Assembly (NCBI RefSeq): GCF_041260155.1 | Contig: NC_091941.1 | Span: 40,434,747 to 40,498,746, forward strand | Direction: 5' to 3' | From: Ptychodera flava | Lineage: Eukaryota; Hemichordata; Enteropneusta; Ptychoderidae | Length of the DNA stretch: 64,000 bases | Shown: positions 1 to 64,000 of the stretch, piece after piece | Position numbering within the stretch: position 1 is the first letter of the stretch | Layout of the letters: each line of letters opens with the position of its first letter | Notes under the pieces: model-generated | What the model was told of the DNA's origin: nothing | The model's input: the letters and a program-made list of their open reading frames with translations, nothing else | Database searches by the model: none | Program-made: the position numbers and the translations under genes

Positions 1-200
1 TGTGCGGGTAAATTTGACATATGGGTTTTGGTTATTTTTTAGTGGGGGGGGGGGGGGGTGTGATCAATTTTTTTTGTCTGACAAAGGGTGGGGGTGTCAT
101 CTTTTTTTCATGAAAAATGCAGGGGGGGTCTACATTTTTTTGAACACCGGCGACAAGATTTTGCCGGCCCCCCCGGCCGTAAAAACTGAACGGTCCCTAA
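1..200. mobile_element. Fragment of a G-run inverted-repeat element
   Basis: Long G runs (47-58, 124-130) alternate with short T-rich stretches, and the segment closes at 185-197 with a terminus resembling the GGGACTGGTCAGTTT ends seen at 55068 and 56462 (here it reads ACTGAACGGTCCCT). It looks like the right part of the same non-autonomous family, cut by the window edge. An open frame across it reflects homopolymer composition only. Confidence 0.45.
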
Positions 201-2972
201 AGCAGGTATTTACAAATAAAATGTGTTGATTTTCAAATACAGAATTATGTCATATGCTGATGCTTGTGGTTTATTTACTCTGCCTTTTGTGAGAAAAATC
301 TTAAACAGGTACATCTATAAATAAAGTAAAGGGTAGTTATTTTTACACATATGTAAAGACAATGCCATGGAAATTGCAACTGTATTCAAATTTGCGTCAT
401 TTTATGGATTCAAAACACATCCTGATGCTTCAAATATTCTTCCCCAGCATATTCTTCGCCAACTCTTGTCACATGATTAGTCATGTGACCAGTCACGTGA
501 CCTGGAAATACAAAACTTATGTATGAGAAAGTGGGAAATTTCATGCTGATTCAGAAAATATATGGTTTATTGGTACTTACTTAAATTTTACTCTAAGCAG
601 TGTTGATGCAATGACCACACCCCAGATTTTATCAATATTTACATAAGGGGCCTGGTACATAGGAATACATTGGCCTTGATAGTCAAGGGGTTAATAGATA
701 TGTCAAAAACAGAAGATTGTAAATATCGATGATAATATACTCCTGTCAAGTACAAACTCCTTTCAGATTATCTCTGTCTCACAGTCAGTACATATAGACT
801 TAAAGCCTCAAGGTTCTCGCAGTAGAAGAGTTCTCCTCCCAGTCAAACACTTGGTCAGTACGATGTTTGATTTCTATAACATTAAATACATAAACTGATC
901 TCAACCTTCGGTCACCTTTTGCTTATCCTGCAAGCAGAGTTTATACAAGCGTTTGATTGATGGTCTGTTCAAATTGCCAACGGTCATTGAGTCCCCACCA
1001 CGAATGCTCGAATTTTCTAAAAAATCGTCTTCCAGAATTTGAATATAACCACAGAGTTCGATCGGCAGCAGCTTTGCACCGACCGCTTGGCAGTCTGTCT
1101 GTGTTTTTGCCGCCGGAAAATACTAACAGTGGCATTTTTCTGGAGCGTGTGCCCTTGTGTTGCCTGTTTGGTGACACAATGAACGCCGCCATAGCTTCGC
1201 GTCCTTTTAAAGGGAGGCTCCGCCTTTAAACACACAATGTAGTATTTATGTCAGATTTATGCAGATTATTTCCTGTATGTTTTATGTGAGGTTCTGACAT
1301 CTCTGCAAACCAAAGATTGTTTATCAATGACCTCCAGACAAAGTTCTTATACAGCCAAGCTGTGTTTTTGGCATTAATCACTCTCTATGTATCATTTGTG
1401 TAAAATATGGGCACAGATGACTCTATCAACATACTTTATCAGGTCCTTGTCATGTCCAAGAAACATTAAAGGCCTGTGCCGGCATCATATTGTTGGCAGG
1501 GAAATCTACTTATCAGATTACAATTTCAATGGAAAACAAAAGGCTTTGACACTCCATAATCCTCTTATATACTAAAACAAACTTGATGCTAGGGATCAAG
1601 TCCCTGGCCTTTAAGTAGAGAAAGCCTGTCACAAGCCAAAAGTTGTATACAATCTGTAGTTGCTTAAGTTTAAGCAGTCCAGTATTTGATTGGTAACTTG
1701 CCAATACTTCACAAGTTACAGGTACTCCTTATTCTTACAGAGAGCTGTGGCAGGAATTTTTTGTACAAAATAACAATAAATATCATTGAACTGATTAAGT
1801 TAATAAAGGATTTAGTCTTCCCCAACTTTATCATCAAGCTTATCCTTTTCTAGAGACTGAGTTTGTTTTTTGGTCACATTTGTAGAATGTTTTGTCAGAC
1901 AAAGTGAAGGCATGAACTTGCTTGGAAAAAATCCTTCGACAGCTGTTATGAGTGATCTATAATCACCATGTCCTTGTTCTGACTTCTACCATAGAGTATA
2001 GAATATAACCAGTATACCAAGCTGCTAGTCATACAAGCCAAGTGATTATTAGGTCCTATTGATCTTATGCACCCTGGGCTTTGCTCAAAGTAGAGACTGC
2101 AAAATCCTATGAGGTCACTCAGATGTGCCTAGTATTTCTAAGATATACTTGAAAGTGTATGACTGTCTTTAAGCTTTTCAATTCAAGAATTTAGGGGGAC
2201 ATTTTCAGAACTTGGTGAGACGCTGAACTTAAAAAAACTCGCAGATCCCAGTCTTTATTGACAACTGTAGTTTTTAATGGAACAATTGAGTAATAGTTTC
2301 CAGACACCTCTGGTTGGGCAACAGGCTTGCCGCATGTCTGTAACACTTGATTGGCTCTGTAACTAATGACTTGTTGACAAACCTGCGGCCCTGTACTGTT
2401 GAGTTCTAATTTCTGTCATTAATGTATGACATGACTCAGCAAAATCTAACATTGTAATCCAAGGTTATAGCTGAGTACTCTTTTTCAATGGTGCAATACA
2501 ACTCTTTGACTTCATTTAGAATGAACAAAAACAAAAACTGCATAACTTCAAATAGATGCTTGCTTGATCCAGACTGACTAACATTTAGTTGTGTAGCAAG
2601 ACATGGTTTTAGTATTTTCCATCTTAACAGTTAATTCATTTATTGAATGTTATCATGAACACCCCACTGTGTGCATGCCATGTGCTGACTAATGCTTCAA
2701 GCTTTCTCATCATTTAACATGGTTTTCAAACTTAACCTCATGCATTCGTTTGATTGGTTTGTCTGTTTGGTTTTGCATCCATTTTCTACCCGATTACTAT
2801 TTTCAGTTTTTAACATTTTAATTTGCCTCTCTTCAAGCAGTGTATCTCATAATGTCATCAATGCCAAAACAAAACTTTAACACCACTTGTGTGTGCATTA
2901 AAGTTGTTTGGACTTGTGAGTGTGTGTGTGATTTGCTTATTTGGTTTTAATTTCTTGTGTTGCCTACACCAG
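201..2972. other. Probable intron or upstream DNA, no exon recognised
   Basis: No supported coding exon was found. Around 1030-1230 there is a CpG-richer patch with a short hairpin near 1201-1230; its open frames overlap on both strands and show no domain or codon signal. Because the downstream exon at 2973 starts at an acceptor, this stretch should be intronic to that gene or contain further exons that were not recognised. Confidence 0.3.
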
Positions 2973-3103
2973 AGTGGAAATGGGAAATTGAAACGCAGTG
3001 GATCCTTCTCCAAATTGAGAGCCTCCATCAGACGAGGAAGTGCCAAGTTGGTGAGCAAATTAAAAGGCAAAGATGGAGATGGGGAACCCATAATGAGCAC
3101 AGG
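2973..3103 (+). CDS. Exon: polybasic segment
   Basis: The acceptor is at 2971-2972 after a T/C-rich stretch, and the donor GT is at 3104-3105 (AGG then GTGTGT). It enters in phase 0 and leaves two bases of a Gly codon. Eleven Lys/Arg residues fall within the first 33, spaced like a membrane-binding helix. Confidence 0.6.
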
Positions 3104-5309
3104 GTGTGTATGGGTTTTCAAATTTCAAAGCTTAAAACTGGACAAAAAAATAGCAAAATGCAGCAATGCCTCTCTTTCTCCTAACTTTTTGGAAGGTGTT
3201 TTGTGTGTTTTGCGGTGTATGGAAAGCGTTTTAGCTTTATGTGTTTATTGTTCATTAATTAATTACTGTTGAAGTATTTTCTTTGTTGTCAACAAAAACA
3301 TTTGCACTGTCTTTGCAAAGCTGTGTGTTTATTTAGTCTGTCTATTCAGTCACATATGTTTGCTGTGTCAAATATTTTGCCATCTTTAAATTTTGGCTGC
3401 TAGAAGTGGTGTGCTATTTCCACTGGAACTCCTCCTGTTTCATTTTTGACACCATGAATTGTATTTAAATGAAAAATAGAAACATTTAAGTCTTTGTCTA
3501 TTTACTCAGTTCCAACAAAATAAATTCTGAACATGCAAGGTTAGGTGCAGTAATATAAGGTCCATGTTGCTTGTATAATAAATAGAGATAATAAAATACA
3601 GAGAAAGTAATGGTAGATGTTACTGTTACTGGTATCTGAGATTCATTTCATCTGTATCCTACATCATCCTTGCTGTTCCTTAAACCCTGCCACTTGTCAT
3701 TGGATAATACTTACTGGTGTATCTGCTCATCTGCACTGTAAACTCTTCAAAAAGACCTCATCACTTGTTTTCCTGTGACTTGACTCCTTGATTTGCTTTC
3801 TTATAACTGCGTTCTATAGCTGGCCATTTAGTATAGATGATGATGATCATGATGAAAATGATAAACTAGTAAGTAGGCTAACAAATGCCTGCCATAAGTC
3901 TTCCATTCCTCCTATTTGTCACTAACTGCTTTGTATGTCTGCAGCCATTTGTGTTCCTAAATGTGTCGTCACATTTGTTCCACTTTATGTGTCTCTGTCA
4001 ATCTCTTGCCCTCTGAAACACAAGTTACTCTTTTATTTTGGTATTTGACAACATTTTTGTGCTCAACCCAGCTTACAGCTTCATTTTTATGGTCAGTGTT
4101 AAAATCCCACGTGATAGCAGTTTGAAGGATTTTTTTCATTTTGTCCTCATTGCTGTAGTTCAGTCTATCTGTAGAGTAATGAGATATTGCAGCTATCATG
4201 ACACAATGTATGGATACTCTGTGTTGTTGGAGAGGTACAGCATGTAATTGCATGCATCCTGCATATTTTCCATTTTTTTTCCAGCTGGCTTTTAATGGAA
4301 TGTCTTGTATTTTAGTCATCACCTATAAGTTAAACATTGCACAGGCTTTCTTTGTTCTACTGTTCAGCAAATGCATTGTTAATTATGCCTGTGTATGGAT
4401 TTAGACTTTGAAATATGAAGCTAGTGATGGGAAAGTGACTCTACAAAATTGTGGTATTTGCCTCCTCCTATATTTATGTCAAACCCACCAGTCCTGGCCT
4501 CTCTCTTTCAAACCTTTTTTATCCCTATTACAAGTTGTTTTTCTGCTTTTTTATCATTTTTTTCAATTCTGCACATAATAAACACACTCTGCTCCCCAGT
4601 ATCCCAAACTCTAGCACTAATTCTTAGAATCGACATAGAGGTATAATACTCAGAAAACTACAAAATAATGGGGATGGCAAGTGAGAGAGACCTGTTTATG
4701 AAGATAACGACAAATATTCTTCATCTGATACATCACCATGAAAAGTAAAGAAAATGTGTTCAAATTGTCAATTTATCAACAAATACACTTTAAGATTTTG
4801 TTTCATGTTCTTAATACTTTGAAAACCAAACATTCTTTGTATGTTTTTTTTTCTTTTTTTATCTTGCTTTGACAGGAACATGAAAAGAGCAAGTTCTTTA
4901 TCGGTCCTAAACAGTAGCTACACAGCAGATCTTGAGGTAAAGTCTTGAGCATTTATGAATTTCACTATATCATCTTAAAGACGCTCACTGATTTTATATA
5001 GGCCAACACAAATATGCGTCTGTTGTTTTGAAATTGCTTGGCGCATGTAATGAGTTAAAGCATTATGGTGGCTTTACTATAAAACTGTAGCAATGTATAT
5101 GCAAGTTCATCGTACATGTTGAGAGAGCCTGGTTGAACAATCCATGTTAGTATTTAGTTCTTTATAAATGTTATTAACACTGCATTTGTTGGTTGTTGCA
5201 GCCACCGCCACCTCGTCCATTAAGTCAGCGTGGTAGAGTTGGTAGCCATGACACACTTACTGGAAACAGAAGAAGGAATTCAGCTCCAAAATATTCAGAA
5301 ATAGCATAA
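2973..5309 (+). CDS. C-terminal end of a Ser/Arg-rich protein, possibly ECT2-like (three last exons)
   Basis: Three exons join in phase: 2973-3103, 4876-4936 and 5202-5309, ending at TAA. They encode about 99 residues beginning in mid-protein. The first exon is strongly basic and amphipathic (SGNGKLKRSGSFSKLRASIR then RRGSAKLVSKLKG), the second carries KRASSLSVLNSS, and the third starts with PPPPRPLSQR and ends KYSEIA. Each intron has GT and AG borders. The tail pattern (KR..SFSK....IRR, a Ser-rich stretch, then SHDTLTG) loosely recalls the basic C-terminal tail of the Rho exchange factor ECT2, which follows its PH domain and helps membrane binding. No PH or DH exon was seen, so the name is a weak inference. 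It could be any protein with a polybasic, phosphorylatable tail. Upstream exons lie at or before 2972. Confidence 0.6.
4876..4936 (+). CDS. Exon: Ser-rich linker
   Basis: A long T-rich tract ends in GACAG just before 4876, and the donor is GAG then GTAAAG at 4937. It completes the Gly codon left by the previous exon and encodes NMKRASSLSVLNSSYTADLE. KRASS is a basophilic-kinase-type phosphorylation pattern. Confidence 0.6.
5202..5309 (+). CDS. Terminal coding exon
   Basis: The acceptor GTTGTTGCAG ends at 5201. The frame is open for 35 codons and then TAA. The exon starts with four prolines (a possible SH3 ligand PPPPRPLSQR) and ends with an Arg/Asn/Ser-rich stretch. Confidence 0.65.
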   Translation, partial: PPPPRPLSQRGRVGSHDTLTGNRRRNSAPKYSEIA

Positions 5310-8000
5310 AAGTCATATAAACACTACTTGTTCATGGTAAAAACTGTCTTTGTGCAAACCCAAACCAAGTGTTAAGATATTCAAAAATTTTTCAGAGATG
5401 GTCTATCAATATGTTTCTGTGTTTATTGAAAAACTGTTACTGTGCTTTCAGTGTTGTATTTAATATTGAAGTGAACAATAAGCAATGACATAGTTTGCAA
5501 AAAAATATGTAACTTTATTTCTGTAAAGAAATCTTTATTTCAGTACATGAAACTTGCCATCCTACGAATTCAAGCAAGCCAATTTTCAATGTCATTGTTT
5601 TGAAAGTGTCTTTGCTTTGTAATGTCTGTTTGTAAACTTGATGATACAAAGTACAAGTTGTTTGGTAATGGATAAAGTAGTGGTGTCAGCATTAACTGTT
5701 TACACTGTAATGCTGAGAATGAGTATTCTTTCAGTGAATGTCATTGTTAGAAGGAAATACAAATTACTGTTTAATCCCAAATGCTGGTCAGCATCTACAT
5801 CAAATGTTTATATGCTTCTCAAATACTTGCTCATGAAAACCCAAATATAAGAACCACAGATGTTCTTTGATTCCCTTAATATGCAGTAAATATATGGACC
5901 TGTCAGAGATGGTTGCTCTCCAGTTCCATCGTTCTTGGAATATTTCCTAGAAATAGTACATGCAGGGCAATAGTACATTATAGGGTACTCAAAGTAATCC
6001 AATTTTTCTGAATGGCTTTTTAATGCATTTACTTGTGAAACATCTCTGTTGTTCTACTGAAAGTTGCTCATTCCATATCCATGTCTTGTATCATTGTTCA
6101 AATCAGTGCCATCCTTTCTTTGAACATAGAGACTGAAGAACAGAAACACTGTGATACACAATTCTCACAGGCAGTGCAAAAAAGTATGTGTCAAACTCGG
6201 ATTACGAAAGCGAAGTTTTGAAGATGTCATTGCCCTCGCGAAATTAATTTTTGCCACAAATTGGAATTGATCATGTCCAAATTTGAGTTAAAACGGTAAA
6301 AAGGAGTGACAGAAAAGAAGAAACAAAGCGGATCATTATTGAAAGGGAATGGTCATTTTGCTAATGAGTCAGCAAAACTTGAATTGTGTAAATTTTCTGA
6401 TTAAAGTATTTTTTTGTATATTGTTTGCAGATTAGTCCTTGAATAGAACTGTCTGCAAATTATGGATACCAAATAAATTGAGTAGATTTGTGTAAAATGT
6501 AGTGTATAAAATGTTGAATATTTTGCAATTATGTCACAATTTCAAACAAGATATCATAATTTGTCAAAAAGATGGGTTTTTTTTGAACTATGCCAAGTGT
6601 GTACCGGGTAGTTCATATCATTTGACCAGTACAAATTTTTGCAGTAATTTGCTGTGCTGCGTTTTTGAAGTAAAGCACGCAATTATTTAATGTTTGCTGA
6701 TTCACTGTGACAAGCAAACTCTGTTGTACATACATATATTTTCAAATCTTCCAAGTGAATTTTTAGCAAAGCTTGATATAGAGCATATATAGTTGAAATG
6801 TATTTCTGTTGTCTGAAACGTACAAAATGCCAAGGAAAATTCAAATGGAAGTACACACTTACTAGTGTATCTTTTCCTTCTAATCCATGATAATGTCTGT
6901 TGGAAAATGATAAGTTGTATCATTTTCTGCCTTCCTTCTTGTCTATCATGATACTGCTGCAACATAAGTTGGCAGTGTTCTTTAGCTTTTCAAGCTCCAG
7001 CAAATTGGCAATGTACAGTGGGTATTCATGCTGCTACTAATACTCGGAGTCAAACTAATGTCTTTGATCTAGCATTTCCAAGAAAGTTATATAGCTACAT
7101 AACAAGGTACAAAACTCATCTTTTTAATGGTTGTTAGATTTGTTTTTCATGAAATGACAATGACACTGAACCTTGATATGCTCACCATGTAGTTTTTTTT
7201 TCCTGGTTGAAGATGTCTACCCAAGTAGCTTTAATCATAGCTTCAACAAAAATATCCAATCAATTCAATTTCTGTTCATGTCTGATATGTTTATTCAGTA
7301 ACTAGTTTTGGCATGAATTGAAGAAACTTGAAGTTCAAATGACAGCCAATGAAAATGTAACTGTCTGTAATAAATTCCTATTCTATATGCCAGAGAGTGT
7401 AGCCAGTCAACCAGCTGTGCCTGCATTCATCCTAACTGGTGTAGAATGGAAGTGAAAACAGTCTTTTCAATTCATTGTCTGTAATTTGAATTTACCCTCT
7501 GGCAGGTAGTGTTGAGACATGAACATAGTGAAAAATAGTTCTTTGTTTTGCAAATTTAGCAGTTGCATTGAGCCTACTGTGAATTGCCAAGTGAGCTACT
7601 ATCTAATAGATTCAGTCCATTTCTTGTTTGATTATTCTGTTCATTGTATCATCTCATTGTAAACATGCACTACACGATTGAAAACACTGCCACATGATAG
7701 AAATCAGTTATTTGAGCTTTGCTGCAGATACTAGCTTAGTTATCACAATGTTTCTTATTGTATTGTTTTATGCATAAACCTAATGTGTAATTCTATATTT
7801 CTTGTACTTTTTATATTGTTTACGAATAGATGCATGCTTGTGGTTATTTGGGATGATGAAATTTGTAATCTGCACGGTCATGCAATTGATGAGAAAAATT
7901 AATAATTAGGATGTCTATCAAATAATACATTTCTTAAACAGCATTAATACATGTAGTTACTCCCATGTCCATGCACAAATTAATAAAGTAATGTGAATAT
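5310..8000 (+). other. Probable long 3' UTR
   Basis: AT-rich DNA without introns or coding signal follows the TAA at 5307-5309. AATAAA hexamers occur at 6472-6477 and 7982-7987; the second is followed within 25 bases by a GT-rich stretch, as expected of a cleavage site. The length of the UTR is a guess. Confidence 0.4.
7982..7987 (+). terminator. Candidate polyadenylation signal
   Basis: AATAAA with a downstream TGTGTTGAGTGT element at about 8010-8022. It would end the transcript of the plus-strand gene whose stop is at 5309. An alternative hexamer lies at 6472. Confidence 0.35.
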
Positions 8001-8746
8001 TACAAAAACTTGTGTTGAGTGTATTCATCAGTTTATAAGGAAAAGATGTTGTTATCTTGTTGTTCTAGAAGTCATGGCATCCAGGTTCCTTTCCCTAAGT
8101 GCAGAAATTATTGTTTTGGTCTGAATGCCTGTGTCTCATTGTGCAGGCAATTTTATGTCTATTTTAAAGCCCCAATGGCTGTGAATTTTATGTATTATTT
8201 TCATGACTTTATTTTCAAACCAAAGTTGGTTCGTGTAAATGTGCTAACTGAAGTATCAATGCTCACTGATTTGGACTATGCCTACACATTTTAACAGGTT
8301 AAATAATAAATGGGTACACTCACAACATCGTGCCCCATGGAAAGTACAATAAATGCAGTATTTCCTACATATACACATCGTGATCATAAAGGAAACAAGC
8401 ATTGTGCCATCTACTTGAATGCACAACACACGATGGCCAACATTTTGTTGTTGTAATCTTAATTTTCTCTGTCACATGATTAGTTTTTGAAAATGGTGGG
8501 AAATCTAAAATGTTAAAACGTTTGAATTTACATGCCACTTTTGACACTTATGACAGTTATACACTTTTTGAGATCAGTTCATTACACATTCGCAGCTATT
8601 GGGGCTTTAAAGTATTGAGAGTAGAGCGATTGTCACGAAATTTCGTACATAGTGTGCAGTGGTTCTCTGGTAACAATAGAGGTTTTGTCAGCGTATGTTT
8701 CAATGATACTGGTACAGAGTCACCAATACTGAGCCCTTATAGCTTT
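8001..8746. other. Intergenic, nothing recognised
   Basis: Mixed AT-rich sequence. Open frames of 60-91 codons are present on both strands but have no start context, splice partners or recognisable family. Confidence 0.3.
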
Positions 8747-9055
8747 TGGTAGAGTACGCCTTGGTTAAAGACATTCCGACTCTCAAAACTGTTACAATAG
8801 TATTTTGGTCTACCACCTGTGGGGGTTCATTTTTGATCTTGTGGTGTAAACAAAGTTTTCAACGGCCTATGTTTTAACTTACAGTAATGTTTCTCTATAG
8901 TTACAACAGGGAAAGCAGCCATTTTGAATTTCAAGTGTCAGGAAGTGTTGGGTAATTTGTTTCTCTGGTACAAAACTCTGCAGGTGACCCATGATTTATA
9001 TTCTTTATTTTGAAAAGAAAAGTTTCCTGATGGAAAGTTTGAGCAAAGTACTACC
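8747..9055 (+). mobile_element. Copy 1 of a dispersed ~330-bp MITE-like family
   Basis: Shares ordered blocks with six other places in the window: a GCCTTG-type end, CTCTCAAA.CT.TTACA, CCACCTGTGGGGGTTCAT, GCAGCCATTTTGAATTTC, TTGGGTAATTTGTTTCTCT, and a right end GAAAGTTTGAGCAAA. Better copies have imperfect inverted ends (AAGGTA...GCCTTG and CAAGG...TACCTT). Confidence 0.55.
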
Positions 9056-9219
9056 TCAACCACCACCTCAGCATTCAGTATGAAATATTATCTTTACAGA
9101 ATGTTCATAGTTGTACGACCTTCCACTGCTCCTTGCCAAGCAATTTTTGATAATTTGTATTTATTCTAGGCTAGTATGCATATTACACCAACATTTATAA
9201 AAATATACCAATATCAAAA

Positions 9220-11250
9220 AATACCGCAATTATACGGTGTCGCTCACATTTTATCAGAACTGGTACATACCAGTATGGGTACCAAAGATCAACCAGAAAA
9301 ACAAGAATGACAAAAGCAAGTAAGGTCTGCAACTTCGGTAAGGGGGAGGTCATCTTTAGGAACATGCATATCAACTTCTATAGCAATGGGACAAGCAGAT
9401 CCTACATACATAAGCAAATGTCAAAAAAAATTAGCCAGAGAAGCTTAACGTTTCTTATGATCGGTGATGTCATTTTTTATTATTGCTACAAACTTTCAAT
9501 GCATCAAACGCCATTACACTATCTCATCTGCCTGTCACGGAGTTACAATATATTTCCAAGGGCTGGCACACGATGTCAACTTACGCGTCGTCCGTCGAGC
9601 GGCCGGTGGCAGTGTCACAGATCGCTCCATCTGTAATCGCGGCCACTTTGATTTTGATGTGACACCCACGTGTGTTTGAGGTTTGTTTGTTACCTAATTT
9701 GTCGACCTCACAAAATTTCACAGTCCATACTTTGGAGCAGTCTCCACATGGCAAACATGTCTCGCGTAAATTTCATCCTCCTCGTTCCAATTAATTCGAC
9801 CACTAAATTATTTCGGCAGTTTTAATTTCCTATTAATTCGACGTTTTTCAAATCGTAATTATTTTTTTCTGGTCGAATTGATCGGGTTTTTACGGTATTC
9901 AAATGTAAACAGCACTTAAATCAGTTACAGATAGTGAAATTCCTTCCACTGTGGGGGGATTATGACATCTGGAATTATCCTGGATCCAAATTTCTCATCA
10001 GTTCTTGGGTGTCTTACATGCGAAAGTTGCAAAAATTGGTTCGTAATGAAAAAATTTACCTCAGCTGTGTTTTCAGGATCAAATTTTACTACAAATTGAT
10101 ATTAAACAAGACAAAATTATGTTCACAGCCTTCGAAACTGTCTCACAACAAATCCTTGGTTGGTGTACCGGTAGGTCATTTAATATTTGGGGGTTTCCCA
10201 ACACTTTGAGCAGAAAATTTATCTAATGACATCCCTCGGGACTTTTGTACCAAATTACAAAGCTATCAGACAAGTAATTTTGAGAACAAGTTTTCTTGAC
10301 CAAATATGACAAAATTGTCTAAAAAATACAAATTTGTATATTTCAGGACAATTTCCATATATCTTACAATTGTCATCCCTGGACATCTGTACACCAAATG
10401 TAAAAGCCGTCTGTCCAGGGGCTTTAAAATGAAAATATTTTTTACGATTTTTTGACCAAAAATAACAAAAATTGTCCCAAAACAGTAGTATTTCCAATTT
10501 TTTCGTAATTTCAACAATTAAAAGGGTAACACCCTTGCAAACATCCAATCCAAATTTGGGAGCAATTGGGCAAACGGTTTCAGAGAAGAAGAAATTTTAC
10601 TTAAAATGAGAAAAATAACCAAAAAATTCAGCAAAAATATAAAATTCAAGATATCTTCACGATATTCATCAAACTGATTTGGATCAACCTTAGTAACCTG
10701 TATACCAAATATCAAAGCTATCAGATTAGTTATTCTTTTATAAAAAAAATTTTGACCAAAAATTCGGAAAATTGCCCCAAAATTGCAAATATAAAAATTT
10801 CAATTCAATTTGTACACACTTGACTGATGTCATCCTGAGGAACATGTATACCAACTTTCAGAGCAATCAGATGAGTGGTTTCAGAGTTAAAAATTTTTTG
10901 ACTAAAAACTGAAAAAATTACCTGAAAAATAGAAACATGCAAATTTCATCCTAAATTTTACACATCTGCTTTAGAATACCTAAAGGAACCTGCACAACAA
11001 GTTTCAACCCTATCTGACCAACGGTTACAGAGTTTTAGCAATTTGCAGGGTTTTTCCTTTTTTCCCCCTCATTTGCATATTTTTGACACTGACAAGTTCA
11101 TTTGAACAAATTCACATCTCCACCCCTAGATGCACCTGTACACCAAATACTAAGACAGTAGGTTCTGCCGTTTAGCTGTTTTTGATGTGGACGGACATAC
11201 ATACATACATACAGACATGCAAATAGCATGCAAATGAACTGATTCAGCTT
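9220..11250 (+). repeat. Long degenerate repeat element with internal ~100-200-bp units
   Basis: A motif of the form CATCCT..GGAACATGTATACCAA...CAAAGC.ATCAGA recurs at roughly 9345, 10230, 10375, 10690, 10830, 10975 and 11125, each followed by an A-rich stretch with GACCAAAA.T. The left end (GGTGTCGCTCACATT at 9237, GTATGGGTACCAAAGATCA at 9273) and the right end (CATTTGCATATTTTTGACAC, 11070) both reappear inverted at 27344-28030, so they look like true element ends. No transposase frame is visible. Confidence 0.55.
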
Positions 11251-11934
11251 ATACGATTACCTCACATTGGTATACCAAATGTGAGCTAAAAATTAGTGCA
11301 CAGGCCCATTTAATTTTAATCAATCCTTTATTTGAACAAGCCCATAGAGAAGAAAATATTACTCAATGATGACAAAAAATATAAGAAAATGATGACTACA
11401 AAAAGCACTTACAAACATTTTCTCACAAGTTGATATTGCAAGAAGACACTTCTAAAAACATCCAAAGATAGCTGTTTTGATGAAAATATGGGTGCTATCA
11501 TTCAGTCTACCAAAATATATGTAGATCAGGCCAGTAGTCATTTGCGTACAAAAGTCTCAGAGAGAGTAATATGAGGTTTCACATGCAGAATATTTCTGAA
11601 AGCAGCAGGTGTGTACATATTCAATAAACGAGATAAAGTTCCCCCTTCTTTGACACAAATGTTAATGGGAAATGTTTGTGAGACAACTGAACCCTATCTG
11701 ACGTGGGAATGATTGTTTACTGCATGAGAATGCTGGAATTCTAATAATAAAAAAGTGGTACACGTCTGTTGAGAGATTTGTGACAAGGTCAAGGATCTAA
11801 TGGTTAATTCTGTTGTATGCTTTTGAGGAATCTAAGGAAAACAAAATTTTGACTGTTACTATCTCATAAAAATCACCAATTTCTTGCAATAAAAAATCCG
11901 CAAGTGAACATATGTCAGTTAAAAATGACCAACT
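11251..11934. other. Intergenic, nothing recognised
   Basis: AT-rich sequence with no exon-like frame and no repeat identified. Confidence 0.3.
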
Positions 11935-11943
11935 TTAAACTCC

Positions 11944-12026
11944 CTTTCACCACCATGGTTTGTCCCAAATCCATTGTTTTCTATAGTAAAGTTGGACCTG
12001 TATACAGGGAACTGGGGGTGAAAGGG
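11944..12026. mobile_element. Tiny inverted-repeat element with 9-bp direct repeats
   Basis: Ends CTTTCACCACCA and TGGGGGTGAAAG are near-inverted, and TTAAACTCC flanks it on both sides (11935-11943 and 12027-12035). At 83 bp it would be a very short MITE. The direct repeat may be a target duplication or chance. Confidence 0.35.
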
Positions 12027-12035
12027 TTAAACTCC

Positions 12036-13268
12036 GACTGTTGATGACTTTTACCAAGATATTGTTAACGTTTGTCAAGCAGCAAAAATTTCTATGACTT
12101 GGAAAAGCAGCACGAATTTAGAGCAAGATGGGGCAATAATTATCTGCTTTTAGTTATGTCACCATGTAAGATTTTGTTTGACATGCAAGATTGTAGTATA
12201 TGTGAACATGAGATGCTATAAATTATAAAAACGATGAAAACTGAATACAACTGTGAGCATACTTGATATCAGCAAAAGGATCATCTTATTCTACTGCTCT
12301 AGCATTATCTAGTTAACCAACACAATATTACATCAATTGAGCTAACAATCATTACTGTGGTAAAGTTAATTTTAGATATACCTGCTTTACCAAAGTGTTC
12401 ATTATCATGATCAGTTTACAGATGATGAATTCGCTAAATGACTGAACTGCATTTTTGCTCTATTTTGATGGCCATCACACCCACCCACAGATGACAGATG
12501 AAAAAGGGGCAGATTTCTTGTTACTGCTACTATACAAACATCTCTCCAAAATTATATTTCAATGAGAAACTTTTTAGCGAGGGTGTCAGCCTGCATTTGA
12601 TTTCCCATAATCTTACAGCAAATCCTCAAAATGTATCACATTTTTGACCTTGGCTATAGGGTTAAAATGATCATGCCACAAAATAAAAGTGTCATGTCCT
12701 ATCAAATGGTATTCCTCATTAAACCAATAAATTGCATTGATATGCCATTCACTGATAACATTTGGCAGTGACCACAAGCTGTAAACAATTCAGTGAAAAA
12801 GGTCAGATGTTGAAAATGTATAGAATGTAATCAGGCATTCAAGCCATAACCTACTTATAACCATGGATCCCATGAAATGCTTTTGTTTGGCAGCATCTGT
12901 TACTGTTGTCTGTGACATGTAATGAACTATGATAAGAGAAGCCCACGCTACCTACATTCAGATGTTCAAACCTGGACTCTGTCAGGCCTTTTTTAAAATT
13001 TTAGGAAATTAATGTATGGTTGGTACCAGTTTTTGCTTTAGTGAATTTTTCAAGGGTAATTCATAGCCCTACCACGAATATTATCAAATCTGATCAGGAT
13101 TAACAGTACAAATAAGAATTAATGTTGGGATTTCAACAAAATTGGATTTCAAAATAGGTACGACTATGCACTTGTTCTTGAATTATCTGGATGACATTGT
13201 GAGTTCAAAGTCCTGTTCTCGCCTTGTCTTGTGCTAACCACAAATGCACTGTGGGTAGAAATCTGACT
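12036..13268. other. Intergenic, nothing recognised
   Basis: AT-rich DNA, no supported exon on either strand. Confidence 0.3.
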
Positions 13269-13276
13269 CCTCATCA

Positions 13277-13393
13277 CACAGTCATTCGTGAGCTATTCAG
13301 CTCTGAGACTATTCGCCCCATAGACGTGTAAAACCCTCGCTTATGTACACACGTCAATAGTCCCCACAGCTGAATAGCTCACGAGTGACTGTG
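13277..13393. mobile_element. hAT-like hairpin MITE with perfect 8-bp target duplication
   Basis: 117 bp, almost entirely a stem: CACAGTCATTCGTGAGCTAT at the left and its near-complement ending GTGACTGTG at the right. CCTCATCA stands on both sides (13269-13276, 13394-13401). An 8-bp duplication with CA...TG ends is the hAT superfamily signature. Non-autonomous. Confidence 0.75.
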
Positions 13394-13552
13394 CCTCATC
13401 ACAGTACGAATTTGAGATAGTGGTCTATTAAACATCTTCAACACTAACATAGTCGCTTTCATCACAAAAGTTTGTGAAACTTAAATTACACTTTTGCATC
13501 TTTTCAACTTTTTAGACATTGCTATCTATCCCCAAGCACGGCAGCCTATAGC

Positions 13553-13675
13553 CACAGTCCCTCGTGGGCTATTCATCTCTGGGACTATTCGCCCCATAGA
13601 CGAGTGTACAGAAGCGAGTACACTCGTCTATGGGGCGAATAGTCCCAGAGCTGAATAGCCCACCAAGGGACTGTG
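13553..13675. mobile_element. Second hairpin MITE, same family
   Basis: 123 bp. Arms share CGTG.GCTATTC and ACTATTCGCCCCATAGACG with the copy at 13277 and fold into a near-perfect stem around the loop near 13608-13615. Ends CACAGTC/GACTGTG. The 8-bp flanks (CCTATAGC and TTCGGCAC) do not match, so the duplication has decayed or this copy recombined. Confidence 0.65.
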
Positions 13676-13745
13676 TTCGGCACAGAGTCCATGTAGCCGA
13701 CAATGAGATAGCCTAACCCCGGTAACTGGCTTCTCGTGGATTTCT

Positions 13746-14003
13746 TCACTTCAGTTCGTAGCCAACAACTCCTCCAACAATTTTGACGGCTTCGGAGCTG
13801 CTGATACCCATGGAGTCCGCTACTACCTCCATGAAATACCCTAACGGTTGACAAGCAAAGCAGTAGTGAGCAGTAGATTTGAGGCTGCAGCAAGTGAACG
13901 AATTGCTCGTCGAATGCACTTGGAAACGCAACTTCCGCCTTGATGCAGAGATGTGTGGTGGGATAGCTAAGAGGGCGTTGTATACATGTCGCGACGCCAT
14001 CAA
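13746..14003 (-). pseudogene. Possible Harbinger-type transposase fragment
   Basis: A minus-strand open frame ends with GYFMEVVADSMGISSSEAVK and IVGGVV. This resembles the helix-turn-helix-like N-terminal part of PIF/Harbinger nucleases (xxFxxVVAD..GISxSxVSRIV). No catalytic DDE segment was seen and the frame stops after 85 codons, so at most it is a fragment. The resemblance is short and could be chance. Confidence 0.2.
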
Positions 14004-14472
14004 AGCCTACGATACGGGGCTATATATTTTGGACTTTGCTCCACTTCCGGCCAACAAAAAATTCACAACGACTCGAGACTTAAAGGAAGAATAGGTAAGA
14101 AATTAATTTGTGTCGTTAATTCAGTACTTTAATGGGAGACTTGTCAGCCTTTTAGTAATTTGAAAAAATGAGCTGTCAACTCAATGTATCTCAGTTCACT
14201 GTTATTGACGCGAATACGAGTGTGATCCTCGAATCACCGAATACTGTGCACCTTGGGTTTCTTGATATCTGTTGTCCTGTAAACATACTGTCTTTTACTC
14301 AGAACCACCAACGTTGCATGGTAATCGCACACTTTCCACACAGCGGACCGTCAGTATGTCGTGACTGTCAAAATGATCAAACTTACAGTGTGCTGTTTAC
14401 GTAATAAGAAGAGTAAAATAAGTAAATGGTAATTCAAGAGCGGGGAGATAGCCCATAGTGTGCTACCCACAG

Positions 14473-15073
14473 GTTAGCTGCAAAATTGTAGCTCTACGGT
14501 GAGGCGGTCGGTAAGTTTTTGTTTTTGCGACATCGCTCACCAGTAGAGCTACAATGCCGATGGCCCTGTAGCATACAAAATAAGCACGCTGCACATGGCA
14601 TGGCATTTTGATGTAAAATCCCATATATTTACTGCATTTGTTCATACTGATTTATCACTACTGAAGATTAAACACTATACTACACTAGCCTTGTCGAGTA
14701 TGGGGTTTGGTATTTGTTCAAATACGTCGATCGCGTTCCAAAAACATTTCTTGGAGCCGCCATTACCAACTTCCGGTAATGGCAGCTCCCAGAAACACGC
14801 TCAATGTTTATGGAATGCGATCGACGTGTCTGTGCTAACACCAAACCCCATAAACGACAAGGTTAGTGTAGTATAGTGTTTAGTCTTCAGTAATGATAAA
14901 TCGGTATGACCAAATGCAGTAAATATGTGGGATTTTACATGAAAATGCCGCGCCATGTGTGGCGCGCTTATTTTGTATGCTACAGGGCCTTCGGCATTGT
15001 AGCTCTACTGGTGAGCGAGGTCGCAAAAATAAAAACTCATCAACCGCCTCACCGTAGAGCTACAATTTTGCAG
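14473..15073. mobile_element. 0.6-kb foldback element with 10-bp direct repeats
   Basis: Two ~300-bp arms are inverted copies of each other from AGCTGCAAAATTGTAGCTCT at the left to its complement at the right, meeting near 14770 around ACTTCCGGTAATGGCAGCTC. CTACCCACAG occurs at 14463-14472 and 15074-15083. If the first bases of the direct repeat belong to the arms, the duplication would be shorter. Mutator-like elements make 9-11-bp duplications; the superfamily is not settled. Confidence 0.65.
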
Positions 15074-15362
15074 CTACCCACAGGTGTGTTGAGTCGCCAA
15101 TGTGGCATATGCAGAAAAACACTTTTACGTTAACTTATTGTACACTGAACACTCCACGCGCCTGTGGTACTTCCTCCATGGTTCAAGATGGCCCTTTGAT
15201 TATGATATGATGAAGGTGGCCATTATTTGGAGAGAGTAGTGGAGACCGTAGCCATGTCGGAAGTGTTAAGCTTTTGGCTACGCTGCCTCTCTAGAATAGA
15301 CTGGCGGTATAGTGAACAGCTTGACACTCCCGACATACTCATACTATAGGGCTATTGATGTA

Positions 15363-15498
15363 GGGGCCAGGACAATCTGATTAAAATCAGATGTAGAGCC
15401 TCTCACTATAGTGAGAGGCGACAGCAAGAGAATACTGCGTAAGTAAAGACGTCGCCGTACTCTACATCTGATAGTAATCAGATTGGGGCCAGGACAAT
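15363..15498. mobile_element. Short inverted-repeat insertion between 14-bp direct repeats
   Basis: GGGGCCAGGACAAT is present at 15363-15376 and 15485-15498. Between them AATCTGATT..AATCAGATGTAGAG is mirrored by CTCTACATCTGATAGTAATC. A small perfect hairpin (CCTCTCACTATAGTGAGAGG) lies inside at 15399-15418. Confidence 0.5.
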
Positions 15499-15524
15499 TC
15501 ATCACAACACTGTCCTGGACCGTA

Positions 15525-15571
15525 ATCCCACGGTTACTCTAGCCCAAGGTTAGAGTAACCGTGGTAATCCC
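15525..15571. repeat. Perfect-stem hairpin
   Basis: CCACGGTTACTCTA and TAGAGTAACCGTGG form a 14-bp stem with a nine-base loop. Probably the remains of a small palindromic element; too short to classify. Confidence 0.45.
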
Positions 15572-15759
15572 ATTTACAGCTTCATCCAAAGCAATTTCAG
15601 CAGAAATGCTATCTTGTCCTTTGCCAGTTTGACTCTAACTTAATCGTGCAGCGAAACAGATCCTATGTAAATGTCCTTTTATTATACTTGTTATGCAGCA
15701 GAACCTTGAAGAAAATAGATTTACTGTGACAATACTTTAAATTACATCTTTTTTGACAG

Positions 15760-15867
15760 GAAATGAAGTTAGACACAGGTCTTTGCATTCACTCCAAGTG
15801 AGTTTTTCCAGGAGAGCTGTGTAAGCAACTTTAATAGTGACATTGACAGTCTTCAGAAGAGATCAGA
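15760..15867 (+). promoter_or_regulatory. BTBD9: 5' UTR part of the first coding exon
   Basis: A T-rich stretch ending in GACAG at 15755-15759 is acceptor-like, so the first coding exon probably begins about 15760 and is spliced to an upstream noncoding exon that was not located. Confidence 0.4.
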
Positions 15868-16052
15868 ATGTGTGACAGTCATCTCCTGAGACCACACACT
15901 CCAGTTGGAGAGGTAGAACATGTCCATCATCTGTCTGAACAAATTGGTAATTTATTTCTCAACCAAGAATACAGTGATATAACATTCATAGTTGAGAATA
16001 CCAGGTTTCATGCACATAGAGTAATACTGGCAGCAAGATGTGAATATTTCAG
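15868..16052 (+). CDS. BTBD9: BTBD9 exon 1 (start, BTB N-terminal half)
   Basis: Begins at ATG (CAGAATGTG context) and ends at ATATTTCAG before GTAAGA. Encodes residues 1-61 plus two bases. YSDITFIVENTRFHAHRVIL is the BTB core. Confidence 0.93.
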
Positions 16053-16249
16053 GTAAGATTTTTTTACAAACAAAGACTAAAGGATCAAAATTTAGAAAAG
16101 CCATGATGCATAATTTTGTTTTCCTGCAACAAATAGTTGTAGTTCTAGTGTTCATTGTTCATGTTCTATGTTAGCAATAGAAACAGTAGAATTTGTTGAA
16201 ATTTGCTGAATTTACTGCTGTCCCTCATGTGTGTGTGTATGTGTGTGCA

Positions 16250-16280
<31 letters not shown>

Positions 16281-19200
16281 GAAATGAATTAGTAGACCAA
16301 CCTTTCATATAGGGGCACATAATTCATGGACGTACAATAAATTGTTTGTCAGTGAAGGTTATTAGCAGGATTTGCTATTTGAATGATGACCTGTTATAAC
16401 AAATTCTACATGACCAAAATTTCAAAGAAACCTGTCTTTTTGTAAAAATTCAGTGCACCGGGTGAACTTTCCTCTATGATGTCTATAGGGTTAATATGTT
16501 TAATATCTGATGTACTTTTGTTTGCTCATGTTTGACATATACCAAAGAGAGTTTGTATGGTAAGTTGGTGGATATCTGTCTGTCTGTCTGTAATGTATGT
16601 GTGTACGCATGTATGTATTTAGTCTGGCAGAGACCCTACGATTCGCGTTCTTCCCTGTCTGAACACGCGCGTGCCCTTCAGAGACGTGACATGAATCCCA
16701 GGGTCTGGACGTTCTTGCAAGCAACCGGCCCGATTTCTGCCTGATCCGGGTACTTTATAGAACTCCACACATCTGTTAATCAAAAACAAAATGACAAGTA
16801 CCATAGCCAAATAAAACGAAAAATGAAAAATAAAAACATGCCGCGTATATAGGTCTAGCTACTAGTATATATTCTCTCCGCCCAGTTAGATAGGTGTTTC
16901 TTTTGACGTCACTACCCTTATGAATATTCATATACTTGCAAAAACCGACAATCGCTGTGTCTGGCAGCGCGTGCTCACAGCTGCACAGCGTAGCCTTCGA
17001 ATGCAGGCCCATCGTGGGCGCACAAAAACAAGGCACAGCGACTGTGGAGAGTCTAGTATGTATTATACGTATGTATGTACGTACATACATGGCACATTGT
17101 TGTCATGTTGTGTTATGTTTTTTGTACAGACCCTTGCTGTACATGGCATAGCGCTACCTGTCAAAAGAAAGATATATCATTCAGTGTTGGTTTTGTTGGT
17201 TTCAGAGCTCTGCTTTTTGGTGGGATGAGAGAGTCTAGACCTGAGTGTACAGAGATTGAACTGAAAGACACAACATCCCTAGCTTTCCATGCTCTGTTAA
17301 AGTACATCTATACCGGTAAAATGAATTTACAAGACCTGAAAGAAGACTCTTTGCTTGATATCCTGGGACTAGCACATCGATATGGATTCATTGATTTAGA
17401 ATTATCCATTTCTGACTATTTGAGAGCCACTTTGAATATCAGTAATGTGTGTCTGATCTATGATGTAGCAAGTCTGTATCAGCTGAGATCGCTCAAAGAT
17501 ACATGCTTCAGCTTTATGGATAACAATGCTGGTGAAGTCATGCAAAGTGAATCGTTTCTTGCATTGTCTGAGGTAAGATTTTAATCTTCTTTGATTGTCA
17601 CCACCAACAAATTATGCAGTGATCAGTGACAGGTTATAAATAGCAAGGGAAGATATTTTTTAATGGATAAAATGATCACTGAGAAAAATTAGCATGTTTG
17701 GCAGGAAATAATGAGTAAGTGAAGTGAGGTGGTTAATTTTGCTGACAGTGCTACTATTCCACAGAGACATCCTCTATCTACTACCATACCACAGAGACAT
17801 CCTCTATCTACTACCATACCACAGAGACATCCTCTATCTACTACCATACCACAGAGACATCCTCTATCTACTACCATACCACAGAGACATCCTCTATCTA
17901 CTACCATACCACAGAGACATCCTCTATCTACTACCATACCACAGAGACATCCTCTATCTACTACCATACCACAGAGACATCCTCTATCTACTACCATACC
18001 ACAGAGTACCACCTAGAACCTCATCATTATAACATGCTATTACATGATTTGAATTGATAATGTCAATCATTAGTCATATGAAAGTCATTGATTTTTACTG
18101 AATATAAACAAACCAATCGAGAAAGGATTGTGTCAGGTTTCGTGTTACAGTAATGAATTTTAGAAACAATCTTATAACATGTATATTATTTTGCATGCAA
18201 GAAAGCTTTATAGAAAGTAAAGCCATAGTCTAATACTATTACTGTGCCTTACGCTGCATGTCGATAATAAAATCACAATCATTTCTGTATTCTTTTCTAA
18301 GTATTGGTTATTTATTTACACTACAGGCAGCTCTGACAGATGTAATATCCCGGCATTCTTTCTGTGCATCAGAGATAGACATCTTTAATGCAGTGTTAGA
18401 ATGGAGCAAGAACAACCCTGACGTGGATCCAACCAATATTGTTTGTGCAGTCAGACTTCCATTGATGAGTCTACAGGATTTGTTGAATATAGTCAGACCA
18501 ACCAACCTGGTATCACCAGATGCTATCCTTGATGCAATCAAGTTGAGGGAGGAGAGTCGTGATATGGAGCTAGGCTATAGAGGATATCTTGGTATGTTGA
18601 ACATTTGAAGTTAAAACACTTCAATACCATTAAAACATTGACAGGGGTCTTGAACAGCACTTACTCTAAATTTTCAATAACACAGTGCAAAATAAAGGCA
18701 AAAAAGAACGATCAGCTGCTAATTGTCTGAAATTAAAAAGCTTCATTGGCTGAATTTGTAAGTCAACAAATTCACACCATATTAGTTTATCATGAAACTT
18801 GATTAATGCCCTGATGTGTTGCCATAATAGAAATGCACTTTAACATGGATGCTATAACCAACTCAGATGCCAATGTTTAGATGAACATGTCCCATTCTGG
18901 ACTGACTTTTACTTTTACTGTACACAGTTTATGTGTTAGTAGTGCACATGTACTTCAAAAGTTGTCATCTGCATATTATATAATAAAATGTCCTGCTCAT
19001 ATTTTTGGCAGGGAAGTGCAAAAGGAAAAACCGCAAAGTTTTACTCAGCAACAATATTGTTAAGATATTGATGATTATGTTTGTTTGGGCTGCACTGAAT
19101 GTCCAAGCAAGTCCAGTACAATCTGAAGTGATGTTGATATATATTTGGTGATGTGAAGCTTCTTACATCATACATGTAATGTTTCACATGTGACATATCA

Positions 19201-22200
19201 CTAATCCTAGGGCCATGTACACCATCATTTTCTGCATTTGTATGATGCATGTGAGATGGGGACCATTTCTTGTGTACTGATATAACTCATGATGAATTCC
19301 TGAAACTTTCAGCACCTGAAGAAAATGTGGCTTGTATGAAACACGGTGGTCAAGTGATCCGTGGTGAAATGAAGGCTGCTTTGCTTGATGGTGATACAAC
19401 TAACTATGATTTAGACAGGGGGTTTACCAGACACCCTATTGAAGAACCTTCTGGAAATGGTGGTATTGTCATCAAATTAGGAAAGCCATGTATAATTAAT
19501 ACAATCAAAATGTTACTATGGGACAGAGATCCAAGGTGGGTTATGGCTTTTCAGAACATGGGAACCTTCTGTTCTTCCTCTGAATATGGAAAAGTTAAAA
19601 AAAGCAGTATTATATGTAATACCATATTTCTTGTTTATGTATTGGAATGCATTATGAAAATTGTATTGTAGATATCAACACTCCTTTAAAACTGTCATTT
19701 TCAAACATATTAATTCCTCCATATAGTTGACAGTTTTTTTGAACCCTCAAAGAGTACAGTATATGTTGATTTAGATGCTCATTCCTGTCTGGTTTTGTTA
19801 CACCTAAAGCATCCCAAGAAATATGTCAACCAGTTTTCTCAAATTTGTCCCATTGTATGACGACTTGCTTTGTTTCTTGACAAATACTTTGTTAAATTTG
19901 TTTGATATGCTGCATGAACAATTGATATCTTATGTGATGCCGATCAACCTTTTTGTGTGCCGAATTTCTATTTTTGCAGAAATATAAAAACATCAAGTAA
20001 ACTTCAACTGATTGTTTTACAGTTCACAAAAATAATAAACAAGTTTACTTTTCAACAGAACTCGTGTTTCTGATAGGCAGTCTTTTGCCCCTGTATTTGA
20101 TGACCTGAGCTACCCTGGTGAGCTTACCTTGTACAAATGCCAGTTGTGTATGTGTGTCAAGGATTGTTTGAATGATAACTTTCAATTCATATTCAGATCA
20201 TATTCCTACTACATTGAAGTATCAATGGATGAACAAGACTGGGTTAAAGTGATAGACCATTGTAGCTACATGTGTCGATCATGGCAAACATTACACTTTC
20301 AACAAAGAGTGGTCAGGTAATGACTTTTGATACTATCGGTGGCTTTTCTCCAAAAAATCTTCTCACTCAAGTTGTGCATTAAATCTGCCATCAAAGGAAT
20401 ACAGCAGTTATAAGAATGTTTGTACTTCATTAAAAGAGGAAGTCGGTGAAACAAATAAAGTTGTTCAATATTTTATGATCAGGAAGATTTTTGTAAAGCT
20501 GCCAGATCTAAATGATAAAAAAGTATTCATATGTCATTGTACAATGTTTCAAAATGTGTATACCGGGAACAGTTTTATCAGACAACAGTGTATTGGAAAG
20601 GGCTTACAAAGGATCTACCATTTTGTCATAGACTTGCATGTTTTGTCCTTGGATTATACACTAATCAGCCATTCAAATGACCCGACTGGTAAGCAGCAAG
20701 GCTTAGTAGAAACTCAAAGCTTGGATTAGTAGTGAATGCATCTCTGTGGTACCTGTGTAGGTGAAGGAGTCTAAGACTGTAACACTAGCAAAATATGATT
20801 CATAAACTTGTTTTCATCAATGTAACATGTATCATGATATGACAATACATCTGAACCTATGCAACATTGGATTAGGCTGAAATTAATCATGACAAAAATA
20901 TCCACAAGCTGGTGAACTCATATTTTGTACATCCCTATGGATACACATTAATGAGAAGATTGTAGGAGACTTTTTAAGTTGTGCATATTTTGATGTTAGA
21001 ATGTTATTGTTACAATACCCAAAGATTGACACTTTTGCCTTTTCTTGTAATTTCCTTATGTCACTTTTGGTTTTTTTTGTACAGATATATCCGTATAGTT
21101 GGAGTACACAACACTGTCAACAAAGTGTTTCATTTGGTATCATTTGAATGCCTCTTCACAAACAAACCATTCTGTCTTGATTCTGGTATTTTAGGTAAGT
21201 TCTCTTTTTGGTATACAAGAATTGAAGTCACTGGGAAAGCAGAATTGACCAGGTCTTTAAATTTCTCTGTCTCCTCCATGTCATGAAATGGCATACATAG
21301 TATATGCTATGATGATCCCTTGACAATATTCTCTATAGTATATGCTGTGATGTCCCCTCAATGGCATAGTAAACACCCTATTGCCTGGTCATGAGGGCTA
21401 TAGCACCCGTCTATTACCTTGAGGGGCCGTGTGTTACCACAAACACATCACTATTCCCAAAGGCCATAGACCAAGGGGTATAGCGATGTGTTTCTGGTAA
21501 CACAAGGTCACGAGGGGTAATAAACGGGTGCTATAGCCTGAATAAAGACCAGGTTGTAGGTGTTTTATAACACACCACACGCTCATAATGTATTATGTTA
21601 TATAGTTTTTAATGTGTTTTGATATTTTGCACCGCAACAATCCATTGTGACAAGTTTACTGGGCAGTGTTTCTACAGCGGTTTCAGTTGTACAAGGTATC
21701 ACTTTCTTTCAGTCAGAAAAATGTAACAACTTAGCCGGCTATTGAACCACTCTTTATTGAGAGTGGGGATTTAGCCGAGCGGTTCTCTCTGTGGCCTCTC
21801 CGCTAGGCGACTGATGCCGTATGTTGTGGGTTCGAACCCGATTGAAAACTAGTCGTATTTTCTTTCAAAAAATATTCTAAGCATACCTAGCGACATCCTT
21901 AGTTGCACTTTAATCTTTTCCGTTGATGAGCTGTTCAAGTTCCTAGGCTGTTGGAATGTTGGAAAATGTTGGAAAATCTGGAATCTGGAAAATTTGGTCA
22001 GAACTATTTCCCTAGGGAAATAGCTTTTCAAAAAATACCCTCTGACATCACTTTTGTCAATCCAGTGGGGACGAGACGTATCTATTTTATCGTCACGTGA
22101 TGGATTCTGGCGAATCGCGACACAGTATGAGCATGTGGCGTGTTGTAATACATGCTATGGTTGCCCCTAGATGGCATTTAGTATATGCTGTGATGGCCTC

Positions 22201-25200
22201 TTGATGGAATGCTGAGATGAAATCTCGGCATTTTTTGATAAGCATTGCGTTATTGACACACATTGTATTGCAATGAACTATATCTATATAACTCAAAGGA
22301 TGAAAACTTCAAGTAGCGTCTGTGTTTGTCTTTGTGGAGTTGCATGGACGCATAGTTGTGAACATACATTGGTTTATTAAATAGTATTGACAATGGTGTT
22401 TCTTTGCTACTACCTTTAATACCAGTACCAAATGAAAATGTTGCCACAGTGAAAGCAAGTGCATGTGTTATAGAAGGTGTCAGCAGAAGTCGCAATGCAC
22501 TGTTAAATGGTGACACCAAGAACTATGATTGGGATTCTGGATATACATGTCATCAGTTAGGCAGTGGAGCAATAGTTGTACAGTTGGCTCAGCCTTTCAT
22601 CATATCATCTATGAGGTAGGTTACTCAAGTCGTAATCACTAGAGATTGACAAGTCCATGTTTGTGTACTAATCCAAAGTTGTACAATAAGATTGCAAACG
22701 ATCTTTTCTTGCATTCTTTAGAAAAGTCTTAATAGAACTTTGTCTGATCTGTGCCAACTGTTTTGAGATGTGAAATATTTGTACCATGGTTCTTAGGGTA
22801 GTACCGTGTGTGCCTTGACAGTGAAAGACTTAAACTTTTGTTCAGACTTTCCTCAATGAAAATTTTCTGTATCAAGATCAGGGTTACTGTGCAGAGTTTG
22901 GTACTATGGAAACAAAGTACTTATTATTTATAGAGATTTGAAATTTAAAATGACCACCATCCATTTGTAAATCTATGGGGAAAAATAAAATTTTATATTT
23001 TTAGAAAGTCAGATGGTGAAATTATTTATTACTCCAAGAGCTTTAAAATGAGCTCCCATAAGTAGTAGACTAAAAGAGTCTAAAAAATTTGAGGGTTTAA
23101 GAATCTGTCCCAGTGTAAGGAACCGTATCAAGTGGTTGCATTAAGGAGTAAAGCAGAGTATATTTTCACATGATAGACTACTGCTGTGGGATTGTGATGA
23201 CAGGAGTTACAGTTACTATGTAGAGGTATCATGTGATCAGCATAATTGGACAAGAGTTGCTGACAAGACTAAGGAACAGTGCAAGTGAGTACAACTGTCA
23301 CCCAAAACAACATGATTTATTCATGTGACTACCAACTTTGTGCATTTCAAGACAATACACCTTTCTCTCATATTTTAGATATCCAGGTAAACCCACTGCT
23401 GTAAACACCATCAATACCAAGTTTCACTGTAATAAATGACTTGACCTTGCTCTCGGATTGGTCCCAAGTTTTGTTATCTTCTTGTTGTATCCCTTTAAAC
23501 AGTAAATTGTCTCGTTTCATTTGACCTTTCATCGAGTCCAATTCACTCGTCAAATCACTCACTTGATCGTTCAGCAACTTATTCTCCTCGGCAAGACTAG
23601 CAGTCTCTTCATGGGTCTCCACAAGTTCATGTTTAACGTCTTGGATTTCATCAACGAGTTCATCTATCTTTTTATTCAAATCGGCCGCCATTTTGTCCAT
23701 TTTCTTGCCCAGGTCGCTCTTTAAATTACGTAATTCACGCATCACGTCGCCAAGTTCAAAAGACTCATTTTCTCTCAAAGTATTCGAGGCGTATAACGTA
23801 TTTTGGCGTAATTGTCTCTTCTCAGTGGTCTGCTGAGAATTTTTCGGGGGGCCTGGGTTACTTTCGATGTCACCGGATAATAAGAGCATACTCAACAAAA
23901 CCATTCGTAGCCCTAGGCATAATCCCTGACAACTGACCTGCTCGTAATGGCCGACACCTGCTGCACAAGAGGGTTGGTCAAAGGTACCAATTCTCGCTCT
24001 CCATGTTTCAATTGAAACTCCCATTTCAATAAACATGCTTGCAGACGTTTCTTTTCCACTTGTTTATTGTATATATTTTGTACTGTATGCTAGCGATCTG
24101 TTTCCATATTGTGTAATTATTTTGTATATTTTGGCCGGAGGCCACAAATACTGAAATAAACATCAATATAACACTGCTGTAAACAGTTAAAGAGGATCAG
24201 TGTGCCCTCTAACAAAAGAGACTTCATGCAACTTCTGAGTCAACTGAAAAATTTGAGAAATTTTCTTGAGTCACAATATATAATTTCTTATTCATATGAA
24301 AATTTTCTTGCGTCACAGAGAATATTTGTGAGTCATGGCGTGCCAAATTGGCTTAGAGGGCACAGTTAAAGAGGATTGTAAGAAGATAATTGATGGAATA
24401 GTGAATACATATGTAGAGAAATTTTGTATAGGGAGACCACAAAGCTGCATTATGGATCACAACTAAATCAAACACACTGTGATTTTGTGCAATGTACATC
24501 TGGAAAAACACGCTCTTTGCCTAAACAATTATAGGCAACTTGTGTCATAGAATGTCATTTACTGTATTGAACATCATCATTTGTCATTTAATTAGTTGGT
24601 GTCTTATTTGATTTTTACCTGTAGAAGCTATTTGAAAGACTGGATATGAGGAAAGTTCTTTCCACAGATGAACATGCATACTTGTCATATAAATATTTTC
24701 CTTTTCAATATTAGTGTTGTTTTTCTAAAGAAATGAAAGAATTCTGTATTTTCCATGCCTCACACCTGATTGTCTTAATTGCAGATCGTGGCAAACTATC
24801 TTCTTTGATAAGAGACCCATGACATTTGTGAAAATTGTTGGAACACATAACACTGCTAATGAAGTAAGTTGATCACTTTGTGCATTTACATACAAAGTCT
24901 CCAGTAAAGAATTTAGTTGCCAGCAAAATCCCAAACGGGGATGGACAGAGTTATACTAATATTTCTTGAGAAGTACAGAGTGGTATTTGTGTTTCTATGA
25001 TAAATTTGAAATGCAATCCAGTATGGTTGTCATAGGGCATTTTTATCTCCATGTTTTCATATTCTCTGTTGTAGAGTACCCCAAGGTGATTTGCATGTGC
25101 ATGCAACTTTTCTTTCAAAATGTCCTCCAAAGTTGATGGCATGTCTTTTTGTACAGTACATGCCACGATGACCCCTCAGTGGCATTCTATTCAGTATATG

Positions 25201-25844
25201 AGTGATGGCCCTTTTTAGGCATTCTGTGTGTTACTTAGACATGCAAAAACAACTTGGGACAAAGACCAGCTGTTGACAGGTGCAGGTGCTATGATATGTG
25301 GCTATGACTTTATGTACCTGTGCTTACCAGTCTGAGTCACACATTGTGATTGGTGCAACTCACCTAAATATAGATGGGGACTGTGTCATTTATAATGACT
25401 TGTACATCATGCATCTTGAACATATCAAAGGCTTGTATTACTAAATTTAAGGGAGCAAAAATGAGTAATTTTTTACAGAATAGAGTCAGGTTTTTATTAT
25501 CATTGGTCTCAGTCTGTGAAAATTATTTACTAGTACTTTGATGAATTAATAAATATTTATGTGTACTTGCATTTTAGGTATTCCATTGTGTTCACTTTGA
25601 ATGTCCAGCTCAATTGAATGGTAGAACTCAAGAAGAACATCCAATGGCAAGTCAGCAAACAGTATCCTCTGCATCAGCAATGATTGGTCCATCAGCACAG
25701 CCGGCTGATGTTGCCATGGTAAACCTCAACCCCAATCAAGGTGCCATGGCTGGCGCTGGGCTACCACCTAGACAACAGCAAATCTTGCCACAAGGTGGTG
25801 CTTTAAGTGGAAGTGGTAATGGACATGGACCTTTTAGGTTCTGA
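15868..25844 (+). CDS. BTBD9: BTBD9 orthologue, complete coding region in ten exons
   Basis: Ten exons (15868-16052, 17206-17572, 18327-18591, 19313-19535, 20197-20316, 21085-21194, 22426-22615, 23177-23284, 24785-24863, 25578-25844) join in frame to 637 codons; the human protein is about 612. Order: BTB domain roughly 30-135 (HRVILAARCEYFRALLFGGM, LLKYIYTG), BACK helices about 140-255 (AVRLPLMSLQDLLNIVRP), then two discoidin-like F5/8C modules, about 273-425 and 424-560. Each module carries the S/T-Y-S-Y-Y-[IV]-EVS strand and [IV]RIVG.HNT..[KE]VFH. A Gly/Pro/Gln-rich tail follows. BTBD9 proteins act as adaptors linked to Cullin-3 ubiquitin ligases and to iron and dopamine homeostasis; the human locus is associated with restless legs syndrome. 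The start MCDSHLLRP aligns with the human MSNSHPLRP start. All junctions are GT-AG. No broken frame. Confidence 0.96.
16053..16619 (+). other. BTBD9 intron 1, left part with CTGT microsatellites
   Basis: Contains a GTCT/CTGT run at 16247-16281 and a shorter one at 16575-16591; otherwise unremarkable intron sequence up to the 436-bp element. Confidence 0.5.
16620..17055. mobile_element. 436-bp element, copy A, with 9-bp target duplication
   Basis: Starts TAGTCTGGCAGAG and ends GAGAGTCTA, flanked by GTATGTATT on both sides (16611-16619 and 17056-17064). A closely similar copy lies at 41756-42187. Near the left end AGACCCTACGATTCGCG pairs imperfectly with a CAGGGTCT segment about 60 bp away; near the right end ACAATCGCTGTG pairs with CACAGCGACTGT. 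It therefore folds into two end hairpins. No transposase frame. A 9-bp duplication is typical of Mutator-like elements. Confidence 0.75.
17206..17572 (+). CDS. BTBD9: BTBD9 exon 2 (BTB C-terminal half, BACK start)
   Basis: Acceptor GGTTTCAG, donor GAG then GTAAGA. Completes the Arg codon of EYFR and encodes ALLFGGMRES through FLALSE. Contains LLKYIYTG, a conserved BTB helix motif. Confidence 0.95.
17761..18006. repeat. Minisatellite, eight identical 30-bp units
   Basis: The unit beginning ACAGAGACATCCTCTATCTA is repeated eight times without a single difference from 17761 to 18000, with a partial ninth. It lies in BTBD9 intron 2. Since 30 is a multiple of three, frames stay open on both strands; they are not genes. 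Confidence 0.97.
18327..18591 (+). CDS. BTBD9: BTBD9 exon 3 (BACK domain)
   Basis: Acceptor ACTACAG, donor CTTG then GTATGT. Encodes AALTDVISRHSF through YRGYL. AVRLPLMSL and NLVSPDAILDAIKLREESRD closely match the human protein. Confidence 0.95.
18592..19312 (+). other. BTBD9 intron 3
   Basis: AT-rich intron sequence with no recognisable element. Confidence 0.6.
19313..19535 (+). CDS. BTBD9: BTBD9 exon 4 (first F5/8C-like module)
   Basis: Acceptor ACTTTCAG, donor CCAAG then GTGGGT. Encodes PEENVACMKHGGQVIRGEMK, ALLDGDTTNYD and LLWDRDP. Phase 1 in, phase 2 out. Confidence 0.95.
20197..20316 (+). CDS. BTBD9: BTBD9 exon 5 (first F5/8C-like module)
   Basis: Acceptor ATATTCAG, donor GTCAG then GTAATG. 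Encodes SYSYYIEVSMDEQDWVKVID through QQRVV. A frame 5' of the acceptor is intronic read-through. Confidence 0.94.
21085..21194 (+). CDS. BTBD9: BTBD9 exon 6 (end of first module)
   Basis: Acceptor TTTTTTTTGTACAG, donor TTAG then GTAAGT. Encodes YIRIVGVHNTVNKVFHLVSF and ECLFTNKPF, matching the human protein almost residue for residue. Confidence 0.95.
21288..21367 (+). repeat. Degenerate GTATATGCTGTGATG repeat
   Basis: CATAGTATATGCTATGATGA and CTATAGTATATGCTGTGATG stand in tandem here. Related copies lie at 22140-22210 and 25150-25225 in later BTBD9 introns, each followed by CCCCTCA.TGGCAT or similar. Confidence 0.5.
21368..21565. mobile_element. Foldback MITE in BTBD9 intron 6
   Basis: Arms GGCTATAGCACCCGTCTATT and GGGTAATAAACGGGTGCTAT are inverted, as are GTGTGTTACCA.AAACACATC and GATGTGTTTCTGGTAACAC; the loop is near 21460. 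Outer ends (CCTGGTC and GACCAGG) extend the pairing. No clear target duplication. Confidence 0.65.
21765..21850 (+). mobile_element. tRNA-derived SINE head (tRNA-Leu/Ser-like)
   Basis: TAGCCGAGCGG at 21772-21782 fits the pol III A box and GGGTTCGAACCC at 21828-21839 fits the B box, about 45 bp apart, with GGGGAT at the front. The acceptor stem does not pair (GGGGATT against TGAAAAC), so it is not a functional tRNA. The spacing suggests a long-variable-arm tRNA origin. Confidence 0.5.
22426..22615 (+). CDS. BTBD9: BTBD9 exon 7 (second F5/8C-like module)
   Basis: Acceptor AATACCAG, donor ATGAG then GTAGGT. Encodes VPNENVATVKASACVIEGVS through FIISSM. Nearly identical to the human segment, including NALLNGDTKNYDWDSGYTCH. 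Confidence 0.95.
22793..23112 (-). mobile_element. Copy 2 of the dispersed ~330-bp family
   Basis: Reverse orientation. GTGCCTTGACAGTGAAAGAC at 22810 is the complement of the right end seen at 32160 and 54965; AAAATGACCACCAT and GCTTTAAAATGAGCTCCCAT match the internal blocks. Lies in BTBD9 intron 7. Confidence 0.6.
23177..23284 (+). CDS. BTBD9: BTBD9 exon 8 (second module)
   Basis: Acceptor CATGATAG, an unusually purine-containing 3' splice site, donor TGCAA then GTGAGT. Encodes LLLWDCDDRSYSYYVEVSCD through DKTKEQC. Too short to stand out as a separate open frame. Confidence 0.92.
23408..24036 (-). pseudogene. Truncated retrotransposon ORF1 with an N-terminal 2A-like peptide
   Basis: The frame from ATG at 24036 encodes about 210 residues before the truncation. 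Residues 50-63 read MLLLSGDIESNPGP, matching the 2A ribosome-skipping consensus D-x-E-x-N-P-G-P. Residues about 90-175 are a heptad-rich coiled coil (LKSDLGKKMDKMAADLNKKI). Then KRDNLLFKGIQQEDNKTWDQ resembles the start of the RRM of L1/CR1-type ORF1 proteins, after which the sequence breaks off; the last residues are read-through into flanking DNA. 2A-like sequences are known at the N terminus of CR1-type ORFs in sea urchins and other marine animals. No ORF2 is present, so this copy is dead. Confidence 0.8.
23408..24171. mobile_element. Rearranged CR1/L2-like non-LTR retrotransposon, 14-bp target duplication
   Basis: CACTGCTGTAAACA flanks the insertion (23394-23407 and 24172-24185). The left ~650 bp is the 5' part of an ORF1 on the minus strand; the right ~110 bp reads as a 3' tail on the plus strand (TTTGGCCGGAGGCCACAAAT then AATAAA). 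The two halves point in opposite directions, as in a 5'-inverted insertion. Lies in BTBD9 intron 8. Confidence 0.75.
24198..24363. mobile_element. 166-bp inverted-repeat element with 13-bp direct repeats
   Basis: GTGCCCTCTAA near the left end is mirrored by TTAGAGGGCAC at the right end. AGTTAAAGAGGAT lies on both sides (24185-24197, 24364-24376). The left direct repeat starts on the last base of the retrotransposon's target duplication, so two insertions sit edge to edge. Confidence 0.65.
24785..24863 (+). CDS. BTBD9: BTBD9 exon 9 (second module)
   Basis: Acceptor TTAATTGCAG, donor GAA then GTAAGT. Encodes SWQTIFFDKRPMTFVKIVGT and HNTANE. 79 bp, found by phase and homology. Confidence 0.94.
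25376..25408 (+). mobile_element. Isolated end fragment of the AGTCCCCAC family
   Basis: GGGGACTGTGTCATTTATAA followed by TGACTTGTAC is the right terminus seen at 30806-30830 and 33793-33822. The rest of the element is missing. Confidence 0.45.
25578..25844 (+). CDS. BTBD9: BTBD9 exon 10 (end of second module, divergent tail, stop)
   Basis: Acceptor GCATTTTAG. VFHCVHFECP closes the second module; the next ~78 residues are Gln/Gly/Pro-rich with no similarity to the human tail. Ends TGA at 25842-25844. Confidence 0.93.
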   Translation, partial: VFHCVHFECPAQLNGRTQEEHPMASQQTVSSASAMIGPSAQPADVAMVNLNPNQGAMAGAGLPPRQQQILPQGGALSGSGNGHGPFRF

Positions 25845-25942
25845 ATTTGTCTCTCTTGATAAAGATAACTTTATAGAATACAAGTATTACTGATATAGTG
25901 ATCAGTTCAGTTAACAAACCCTACTAGTGGCCTTGCATAGTG

Positions 25943-26282
25943 AAGATAATGCCATATGCCCCAGTACATAAAGTCACATTCCCCAGCAGATAATGCTATA
26001 TTCCCAAGAAGATAATGCCGTATTACCCAGCAGATAATGCCATATTATCCAGCAGATAATGCCATACTACCCAGCAGATAATGCCATATTATCCAGCAGA
26101 TAATGCCATGTTCCAAAGAAGATAATGCCATATTACCCAGCAGATAATGCCATATTATCCGGCAGATAATGCCATATTACCCAGCAGATAATGCCATGTT
26201 CCAAAGAAGATAATGCCATATTACCCAGCAGATAATGCCATATTCCCAAGAAGATTATGCCATATTACCCAGCAGATAATTA
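25943..26282. repeat. 22-bp minisatellite downstream of BTBD9
   Basis: About 15 units of the form CAGCAGATAATGCCATATTA plus two bases, varying between ATTACCC, ATTATCC and TTCCAAAGAAG. It starts about 100 bp after the BTBD9 stop and probably lies in the 3' UTR. Confidence 0.9.
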
Positions 26283-27340
26283 GCTACGAGTACCTATGAG
26301 TATGGAAGCTCAATAACAAATTAACATGGACACCAATTTGTACTTTATGAGTTTTTGCTTTTTAAAATTAACCAAATATTTTAGAGTTATATAATAGAAA
26401 AGTACATAACCGATGTGTGAATGTTTCATGTTGTCTGGACTTTCCATATGACAACATTTGTAAGAAAAGGAACTTCTTGTGATGTTCACAAAATCTAAGC
26501 TAAGAGAAATATTTTCAGATAACAAAGAGAAACAACATCTGATCAAAAAATTATGTGTCAAAATTTAAAATTTTATGTTATCTGTTTCCTGCAAAGAAAT
26601 AGATGTCCACGACACATTAAAATATTTAAAGATTTGCTACTGGGTAACTTTTTCCAAAAATTAGTTCAAAAGCAAATCCTTTGTTTAATTCTACTAAAAA
26701 AATGTGAACATCATTATGAAATAATGTTTAGTTGGTCACTGCAACCCTAACACTAGTTCAAGTGCCTTTCACAAGTAGTTACATTGAACATTCTGGAACT
26801 GCTGTACCAGCAAATAGGTTATTTATAAATGTTATAAATGTACCAAATTTCTATCATAAAGTGAAGTTATTACAAAATAGCTTGACATTCTTGATATGAC
26901 ACACTGGATTTTGTGTATCATAAATTCTTTGAATCTTTGATGCTTGGTTGTGTTGCTGTATTAGTATTCCTATTAACATTGAAAATCTTAACTTCACAAT
27001 CCACATGGGATGACATCAGCCTTGGATTTGTACTGCATCTAAGGTCATGTTTGTACTGCATCCAAGGTCATGTATGTGAATGCCGTAAATACAAATGCAT
27101 ATCAGAAATTTGAAATCTCCGAATCATCCTGAAATATTTTTCTCAATTTTTGCACATATGCAAGGGAAATTGAATAGCCTACTATTATGCAGATGAATAC
27201 ATACCATGATATCAGTAATAATGAAGCCAGCATATTTTACAGCATTATTAAATCCAGCAAGTCAGCTGGAAAATGTATAGATCCAGAATGAATGACATCA
27301 AAAGATTAGCAGCTCATTGAAATTGTGGGCACAAGACAAT
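26283..27340. other. BTBD9 3' UTR or intergenic DNA
   Basis: AT-rich with no exon or repeat recognised apart from a short local duplication of GGTCATGT.TGTACTGCATC at 27022-27072. Confidence 0.3.
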
Positions 27341-27343
27341 ACA

Positions 27344-28030
27344 TCAGTTTTTGTTAAAATTTGGTTTTATATATAAATACCAAAAGAGCTTATATGATGA
27401 GTCTAAGTGGCGTCTATGTCTGTATATTTGTGGGTATGTGCGGATGTAGTCCGTCACACACAAAGGCTCCAATACCGCCAAAGCTACCGTCTCAGTATTT
27501 GGTGTACAGGTAGATGTAGGGGTTGAGATGTGAATTTGTTCAAATGAACACATCAGTGTCAAAAATGTGCAAATGAGGTAAGAAAAAGCGAAATTCTGAA
27601 ACAGGCTTGAAACAATCTTACTCCACTGACTTGAGTCATTTCCTGTCATTGTTTATGAACGGTTACATATTGACAGACCTGCTCAAACCATAGACAGCAA
27701 GGGGAGGAAGACCGTCAGTAGAGGGGAGGAAGACCGTCTATGGTCAAACTAGGGGGGGGGGCTAGCTGCCTTTCTGCTATGCATGTTGCTAAAGTTGACC
27801 TCCAGTACCTAAAGTTTCAGACCTTAATTACTTTTGTCATTCTTGTTTTTCTGGTATAAATATTTCTTGTTGTTTTTCTGGTTGTACTGTGCAGAAATCA
27901 TTGTCATAACATCAACATAGAATTTTCCTGCAATGAACAGATACAAACAACATTTATTGTTGATCTTTGGTACCCATACTGGTGTGTACCAATTCTGATC
28001 AAATTTGAGCGACACCGTATAAATGCGGTT
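27344..28030 (-). mobile_element. Internally deleted, inverted copy of the 9220-11250 element
   Basis: Both ends of the 9220-11250 element recur in reverse: GTATTTGGTGTACAGGTAGA and TCAAAAATGTGCAAATGAGG at 27496-27577, and TTGATCTTTGGTACCCATAC with GAGCGACACCGTAT at 27960-28020. The inner ~1.5 kb is missing and a short tandem (GAGGGGAGGAAGACCGTC twice, 27690-27740) lies within it. Confidence 0.6.
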
Positions 28031-28049
28031 TTGTTAAAATTTGTTTTTC

Positions 28050-28125
28050 AGTTAATCCTCTTTCTACCAGGCTCTGTAAACAAACCACAGAAATAAATTC
28101 AACTTTGGAGAAAGAGGATTAATCT
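28050..28125. repeat. Small inverted-repeat element
   Basis: TTAATCCTCTTTCT at 28052 and AGAAAGAGGATTAA at about 28109 form a 14-bp terminal inverted repeat around a ~45-bp core. It abuts the preceding element. Confidence 0.5.
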
Positions 28126-29236
28126 AGGTCACATGTTGTCATGATGGAGTTGCTTTGACCTGTTAACCTGTTAGCCATAAACTCATGAATTTACAGCTAA
28201 ACTTTGATAATTAGAAATGCAATTTATTCTCTGAAAAGCTAATAAGTTTCCCACAACAGTGTACAAATCTGTTTGGTTATCAAGATTAAGATGTCCAGTG
28301 CTTTGTCAGAAAGAGTAGAAATATTGATAAGAAATGGTATAGTTGATCCAGGGACTTGCAAAGTGCAAGTTAATTCATGTATGTTTTACAGGTGTAGTGT
28401 CTCTTTATTTTAGTCAGCGTTCTGTAGATATATAACTGTATGTTTGTATATCTTCAATTCTATGGCACAGGAGAACCACAAAATTCACTTTTCACAAGTC
28501 TACTTGAGTGTTATTTCTGTTTAGGTAAATCCATTGACGTTGTCAATTCTAAGTTTTCTTTCATTGATGTAGCTGGTGATGTAATTGATAGATTATGGAT
28601 CTTATACATGTAAGCAATGGTTTTGTGTCTGTGTACTATTTTCTTGGTCAAACAAGGAGTTTCTTTAAAACTTTGAAAGAAAGCATACTCAACATAAATT
28701 ATTGCAAAAAAAGCATTGCTACAAAGTAACCACATTTGTGTGATATTTTTCCTCTATGGCTCTATTAGTCAAATTTCAAGCAAGGTTTCCTTCAAAATAA
28801 ACAGAATGATCAGCTCATAATGACAACACATTGTTGTATTGTTTTATTAAGTCCAGTGTTTATGTTTCACATGAGCCCAAACAGATTTCTTGTGTGTCAT
28901 TTCTATCACAAGTTACAACTCAAAAATATATTGATCCAATTCTGTCTAGTCAAAAGGAACAATATACTTCAGCAATGTTATGTCTTCATGTCATATAAAT
29001 GCTACAATCCAACATAGGTTAATACCAGTATGCTGTGTTGGGTTTTATTACATATCCTGAAGTCATGTCATTCATGGTATCTGAAAAGTCTGACTCAATA
29101 TCAGTACACTATGTAGCTTTATAAACATGAAACAGGTCTAGACTTCTGTCTCCAGAATATGCAGACATTAGACATTTTATAAATCCAGCTAGTAAAAGAA
29201 AACAAATTAGATTATGATACAAGTTTAATGGGTCTT
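28126..29236. other. Intergenic, no supported gene
   Basis: AT-rich. A segment at 28525-28611 has acceptor-like and donor-like edges and an open frame (SIDVVNSKFSFIDVAGDVID), but no partner exon or family was found. Confidence 0.3.
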
Positions 29237-30836
29237 TTATTAGTCCCCACGGACTCCGTCCAGGGGGGACTTATAGGGTTGGTCATGTCCATGTGTCTGT
29301 GCGTCTGTCTGTTCACGCAGATATCTCAGAGATGCCTGTAGTGATTTCATTCAAACTTGGTACAAGGATTACTTCATTATGTCATACATATGCACGTGGA
29401 TTTGTTTTGTGATACAGTCCAATATGGCCGCCGTGGGACCATTTTGTTACGATTTTTTCATGTATGGAGCCATAACTCAGGCACCTCTCAACTGATTTTA
29501 TTCAAAGTTGGTACAAGGACATTGACCTATATCATACATATGCACGTCAATTTGTTTCACGATATGATCCAATATGGCCGCATGGCGGCCATTTTGTTAC
29601 AATTTTTTCATGTCCTTAGCCATAACTCAGGCACGTCTCAACCGATTTTATTCAAAGTTGGTACAAGGACATTGACCTATGTCATGCATATCCACATTGA
29701 TTTGTTTTGTGATACGATCCAATATGGCTGCCATGCGGCCATTTTGTTACGATTTTTTCATGTACAGAGCCATAACTCAGGCACATCTCAACCGATTTTA
29801 TTCAAAGTTGGTACAAGGACATTGACCTATGTCATAAATATGCATGTCAATTGGTTTCACAATCCGATGCAATATGGCTGCCTTGTGGCCATTTTGTTAT
29901 GATTTTGTCATGTCCTGAGCCATAATTTGGATATGTATCAACTGATTTTTTTCAAAGTTGGTACAAGGACATTGACCTATGTCATAAATATGCATGTCTA
30001 TTGGTTTCACAGTCCAATGTAATATAATGGCTGCCCGGTTGCCATTTTGTTAAGATTTTTTCATGTTCAGAGCCATAACATATTTCCACAAGTATCATTC
30101 AAAGTTGGCACAAGGACGTTGACCTACGTCATACATATGCACATCAATTTGTTTCACGGCATGTAGCAGTATCATGTCAGTTATTGAATTTTTGTAGTTA
30201 GTCTGATATGTCAAGAAATACTGCATCAAATTTCATGAAACTTGGTACAGATGTTAAGCTCACATTGCTTTAACAGTGAAAAAGACATTTATCAGTGTCA
30301 AGTTAATTAATTTGTAATTGCATATGTAATGAACTTTCCTAATTAGAGTGATATATCCACAAATACTGCGTTAAATTTGATGAAACTTGGTATGTACAGA
30401 TTTTGATCTCATAGTATTGTAAATACAAATCAGTGACACTTAGTGGTATCATTTATATATATAAATTAATTGCTAGTTTGCATTTACATAATGGATTTTT
30501 GTTTTTAGGGTGAATGTCCAAAGTACTGCATCAAACTTTATGAAATATGGTACCGGTGATAATCTGTCAGTGTTAGGATAGGATGCAAAAATGTTTGGCA
30601 GCATCCTGTCGATTAAGTACTAATTGATTCATTTTAATGACCTTTTGTATTTAGTACCGTGGCTTACATTGGTTTTATGTTTTCACCACCATGGAACTCA
30701 TTTTTGGCCATTAAGCCCCATCTGTATCACAGTAATTTTAATCACAGACCTAATTAATGAAGAGGACTCTTTCCTCTCAGAGGACTTGAGTACCCATTAA
30801 CAAGTGGGGACTGTGTCAATGACTTGTTATCAAATC
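29237..30836 (+). mobile_element. 1.6-kb element of the AGTCCCCAC family, full copy
   Basis: Left end TTAGTCCCCACGGACTCCGT folds with GGGGGGACTTAT; right end AACAAGTGGGGACTGTGTC. Inside are about five tandem 150-bp units (starts near 29471, 29621, 29771, 29921, 30074) with CATAACTCAGGCAC, GTTGGTACAAGGACATTGAC and GGCCATTTTGTTA, then 3' blocks shared with 33343-33822. No transposase. The long open frame over the array is an artefact of a unit length divisible by three. Confidence 0.7.
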
Positions 30837-31742
30837 TCCCTTTCATGGAATATCTGAACAATACTTTTGGGTAAAGTTGATTGAATTGCATTCAAAGTAG
30901 AAGTAGTGATATTGCTCACCTTTGTGTGATGTTCTGTCAAATCATTTATTTACAACAGGATTTCATTTCACTATTTTGATATTTGAGATATTAACACTTG
31001 AATTTAAATTCACTGATTCTGATTGTTGAACAGTGGTATCTGTTGCTATTTAACATACATGTTGACTACGATTTAGTCATGCAGAATTCATCTATCAGCA
31101 AAAATAGGAAAATTAAATCCTTGTGAATAATGACTACTTTTTCAGTGCTGTTACTTCCTATTCATACTCAACTATCTGTTTCTATATACACAGTAGTTAT
31201 TTTCACAATTATACATTACCATTACTACATGATTCTTTCAAAGTATGATGGCTCCAGTTTGGATCATGTGGATGACATCAGCAACTGAACCTTCAACTAT
31301 CATTGCCATGGTTTATGCCTCAACATGAAGAGTTAGACTGGAGAAAATGGGATTGGGAAATTCTTCTATATTACATGCCTCGTACATCGAACGTCGCGCG
31401 CTTCATAAGATTCAATGGTAATTCGTCAATGATGTCGCGGGCCGCATAGTCATCATTGGACTGAAAGTGAACCGGAACTATTTTCAACTTAACAACTTTT
31501 TGATGTAAAAGTGTTGAAATTTCATGTTTTGCATAGGAAATCCGGTTTTTGGAAAATTTTGCAGAAAAAAATGATAAACCGCATAACAGTAGTTCAAATA
31601 TATCAATGCACCATTTGATGATGAAAATCGTTCCATTTTTAACGGTTTACCGTCGAAAAGGGAATTAAAGAATCTGATTATCATTTGCCAATAAACGTAA
31701 ATATTTTGAGTGAAAACTGTGTAAGAGAGGCATGTAATGAAA
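30837..31742. other. Intergenic, nothing recognised
   Basis: AT-rich; a CpG-richer patch at 31380-31470 (GTACATCGAACGTCGCGCGC) has no associated exon. Confidence 0.3.
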
Positions 31743-31860
31743 ATATTATAGCCCAAACAAGGGACTATGTACCCTCGGGGCAGGAGACAATTTGCCCTCC
31801 TTACGTCGGGCAAATGGTCCCCTATCCTCGGGTACATAGTCCCATGTTTGGGCTATAATA
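31743..31860. mobile_element. Foldback MITE
   Basis: ATATTATAGCCCAAACA...GGGACTATGTACCC is mirrored by GGGTACATAGTCCC and TGTTTGGGCTATAATAT. 118 bp; the AT-rich flanks hide any target duplication. Confidence 0.7.
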
Positions 31861-31946
31861 TATAATATTTTATGACTGCTTGTCTTAAGTACTGAAATCC
31901 ATCATTTCTGTAACCTTCAAGTAAAGGTTACTGTGATTAAGACAAA

Positions 31947-32186
31947 TTAAGGTAGAACATGCCTTGGGTACATATTCTGACTGTCAAACTTTTACAATTC
32001 TTTTCTGATATACCACTTGTGGGGGTTCATTTTAAAGCTCTTGATGTCATTTGTGTCTCTAGTACCAAATTTGCACGGTGACTTCCAATTTATATTCTTG
32101 ATTTTAAAAGAGAATGGTGGAAAGATTCCTTAAGGAAAGTTTGATCAAAAGTTTAAGTCTTTCACTTTCAAGGCACATAGTACCTT
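31947..32186 (+). mobile_element. Copy 3 of the dispersed ~330-bp family, shortened
   Basis: TTAAGGTAGAACATGCCTTG at the left and AAGGCACATAGTACCTTA at the right are imperfect terminal inverted repeats. A central ~90 bp present in the copy at 54651 is missing. Confidence 0.65.
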
Positions 32187-33200
32187 AGCATTTAGAAATG
32201 TGCAAACAAAGCCAAGTGATTGGCAAATTCATGGGGAAGATCGTACAGTTCAGTGTCTGCTTTCACTAGCTTAAATACAACTGAGTATATCAGAACTATT
32301 TATGTATTTTTAGGATCAAAGTTCTCTCACTTCATAAGTCAAAATTTATCTTTGAAGTCTTTGCAGTTTAATATCCACGCATGCAAAGTGTACAGTAATA
32401 AATTATGTATGTTTTCCTGTTGGAGATTTCAATGTCTAATCTTACATTGAAGTACTCAGTTTTGACCCAATTCTTTACTTTTCTATTTACTTCTGTGGAA
32501 TTGTATTTTACATTTATCTGGCAAACTAGAGGGATGTTATAGTCTTAATAAAAACTTCTTGACTAGTGATATCAAATGTGCTTCACAGTGGCTGTAACAA
32601 TCACCCAAACTACTCTGCTTGATTTTGTCTTTTATACTGCTTATGACCAATGTGCAACAGTAAAAAAAATGTTTCAATATTTTTTGAAATGCGTTTAAAA
32701 GTTACTTACTGTCATGGGGTTCAGTGCTCTGTAACTGGTTATAATCTGCTTTGCTGTTTGCAATGTTTGTGTATATATATTTCATGGCAGCTGTTTAAGA
32801 TAATGTATATTAATTCAAAATATGCAATAAATATATTGAATTCAAAGGAGAATGTTGTGATTTCAAATGATTACTATGGAGACCCATGATGCATTTGGTT
32901 AGATGAACAGCACCACAACACATTCACACAATTCAAATGACATTTACATTCCAATAACAAAGCTAAGTTACAGGCTGAATATGGATGTTTATGTTATGCA
33001 ATGTTATGTTCAGAGGAAGAGTTAGATGAATGCACTGTACACAAGCTGTTCATGAATAGTTGCGGTTTCACTATCCACTGGCTCTATTCATGGATAGGGT
33101 AATGTTGAACTTCATTTTGAGTTCAGCTCATTACGAATTGTTTTCAGATGATAATTTTGAGAATAAGTTGATCATTACATTATAGAAATAATGCACAATG
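32187..33200. other. Intergenic, nothing recognised
   Basis: AT-rich DNA; open frames of 76-79 codons show no family resemblance. Confidence 0.3.
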
Positions 33201-33332
33201 CGCTAACCATTGACGTTTATTTATGGGCAAGGGCGAGAGGAAAACTAAAAATTGACGGGCAAGGCTTGCCAAGCCTGTTAATTTTGGCTTTCCTCTCACC
33301 CGCACCCATAAATAAACGTTAATGGTCAGCGT
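33201..33332. mobile_element. Foldback MITE
   Basis: CGCTAACCATTGACGTTTAT at the left mirrors ATAAACGTTAATGGTCAGCG at the right; the stem continues through GAGAGGAAA and TTTCCTCTC to a loop near 33266. About 10 bp beyond it the next element starts. Confidence 0.7.
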
Positions 33333-33342
33333 GGAGTCTGTT

Positions 33343-33822
33343 ATTAGTCCCCACGGACACCGTCCGGGGGCACTTATAGGTTTGGTTATGTCTGTGCATG
33401 CGTCGGTGCGTGCGTCAGTGCTTGTGTCCATCTGTTCACGCAGATATCTTAGAGATGCCTAGAGCAGTTTCATTCAAACTTGTTTTTAGGGTGAATGTCC
33501 AGGAGAACTGCATCAAACTATATAAAATATGGTACTGGTGATAATCTATCGGCGTTATGATAGGATGCAAAAATGTTTGGTAACATCCTGTCGATTAATT
33601 ACTAATTGAGTCATTTAATGATCTTTTGTAATTAGGATGGCAGCCTACATTGGTTTTATGTTTTCACAACCATGGAACTCGTTCTCAGCCATTAAGCCCC
33701 ATCTGTATCGCAGTGTTTTTAATCACAGACCTAATTAATGAAGAGGACCCTATCCTCTCTGAGGACTTGTAATTAAAGTACCCATTAACAAGTGGGGACT
33801 ATGTCATCAACGATGACTTGTT
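33343..33822 (+). mobile_element. Internally deleted copy of the AGTCCCCAC family
   Basis: Same ends as 29237-30836 (TTAGTCCCCACGGACACCGT; AAGTGGGGACTATGTCAT) but the sequence jumps from CATTCAAACTTG straight to TTTTTAGGGTGAATGTCCA near 33483, removing the 150-bp array and about 1.1 kb in all. Confidence 0.7.
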
Positions 33823-34248
33823 TCCATTATATTATCAACTAACCCCAAAGAGCCGACAAAAGTTACGAAAATTTTCTTGCGAATGACAACGGGGCCCCAG
33901 AACTTGTCAGTGAGCAGTGTGCGCACTGCAAAAATTTTGCAAATCCAGAGATTTTTTTTGAAAAAAGTGTCTAAACTTGGCCCACAAGTGCTCCATTTTA
34001 TTTTGTGGTTGATTATGATCTTTGTACAAATCGCAATTTTCATTTTAGCTGTAAAGTTACTATGCTTACGATATTATTCATATTCACGGGCATGAAAACA
34101 AACCATTACTGTGTATTTGTGGGCAGTCACGTGGACAGGGCATGGTAATATAATTCAGATTGATTGCTTTTCAACAAAACACATTTGAAGTTTTTAAAAT
34201 TTGAATGTGTTTTGCTGACCAATGGAACAAGATGCACATAGAGGGACA
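33823..34248. other. Intergenic, nothing recognised
   Basis: AT-rich. Overlapping open frames on both strands at 33807-34095 lack any recognisable motif. Confidence 0.3.
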
Positions 34249-34252
34249 TTAA

Positions 34253-34520
34253 CCCTTTTCCTGCCAGACAGTATCACTTCTCCATCAGCAAAGTCAGTAA
34301 AAAGCGGTTTTGAGCCAAAACATGACGTATTTTCACCCACTGGGCTTTGTCTGTTATAATAGCATCTTTAGTCCAAAATAATCAAGTTTACAGTATTTAT
34401 GTTTTCAACAGCTTTCAAATGTACTTATTATGTTAAAATACACCATATGGAATATGTTGTGTTTCATTAATTTTAACCATTTTGACCTGATGGTGAAATA
34501 TGGACTTGGCAGGAAAAGGG
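34253..34520. mobile_element. piggyBac-like MITE at TTAA
   Basis: CCCTTTTCCTGCCA at the left and TGGCAGGAAAAGGG at the right form perfect 13-14-bp inverted repeats, with TTAA immediately outside each (34249-34252, 34521-34524). TTAA target and CCCTTT ends are the piggyBac pattern. 268 bp, no coding capacity. Confidence 0.7.
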
Positions 34521-34594
34521 TTAATAACACGGTGCTGTTTAGTGTGTGTACATTGTAGTGTTCAAAATTGCACCACAATTATGGACATATTAGT

Positions 34595-34620
34595 TTAACC
34601 CTTTTCCTGCCAAGAGATAT
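34595..34620 (+). mobile_element. Orphan left end of the same piggyBac-like family
   Basis: TTAACCCTTTTCCTGCCA recurs only ~70 bp after the previous copy. No matching right end was found downstream, so it is truncated or its partner end has decayed. Confidence 0.45.
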
Positions 34621-35474
34621 TCTGCAACAAAAACAGAATAAATGTATTTTTATTCTATTACATAATATGAATTGATCATTCATGAGGAACGGTTTCCTGT
34701 AATAATCCACTTGCATGGTTTGTAATAATTGTATCCTTCAGACAAAATTTAAAAGTGAACAATACATTATTAGAGTACCATATGTATATTGATATCTGGC
34801 AGTCTTGCTACTATTACAAAGTTGCATTACCCTACAAAATGTAATAAACCAGTAAAAGTTGTAAGCCTAGAATTTTCTTTGTGGTAAGGAATAGAAAGAT
34901 ACAAATTCCATATAAAAGGACAATTCTCAATAAAATATCAATAAAAAGTACTTTCAAAACTAGGGTATTTTCCAAACATTAATCAAAGACACAAAAAAAT
35001 ATTGAATAAAGATATCTGGAGGACTCCACACACAATTGGCTAGACACTTTGTCATCAGTCAGTATAGCCAGAAAAAAGTTGTCACTTGGATGTGAGCCAT
35101 GTTTTTATAAAATACACTGAAAACAAATCTCTAACCAAAAGTGAGAAAATTTGCCCTGTAAATGTTGGTCTTAAAGTTTCAACATTTGAGCGAAAGTGTA
35201 ATATTGGGCAAAAACTTGAACATTATATGTGGATTTTATTAAAGTAATTTTATGATTCTAACATCAGCAAGCTTACCACAGTTGGTTTGCTAAAACTGAT
35301 AAAATAAAGCGAAAAACATTGAACGCGCAAATTTCGTCATCATTTGAACAAATTCAAATAAGACGCTCATAACAAAATATTGAAGTTTCCGAGGAAAGAG
35401 TATCATCATGTTGACGAACGAGGACCGCGACAATCAACCCATAATATAAAGCACTTTTAACTTAAATGTTTAAC
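34621..35474. other. Intergenic, nothing recognised
   Basis: AT-rich DNA; a CpG-richer short patch near 35320-35430 has no exon. Confidence 0.3.
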
Positions 35475-35681
35475 TCGATTGGAACTAATTTGGGATAATT
35501 GGATTTTCATATTTTTTAAATTTCTCAAAAGTGTTAGGTGCCAGATAGATGAATGTTGCAATAATATAAATAACTCATAAAAACAAGTGTGTAATGTAAA
35601 AAGAAAAGCAGATGAGATTACACTTGTAGATTAAATCGGCATTACTTCACCATCCAATTATCGCAAATTAGTTCCAATCGT
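35475..35681. mobile_element. MITE with ~28-bp inverted ends
   Basis: CGATTGGAACTAATTTGGGA then TAATTGGAT at the left is mirrored by ATCCAATTATCGCAAATTAG then TTCCAATCG at the right. The internal ~150 bp is unique. Confidence 0.6.
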
Positions 35682-36113
35682 GTTGTTTATAATTTTTTAT
35701 TTCATCAATTTTTTGGTACATGTGTGAGGGATAAAATATTTTATGTATCAATAAATCGGACGGTAAATATATTAATTCGTCAAAGTTTTGGAAGGGCTTT
35801 TTTACCCTAAGTTTTAACTTAAAGCTACAATTTCCTTGTGTAATGAATATGAAGTATAGAAACATAATACAGACGGAATTATAATTTCATGACAACGAAA
35901 GACTGGATCTATCCTTTTTTCAATGTAATTAACCACTACACATAATCGACTTTCCCCTGTACAAAATTAATCACCAATATATAAGCTGATATTACCCTCC
36001 ACTTCATATCACATCACAACAATATGTGCTAGGCATTCAATTATAGCATCATTCAATATATAGCAACAGGTTGGCCTAAGCAAAGAAAGATTAAAATTTT
36101 CCATCGATGTTGT

Positions 36114-36215
36114 TTATATTTCTGTGACTGGAAGGGAATCAAACAGCATCATCCGCAATTCATCTGCTGTGGGTGCTGGATCACGTGACCAACATTGGTC
36201 TACAATCTTCAGAAG
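36114..36215 (-). CDS. 7TM-kinase exon 6: end of kinase C-lobe and stop
   Basis: Acceptor TTTTTTTATGTCACAG. Encodes LLKIVDQCWSRDPAPTADEL then RMML and ends TAA at 36116-36114. CW..DP..[RT]...EL is the subdomain XI signature of TK/TKL kinases, which shows that the long exon before it interrupts a kinase fold. Confidence 0.8.
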   Translation of the reverse strand, partial: LLKIVDQCWSRDPAPTADELRMMLFDSLPVTEI

Positions 36216-39200
36216 CTGTGACATAAAAAAATGAAGAACGAATTAAAGATTCCCAGACTACAATATCGAATATAACCCTGGCCTTGATGGGCTTATGTAC
36301 GAAAGTAATAGTTTTAGGTTCACAGAACTTGACATGCGCGACCAGGTTCTAGGATATCAATGCAAAAAACCCGATGATATCGGTCCATTTGGACTACTCA
36401 CACAAATGAAAGCATATATCATGAAACAATTTTAAAGGGAGGGGGCACAGTAAGTGAGGCTACCCACAATGCCCCATGATTTGTTCACTCAGATATTTTT
36501 TGCTAAAGGCTTTTTCAGTTTTATCAGTTCCTTAACAATTTTTAACTTATAATTTAAGTTCAGGATTATTTGTTAAAACTATGTTCCAAAATTATTGATA
36601 ATGTTTGAAATTCAAAAGTAAATTAACGAAAAGTTGATGTTTGGAGGTGCTAAAAATTGCACACTTGTAAAGATAAAGTTATCACCTGTCAGACATGCAA
36701 ATTTCCTTTGTTACGAAAATTAAAAAAAATCAATACCCTTTCTTTTGCCAACACAGATGCAACTTATTCCCTTAGTTTCCTTGAAAATATTGTGTATGGC
36801 TGTCAAAAATCTATGTCGACAAAATTACAAAATTGCTATCTTCTCCGCGGAAAAGGGATTGATCTTCTCATTATTCACAGTGAGAAATCAGAAAATTATG
36901 ATTATCAGAACTATGTTGCCAGAATTTTGAAATATGGACCGAGCTGTTCTGTGTACAGAAGAAATTTGCGTCAGCTCAGTGAGTGATATCCGTGTGTACA
37001 GATCATGGAGAATTGTAGGTAGCCTCACTTTAATACTGTGGGGGGGGGGGGGTCGGTCGTCGCGAAACTCTGCTCAAAGGTTGCCAGGGACCCCTACGAC
37101 GATGAAAGTTAACACATGTTAACAATGAATATCGTAAAATTTAAATATTGTAGCTATGTTGACGTTATGCATCTAGATATCATGCATGAAATACTATGTT
37201 TGTAAGCAAGAAAGTCGCACACGCGCAGTTCCGACGACCCCCCTTTAACTGGACTCTTAGGTAAATCTGTGACGCTATCTTTTTGTCTCTCTGCTTGAAC
37301 TGTTCAACATGTTGACATCGAAGATATTAATGCACAGGAGCGCGATCTCAATGTAGTTTTTTTAAAGATAGTTTTCGATGTTTAGTGAAATATCAAATCT
37401 GTAAATGGATGGCCAAATATATTGTTGGTACGTTTATGGATAATAAATATACTATAGTATTTACACTGTTAAACTATTGTTTTCAGTATAACCGTTTCGA
37501 ATCACATTGTTATCGTGCAGCAAAAAGGCACTGATTTTACGTAAAACGTTAACAATCTGTTACGCTGTTTTTCTCCTTAGAAGAATACTTGATTCTGTTT
37601 GCACATTGTTTTCGTGTATGAAAACATTATTTGTAAGCACTTTCCTCCTGTGACACTAATGCTTCACTTGATTGATTCTATTAACCGTAAATCAACTATA
37701 AAAATGACTCCCTCTTGTCTGAGGTTTTATGAACGATGAACATATGACATCTTTTTAAGGAGTGACTTGAGGGCCTGACCAAAGTACCCCGTATATCGTT
37801 ATCATTGAAGGCCTCCTATTGTATTCGTGGTATAGTGTCGTTACACCAATATTTTCACACGGGGTATGCTGCCCTTGTTTAAAACATCTACCAATTTATA
37901 TTTTAAAAATTGACCCATTGTCAGAAATTATCGACAAACTCGTGAATTTTACCGTTACTCTATACATGTAAAGATTTTCCATACGAAGAGGGATATTTTC
38001 ATTATCGACTCTATTTGAGGGTTTTTCAGATGAGAAAAAATCATTTTTACACCTTTCAATAGGAGTATCCCTCCCCCTTCCCTGTGTATAATAAAAAAGC
38101 CTCCAACATGTGCGAATACTTAATATTAAATCTGAGCATACTCAGTGTATAACAATAGTTACTCTGTATATAAAAGGTGTGGTATGTGACGACACTAACT
38201 TACATTTTGTCTTAGATTTCCAGTTTCAGACTCTGTACAGGTGAAGATTTGATTCAAGGATTCAGTCAGTATATCTCTTCTGGACAGCAACGATCGTTCT
38301 TTAATAAACCAAGGAAACAACATCCTTAACTGTTGATAGTAATCCAAATGACCATATCTGTCTTCTGTTGGTGTATCATCCACAAGATTTTCCATCCCTT
38401 CTTCATCAGCGCTCATCACACATGATTTGTCTGGTCGTGATAAACATGTCACTTGTGAACATGCGTTTGGTATCTGTGTTAAGTCGTCTTCTTTAGATTT
38501 ATCACTACTTGCGTCACTCATTTGTTTTTGGAATCGACTCGCCTCAACTGATTCGGATAGTTGCGAAATTGACTGCTCAAAAATGTCATCTCGTCTGACT
38601 GGGTACCTAATCATAGATGATGTGGATTCGTCGCTGTTTATCTTTCTATCCGATTTAATATCAATATCTGTTGGCCATCCTTTTATTGACCTATCATCGT
38701 CCATACCACCCTCTTCATTAACACAGCGAGGCACGTCTTCCACAAATTGACGTCTAGTCTTTAACAGTTTTTTCGATTGCAACACTTTATGCTGCGAATC
38801 AATGCCCGGACTGATTCCAGCATATCGCTTAGGTTCGGCCAAAATCTTTAAATCTTGCTTGGACAAATGTTCCATTTCTTTATGAATATTAAAACTGACG
38901 AAAGAGTGGTTCTCCTGTTTTGATACTTCAGATTTTGTCGATTTAATGTCAAAGAACGGTTCATGTTGGGTAGGTGATTTTACACGTCGACTAGCTGTAT
39001 ATGTGAGAGGAGAGTGTTTTGTTTTGTCTTCTCTCCACTCCTTGTCAGGGGTTGACAGTGTTGTCAGTGATGTTACTCCTGACTTTTCATGAAGTTCATC
39101 ATCAACTGCACACTGTGTTGGGACATCAAACAACTCTCCAAAATCAGACGATGTATTACTTTTCGATGACGATATGTTCTCAAAAGAAGAAGGTGGAACC

Positions 39201-42200
39201 AATGGCAATCTCCTGTGTTTTTGTTTCTTGGAGGACGCTAATGCTCGCATCTTCTCTGCCAGATAAGTGCGTTCACGGTTCCCCATGCTCATTTGGCTGT
39301 TTAACAATGGCTTTTGCTTTCTTGGTTGGGAGCTTTTTTGACTTTGTGAGTTTGGTAGTCTTACTTCGGCATGATACCTGATGTCTGTGTTTGAAAGCAT
39401 GTTGGATTTGGAGTGTTGGTATCGCAAGTGATCGTAAAGATAAACATTTTCGTTACAGACCGCTTGCATGGATCCTCTTTCATTTCGTTCAACTAAATCA
39501 CGACTTGTATTCATTATTCCATTAGGCCTTTTTCCGTCGAGTTTGTGACTATTTGTACCATCATTTGCCGAGTCAGAGGTAGAGTCCCCCAATGTGGCAA
39601 AACTTAAATCTTTTGGTATTGGTACTGGCACACGTGTTACCCTCGCTTTTTCCATGGTTGTCATCTTTTGATGGTTACAGGTGTCATGAGTTACACCTGA
39701 CCGATGTTTTTGTGGCTTTCTTCGTTGATCATTGTTTTCCTTTACGTGGTTTTGAACCGTCGTCTGAAAAACCGATTTATCATTCGATTCTGAGTCAATA
39801 TTATCGACCTTTAACTTTTTACTTATTCCAGTAAGATTTGGACTTGTCTTCAAAGTATTGCTAGGTGTCGATTTCGGAGTTTTGTCAAATGTGAAAGACT
39901 TTGACTCACACCGGCTGTGTAGTTCACAGGTAGAAGAAAATATGAATGTATTGTTTTCATTAGATTTAATTGTTCTTTGTAGAGTTGTACGGCATATCTG
40001 TAATTTTGAATTTGATTTCAATATTTTATCTCCATCGTCATGATTTGTTATTGTTTCATGATTACAGGAAATGACATTATTAACGTCCGCATATATTCTT
40101 TTTGCAGTAGTTTCCTTGAACTCTTCATTAGTACAAATCTGCTTTGTCCACTCAGGCGTTGCTTCGACTCTGTAAACGTCCGCTGATCGGTGACTTTTGG
40201 GGAAAACTTTCTCTGAACCAATTTTCCTTAAAGATAGTCTTGACAGCGAAAGTTTCTCCTTCGTGTTTAGAACTTTAAACGCGCTTTTCAGTGAATGTTG
40301 AAATGTCCGTGGTGGCAGATCGCAGTGACCTATTTCTCTGGTATTGTCAACTTGGTTCTCAACAGGTGCTTGACGGACATTAACGATGACTGGTTTATCT
40401 GACGTGATTGCAGTTCTATCAGTGCTCTTCAATGGATGTGCTGCAGTGGGTCGAACTATGTCAAGATTTGCCTCGTTAACAGTTTCTGTGAACTGGATCA
40501 ACTTGGGAGTTGATCTAACACTTATTTGACTTCTCATATCGTCTATTGGGGAGAGTGCTAAATCATCATCTTTTGACAAAGTGTCGGGTGCGGTAGATTC
40601 GATCACCATTCGCTCTGTCAGATGCTGTGATACATGTGATCTTGGCGATGTTTGTGAGACAGAGCGGTTTGTCTTTCTAATCACTCCTGGATTGCAACTT
40701 TGACGTATTTCATAAAAGTTGCCCTTGTTTCCGAGCACGGAACATTTGATGGAGTTCAATGAATCATCGGCTTGCTCTAACCATGCAAGCATTTCTAACA
40801 AGACGAGAGCGAAAGATCTAATGTCAAAAGAGAAAGCATAACTTCGAATTCCAGCGGGTGTTGCCAATCTTTCAGAAGCAGGAACTGTAAGGCAGCAACA
40901 TGTTCTTTGTATGAAAAAATACTTAGTTGGTTCCTGGCTTAGGTTCGACAAATCCATGGCCTTATTGAAGTCAGAAATGACAACTTCTAGAATCATGGTC
41001 TGAAAGAGGGGGAAGTAGCGACATGTTACTTGTAAAACGACTGCTTTAACAAGAACAGAGAGTACACAAACCTTTCGAATTACATGAAATAACAACAGTC
41101 GACACTATCACTATGAATAAATTGCAGAGCTTGACAACACATAATGTAGATAAATACCTCGGTGTTGAAAACTTTACAGATATATGCTTAATACTTTAAT
41201 GAAAATTTGGCTGTCTCAGTAAGGGCCCTGTCACACCTTGACGATTTAGCCAGCGTATGCCGACGTATCAAAATTTCTTTAAAACACTGGCTTGCTGAAT
41301 TTACGATGTATATTTCAATTTTGGGCATATAAATAACGTATTCATAACGTACTCATAGGTTAAAAATACGTTTTGTGTACGCTAGACAATTATCTTGACG
41401 CATTTCGACTTCTGTTATGAGTAACTTACAAGTAACGTGTGTGAATGTGTGTCCACGAGCGCATAACCTAACTACAACTTAATGTCCCACGTATGCCGGA
41501 CGTATGAGCCACAGGTTCTCGTAACGTTGCTTGGATAGTCGTTCGAGGCGATAGAACTTAAAACTGCATTACTGACAATAATCATTAACAGCACTGTCAG
41601 ACTGGTAGGTCTTGTGTATAATCTAAATGCGCATGCGTTTGGTAGTGAGCACCACCGTCGCCGCCGCTGCAAGCAGTGCCCAGAGTTGCCGCCAGCGGCA
41701 TTTGGTATCATGTAAATGCGCATGCGCCTACCAATGAGCAGCACTATCGCCGCCGTAGTCTGGCAGAGACCCTGCGATTCGCGTTCTTCCCTGTTGGAAC
41801 ACGCGCGCGCCCTTCAGAGACGCGACGCGAATCCCAGGGTCTGGACGTTCTTGCAAGCGACCGGTCGGATTTCTGCCTGATCCGGGTACTTTATAGAACT
41901 CCACACATCCGTCAATCAAAACAAAAATGACAAGTACCATAGCCAAATAGATTAAAAATGAAAAATAAAAATATACCGCGTATATAAGTCTATCAGCTAC
42001 TAGTATATATTCCCTCCGCCCAGTTAGATATGTTTTCTTTTGACATCACTACCCTTATGAATATTCATATACTTGCAAGAACCGACAGTCGCTGTGTCTG
42101 GCAGCGCGTGCTCACAGCTGCACAGCCTTCGAATGCAGGCCCATCGCGGCGCGCACAAAACAAGGCACAGCGACTGTGGAGAGTCTATCGCCGCCGCTGC

Positions 42201-45200
42201 AAGCAGGGCCAAGAGTTGTCGCAAGCGGATTTTGGTACAACTTAGTGCGCATGCGTTTACTAATGAACAAACCACTGTTGTAGGCGCCGCTTGAATTGTA
42301 ACCATAGGCGGCCCATACATATTGATAAGCTTATTATTGAGTTTTTCTCAGTTTTCTCTGTCACTGTCAATCCCTCTCCTTTTCTTCATGCTCTGACTGA
42401 TCGTAGTAAATAAAATAAATGGCTATATAGCCTAACCTATAGCCTCTTGGCTCTTTATTCATTTTACACTCCATTACAAGGACGTATATCTCTCATACAC
42501 ACATGCTGTAATTGATTAGTCAACACAACTAATTATGCTAATCCGTGGACTTATCAGAGGTTGGTCAACATCGGAAAGATAGTGATGTTAATGAAAAAGG
42601 TTTTAGTAACCATTCCTATCTTTCGCGATGTTGACCAACCCGTAAAATCCCTGATAAGTCCACGGATTAGCATAATTAGTTGTGTTGACTAATTAATTAC
42701 AGCATGTGTGTATGAGAGATATACGTCCTTGTAATGGAGTGTAAAATAAATAAAGAGTCACAGAGGCTAGGTTATGTTATATAAACCATTTATTTTATTT
42801 ATTCCGATCATTCAGAGCATGAAGAAAGAAGAGAAAATGATAGAGAAAACACTGTGAAAAACTCAGTAATACTTATTGGGTCGCCTGTGAATTGACTAGA
42901 GTTGTCGCCAGCGGCATCGAGTACAATCAAATTGCGCAGGCGCTTCCAAATGAACAGCGCTGCCGAATTGCGCTGCCGCTGCCGGGCCAGTGAGCCAGCT
43001 GTAGTTGTAGGTGTCGGCTTTTAAAGCCCCCACTCAATTATCAGATTTATCTAATATAAATATTAGTTACTTGATAAAATATTCAATGGAAAACAAAAGA
43101 ATGACAAACTGTTAATGGGCTGTTGACACATTTGCTAATGCGAGAACCTGGGATTGAGAAGGGCGCCTGTCGGGTGATAAGTTGTAGGTGTCGGGTGATA
43201 TTCTACAGTTGTCGGCTCTGGAGTTGTCGGTGCCGGTCAAAATTCTGTTGTTGTCGCCAGTTGTACTGCCAGATTTGTGTAACAGTTGTCGCCGCTGCAT
43301 TCCTATGTAATTTTGCATTGGTTTGACTGTTGTCGCCGGGGGTCCCGAACGGCTTTCCATACCGTTTACTACTTTCCACGTAAACGGCGACCTGCGGCAG
43401 CCCGCCTCGAACGACTATCCAAGCAACGTTACGAGAACCTGTGGTATGAGCCATACGCTGGGATACGTCGAAAAGTTTTGTGCATGCACAAAAGTTTTCG
43501 ACGACCTCGACGTATACCAGAGTGCTTAGCGTGCTCTTAACCGACACAAAACTTACCCATAACGTATTCGACGTACGCCCAGCGTATTCGCAAATTTTTT
43601 CATACGGTTGGCATACGCTGGCTAAATCGTCAAGGTATGACACGGTCTTAAGTCAAAACTGGTATAAAAAAACACTCAAAAGTCTACAAGTCCTGTATAC
43701 TCTTTCATTGATATTGTCAATTTATCCTGCTTCAGCAAGTATGTACATTTAATTTATATCTGACATTTTGATTAATTTGTTCTAGTGAGTCTGTCTACTT
43801 CAGCATATTGATGCTATCTGCAGAGAGACATCATAATATACATATGTATGTGAAGCCGTCTAGAGTCTATCACAACAAATTATCGATAAGTAGAATTACT
43901 TTACAGATTATAAAGAGTTTACTGAAAATGAGCTGCATTTTATAAAGATTTTTAAACACAATAGCATGGATAAATTGCAGGGATCGTCAACTCATTAAAA
44001 CGTATCTGATATCGTTTGTGATCTCATCTTGCTAGAACGTCAAACAGTGAAAACGTTTTCTTCATCGGAGCAAAACAAGGGAATCCTTACACACCAGGTC
44101 ATATGGAAGTTTTTATCGTTGTAGATATACCAGGTACTTATCATTTATGATTTGGATAGTATGTGCCTCGGAAACAGAGAGACTTAAACTGGTTCTCAAA
44201 GTTACCTCAAGGAGACTTTCAACTATATTCTCTTTCCAAATTAAGAATACAAAACTGTTACCAGAGAAACAAATCATCAAAGATTTACCGATATTCAAAA
44301 TTTAGAATAGCGGCCGTCCCTGTGCTAACTTTATGGAGAAGAACAACATTTTTAAATTTTGAAAGATACTAAGAAAATGTGGAAATGCTTTTTACTCCAA
44401 GGGGTTTTAAAAATGAACCCCCACAAGTTATAGACCACAAAGGTTTGGGAAAAATTTGAACGTCAAATATCTGTCCCCGAGGCGCGTAATCTGTATTTTT
44501 GCAAAGAACGCTAACAACTATAGTTACATGTTCAAGGTTCTGGTTATAAAAATGGTTTTACTTTTCCATGTGACGTTCTCTACCCATTCTTACTTTTCAT
44601 CTCATTCTAAAATCGGAGGCAACGTAATTTGAACATGGCTGGAGCAGAGGTAATTCTCTAATACCATGCATCTTTGATGTGTTCATTATCATCTGTTCTG
44701 TACTTCAACGTTAAACATGCATGGACACGGCTCTGTGACATCACAAAAAATCATTTTACCTGAAGGTTTCCGCCGACCAAAACACTCGTTGAGGTCAAGT
44801 TGTTGTGTACAATGCGCATTCCATGTAAATATTGAAGACCAGAAGCTATTTGATCAGCAATTGCATGTATATTTGCATCTGTCAAACTGCTTCGGTGATT
44901 AATAAATAAACGCCTGAGTGATCCATGTTTGTACAGGCCAGTGCAAATATATCTGCCAAAACATTAGCAACATATGAAAAGTTGTCTATTAAAGGAAAAG
45001 TTGACAAACGTATTAACGATGGGTGAGAGAAGATCGAACGATTTGAATGATTATGATGAGAGTTATCTGGAGCGTAGCAGTTGCAATCAGTAATTGTGGA
45101 AATATCATCAAATTTCTGAGACTCCTTTGCAAAATTTTGCCAATTAATGCCTTTGCACGATATTAATTTGTGTAACAAATCCATCTTCCATCTTCAATCA

Positions 45201-48138
45201 AATTCAGAGAAGCCATTACCATCGTATACATAATTGTCCGAAAACGGTAAATTTGCAAATAAATGATAATTGTGTAAGTCTTGCCGACGGAACACATTTT
45301 AAAACAATTTAATATTAAAGCAGCATTATTTCAGTATTATAACACAATGGGAAAGAGTAGAGTCTGCCCCTCACACAAACACACACACAATGCCGAAGTT
45401 ATCTTTCCGAATTGAGTGATTGATTTCCATATTCACTTTACTAAGGATCAAACGATGTTTAACAAACTTATCTTTGTGACGTATTCTTGTGATCTTTACC
45501 TGCTATAATTCTGGAAATGGCGCCATAAACTGAGCGGACAATTTTCAATCGTCGTGTGGTTGCAGTCCGAGTACCATTCATATTCTGAAATATTCGGATG
45601 CTGATCATAACGGGACAATCTAAGCATAATCTTGATCTCGTTTTGCCACTCTTTAATTCTGGTTGGATGGAAGAGTTTCAGCATTCCATGTGAAGTTGTT
45701 TCACCATCGTAGCTCCACTCAATGATCGCAGTTTTCTGAAATAATAATCTCACAAAGCTCATATTGGAAGAAATTACACGCATAGTTATCCATGTGCTAA
45801 AACAACAGCAGGCATATATTTTGCAGGAGAAATAGTAAATATTATTTAAAAACTAAAAATGTACTGTATTGTGAAACAGCAATAAACTTAAACCAGAATA
45901 TGAAATTGCTATATGAACTTTTCCGCAAGACCGAAAAAGCGGATTACTTGTGATGAGAAGTGGTGCAATGCAACAATGCATTGCACCAGTCTCTCAGAGG
46001 TCAGATGTAGACTCTTTCAAACATTTAGCTATTAAAATTATGTCACTTAGTGGTATATTCGGTGAATTTTGAGACGTACTGGCCATGAATATGAAAGTAC
46101 AGCAATTAACTTCTACGTTACATAGAAAAAAAAGGGAGACATTTTGTACCAATTCAGTGGTCATGCAGGAGGGGTCAAAAGGGAACCCCTTTAAAGAAAC
46201 TTTTGAAAATTGAACTATTGAAATGGCATCATTTTAGCGAAATTTTGGGTGAAGATTTAGACATGTACCTGTCAAGTGTAGCGTTAGAGCGGGTAATACA
46301 GAAGATGTTATCATGTTGCCTATTTGGACATTTTGGTCACATTTCATCCTAGAATCGCACGAAAGTAGTGGCCCTCCGCTAATGCCTGTACAAATTGTAA
46401 AAGTCCCCGCTCCCCCAACAATTTCATGAAATATAGTGACCCGACCGCAAATTGCACCTCCCCAATTAAATGTGTCCAGGCCCTCAGTAACTACTTATTA
46501 TAGCTATGCCACAATGATAGCTGCATAGCTGCCTCAGACCAACAACATTTTGGCCCATTGCCTCGGGCTTCCATATCCACTGCCCTTGAACTCAAGACCG
46601 CACATCTTCTTACATTTGTAGTAGTAGACGGTTCGTACCTCCTTATCATGGCCAGCGGTCATGAGTTCCGATGCTATCCATGTAACTCGGCTCGGTGCAT
46701 TATTGCTGATTTCTGCAGTCTGGGGACTCGTTTTGATAAATTCTGAAATTGTTAATCAGATATATAGAGAAGTTGTCTGAGTACCGACAATGTATTAATT
46801 GTTCGGTAATGTACATGTAATTTCTCTCAATATATATGAAAGCTATACTGAATAAACGTTGACACCAAACGCTGTAATCATTCAAAGGTTCTGGATTACA
46901 GTAGAGTGCGACTCACAATTCACTACGCCCGCACTACAAAATTGAAATCCTAATTTATAGCTATCCGCGCTTCATGTCAAAACTCCTCGAGAAGCAATTT
47001 GCGCTATCTTTTTTATTCGGAGTTGTAATGTTTAAGCAAATAATAATAGCATGCGTTATTATTTTCCAGTGGCAACTTGCCAAGCAAAAACGTGTAACGT
47101 CCATTAATCACATTGGCATTTCTAGATTACGCTCAGGCCACTACTTATTGATAACACTGAAGAGATTTGGGTCTAGCATGATTTACCTCCTATCTTGCAT
47201 TCTGTGAACATCTTTATAAGCTCCTTCCCGTTATCGACAGTTAGAAAAACGTACAAGATTGGGTGAAGTACTGAACTTATCGGTAAAACAAACCAAAGTA
47301 ACCACTCACAAACGTCGACAGAAACAACTACGCCTGTGTTCGTACTGAGACTAACTATCAGCGAAGGCACCCAACATACAACATGTAAGAGAGTCAAACA
47401 GGATAGTTTACGAGCAGTTGAACTGCCGCCTTTTATATTATTGACGTCACTGGTGATGACATGTACTGCTGTCCGTCGTCGACGTACATCGCTGTTAACG
47501 TAGCAGATAAAAAATGATGTAATGAAGATGCAAATACCCAACAATGTCGCGATGAAAACATTATAGATCCTCATTGAATAGGACGGGAAGAATATCCTCA
47601 GACAGAAGATGCCCTCTGTGGCAGGTGTACTGTCTAAGTTTGAACGTAATGGCAGAGCTGCCAACATAGTTACAAAACAAACTTCGATGAAGATAACAAT
47701 TCCAAACATAAACGTAGGGTTCTTTCTGTTCAATTTTCCTGGTGTGAAATGTTGACAATACAGCGTAATAGACAGTGTTAGTACAATCCATACTGACATT
47801 TGAACGGAAAATGAGCCGAGAAACCCGATAAATTTACATATGGAACCAGTGATCCACTCCTCTTCTCTCACATTGTTGTTACTATCATTGTAGGAATCCA
47901 CTGATGTTAGTATGGTTAGATAAGTCCCAGTAATGATATGATTCAGAGATAATGCTGATAAAAATAATGCGAATGCCGACGTTTCTTTCTGTTGATACAA
48001 TCTTGTGAAGAGAAGGGCGGCATTGCTTATGATTGTCGTCAAGGCAATAATCCACATGGCAACGCTCAAACTGTCCGATGTGATGATGTGAATTGCTTCA
48101 TCTTCTATACTCTGAGTGATAGTTGTATTGTTGGACAT
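36114..48138 (-). CDS. Predicted 7TM receptor fused to a kinase-like domain (six exons, about 1460 aa)
   Basis: Minus-strand exons 48138-47187, 46742-46639, 45735-45500, 44952-44760, 40999-38204 and 36215-36114 join with phases 1,0,2,0,0 and GT-AG borders. Residues 1-317: class A 7TM core with a short N-glycosylatable N terminus, TM3 Cys and ECL2 Cys, CWVP in TM6 and HPILY in TM7; TM6-TM7 resemble relaxin/LGR receptors; no DRY. Residues about 335-575: kinase fold with Lys372 (GMLKLF), Glu385, HNN at 480-482 for HRD, DFN at 505-507 for DFG, PASERL for APE, and FDIRSFALVLLEML for helix F. An ~800-residue Ser/Thr/Lys-rich insert follows, then QCWSRDPAPTADEL, the last kinase helix, and a stop. 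Expected in membranes, with a signalling-scaffold or regulatory pseudokinase. The 7TM-kinase join rests on phase and proximity; a separate single-exon 7TM gene is the alternative. Confidence 0.7.
36446..37040. mobile_element. 0.6-kb inverted-repeat element in the last intron
   Basis: CACAGTAAGTGAGGCTACC at the left and GGTAGCCTCACTTTAATACT then GTG at the right form imperfect inverted ends. Flanks are G-runs (GGAGGGGG and GGGGGGGG), possibly an 8-bp duplication. CAC...GTG ends would suit hAT. An internal 109-codon frame has no recognisable domain. Confidence 0.5.
37041..38203 (-). other. Last intron of the 7TM-kinase gene, remaining part
   Basis: A 14-G run near 37040-37052, otherwise AT-rich intron sequence with no element recognised. 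Confidence 0.4.
38204..40999 (-). CDS. 7TM-kinase exon 5: activation segment, helix F and giant insert
   Basis: A single 2796-bp exon (932 codons, phase 0 both sides). Acceptor CCCCCTCTTTCAG; donor CAAAAT then GTAAGT. The first ~80 codons hold VVISDFNKAMDLS, VPASERLATPAGIRSY and FDIRSFALVLLEMLAW. The rest is polar, rich in Ser, Thr, Lys and Asp, with several S/T-P sites (SPIDD, TSPRSH, KTPKSTPSN, KTSPNL) and no recognisable fold. The last ~45 codons (YYQQLRMLFPWFIKERSLLS) look ordered again and lead into the kinase C-lobe end. Unspliced, the frame would stop three codons after the donor. Confidence 0.8.
41756..42187. mobile_element. 432-bp element, copy B, with 9-bp target duplication
   Basis: TAGTCTGGCAGAG...GAGAGTCTA, closely matching copy A (16620-17055) throughout. 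Flanked by TCGCCGCCG at 41747-41755 and 42188-42196, a perfect 9-bp duplication of the host tandem repeat. Hairpin-forming pairs AGACCCTGCGATTCGCG/CGCGAATCCCAGGGTCT and ACAGTCGCTGTG/CACAGCGACTGT are intact. Confidence 0.8.
42331..42872. mobile_element. 0.54-kb foldback element
   Basis: Arms of about 255 bp are inverted copies: GGACGTATATCTCTCATACA and TGTATGAGAGATATACGTCC, ATTATGCTAATCCGTGGACT and AGTCCACGGATTAGCATAAT, GTTGGTCAACATCG and CGATGTTGACCAAC. Centre near 42595. Nested in the Harbinger-like element. Confidence 0.8.
44160..44490 (-). mobile_element. Copy 4 of the dispersed ~330-bp family
   Basis: Reverse orientation: AGACTTAAAC near the left, ATTCAAAATTTAGAATAGCG, TTTTAAAAATGAACCCCCAC, and CTGTCCCCGAGGCGCGTA at the right. 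Sits 270 bp from exon 4 of the 7TM-kinase gene. Confidence 0.6.
44760..44952 (-). CDS. 7TM-kinase exon 4: kinase helix D-E and altered catalytic loop
   Basis: Acceptor ATGTTTTGGCAG, donor CTTCAG then GTAAAA. Encodes YICTGLYKHGSLRRLFINHR, ADQIASGLQYLHGMRIVHNN and LTSTSVLV. This is kinase subdomains V-VIb with HRDLxxxNVLV replaced by HNNLTSTSVLV, so the catalytic Asp is Asn. Another open frame overlapping it is a shadow. Confidence 0.82.
45500..45735 (-). CDS. 7TM-kinase exon 3: kinase N-lobe
   Basis: Acceptor TTATTTCAG, donor TAGCAG then GTAAAG. Encodes KTAIIEWSYDGETTSHGMLK, then EWQNEIKIMLRL and HPNISEYEWY, i.e. beta-3 Lys, helix C Glu and the HPNI strand-4 lead-in. Phase 0 in, phase 2 out. 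Confidence 0.8.
45953..46638 (-). other. Intron between exons 3 and 2
   Basis: AT-rich intron. A short palindrome (TGGTGCAATG at 45961 with CATTGCACCA near 45977) is the only structure seen. Confidence 0.4.
46639..46742 (-). CDS. 7TM-kinase exon 2: linker and first kinase strands
   Basis: 104 bp, below the length at which open frames stand out. Acceptor AACAATTTCAG, donor AAGGAG then GTACGA. It needs one base from the previous exon (G from the 7TM exon, giving Glu) and reads EFIKTSPQTAEISNNAPSRV then TWIASELMTAGHDKE. The segment would hold the juxtamembrane linker and beta-1. Confidence 0.65.
47187..48138 (-). CDS. 7TM-kinase exon 1: rhodopsin-class 7TM core
   Basis: ATG at 48138 with an in-frame TGA three codons upstream. 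Seven hydrophobic segments near residues 24-46, 55-80, 95-127, 141-163, 188-215, 240-263 and 270-296. TM1 has ISNAALLF (N1.50); W..G..CKF.GFLGSFS resembles LGR/RXFP receptors; VVCWVPSLIV and LPISSVLHPILYVFL match the RXFP pattern CW.P and LP.NS.LNPILY with Asn to His. DRY is absent (TLSITLYCQHF). No leucine-rich repeats or LDLa module precede it. Donor GGAG then GTAAAT at 47186 leaves phase 1; unspliced, a TAG follows after five codons. Confidence 0.85.
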
Positions 48139-48996
48139 GGCTACCCTTCAGCATTCACTACCAACACTGAAAGAGTCACTGAGGTGAGAGGATAAAACGT
48201 ATACTATTAAAACGAATATTAACACTTAGCTTGGGAGGATTATGAACTCGCTTATGGAATTATATATCAGAAGTGTCATATCATGATCGACTGCAATCTA
48301 TATCAATATGTCCTGTGAAGAAGACTTTAAAGGAAATAATTATTTCAATACCATTGAATTTGTAACGTAATCCAGTCTTTGAACCTGAACTGACAAATTA
48401 TGTGGAGATTGTTGTTTGCACTTATAAACTTCAAAGTGGTTAATGTTACGTCATGCCGACACACTTATTAATGATTTGACTGAAAACGATGAAAGAAGCC
48501 AGCAGGTCATCTTCCCAATGAATAACAGGGAAATGCGATTGTTTTATATAGAACAGAAGTTGCATAGCTCACTTCCAGTTACATCGATACCACATCTTAG
48601 TTCTCGCATCAACCTCATCCAAATTATCTTTTCTAGTCCAGTGTATTTTGATGAAGTGTCAAATAAAGAATATCATCTTAAGGAAATAGTCTAAATTGTA
48701 TTGTGCATGTCTTTTTACAGTGATCACCACATAGACACCATGGTCTACGTGCAATGTTTGCTTTTTTCATTTCTAGTTGACATAAAGCTGAAGGTGTGTG
48801 ATAAATTGCATGATCGCTTATATACTGACGAGTTTCTAAAATTGCATTTAACAAATTCTTTTACATAATATTTCATACCGTTTGATAACGGTGACGCAAT
48901 TCGTTAGAATCTTCACAATTGAAAGCAATACACAAACACACACACATATGTATAAAAAGATGAGAAAATAAAAGCTAGTCTGTCAACATGGTCAAG

Positions 48997-48998
<2 letters not shown>
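48139..48998. other. Upstream region of the 7TM-kinase gene
   Basis: Presumed promoter and 5' UTR of the minus-strand gene. No clear TATA box or initiator could be assigned. A plus-strand frame at 48443-48694 has no recognisable features. Confidence 0.3.

Positions 48999-49046
<48 letters not shown>
48999..49046. repeat. (AG)n microsatellite
   Basis: About 24 uninterrupted AG dinucleotides. Confidence 0.95.
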
Positions 49047-49050
<4 letters not shown>

Positions 49051-51206
49051 TATGATACATATTTGATTAATGTGATGTGACTTTAACCGGTATCAATGTC
49101 AACCTAATGTTACTTTGACGATTTACTGTGACCGTCTTTAAGCAATGTATTATTTATAGCAAATGAAATGCGTCTCATAGGTAGGCACGTTTGGCGGTCC
49201 AGTATCGTTGAGGCACTGAAATGTCCGCAATGAAGTTGAATTGCGGATTGACAAAACTGACTGTGTCGTCGTATCAAATGACACGTATAAACAATACGGT
49301 TATCGCCTACGACTTTCTTTTCTGGCGTATGTCGTATCTCGATTACAATATCAATTTACTCAAATACCTCACCGCCGACAAAACGACCTTCTTATGTATC
49401 GTCTAGAAACCATAGATTCGTTTAACCTTCAATGCATAACCCATGTTGGATACCGAAGCGTTATACGGTTGAAGTCTTAAAGTGTCCGGTGAGTTATTGT
49501 GTGTAAAAGCAACAGGGAATCACATTTCATGACATCGGCAGCAGACGTTTGTATCATAGAAGTGGAATTCACGTTATCTTTGTTTAAACTATTTAAAATT
49601 TTTGTGATTTTCTTCAACTTGTTGGTTGCATTTGGTACATTAAATGGCAGGAATTTTATGTTGTGATATATGTGTATATCATCATGATGATTCTCAACTA
49701 TTCAGTATCGGGAATAAAGGATAGCTTCACATGGATTACCCTATTCCATAGCACATTTTCATGGAAAAAAACCTGTAAAAACAATATCATGTTTCGGGAG
49801 TATTTCAACCTTGATTAAGTCTTGTTCGTCTAGTGTTTATAAACATTTTTACGGTTAAACGTTTTTACTATTCGAGTTTTTGTGTGCAGTCATTACATTC
49901 CGTTTCCTTATTTGCTAGCGACTTCCTGTCAGTTTTTTATTTCAATTTGCGTTGTTTTATCCATCTCTTCCTATAGTCTGCCTGTCCCAAAGTATTCATA
50001 ATGAACAAAGCGATGAAAATAAATGTTTGATGATGCATATGTTCAAGCCAAGGCAGCTGACTGTGGGTCGTTTCTTAACAGCAGTGTCGTTTTACAATAG
50101 TTCAGCTATGGCCTTCACTAAGAGACCCTATGCTCTTTTCCAAATTTGAAAGCAGCCTATAATAGTTTCTATATGCACTTGATAGACATATTCGCCGGAC
50201 AAATACTCTAACAGTTTGGAGGTTGGTGGACCGATTCATTATGATGATATAAGAACATGCATAGTTGGTGATCGCAAAACTTTTGATAGTGAAATTACGT
50301 GCGCCAAAAAGATGTAAACAGAGAACCCTTAAATCGTACCTACGAATTCTCGATAGTTTGCGAAAGTTCCTCTCAAGATCGATCAGCTCCAAGTATGGCA
50401 GATGAAAAGTTAAAAGTTTGTGAGAAAAGGCGTTGAAGTATTTCTAGTGGTCTTGACGTTTTGCTTATCTAGGTTTTAAAATCTTGCTGAAACAAATAAA
50501 CGTGACTGATCACCTTTGGTAAGCCTGCTTTATTGTCATGGATTGTACGCTTGTCACTCATTCAATCTCCTCTTTCTATAATTTTTTAATTTTACACTGC
50601 TACCATGTTTATCCAAATCCTTTCGAATCTAAAAGTTGTAGGATACTTTTGATTACTTTCTATTTGACAATACGGTACCTCTGAGGAAGATTGAAATAAA
50701 ACAGATCACTTACCTAGCACGTATCACACCAAGCTACTGTACATACTCAGTGTTTTGGTACTTAACATGTAAACACAAACATGGGTTGATCTTGTCATTA
50801 TTTTAGCAACGTACCCATCAGCTCAACAAGCAACAGTGATGACAGTTGTTTTGCTGCTTACGAAATCGTATTACTTTGTACTCGACAGAAGCAATGGAGA
50901 ATTATTGGGCAAGTCATCGAGCAGAGGTAGAATGTAGAAGACATACAACAGTCTTCAGTCTTTCTCCTGTTTGAAACTGGATACAGTAACTTGAACAACT
51001 GGGTATTGTATCGTCAACTCTCGTTTAAGACAAGAAATTACAGCATGGTTTCCAATGATAAAAAGCTCAAAGAATTGGTTCATGGTTCAACTAGGCGTAA
51101 TTTTCTGTTACAAACTGACTATGTCGAGTCAGCCTCATGGGTAAATCAAATCGATTTTCAAAGAACTGTAAATTCTAGTGATACTGATAGTAAAGGCCCA
51201 TGTTAA
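49047..51206. other. Intergenic, nothing recognised
   Basis: Several 60-96-codon frames on both strands without domain, splice partners or repeat identity. Confidence 0.3.
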
Positions 51207-51415
51207 GTTTTTATGCGCCTCAAAAGTGGAAGACTTAAACTTTTGCTCAAACGTTTTCTTACCAAATCAACAATAAAAATGGGGGGGGGGGGGCATCTTT
51301 CAAAGTTTGGAACTAGCAAAACAAATACCCAACATTTGGCGATATTTGGAATTCAAAATGGCTGCCATTCCTGCGTTAACTCTACGGGGGGAAATTAAAT
51401 TTTAGATTTTCGGAA
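51207..51415 (-). mobile_element. Copy 5 of the dispersed ~330-bp family, partial
   Basis: GCGCCTCAAAAGTGGAAGAC then TTAAACTTTTGCTCAAA, a 12-G run, and TTCAAAATGGCTGCCATTCC match the reverse strand of the family. The distal third is absent. Confidence 0.55.
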
Positions 51416-51650
51416 AACTAAGCTGTGGAGAACTGACTGGTGAATCAACTTTGGTTAAAGTTCTCTGCAATGTCAACATATTTCCTTGGGGTGTGTAGGA
51501 ATGATTTATTCAAAAATTGCCGTTTTCTTTGATTTGATTTCAATGTTATATACTGGTAGGATGTGACTCTTTGCTGGTTCATATACTTCAATCATTCCTC
51601 TCAGTAGCAAGATTCAATAATGACCATCACTAGTAATGAATGTCACAGTT

Positions 51651-51656
51651 TTTATT
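51651..51656 (-). terminator. Polyadenylation signal of the HPGD-like gene
   Basis: TTTATT on the plus strand, AATAAA on the minus strand, about 180 bases after the TAG at 51833. Confidence 0.5.
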
Positions 51657-51832
51657 GAAACAGTATTATATTAAAATGAGTTGTCCATGAAAATCACTAT
51701 GAGTCAATACAGGCCATGCAATACAGGAAAATACAGTAAAATATTTCAGCTGTCAATATGATATGATATCTGATATGTGTCTTGATGTGTCTTGATTGAA
51801 CTCTTTAGATCCTTACAAATTTCTTGTGACAT

Positions 51833-51953
51833 CTATTCCAGTTTTGGGGGTGGGATGTTTTCAAATCCTTTGCCTGGTATGATCACGTTAGCTGTGCCAT
51901 TGTTACTTTGATCATTAATCAACTCCACAATCGTTGATGTAACTTCACTTAAC
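51833..51953 (-). CDS. HPGD-like terminal exon
   Basis: Acceptor CCTAATTTTAG; the first base G completes a Lys codon left open 8.6 kb away. Encodes [20 protein letters not shown] then [10 protein letters not shown] and ends PPPKLE, TAG. The D.S.NG....I..G pattern is typical of the HPGD C-terminal region. Confidence 0.75.
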
Positions 51954-54900
51954 CTAAAATTAGGTAACACATTTAATAATATGTTATTAGGAAAGTGACA
52001 AAAAATTTCCAGCGAGCTGCTTAAAGAACAGAGAGACACTGTAGTTCAGTTATTGTTTACTTGCTTATTTGATTGTAAACAAAATGAACACAGGTAAAGG
52101 CATGTGCACAATGAATAAATCAAATGTATTACTAAAAGATAATAAAGTATTAATTATTTCACTATAATTTCACTGTAATTTTTGGCTTGTCAGCAAATGA
52201 CACAATTTACTTTGCAAGAAGATGGCAGATGACAATGGACAGTTACCGACACAATAAGCTCCTAATTGTCACAGTGGAGTGTTATGACTGCACATATTGT
52301 CCTATATAGATGTATGTGTTCAATGACATAGATTCTCTTTCCACACTCAAGCTTTGTTGAATCATTTGAGCTTTTTAATTTCTATTATCAATGGTGTGGT
52401 TATTAAGCAAGCAAGCTCAGCCAGAAAGTCAATTATTCATATCTAAGTACCAATTTAAGAGCCCAAATTAGGAGATTAGAAGGTCACAACCCTTTGAATA
52501 CAAAGTGAAAGAGTAAAGTTTCTCCCTGACCTCTAGCTACGTCCTGTATTCCTTAGCCCCTAGCTGTGCTATTGAGTCATTACCCCTAGCTGTGTCCTGG
52601 AGTATTGCTATCCCAAGCTATGTCCTGTGTGAAACTTATCAAAATTACCTTGAAATGTCTGCACCTCGGCTGAATTTCCACAAAGACATTTTATCCACTT
52701 CAACCTGACAAGGGCATGGCTACATCCTAGATCAGATTCTACGTGGAGGTTGCCAAAATATACACTTTGGGAATAGCTCCCCCCCCTTCTCACAATTAAA
52801 CCCTACTTAGTGTCTAAATATGATGGATTACAGACCATCTGTAGGTACATTATGATCTGAACTTGCCAGACCATGACGCTGAGACCAGACTTTGCGTCCA
52901 CTCCTTGACAATTTATCAAGGATCAAATCTTTAATGTCAAATGCAATACGTAGTCGATGTAACTGTATGATTCAGCTTAGGAAGCTCACTTCTCACTTTT
53001 CCTCCTTGCGCTGCACTCCTCCCAGTGGGGCCTGTTGTGTGTGCTGAAAGCCGGGACTCTACGGTGTCAAGACTTTGGTCCCACCATTGAGCGGAGTGAC
53101 TGAACTATGAGGAAGCACTTGGTGTGCATACACTTGGCCAGTTGTACCTGAACAGAGACAATCCTATGGAATTACCGTACAGGGCCTGAATTGCGGGACC
53201 TCTGGTGGTACTATTCTAGGACAAACAACTGTGCACACGTGCTACGGGAAAGAACTTGAATGGGATCTATGTTGAAGTTACTGGATCAAGGAATTGTATG
53301 CTCGACTGGACAGTGAGCACTGAAAACGGACACTTACTTAACCCGGGAAACTGTAGAGCTCATAGACTGTACGTTACTCCCCTACCCCCCCTTTATGCAC
53401 AGGAGTCAGATAAGTTTTTCTTCTTGTTGTTATTATTGTAACTTAGTATTTCTTTGATATTTAATTAGAATAAATAGGAGAGTTACTATATTTTCTGTGT
53501 GTGTCTGGATTACTGTTGCATGGACAATAACTGGTTGCATTGATCACATTAAGAATTCGCTGTCTCCCAACTTACCCACGGCCAGTCAAACCAAGGTTTT
53601 CCACATTAATTAACTCGTCCCAAAAACAATAAATTAAATCATTATACACCTGTATCGATCCCTACCCCTAGCTATGTACTGTATTTCTACCCCTAGCTGT
53701 GCCCTGTATGGGTTCTACCCTACTGTGTTCTGTATCCCTGTTGTATACCCACTGGCACTCCTTAGCTGGGTAGTCTGCTAAGTAGATCGATTTTCGGATC
53801 GATCTATTGATCCCGTAGTCGATATACCCGCCACTGCAACCTAAATACTCACAAGGTGTGCAACACAATCACTCAAAAAACACACCACCCGATTTGTCAA
53901 CTGGCCGTGCGCTCGCACAAAACATTCAGAACTACACTCCCATATACCTAGTTGGATCACAAATTTAACCATCTCCTCAAAAATCACGCCGATGAATGTG
54001 TTACTCGCGTCATCTTGAAGAAATCGGCCGTGTTTTGAGACCAAGCGCGGTGAAATGTGGCCTGCAGAACTATTCTACCATATGACGTCATTTTTTCCGC
54101 TGCTGATTGGTTCAACTATACTACAACAGTGACGTCTTGCCATGACCTTTGTTTTGGCCGTTCATTAGCCAATCAGTAGTGGAATAAATTACATCATATG
54201 GTAGAATCGTTCTGCAGGCCACATTTCACTGCGCTTGGTCTCAAAACACGTCCGATTTCTTCAAATTTGTGATCCAACTAGGTATATGGGAGTGTAGTTC
54301 TGAATGTTTTGTGCGAGCGCACGGCCAGTTGACAAATCGGATGGTGTGTTTTTTGAGTGATTGTGTTGCACACCTTGTGAGTATTTAGGTTGCAGTGGCG
54401 GGCATATCGACTACGGGATCAATAGATCGATCCGAAAATCGATCTACTTAGCAGACTACCCAGCTAAGGAGTGCCTGTGTGTATACCCCTAGCTGTGCCA
54501 TATTGTATCTCTGTATCCCTCTGTATCCCTAGAGTATACCTCTGTGTCCTGTTTTCCTGCATCCCTGAAATGTACATGTGCCTCTAGGCATGCCTTGTAC
54601 CACTGTATTCCTATAGTATACCCCCAGCTGTGACGGTACCAAATTTAAATATAAGGTAGAACACACCTCGGGGACAGACATTCGGACTCTCAAACTTTTA
54701 CAGTTCTCTTCTGATATACCACATGTGGGGGTTCATTTTAAAGCTCTTGGTGAAACAAAACTTTTCAATGGCTTAGTTTTATGAAATTCGAAAATTTTTA
54801 TTTTTCGCCATAGAGATGGCGGCCATTTTGAATTTCTAATATCGGTCAATCTTGGGTAATTTGTTTCTCTAGTACCAAAATTTGCACGGTGACCCCTATT

Positions 54901-55401
54901 TTTATTCTTGATTTTGAAATGATTGAAAAATTCCTTGAGGAAAGTTAGACCAAAAGTTTAAGTCTTTCACTTTCGAGGTGCATTACCTTAATACAAGTCA
55001 GTAGAATCAGTACAATGTTAATGAATGACACAATATTTCCTCTTCTTTACGAATTGGAATTATATTGGGGACTGGTCAGTTTCTTCAGCCGGGAAGGGGG
55101 GTCAGTCTGTTTTTGACTCAGGTGATGGGGAGTCACCATGTTTTTGAAATGCCCAAAAGGGGGGGTCAGTGTGCATGGGTTTTGAGAATCGACATGGGCT
55201 CATACTTGCCTAAGGGACTGGTCAGTTTCTTCGGCCTGGGGGGGCCGGTGGATTATTTTTTGCCGATGTCAAAAAGTGGCTGACCCCCCCTATTCCAAAT
55301 TTTGAAAACAGGGTGACCCCCCCTATTCCAAATTTCGAAAACAGGGTGACCCCCCCCCCCCCCCCCCGGGCGCGATATAGGTAAAAGAAAAGGTGGACAT
55401 A

Positions 55402-55443
<42 letters not shown>

Positions 55444-55503
55444 TTATATATATATATATATATCATTTTACATTTTACATAGAGAGCTTTTTTAGCCAAT
55501 ATA

Positions 55504-55580
<77 letters not shown>

Positions 55581-58500
55581 TATCATTTTACATTTTACAT
55601 AGAAAGCTTTTTTAGCCAAATCTGATGTGTACAGTGTCTCAGAGGAGCTTTTCTTGTAACATTGAAACCATAAAAGCACAGCTAATAATGACAAAAACTG
55701 CCTTCTTTAACTGTTATTTTGTTCATAAAAAAGCATTTTTCTACAGAAAACCTGTGACACAAAGGAAAATAATTGCATCAATGAGAAGGAAAGATATCTT
55801 GTCATTTTCCTATCTCTAAAATAAGTCACTGTATCAAATATATATAGTGAAATATTTGTGCATGTTGCTTTCTTATACTGAATTCTCATAGAGAGAACAG
55901 AAAAGTATCAGGAATTTGTCATCCTTTTCATATGAAATGCAGATTTCATAATGTACACTTTCACTTTGCAAACATCAAGATATCTCTGATTTATTATTTA
56001 AAGTATGGCGCCCGAAGGGCGCCGAAAAATATGAAACATCCTGATATCTCTGATATATATGCCTCGTATATTAAAGTCATGCACCAGGGCATGCTGAAAA
56101 ATGTCTGATATATTAAAGTAATGAGCTTGAAGAGCACGCTGAAAAATATTGAACATACAGATATCTCAGATGTATGTATGCTTGATATGTTAAAGTTGGG
56201 CGTGCTGAAAAATATGACTGATTATTAATGTTACGCGCCCGAAGGGCGCGCCGAAAAATACAACTGAATGATGAAATTTGTGGCTGACACTAGCATTTTA
56301 GGCAATGATGAGCATGTGTCAAAATTCAAAAACACACTGACCCCCCCTATTGGGTATTTCAAAAACATGGTGACCCCCCCTATCACCAAAGTCAAAAACA
56401 GGGTGACCCCCCCATGAATCCACCGGCCCCCCCCCCCCAGGCTGAAGAAACTGACCAGTCCCTAAAAAGCATCATGTCAGCCATAAATTTTATCATTCAC
56501 TTGCATTTTTGGCACCCGCTTTAGGCACCTGACTTTAATATATCAGACATATATATCAGAGATCTCTGTATGTTTAAAGTTTCAGACATATTTTTTAGCA
56601 TGCCCTTCAGCTGTATGACTTTCATGTATCAAACAAAGATATGTGGATGTTAATATTTATTAGCGTGCAAGAAGGGTGCACTAATTAACATCCAGATATC
56701 TCTGTCAGAGATATATGTCAGAAATATCTCCCCTTACGATTTATGTCAGCTTGGGCCAAGTTTGTACAACATTGCTGTAAGCTTGCTGCAATCTTGAAAG
56801 CCCAGCTGGTAACTTGTATCAAGGTTGGGCAAGCTTGGAAAGTATTCGAACTAAAATTAATACACTTGTACCAACTTTCGTTCAAATTGCATACACGGTT
56901 GGTAGATACAATTTTCTTACAAGGTTTAGTTTTCCATACTTCGTTCAGTGAAGGTTGTAAGATGCAATCTTCTTACAAAGTCAACATTTATGATTTTGTA
57001 CCTCCTGTTCTCTGTGACTCATGAGTGTGCAATTGATCCGATGCACACCCAATGAACATGTCATTTTACGCGGTATGAACCTACATCCATTTAAACTACT
57101 GTACGAACTCTCACAACAGCTGCACGGACAGTTGCTGTCGCAGGGAAAGACTTGAGCACTATCATTACTTATTCAAAAAAAAATGATTTGGCCAGACTCG
57201 ATAGGTTTTTCATTCATCACAGCAGGATTACAGACAAACACATTCACTGACTCACTCACAAGATTACAAAATGTGAGTAAATTTTCCAAGTGAACAATGT
57301 TATCTTTTCATTTATTTTCCACAACTGACAATCCAAAATTTTAAACGACAAGAACTGGTGGAAAATAGACAGCCTTTCACTTGTGGTTTTGCACAATTCA
57401 GCTGATTAAAAGCATCAGTTTTTCTAGTATATACCTTGGCAATCACCTAAGTTTCTTTTAATGCCCAAAGACATGAGGCAAGTCTAAGCTGAGAGTTGAG
57501 TTTCGAGCTTACAAGTACGTACACAAGATTTGAGAGTCTCTGTAAAAATCAAGCAAACTTTTAATATAGTCGACGATCGTGTTTTGTAAATCGTGGTTGG
57601 ATCAACAGCTGAATTTTCAAGAAAATAAAACCAATTGTTCAACAGGAATTTGTATGTTTTTATAGAAGATTCAAACCTTACATTTTCAGTAAATTATATG
57701 AAAGGGAGAGAGTGCTGTGTTACGGACGCAATCCGTACACCTCTTTCAAAACAAGCAACAGGTCGTAGCCTTATTGTTGCTGCAAATTTGTACCATAAAA
57801 ATGTCAACAGAACAGGACTTTTCATGGTTGAAACGTACATAAATGTCAATGCTTTATTGCTTTCAATGTTTGATATGCATGGAGGTAGAAAGAAAGATAC
57901 ATCAATTCAAGCACAGTCCCTCAGCTAAAGAATGCACAGCATACTTATAAGCGAGCTTACAGTCTGTGTCACTTGATCATCGATGCTGCCAACAAAATCT
58001 CACCTTCAGAAGACGTGGATTGAGGTTACGGCTTTTGCTCATGTTTTATGCATCAGAGCTATATTGCACTCCATCCTAAGCTGACTAGCTGTACGAATAT
58101 CCAATACGCTAGCTACTTTGCCAAAGCGTGAGCCGAAGCCGGCTGGAAGCAGCCGACTTGTTTACTCTGAGGTCACCAGCTGATCACGATTTACCAGTTA
58201 AGTTCGCGCATTGATATTTAATCTTCGTGCTGAAAGAACACACTCTTTTGAGTATTTCCAATCATTAGTATATGATTATTTTCATAATTTAATAAAATAA
58301 ATTACTATTTTGAGTTTGAAATGTACTGGATATGGGTCGATAGAAAGTCAAAATCCGACGTTCAAAAGCGGGACTACGTTATCCATCGCGTAATGATTTA
58401 TTGATCTCACTTCCGTGAAAGTCACAAGGCTCGAACGGCGCGAAGTAAGATTTCTCTACCGTCGACTTGATATTTGTGATCAGGGGTCATCTGGCGGAAA

Positions 58501-60281
58501 GTTTCGCGATCTTTGTATGGAATCACTAGCCGAATGACATCAAACTTTCGCAGAAATGTGTATAGAGTACCAGGGACAGACAGAGTTCTAAATTTGTGAA
58601 CGCGAAAAGAAGTTAAAGATGCCGACTATATTTTCCCAGTAACTTGTACCGATGTGCTGTGCGTGCAGCACGGGGAGACCTGAAGCCGGGAACCGTCTAG
58701 CGTCTGCGAGCCGTTCACAAATACAGGTAAGTCGATATAGCCGCATGGAGCTAGAACCTGATAACGTACATTTATACCTTGCATTGCCATTGAATTACTC
58801 ATTCTGCAACCTTGGTATCGCTCTATTTAAACACAGATAAGTTTCGTCGAGTAATGATTCGTACGGAAATACGGAATTCACTTTCAATTCACAACGATGC
58901 TAGAAAATGGTAAATGAAAATAATTGCGAGATTTTTACAGACCATTTGTCACCGCTGTCCGTTTTACATGTAAATATTATCAATATATGATTATAAATGT
59001 TTATGCTGTTGGTTTCTATGCTTTTCAAGTAACTATTGTCTCATTTTCAACTAATAATTTTAATTGATTTCATTCATCAAATTGCGGTCAAACAGTAAAG
59101 ACGTACACTCTTCCCTCAACCATTTGTATTTTTCAGAATTCGTTGCTGGTACTGCAGTGTAAATGGACGAGAAATTCAGAAAACAGAAGCTAAATCACTG
59201 CCTTTGAGAGTAATGTAAATTTCACATGAACCTTCTCAAGTCAAAGCTTTATGAAGACATTTATGTCGCATGAAAAAACATTGGCATATACGGTAAAATA
59301 AATCGTACCCTAAATTAACTTAACCTTTTGTTTCTCTGTTTTATTTTTTTTACTGTTTCTTAGTATTTCAGAAATACATCTGCGCTGATTTACAGTCTGC
59401 AATTATGTTATTAGTCATGTTTAGACAGCTGATTTCACTACTCGGTGTACATATCTGAACTTTCAAAATGTTAAAAGTGTGGTACAACTACAAATCACAA
59501 TTCACAAATTTTGCTGTCACTAAAGTGTGTTGTTTCTTTGGTTTCAGTATCTACAATATATTTAGTTTTCTATTTAACTGTTTGGAAATATTTTTCCTTG
59601 TAAATTGGTAAATGCATTTATTCGAGAGCTCACTGCTCAGGGTTTATGCCAACTTTTACAGGAATTTTGGCAGGATAAAATGCACAAAAGTATGAGCAGT
59701 AAACCCATCAGAAAGACAGGGTAGGTAAAACGAAGTCTCCATGGCAACATACTGATAAAAGTACAACCAGCAAGGAATGATGGGAGAACTACAACTTTGG
59801 CACAACCTTTGAGGCTTGAAAATGAGGAGTTAATATGGAGCATACAAAGTTTAAATGCACAACTTTGTTAAACCTTGTTACAAGTGTGCAATACTAAACT
59901 TTCAACCAAGCTTTTGACAGTTTCATTTTAAGCTTGGCTGGCAAGCTTGCCAGACAAAGCTCCCACAAGCTTTGATTGAGTTTAAAGCCTTTTTTATCTC
60001 CACCTTGGTTGCAAGATGGACACGAACCTTGAGCCAAGTTTGCCCCAAACTGATATAAATCGTAAGGGTTGATCTCTGTAAATTAAAAGTCTTTTTTTGC
60101 AAAGTTTACTAACCATTATGAAATCTGCAGTTCATATGAAAAGAATGACAAATTCCTGATTCTTTTCTGTTTTCTCTATGAGAATTCAGTATTAGAAAGC
60201 AACATACACTAATATTGCACATGTATTCAATATATTTGATACAGTGTCACATAAGGAGGCTACACCATTTCTGGAGAGAAA

Positions 60282-60343
<62 letters not shown>

Positions 60344-62254
60344 AATTTACTGAATTATTGAATTTATATTCCATCTTTTGTTTTATACCTTTGTCATGTG
60401 CAGGGTTATTCTGTTTTAGAATGTTGGAATAGGGGGTCAGCCATGGAATAGGGGGTCAGCCACTTTTTGACATTGGCAAAAAACTGACCAGTCCCTTTGT
60501 TGGCACTTTTTCTATGAGAGTTCTGACACAACGATCTGCACTGAAAAGGTTATTTGTCTATAGAATTTGAATGCAAGTACATCACTTACTTGACAAATGG
60601 AAAATTTCTTTCTGTCATTCCTTTCTTAAATTGTTCTGTGTATCGCATTCCTTTCTCTATTCCAACTGGCATAAAGGATGTCTCAACTGCCATGGGGCAT
60701 ATCGCTACAACACGAATACCATTGTCTAGTAACATTGGTTCAAACTGCAAAACAGGAAGCAATGGATCAGTGATAAATACGATGCATTTGAAACTATCAG
60801 AAGTCCATGAAAATTAAACCATAAATTGCACCAGTAAAATATCAATTTGAACATTGAATTTCTAATAGCTCTGCCAAAGTGCCAATCAGCAATCTCTATG
60901 GCAATGTCAAATGTACACTAATCATTATTTTGCAGTCATTATGATTTCCACCGAAAGAGAACAGTGTGACATTTTTAATCAAAAGTTTTAAAAGTTTTGT
61001 ATTTTCTAAATTTACAAGAAGCAGCCCTTATCAAAGCAAAATACTGTGACATAAGTGTTGCCTTGTTCTGCAAAGTTATCACCACTACAATTTTTATAAG
61101 CTCCATAAATCTTCAATCTAAATATTTCATGAACTTTTTGTTGCCTCCATGCAGTTATTTTTCATGAAGTCATTTTTTTTCGCAAAATATTTACTGGAAG
61201 ACGTTAAGTTAAAAACTTTGATTTGAGTTCAACTCATGTCAGTTGAGAGCATAACAGGGTCAGTACTCACAGCCACACTCCTTGTAAAACCAACTACACC
61301 ATGCTTACTTGCTGAGTATACAGGGATCAGGTCACGTGGTATCAAACCTTTGTGAAGAGCAAATAAGCTATTAATTGCAATGAAAGTCATACAAAGGGAT
61401 TAAAGAACAATAAGAATTGAACAAAACTAAAAAGTGGTAGAATAAAAGGTGGGGATGCAATAATTTGACGGCAGAAAGGGTAATGATTTCTGATTGGTCA
61501 ATAATCTGTCAGCTGCTGGCACTGAATTGGACTTTACCCTGCAGCCATTTTGTTTCAATTGTTTTTTATACTGGCATGTCGCTGCCCTAACATGAAACAA
61601 GAACACCTGATATTAATCAGTAATAGTCTACCCGTAAATTAAACAATAGGCCTACAGGCAAATCTTTTGATGCAGTGTTTAATAGATTATGGCTATTCAT
61701 CTGTATGAGTCAATCTTACAAAGCTTTATTTTCAAGTCTTTCTTATTCTGTCATAAGATACAATCCTCACGTGTTTCTGAAAACTCACCCACGACAGATG
61801 ATGTATTGATTACCACACCTCCTTTCCCTCCATTTTGTGTGCCCATATATTTAACAGCTAAATATGTTCCCTCAATGACTGCATTCTGAAAGTGAATAAG
61901 ATTTCTTTTTGAAAAATTTAAGTCACCACTTTACGAGGTCAGAAACTTTTATCACATTAAGTCAAATATTGAAAATGGTTATTTTATGAGCTGATAACAA
62001 GTAAACAGCCTAGCATCCGAAAATGTTGTCTGTGTGTCTTCACACAGAGAATGGCATCCATGTTGTCAACATTAAAACTATTCAAGGTTTTTTTGCTATT
62101 ACTTTTCTTTTAAACTTTTATTTCACATTCATCACTATCTTCCTTACCAGGTTTATTGCTAACATGAGTTGCCATTTGAATTCGTTGAGAATCCCAGCAT
62201 TGTTACATACAATGTCTAGCTGTCCAAATGTATCCACACATTTCTTAAATGCAT
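51833..62254 (-). CDS. 15-hydroxyprostaglandin-dehydrogenase-like SDR, N-terminal exons outside the window
   Basis: Five exons (62254-62148, 61885-61789, 61347-61271, 60744-60590, 51953-51833) join in phase (0,1,0,2) to about 185 residues ending at TAG. They cover the SDR fold from the NNAG strand to the C terminus: [40 protein letters not shown] (catalytic Ser), [16 protein letters not shown] (Tyr and Lys of YxxxK), [13 protein letters not shown], and a final [19 protein letters not shown]. This follows human HPGD segment by segment; that enzyme oxidises the 15-hydroxyl of prostaglandins with NAD+ in the cytosol. The Rossmann TGxxxGIG part must lie beyond 64000. All catalytic residues in view are intact. 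Substrate is not provable; other classical SDRs remain possible. Confidence 0.85.
51954..52520 (-). other. HPGD-like last intron, start
   Basis: AT-rich intron sequence with no element recognised. Confidence 0.35.
52960..53520 (+). other. Unclassified segment, possibly part of a retroelement
   Basis: Contains GC-richer text than its surroundings, an AATAAA at 53470-53475 followed by a TG-rich stretch, and a 61-codon frame without recognisable domain. It could be a solo LTR or the 3' end of a retroelement, but no paired ends were found. Confidence 0.2.
53750..54479. mobile_element. hAT-like 730-bp foldback MITE with perfect 8-bp target duplication
   Basis: CACTGGCACTCCTTAGCTGG at the left mirrors CCAGCTAAGGAGTGCCTGTG at the right; the arms stay inverted for about 250-300 bp. 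TGTATACC lies on both sides (53742-53749, 54480-54487). Ends CAC...GTG and the 8-bp duplication indicate hAT. Confidence 0.8.
54651..54991 (+). mobile_element. Copy 6 of the dispersed ~330-bp family, most complete
   Basis: ATAAGGTAGAACACACCTCG at the left and CGAGGTGCATTACCTTA at the right form imperfect inverted ends. All internal blocks are present, including GATGGCGGCCATTTTGAATT and TTGCACGGTGACCCC. Confidence 0.7.
55408..55583. repeat. (TA)n microsatellite, duplicated block
   Basis: Long TA runs are separated by two nearly identical segments containing CATTTTACATTTTACATAGA then AGCTTTTTTAGCCAA, so a TA run plus unique block has been duplicated. Confidence 0.9.
55981..56262. repeat. ~70-bp tandem with GCGCCCGAAGGGCGC hairpins
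   Basis: Four diverged units each end in GC.GAAAAATA; the first and last carry the hairpin GGCGCCCGAAGGGCGCCG or GCGCGCCCGAAGGGCGCGCC. Intervening text repeats GATATCTC.GAT.TAT and ATATTAAAGT. Confidence 0.55.
56731..60068. mobile_element. Putative 3.3-kb element bounded by ~30-bp inverted repeats
   Basis: CCCTTACGATTTATGTCAGC at the left end and CAAACTGATATAAATCGTAA then GGG at the right end are inverted, and both flanks continue with CAAGCTTG-type short repeats. No clear target duplication. The interior includes a CpG-richer patch at 58380-58730 and an unrecognised 97-codon frame at 57635-57928. Confidence 0.4.
60285..60342. repeat. (TA)n(CA)n microsatellite
   Basis: About 20 TA units followed by a short CA run. 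Confidence 0.92.
60425..60495. mobile_element. End fragment of the GGGACTGGTCAG family
   Basis: GGAATAGGGGGTCAGCCA twice, then AAAAACTGACCAGTCCC. Matches the terminus of the element at 55068-56462. Confidence 0.55.
60590..60744 (-). CDS. HPGD-like exon (beta-6 and substrate loop)
   Basis: Acceptor TTTTGCAG, donor GTCAA then GTAAGT. Encodes [20 protein letters not shown], then ETSFMPV and [15 protein letters not shown]. Phase 0 in, phase 2 out. Confidence 0.85.
60745..61270 (-). other. HPGD-like intron
   Basis: AT-rich intron sequence with no element recognised. Confidence 0.5.
61271..61347 (-). CDS. HPGD-like exon with YxxxK
   Basis: 77 bp. Acceptor CTTCACAAAG, donor GTGGCT then GTGAGT. 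Encodes [20 protein letters not shown] then TRSVA; Tyr and Lys of the SDR active site are present. Confidence 0.87.
61348..61788 (-). other. HPGD-like intron
   Basis: AT-rich intron, nothing recognised. Confidence 0.5.
61789..61885 (-). CDS. HPGD-like exon with catalytic Ser
   Basis: 97 bp. Acceptor CACTTTCAG, donor GTCGTGG then GTGAGT. Encodes [20 protein letters not shown] then [12 protein letters not shown]. Human HPGD has GTYLGLDYM and GGIIINMSSLAG at this place. Confidence 0.87.
62148..62254 (-). CDS. HPGD-like exon with NNAG
   Basis: Acceptor TTGTATATTTCAG, donor AACCTG then GTAAGG. Encodes [20 protein letters not shown] and [15 protein letters not shown]. Needs one base from an upstream exon lying beyond the window. 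Confidence 0.87.
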
Positions 62255-62458
62255 CTGAAATATACAAACAATGAAGGTAATCATTATGGCAAATTAGTTT
62301 TGGATGATTTATAATATAAACATACACTGCATCTGTTTCAACTGCATCAGAAAATTAGGTACGCTGACAATGATTTCTGTATGCATCCCACCATTCACTA
62401 GTTTACAAAAGCACTTAGTCTAGCTAAATATTGGAAGATACAAGAAAATTTAGGATTC

Positions 62459-62695
62459 AGGTAGAATATGCCTTGAGGACAGATCAATATTTGGAACCTA
62501 AAACTTTTACAATATTCTTTTGTAGCTACTTTTGGAGATCCATTTTGAAGCATAAAATTTTCACTGGCTTATTTTCCACACTTAAAAAACTGATTTTTTC
62601 CTCATAGATTTAACACTGTACAGGGACTCAGTCACTTTGAATTTCAAGTGTGCGTAAATATTGGGTAACTTGTTTCTATATTTTGCATGGTGCCC
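62459..62695 (+). mobile_element. Copy 7 of the dispersed ~330-bp family, partial
   Basis: AGGTAGAATATGCCTTGAGG at the left, then CTAAAACTTTTACAATATTC, CACTTTGAATTTCAAGTGTG and TTGGGTAACTTGTTTCTAT. The right part is replaced by the next repeat. Confidence 0.55.
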
Positions 62696-64000
62696 TCTCA
62701 TTTGCTCACGTGTTGACACACGTGGGCATATGTCGCAGCGATGTCTGTCTGTCTGTGTGTCTGTCCGTCTGTCTGTCTGTGTACTCAATATCTCAAAAAC
62801 GGCTCATCAGATCAGAATCAAATCTGGTACATAGATTCAGTTTGCAAATTGCAAGAACTGATTAGTTTTTGGTGGGTGTGGCTTGCTTACTTTTTGCTCA
62901 TTTGCATAATTAATGATTTTAGAAAAAACTGATATATGTTGACAACGACAGCACACAATTTGATGAGATTCGCTACAAATGTTGATCACACCAAGATATA
63001 TCAGCTTTAAAAGATATTAAGGGGTGACGTGAAAGATAATTACTAATTTGCATGTTTAATAAAATTTCCTAATTAGGAGTATATATCTGAATATACTCTA
63101 TCAAAATTGACGAAACTTGGTATGCATATTGAAGATACTATGATTTAACCTTATTGAAAGTCATTAAGCATTTTAACTTCATGCAAATCCTAATTTGCAT
63201 ATTTAATGAATTTTTGAAATTAAGGATATCTATTTGAAGTTACATGACCAAAATTGATGAAACTTGCTATGTACATTAAAGATACTATGATAGAACATTA
63301 TTAAATGTCATTCAGCATTTTTACATCAGCCAATTCCTAATTTGCATATTTTATGAACTTTCCTAATTAGGGGTATTTACTTGAATTAACGAGACAAAGT
63401 TGATGAAACTGGCTATGTACGAGACCAAAGTTGATGAAACTGGCTATGTACATTAAAGATACTATGATAGAACATTATTGAAAATCATTAAGCATTTGAA
63501 CTTTAGCCAATTCCTTATTTGCATATTTAATGAACTTTCATAATCAGGGATATTTATCTGTATTGACTGAACAAAAGTTGACAAAACTTGCTATGTACAT
63601 TAAAGATGCTACGATACGACATTATTGAAAGTCATTAAGCATTTTTACTTCATCCAGCTCCTAATTTGCATATTTAATGAATTTTTGAAATTAGGGATAT
63701 GTATTTGAATTTACATGAGCAAAATTGATGAAACTTGCTATGTACATTAAAGATACTATTATGTAAGCTAACATTATTGAAAGGCATTAAGCATTTTTGC
63801 TTCAGCCCATTCCTAATGTGTGTATTTAATTAACGTTCCTAATTAGGGATATATTCTTGGATTTATTTGATCAAAGTTGGCATAACATGCTATGACATTG
63901 ATGATTATACCAGGTTATACCAATATTGGAAGTCATTTCGCACTTAAGTTTTCATGTCAGCTAATTAATAGTTTGCATATCTAATGAGCTTTCAAAGTTT
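62696..64000 (+). repeat. Repeat element with ~150-bp tandem units, runs off the window
   Basis: Opens with a CACGTG-containing hairpin (TGTTGACACACGTGGGCATA), a CTGT run at 62740-62780 and CTCAATATCTCAAAAACGGC. Then six or seven units spaced 147-155 bp, each with CTAATTTGCATATTTAATGA, GATGAAACTTGCTATGTACA and ATTGAAAGTCATTAAGCATT. A 30-bp local duplication lies at about 63391-63452. The unit resembles sequence at 30180-30480. Confidence 0.75.

What the first reader, a model, noticed from the sequence alone, without database searches (positions are those of the whole stretch)
36114..48138. A 7TM receptor spliced to a kinase-like domain
Seen: the 7TM frame ends at a good donor in phase 1 (GGAG then GTAAAT); 445 bp further the next acceptor opens an exon that needs exactly one base; four more junctions agree in phase and build a kinase fold on the same strand. 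The first kinase exon has an acceptor but no plausible start, so something upstream must be joined to it. Known: 7TM proteins joined to kinases are described in protists such as Dictyostelium, oomycetes and choanoflagellates; I know of no rhodopsin-class 7TM-kinase receptor in a deuterostome. Inference: a one-piece receptor that carries its own cytoplasmic kinase-like module.
Basis: partly seen in the sequence, partly recalled or inferred. Interest (0 to 1): 0.92.

Follow-up and report, generated by a model that had tools for sequence, protein, structure and literature searches.

The report
Acorn-worm membrane receptor with built-in pseudokinase
An acorn worm carries one gene that welds a hormone-receptor-type seven-pass membrane domain to an apparently dead protein-kinase domain, a one-piece design described in protists, choanoflagellates and sponges but, as far as we could find, not in any deuterostome animal.

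Summary
Six minus-strand exons (48138-36114) join in frame to 1,460 aa, identical to a public record, 'uncharacterized protein [Ptychodera flava]', so the window is from an acorn worm (hemichordate). A second acorn worm, Saccoglossus kowalevskii, has LOC102809902 with the same order (TM1-5, kinase-like domain, long tail), but that record lacks TM6-7 and the linker. The 7TM is rhodopsin-class, nearest to LGRs: RXFP1 4.5e-15, a sea-urchin GRL101-like 7e-19. It has no LRR ectodomain and has lost D2.50, D/E3.49, R3.50 and N7.49. The kinase-like domain resembles TK/TKL kinases (Pfam 8e-12). HRD is HNN and DFG is DFN, so it is a predicted pseudokinase; S. kowalevskii keeps HND. Pfam misses the 7TM, which may explain why the fusion went unnoticed. 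Paper passages read place 7TM-kinase fusions in oomycetes, amoebozoans, choanoflagellates and sponges; one calls 7TM-enzyme fusions rare or nonexistent in metazoans. Best reading: a real, conserved, LGR-derived 7TM-pseudokinase receptor, probably G-protein-independent. That mechanism is inferred. No transcript was seen.

The parts
47187..48138 (-). Exon 1: start codon, short N-terminus (about 20 aa) and all seven TM helices (residues 1-317); donor GAG|GTAAAT
   Evidence: PDB RXFP1 4.5e-15; seven long predicted helices 22-48, 54-83, 99-131, 141-161, 187-226, 232-267, 274-303
46639..46742 (-). Exon 2: linker (residues 318-352); 104 nt, changes the phase from 1 to 0, so it is needed to keep frame with exon 3
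   Evidence: present in P0002; absent from the S. kowalevskii record
45500..45735 (-). Exon 3: kinase-like N-lobe (K372 of 'GMLK', E385 of 'NEI', 'QHPNI')
   Evidence: Pfam kinase match from residue 380 on
44760..44952 (-). Exon 4: kinase-like domain through the catalytic loop; HRD replaced by HNN (480-482), catalytic-loop Asn site is S487
   Evidence: S. kowalevskii has HND and N at these sites
40775..40999 (-). Exon 5, first part: DFG replaced by DFN (505-507), then 'DIRSFALVLLEMLAWL' (helix F region)
38366..40774 (-). Exon 5, middle: about 800 Ser/Thr/Lys-rich residues (571-1373) with four short blocks conserved in S. kowalevskii (658-672, 703-717, 728-742, 1075-1089)
   Evidence: local score 149 against shuffled mean 58, sd 9, max 98 of 300; composition
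38204..38365 (-). Exon 5, end: possible return to the kinase C-lobe
   Evidence: inference only; no profile match
36114..36215 (-). Exon 6: last 33 codons with 'CWSRDPAPTADELRMML' and stop; possible kinase C-lobe end
   Evidence: motif by eye only, tests negative
47012..47017 (-). AATAAA inside intron 1: would allow a 7TM-only transcript (321 aa ending GGKSC); no evidence of use
41000..44759 (-). Intron 4, with mobile-element-like inverted repeats

Best explanation
One gene in the acorn worm Ptychodera flava encodes a single 1,460-aa membrane protein: a short outside end, an LGR-derived rhodopsin-class 7TM bundle, a linker, a cytoplasmic TK/TKL-like pseudokinase, and a long, presumably disordered segment before a C-terminal piece that may belong to the kinase C-lobe. 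Shown: frame-consistent exons, an identical public record, a second-species relative with the same order, an LGR-type 7TM, a kinase-type sequence, and missing D2.50, DRY and N7.49 residues and catalytic Asp. Inferred: the protein arose when a 7TM-encoding last exon of an LGR-type gene was spliced onto a downstream kinase gene; ligand or membrane state is passed by shape change straight to the attached pseudokinase, which acts as an allosteric platform or scaffold (short conserved blocks in the long segment dock partners) instead of activating a G protein. I put the fused protein at about 0.85 and, given that, the G-protein-independent scaffold mechanism at about 0.45. The confidence below is for the anatomy: one-piece, conserved, LGR-derived 7TM with a pseudokinase.
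For: Exact identity of the six-exon join with an NCBI/UniRef record. S. kowalevskii LOC102809902: E 2.4e-101, 78/197 identical over TM1-5, 51% over the kinase-like part, same order. Exon 2 lacks an upstream start, and its 104 nt are needed for frame. 7TM: RXFP1 4.5e-15, L. pictus GRL101-like 7e-19; in the Foldseek list the first 17 rows are LGR-family receptors. Kinase: PF00069 and PF07714 at 8e-12 in the whole protein, 3.4e-13 and 2.1e-13 with the long segment left out. D2.50 is H in both acorn worms and D in 5 of 5 other 7TM rows; R3.50 is L in both acorn worms and R in 4 of 5 others. Long segment conserved above shuffles.
Confidence: 0.72

Rival explanations
1. Two neighbouring genes, a 7TM gene and a pseudokinase gene, wrongly merged by gene prediction in both species.
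For: Both records are probably predicted models. Two papers in a listing (PMC3927609, PMC4967905; abstract starts) warn that gene-prediction errors affect claims of novel animal domain architectures. The S. kowalevskii record jumps from inside TM5 to exon 3, which is not a clean join. An AATAAA lies in intron 1.
Against: Exon 2 has an acceptor, no upstream in-frame ATG and a stop four codons before it. The 7TM exon has a donor in the top 2% of GT sites. Five junctions agree in phase. The order is the same in two species. No stand-alone relative of the pseudokinase appeared among 7990, 6699 and 7969 scored candidates (two unrelated-looking kinases at E 0.16 and 0.58), but a stand-alone kinase shorter than about 367 aa was outside the length range of all three searches.
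Confidence: 0.12
2. Alternative ends: the gene makes a 7TM-only receptor (321 aa, intron 1 retained) as well as the fused form, so the pseudokinase is an optional module.
For: The 7TM frame meets a stop 14 nt after the donor, and an AATAAA follows at 47017.
Against: AATAAA is common in AT-rich DNA (about 0.4 expected by chance in 444 nt, my estimate); the only P. flava record found is the fused form, though a 321-aa form was outside the length range of those searches.
Confidence: 0.2
3. A working receptor kinase, at least in S. kowalevskii: the 7TM controls phosphotransfer.
For: S. kowalevskii keeps residues at the Lys, Glu, HND Asp, catalytic-loop Asn and DF(T) Asp positions.
Against: P. flava has HNN and Ser at the Asn site; both species lack the glycine of DFG and a recognisable glycine loop.
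Confidence: 0.12
4. An ordinary G-protein-coupled LGR-type receptor that happens to have a long regulatory tail derived from a kinase.
For: CWxP, the TM3-ECL2 cysteines, N1.50, P7.50 and Y7.53 are kept.
Against: D2.50, D/E3.49, R3.50 and N7.49 are replaced in P. flava; the first three also in S. kowalevskii, where TM6-7 are missing from the record.
Confidence: 0.2

Closest known systems
GPCR-TKL/K and GPCR-TK of choanoflagellates and sponges (PMC12716839)
   Same: N-terminal 7TM with C-terminal kinase-type domain in one protein; the paper says the fusion likely evolved repeatedly and that, to its authors' knowledge, none is functionally characterised (section 26 read)
   Different: There the TKL/K 7TMs clustered with no other eukaryotic GPCRs and the TK ones formed no unified family; here the 7TM is LGR-derived, the host is a deuterostome and the catalytic loop is broken. 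Descent from a common fusion was not tested
GPCR-TKL bigrams of oomycetes and amoebozoans (PMC5784254, PMC6033456; passages read)
   Same: 7TM plus TKL-type kinase domain
   Different: Unrelated lineages, large families in oomycetes, 8 of 17 in P. infestans with a DEP domain; the 2018 paper has no evidence of them in other taxa and calls GPCR-bigrams rare or even nonexistent in metazoans
LGR family, relaxin/GRL101 branch (RXFP1, GRL101)
   Same: 7TM sequence and predicted fold
   Different: No LRR or LDLa ectodomain; D2.50, DRY and N7.49 lost; intracellular pseudokinase added. An ambulacrarian LGR survey that used both acorn-worm genomes reports one orthologue of each of three LGR types despite extensive attempts to find more (PMC8286064, passages)
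TK/TKL pseudokinases in general (JAK pseudokinase domains recalled as an example)
   Same: Kinase-type sequence with broken catalytic loop
   Different: Attached to a 7TM and followed by an about 800-residue segment

Membership tests
GPCR-TKL/K or GPCR-TK fusion receptors | 7TM and kinase-type domain in one polypeptide | tested here: met
   Six-exon join identical to public record P0002; record level, no transcript seen
GPCR-TKL/K or GPCR-TK fusion receptors | 7TM or kinase clusters with the choanoflagellate or sponge families | not tested
   Their sequences were not fetched; only text was read
GPCR-TKL/K or GPCR-TK fusion receptors | Intact kinase catalytic residues (my yardstick; the passages read do not state it as defining) | tested here: not met
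   HNN and DFN in P. flava
LGR receptors (relaxin/GRL101 branch) | LGR-type 7TM | tested here: met
   RXFP1 4.5e-15; GRL101-like 7e-19; LGR-family receptors fill the first 17 Foldseek rows
LGR receptors (relaxin/GRL101 branch) | Leucine-rich-repeat ectodomain | tested here: not met
   About 20 residues before TM1; Pfam finds no LRR in P0002 or P0003 at E up to 0.01. An unpredicted upstream exon is not excluded
Class A GPCR | Seven-helix rhodopsin-like fold with TM3-ECL2 cysteines and CWxP | tested here: met
Class A GPCR | D2.50, D/E-R-Y and NPxxY microswitches | tested here: not met
   H67, T125-L126-Y127, H292-P-I-L-Y
Protein kinase (TK/TKL group) | Kinase sequence profile | tested here: met
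   PF00069 and PF07714 8e-12 in P0002, cut-offs passed
Protein kinase (TK/TKL group) | Catalytic Asp of HRD | tested here: not met
   N482 in P. flava; D in S. kowalevskii
Protein kinase (TK/TKL group) | Complete C-lobe (helices G-I) | tested here: inconclusive
   Motif CW..DP in exon 6, but no match
GPCR-PIPK | Phosphatidylinositol phosphate kinase domain | tested here: not met
   Only PF00069/PF07714 found in P0002
Any of these | Signalling output (G protein, phosphotransfer or scaffold) | not testable with these tools
   needs expression work

The most novel reading that the evidence does not exclude
Probability: 0.4. Interest if true: 0.85.

Novelty: new variant of a known kind. Interest (0 to 1): 0.72.

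Why it matters
7TM-kinase fusions are on record for several unicellular lineages and for sponges. [quoted passage not shown] A conserved deuterostome case built from a well-known hormone-receptor 7TM would show that the design arose again within bilaterians. It would give a natural test of whether a class A 7TM can signal through a covalently attached pseudokinase. Because Pfam scores the kinase but not the 7TM in both acorn-worm proteins, other such fusions may be hidden among proteins labelled as uncharacterised or as kinases.

Tried and rejected
Whole-genome search: no genome is held for this window. Relatives of the kinase part and of generic kinases in viral contigs: none confirmed (0 of 4 and 0 of 33 pattern matches). 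Rfam (gathering thresholds) and tRNA scans: nothing. NCBIfam gave only weak kinase-type matches far below cut-offs.

Kinase C-lobe completion by the last exon: not supported by Pfam at E up to 10, by a 7-sequence kinase HMM (the 11 best rows shown are all shuffles out of 2,000; the tail's own rank was cut off the output) or by phmmer at E up to 10 (one non-kinase hit at 0.31); kept as inference only. That HMM was built from divergent oomycete and fungal kinases, so the test is weak. A fold of the kinase with its long segment was not submitted, because trial alignments misplaced that segment. The structural lists do not exclude families that are not listed.

The first exon coordinates that I tried were off by a few bases and gave stops; corrected. 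A search for the Saccoglossus gene name in papers found none. Papers: PMC12716839 section 26 whole and passages; PMC5784254, PMC6033456, PMC8286064, PMC11175523 passages; PMC3927609 and PMC4967905 listing with abstract starts only. That no deuterostome 7TM-kinase receptor is in print rests on searches in an open-access library only; most subscription papers, including a Saccoglossus GPCR catalogue that I only recall, were not seen, and most listed papers were not opened.

Residue numbering such as D2.50, the names of the GPCR and kinase motifs, the splice-site weights and the kinase group labels (TK, TKL) are recalled conventions.
Full report
What was checked. The finding places a 7TM frame and a kinase-like frame on the minus strand and joins them by splicing. 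I read the strand and rebuilt the exons. After correcting my own first coordinates, six exons (48138-47187, 46742-46639, 45735-45500, 44952-44760, 40999-38204, 36215-36114) join to 4,383 nt, 1,460 residues and one stop. The introns are 444, 903, 547, 3760 and 1988 nt. By a simple weight matrix, 5 of 5 donors score in the top 3% of 3,624 GT sites on the strand; the acceptors at 40999 and 36215 are strong and the other three ordinary. Exon 2 is 104 nt and is needed to move from phase 1 to phase 0. Upstream of its acceptor the frame closes after four codons without an ATG, and inside it there is one ATG (M345).

What it is. The joined protein is identical over all 1,460 residues to a public record named uncharacterized protein [Ptychodera flava], held with a 41.9-Mb contig. 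The window therefore comes from an enteropneust hemichordate, and the public annotation made the same join. Of 6,699 scored candidates in that search 7 passed E 10; apart from the record itself the only close one is Saccoglossus kowalevskii LOC102809902, 1,227 aa, E 2.4e-101, and three more are LRR-bearing 7TM receptors at 2.1e-13 to 4.5e-5. The Saccoglossus protein has the same order: TM1 to TM5 (78/197 identical), then the kinase-like domain (51% identical in the trimmed alignment), then a long tail. Its record leaves out TM6, TM7 and the linker exon and has no recognisable counterpart of the last exon, so it supports the order but not the junction. A first search with a shortened query gave 1 hit among 7,990 scored candidates. 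A third, with the two-sequence alignment, gave 3 among 7,969 and did not relist its own second row, so I treat its absences as weak.

How it most likely works. Shown: the gene structure, the order in two species, the receptor-type 7TM, the broken kinase and the lost G-protein switch residues. Inferred: one polypeptide in which the 7TM passes a shape change directly to a pseudokinase platform whose long segment carries docking motifs, without a G protein. The 7TM frame meets a stop 14 nt after the donor, and the whole 7TM lies in one exon. This suits an origin by splicing a 7TM-bearing last exon onto a downstream kinase gene, but a stop that close also occurs by chance.

Comparison with the known. 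[quoted passage not shown] The GPCR-bigram paper says that such fusions are rare or even nonexistent in metazoans (PMC5784254, passages). A survey of ambulacrarian LGRs that used both acorn-worm genomes reports one orthologue each of three relaxin-branch LGR types despite extensive attempts to find more (PMC8286064, passages). This protein is not a member of the LGR family by its full definition (no ectodomain), nor shown to be related by descent to the protist fusions. In layout, if the record is right, it is like them. I class it as a new variant of a known kind.

Doubts. No read was seen. Published work warns that prediction errors create false architectures (PMC3927609, PMC4967905; abstract starts). 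Against that stand the phase-consistent exons, the lack of an upstream start for exon 2 and the repeated order in a second species. A 7TM-only form ending in intron 1 remains possible (AATAAA at 47017), and the searches made could not have found a 321-aa record of it because of their length limits.

Noticed in passing
17057-18608, + strand: BTB (2.5e-11) and BACK domain exons; with exons near 19.3 and 22.4 kb that look discoidin-like by eye (Pfam gave nothing for 19255-19671) they suggest BTBD9.
   Followed up: partly
17751-18006: Minisatellite of 8.5 copies of a 30-bp unit, 99% matches, between the BTB and BACK exons; open in three + frames and one - frame.
   Followed up: no
41509-43444, inside intron 4: Perfect 42-nt inverted repeats 1.85 kb apart around a 115-nt internal inverted pair: looks like a non-coding DNA transposon.
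   Followed up: partly
23368-24063, - strand: 231-aa frame with a 'GDIESNPGP' motif (2A-like, recalled) and coiled-coil-type weak Pfam matches, like the first ORF of a non-LTR retrotransposon.
   Followed up: partly
29342-30158 and 63043-63852: Diverged tandem arrays with about 150-bp and 147-bp units (79-82% matches), satellite-like.
   Followed up: no
P0003 (S. kowalevskii LOC102809902): The Saccoglossus record jumps from TM5 to the start of kinase exon 3 and its end does not match the last exon; it is probably incomplete.
   Followed up: partly
P0007 (Globisporangium splendens): A 2,248-aa oomycete protein with several kinase domains in a row (by eye), one of which also has HNN in place of HRD; weak match at E 0.16.
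   Followed up: no
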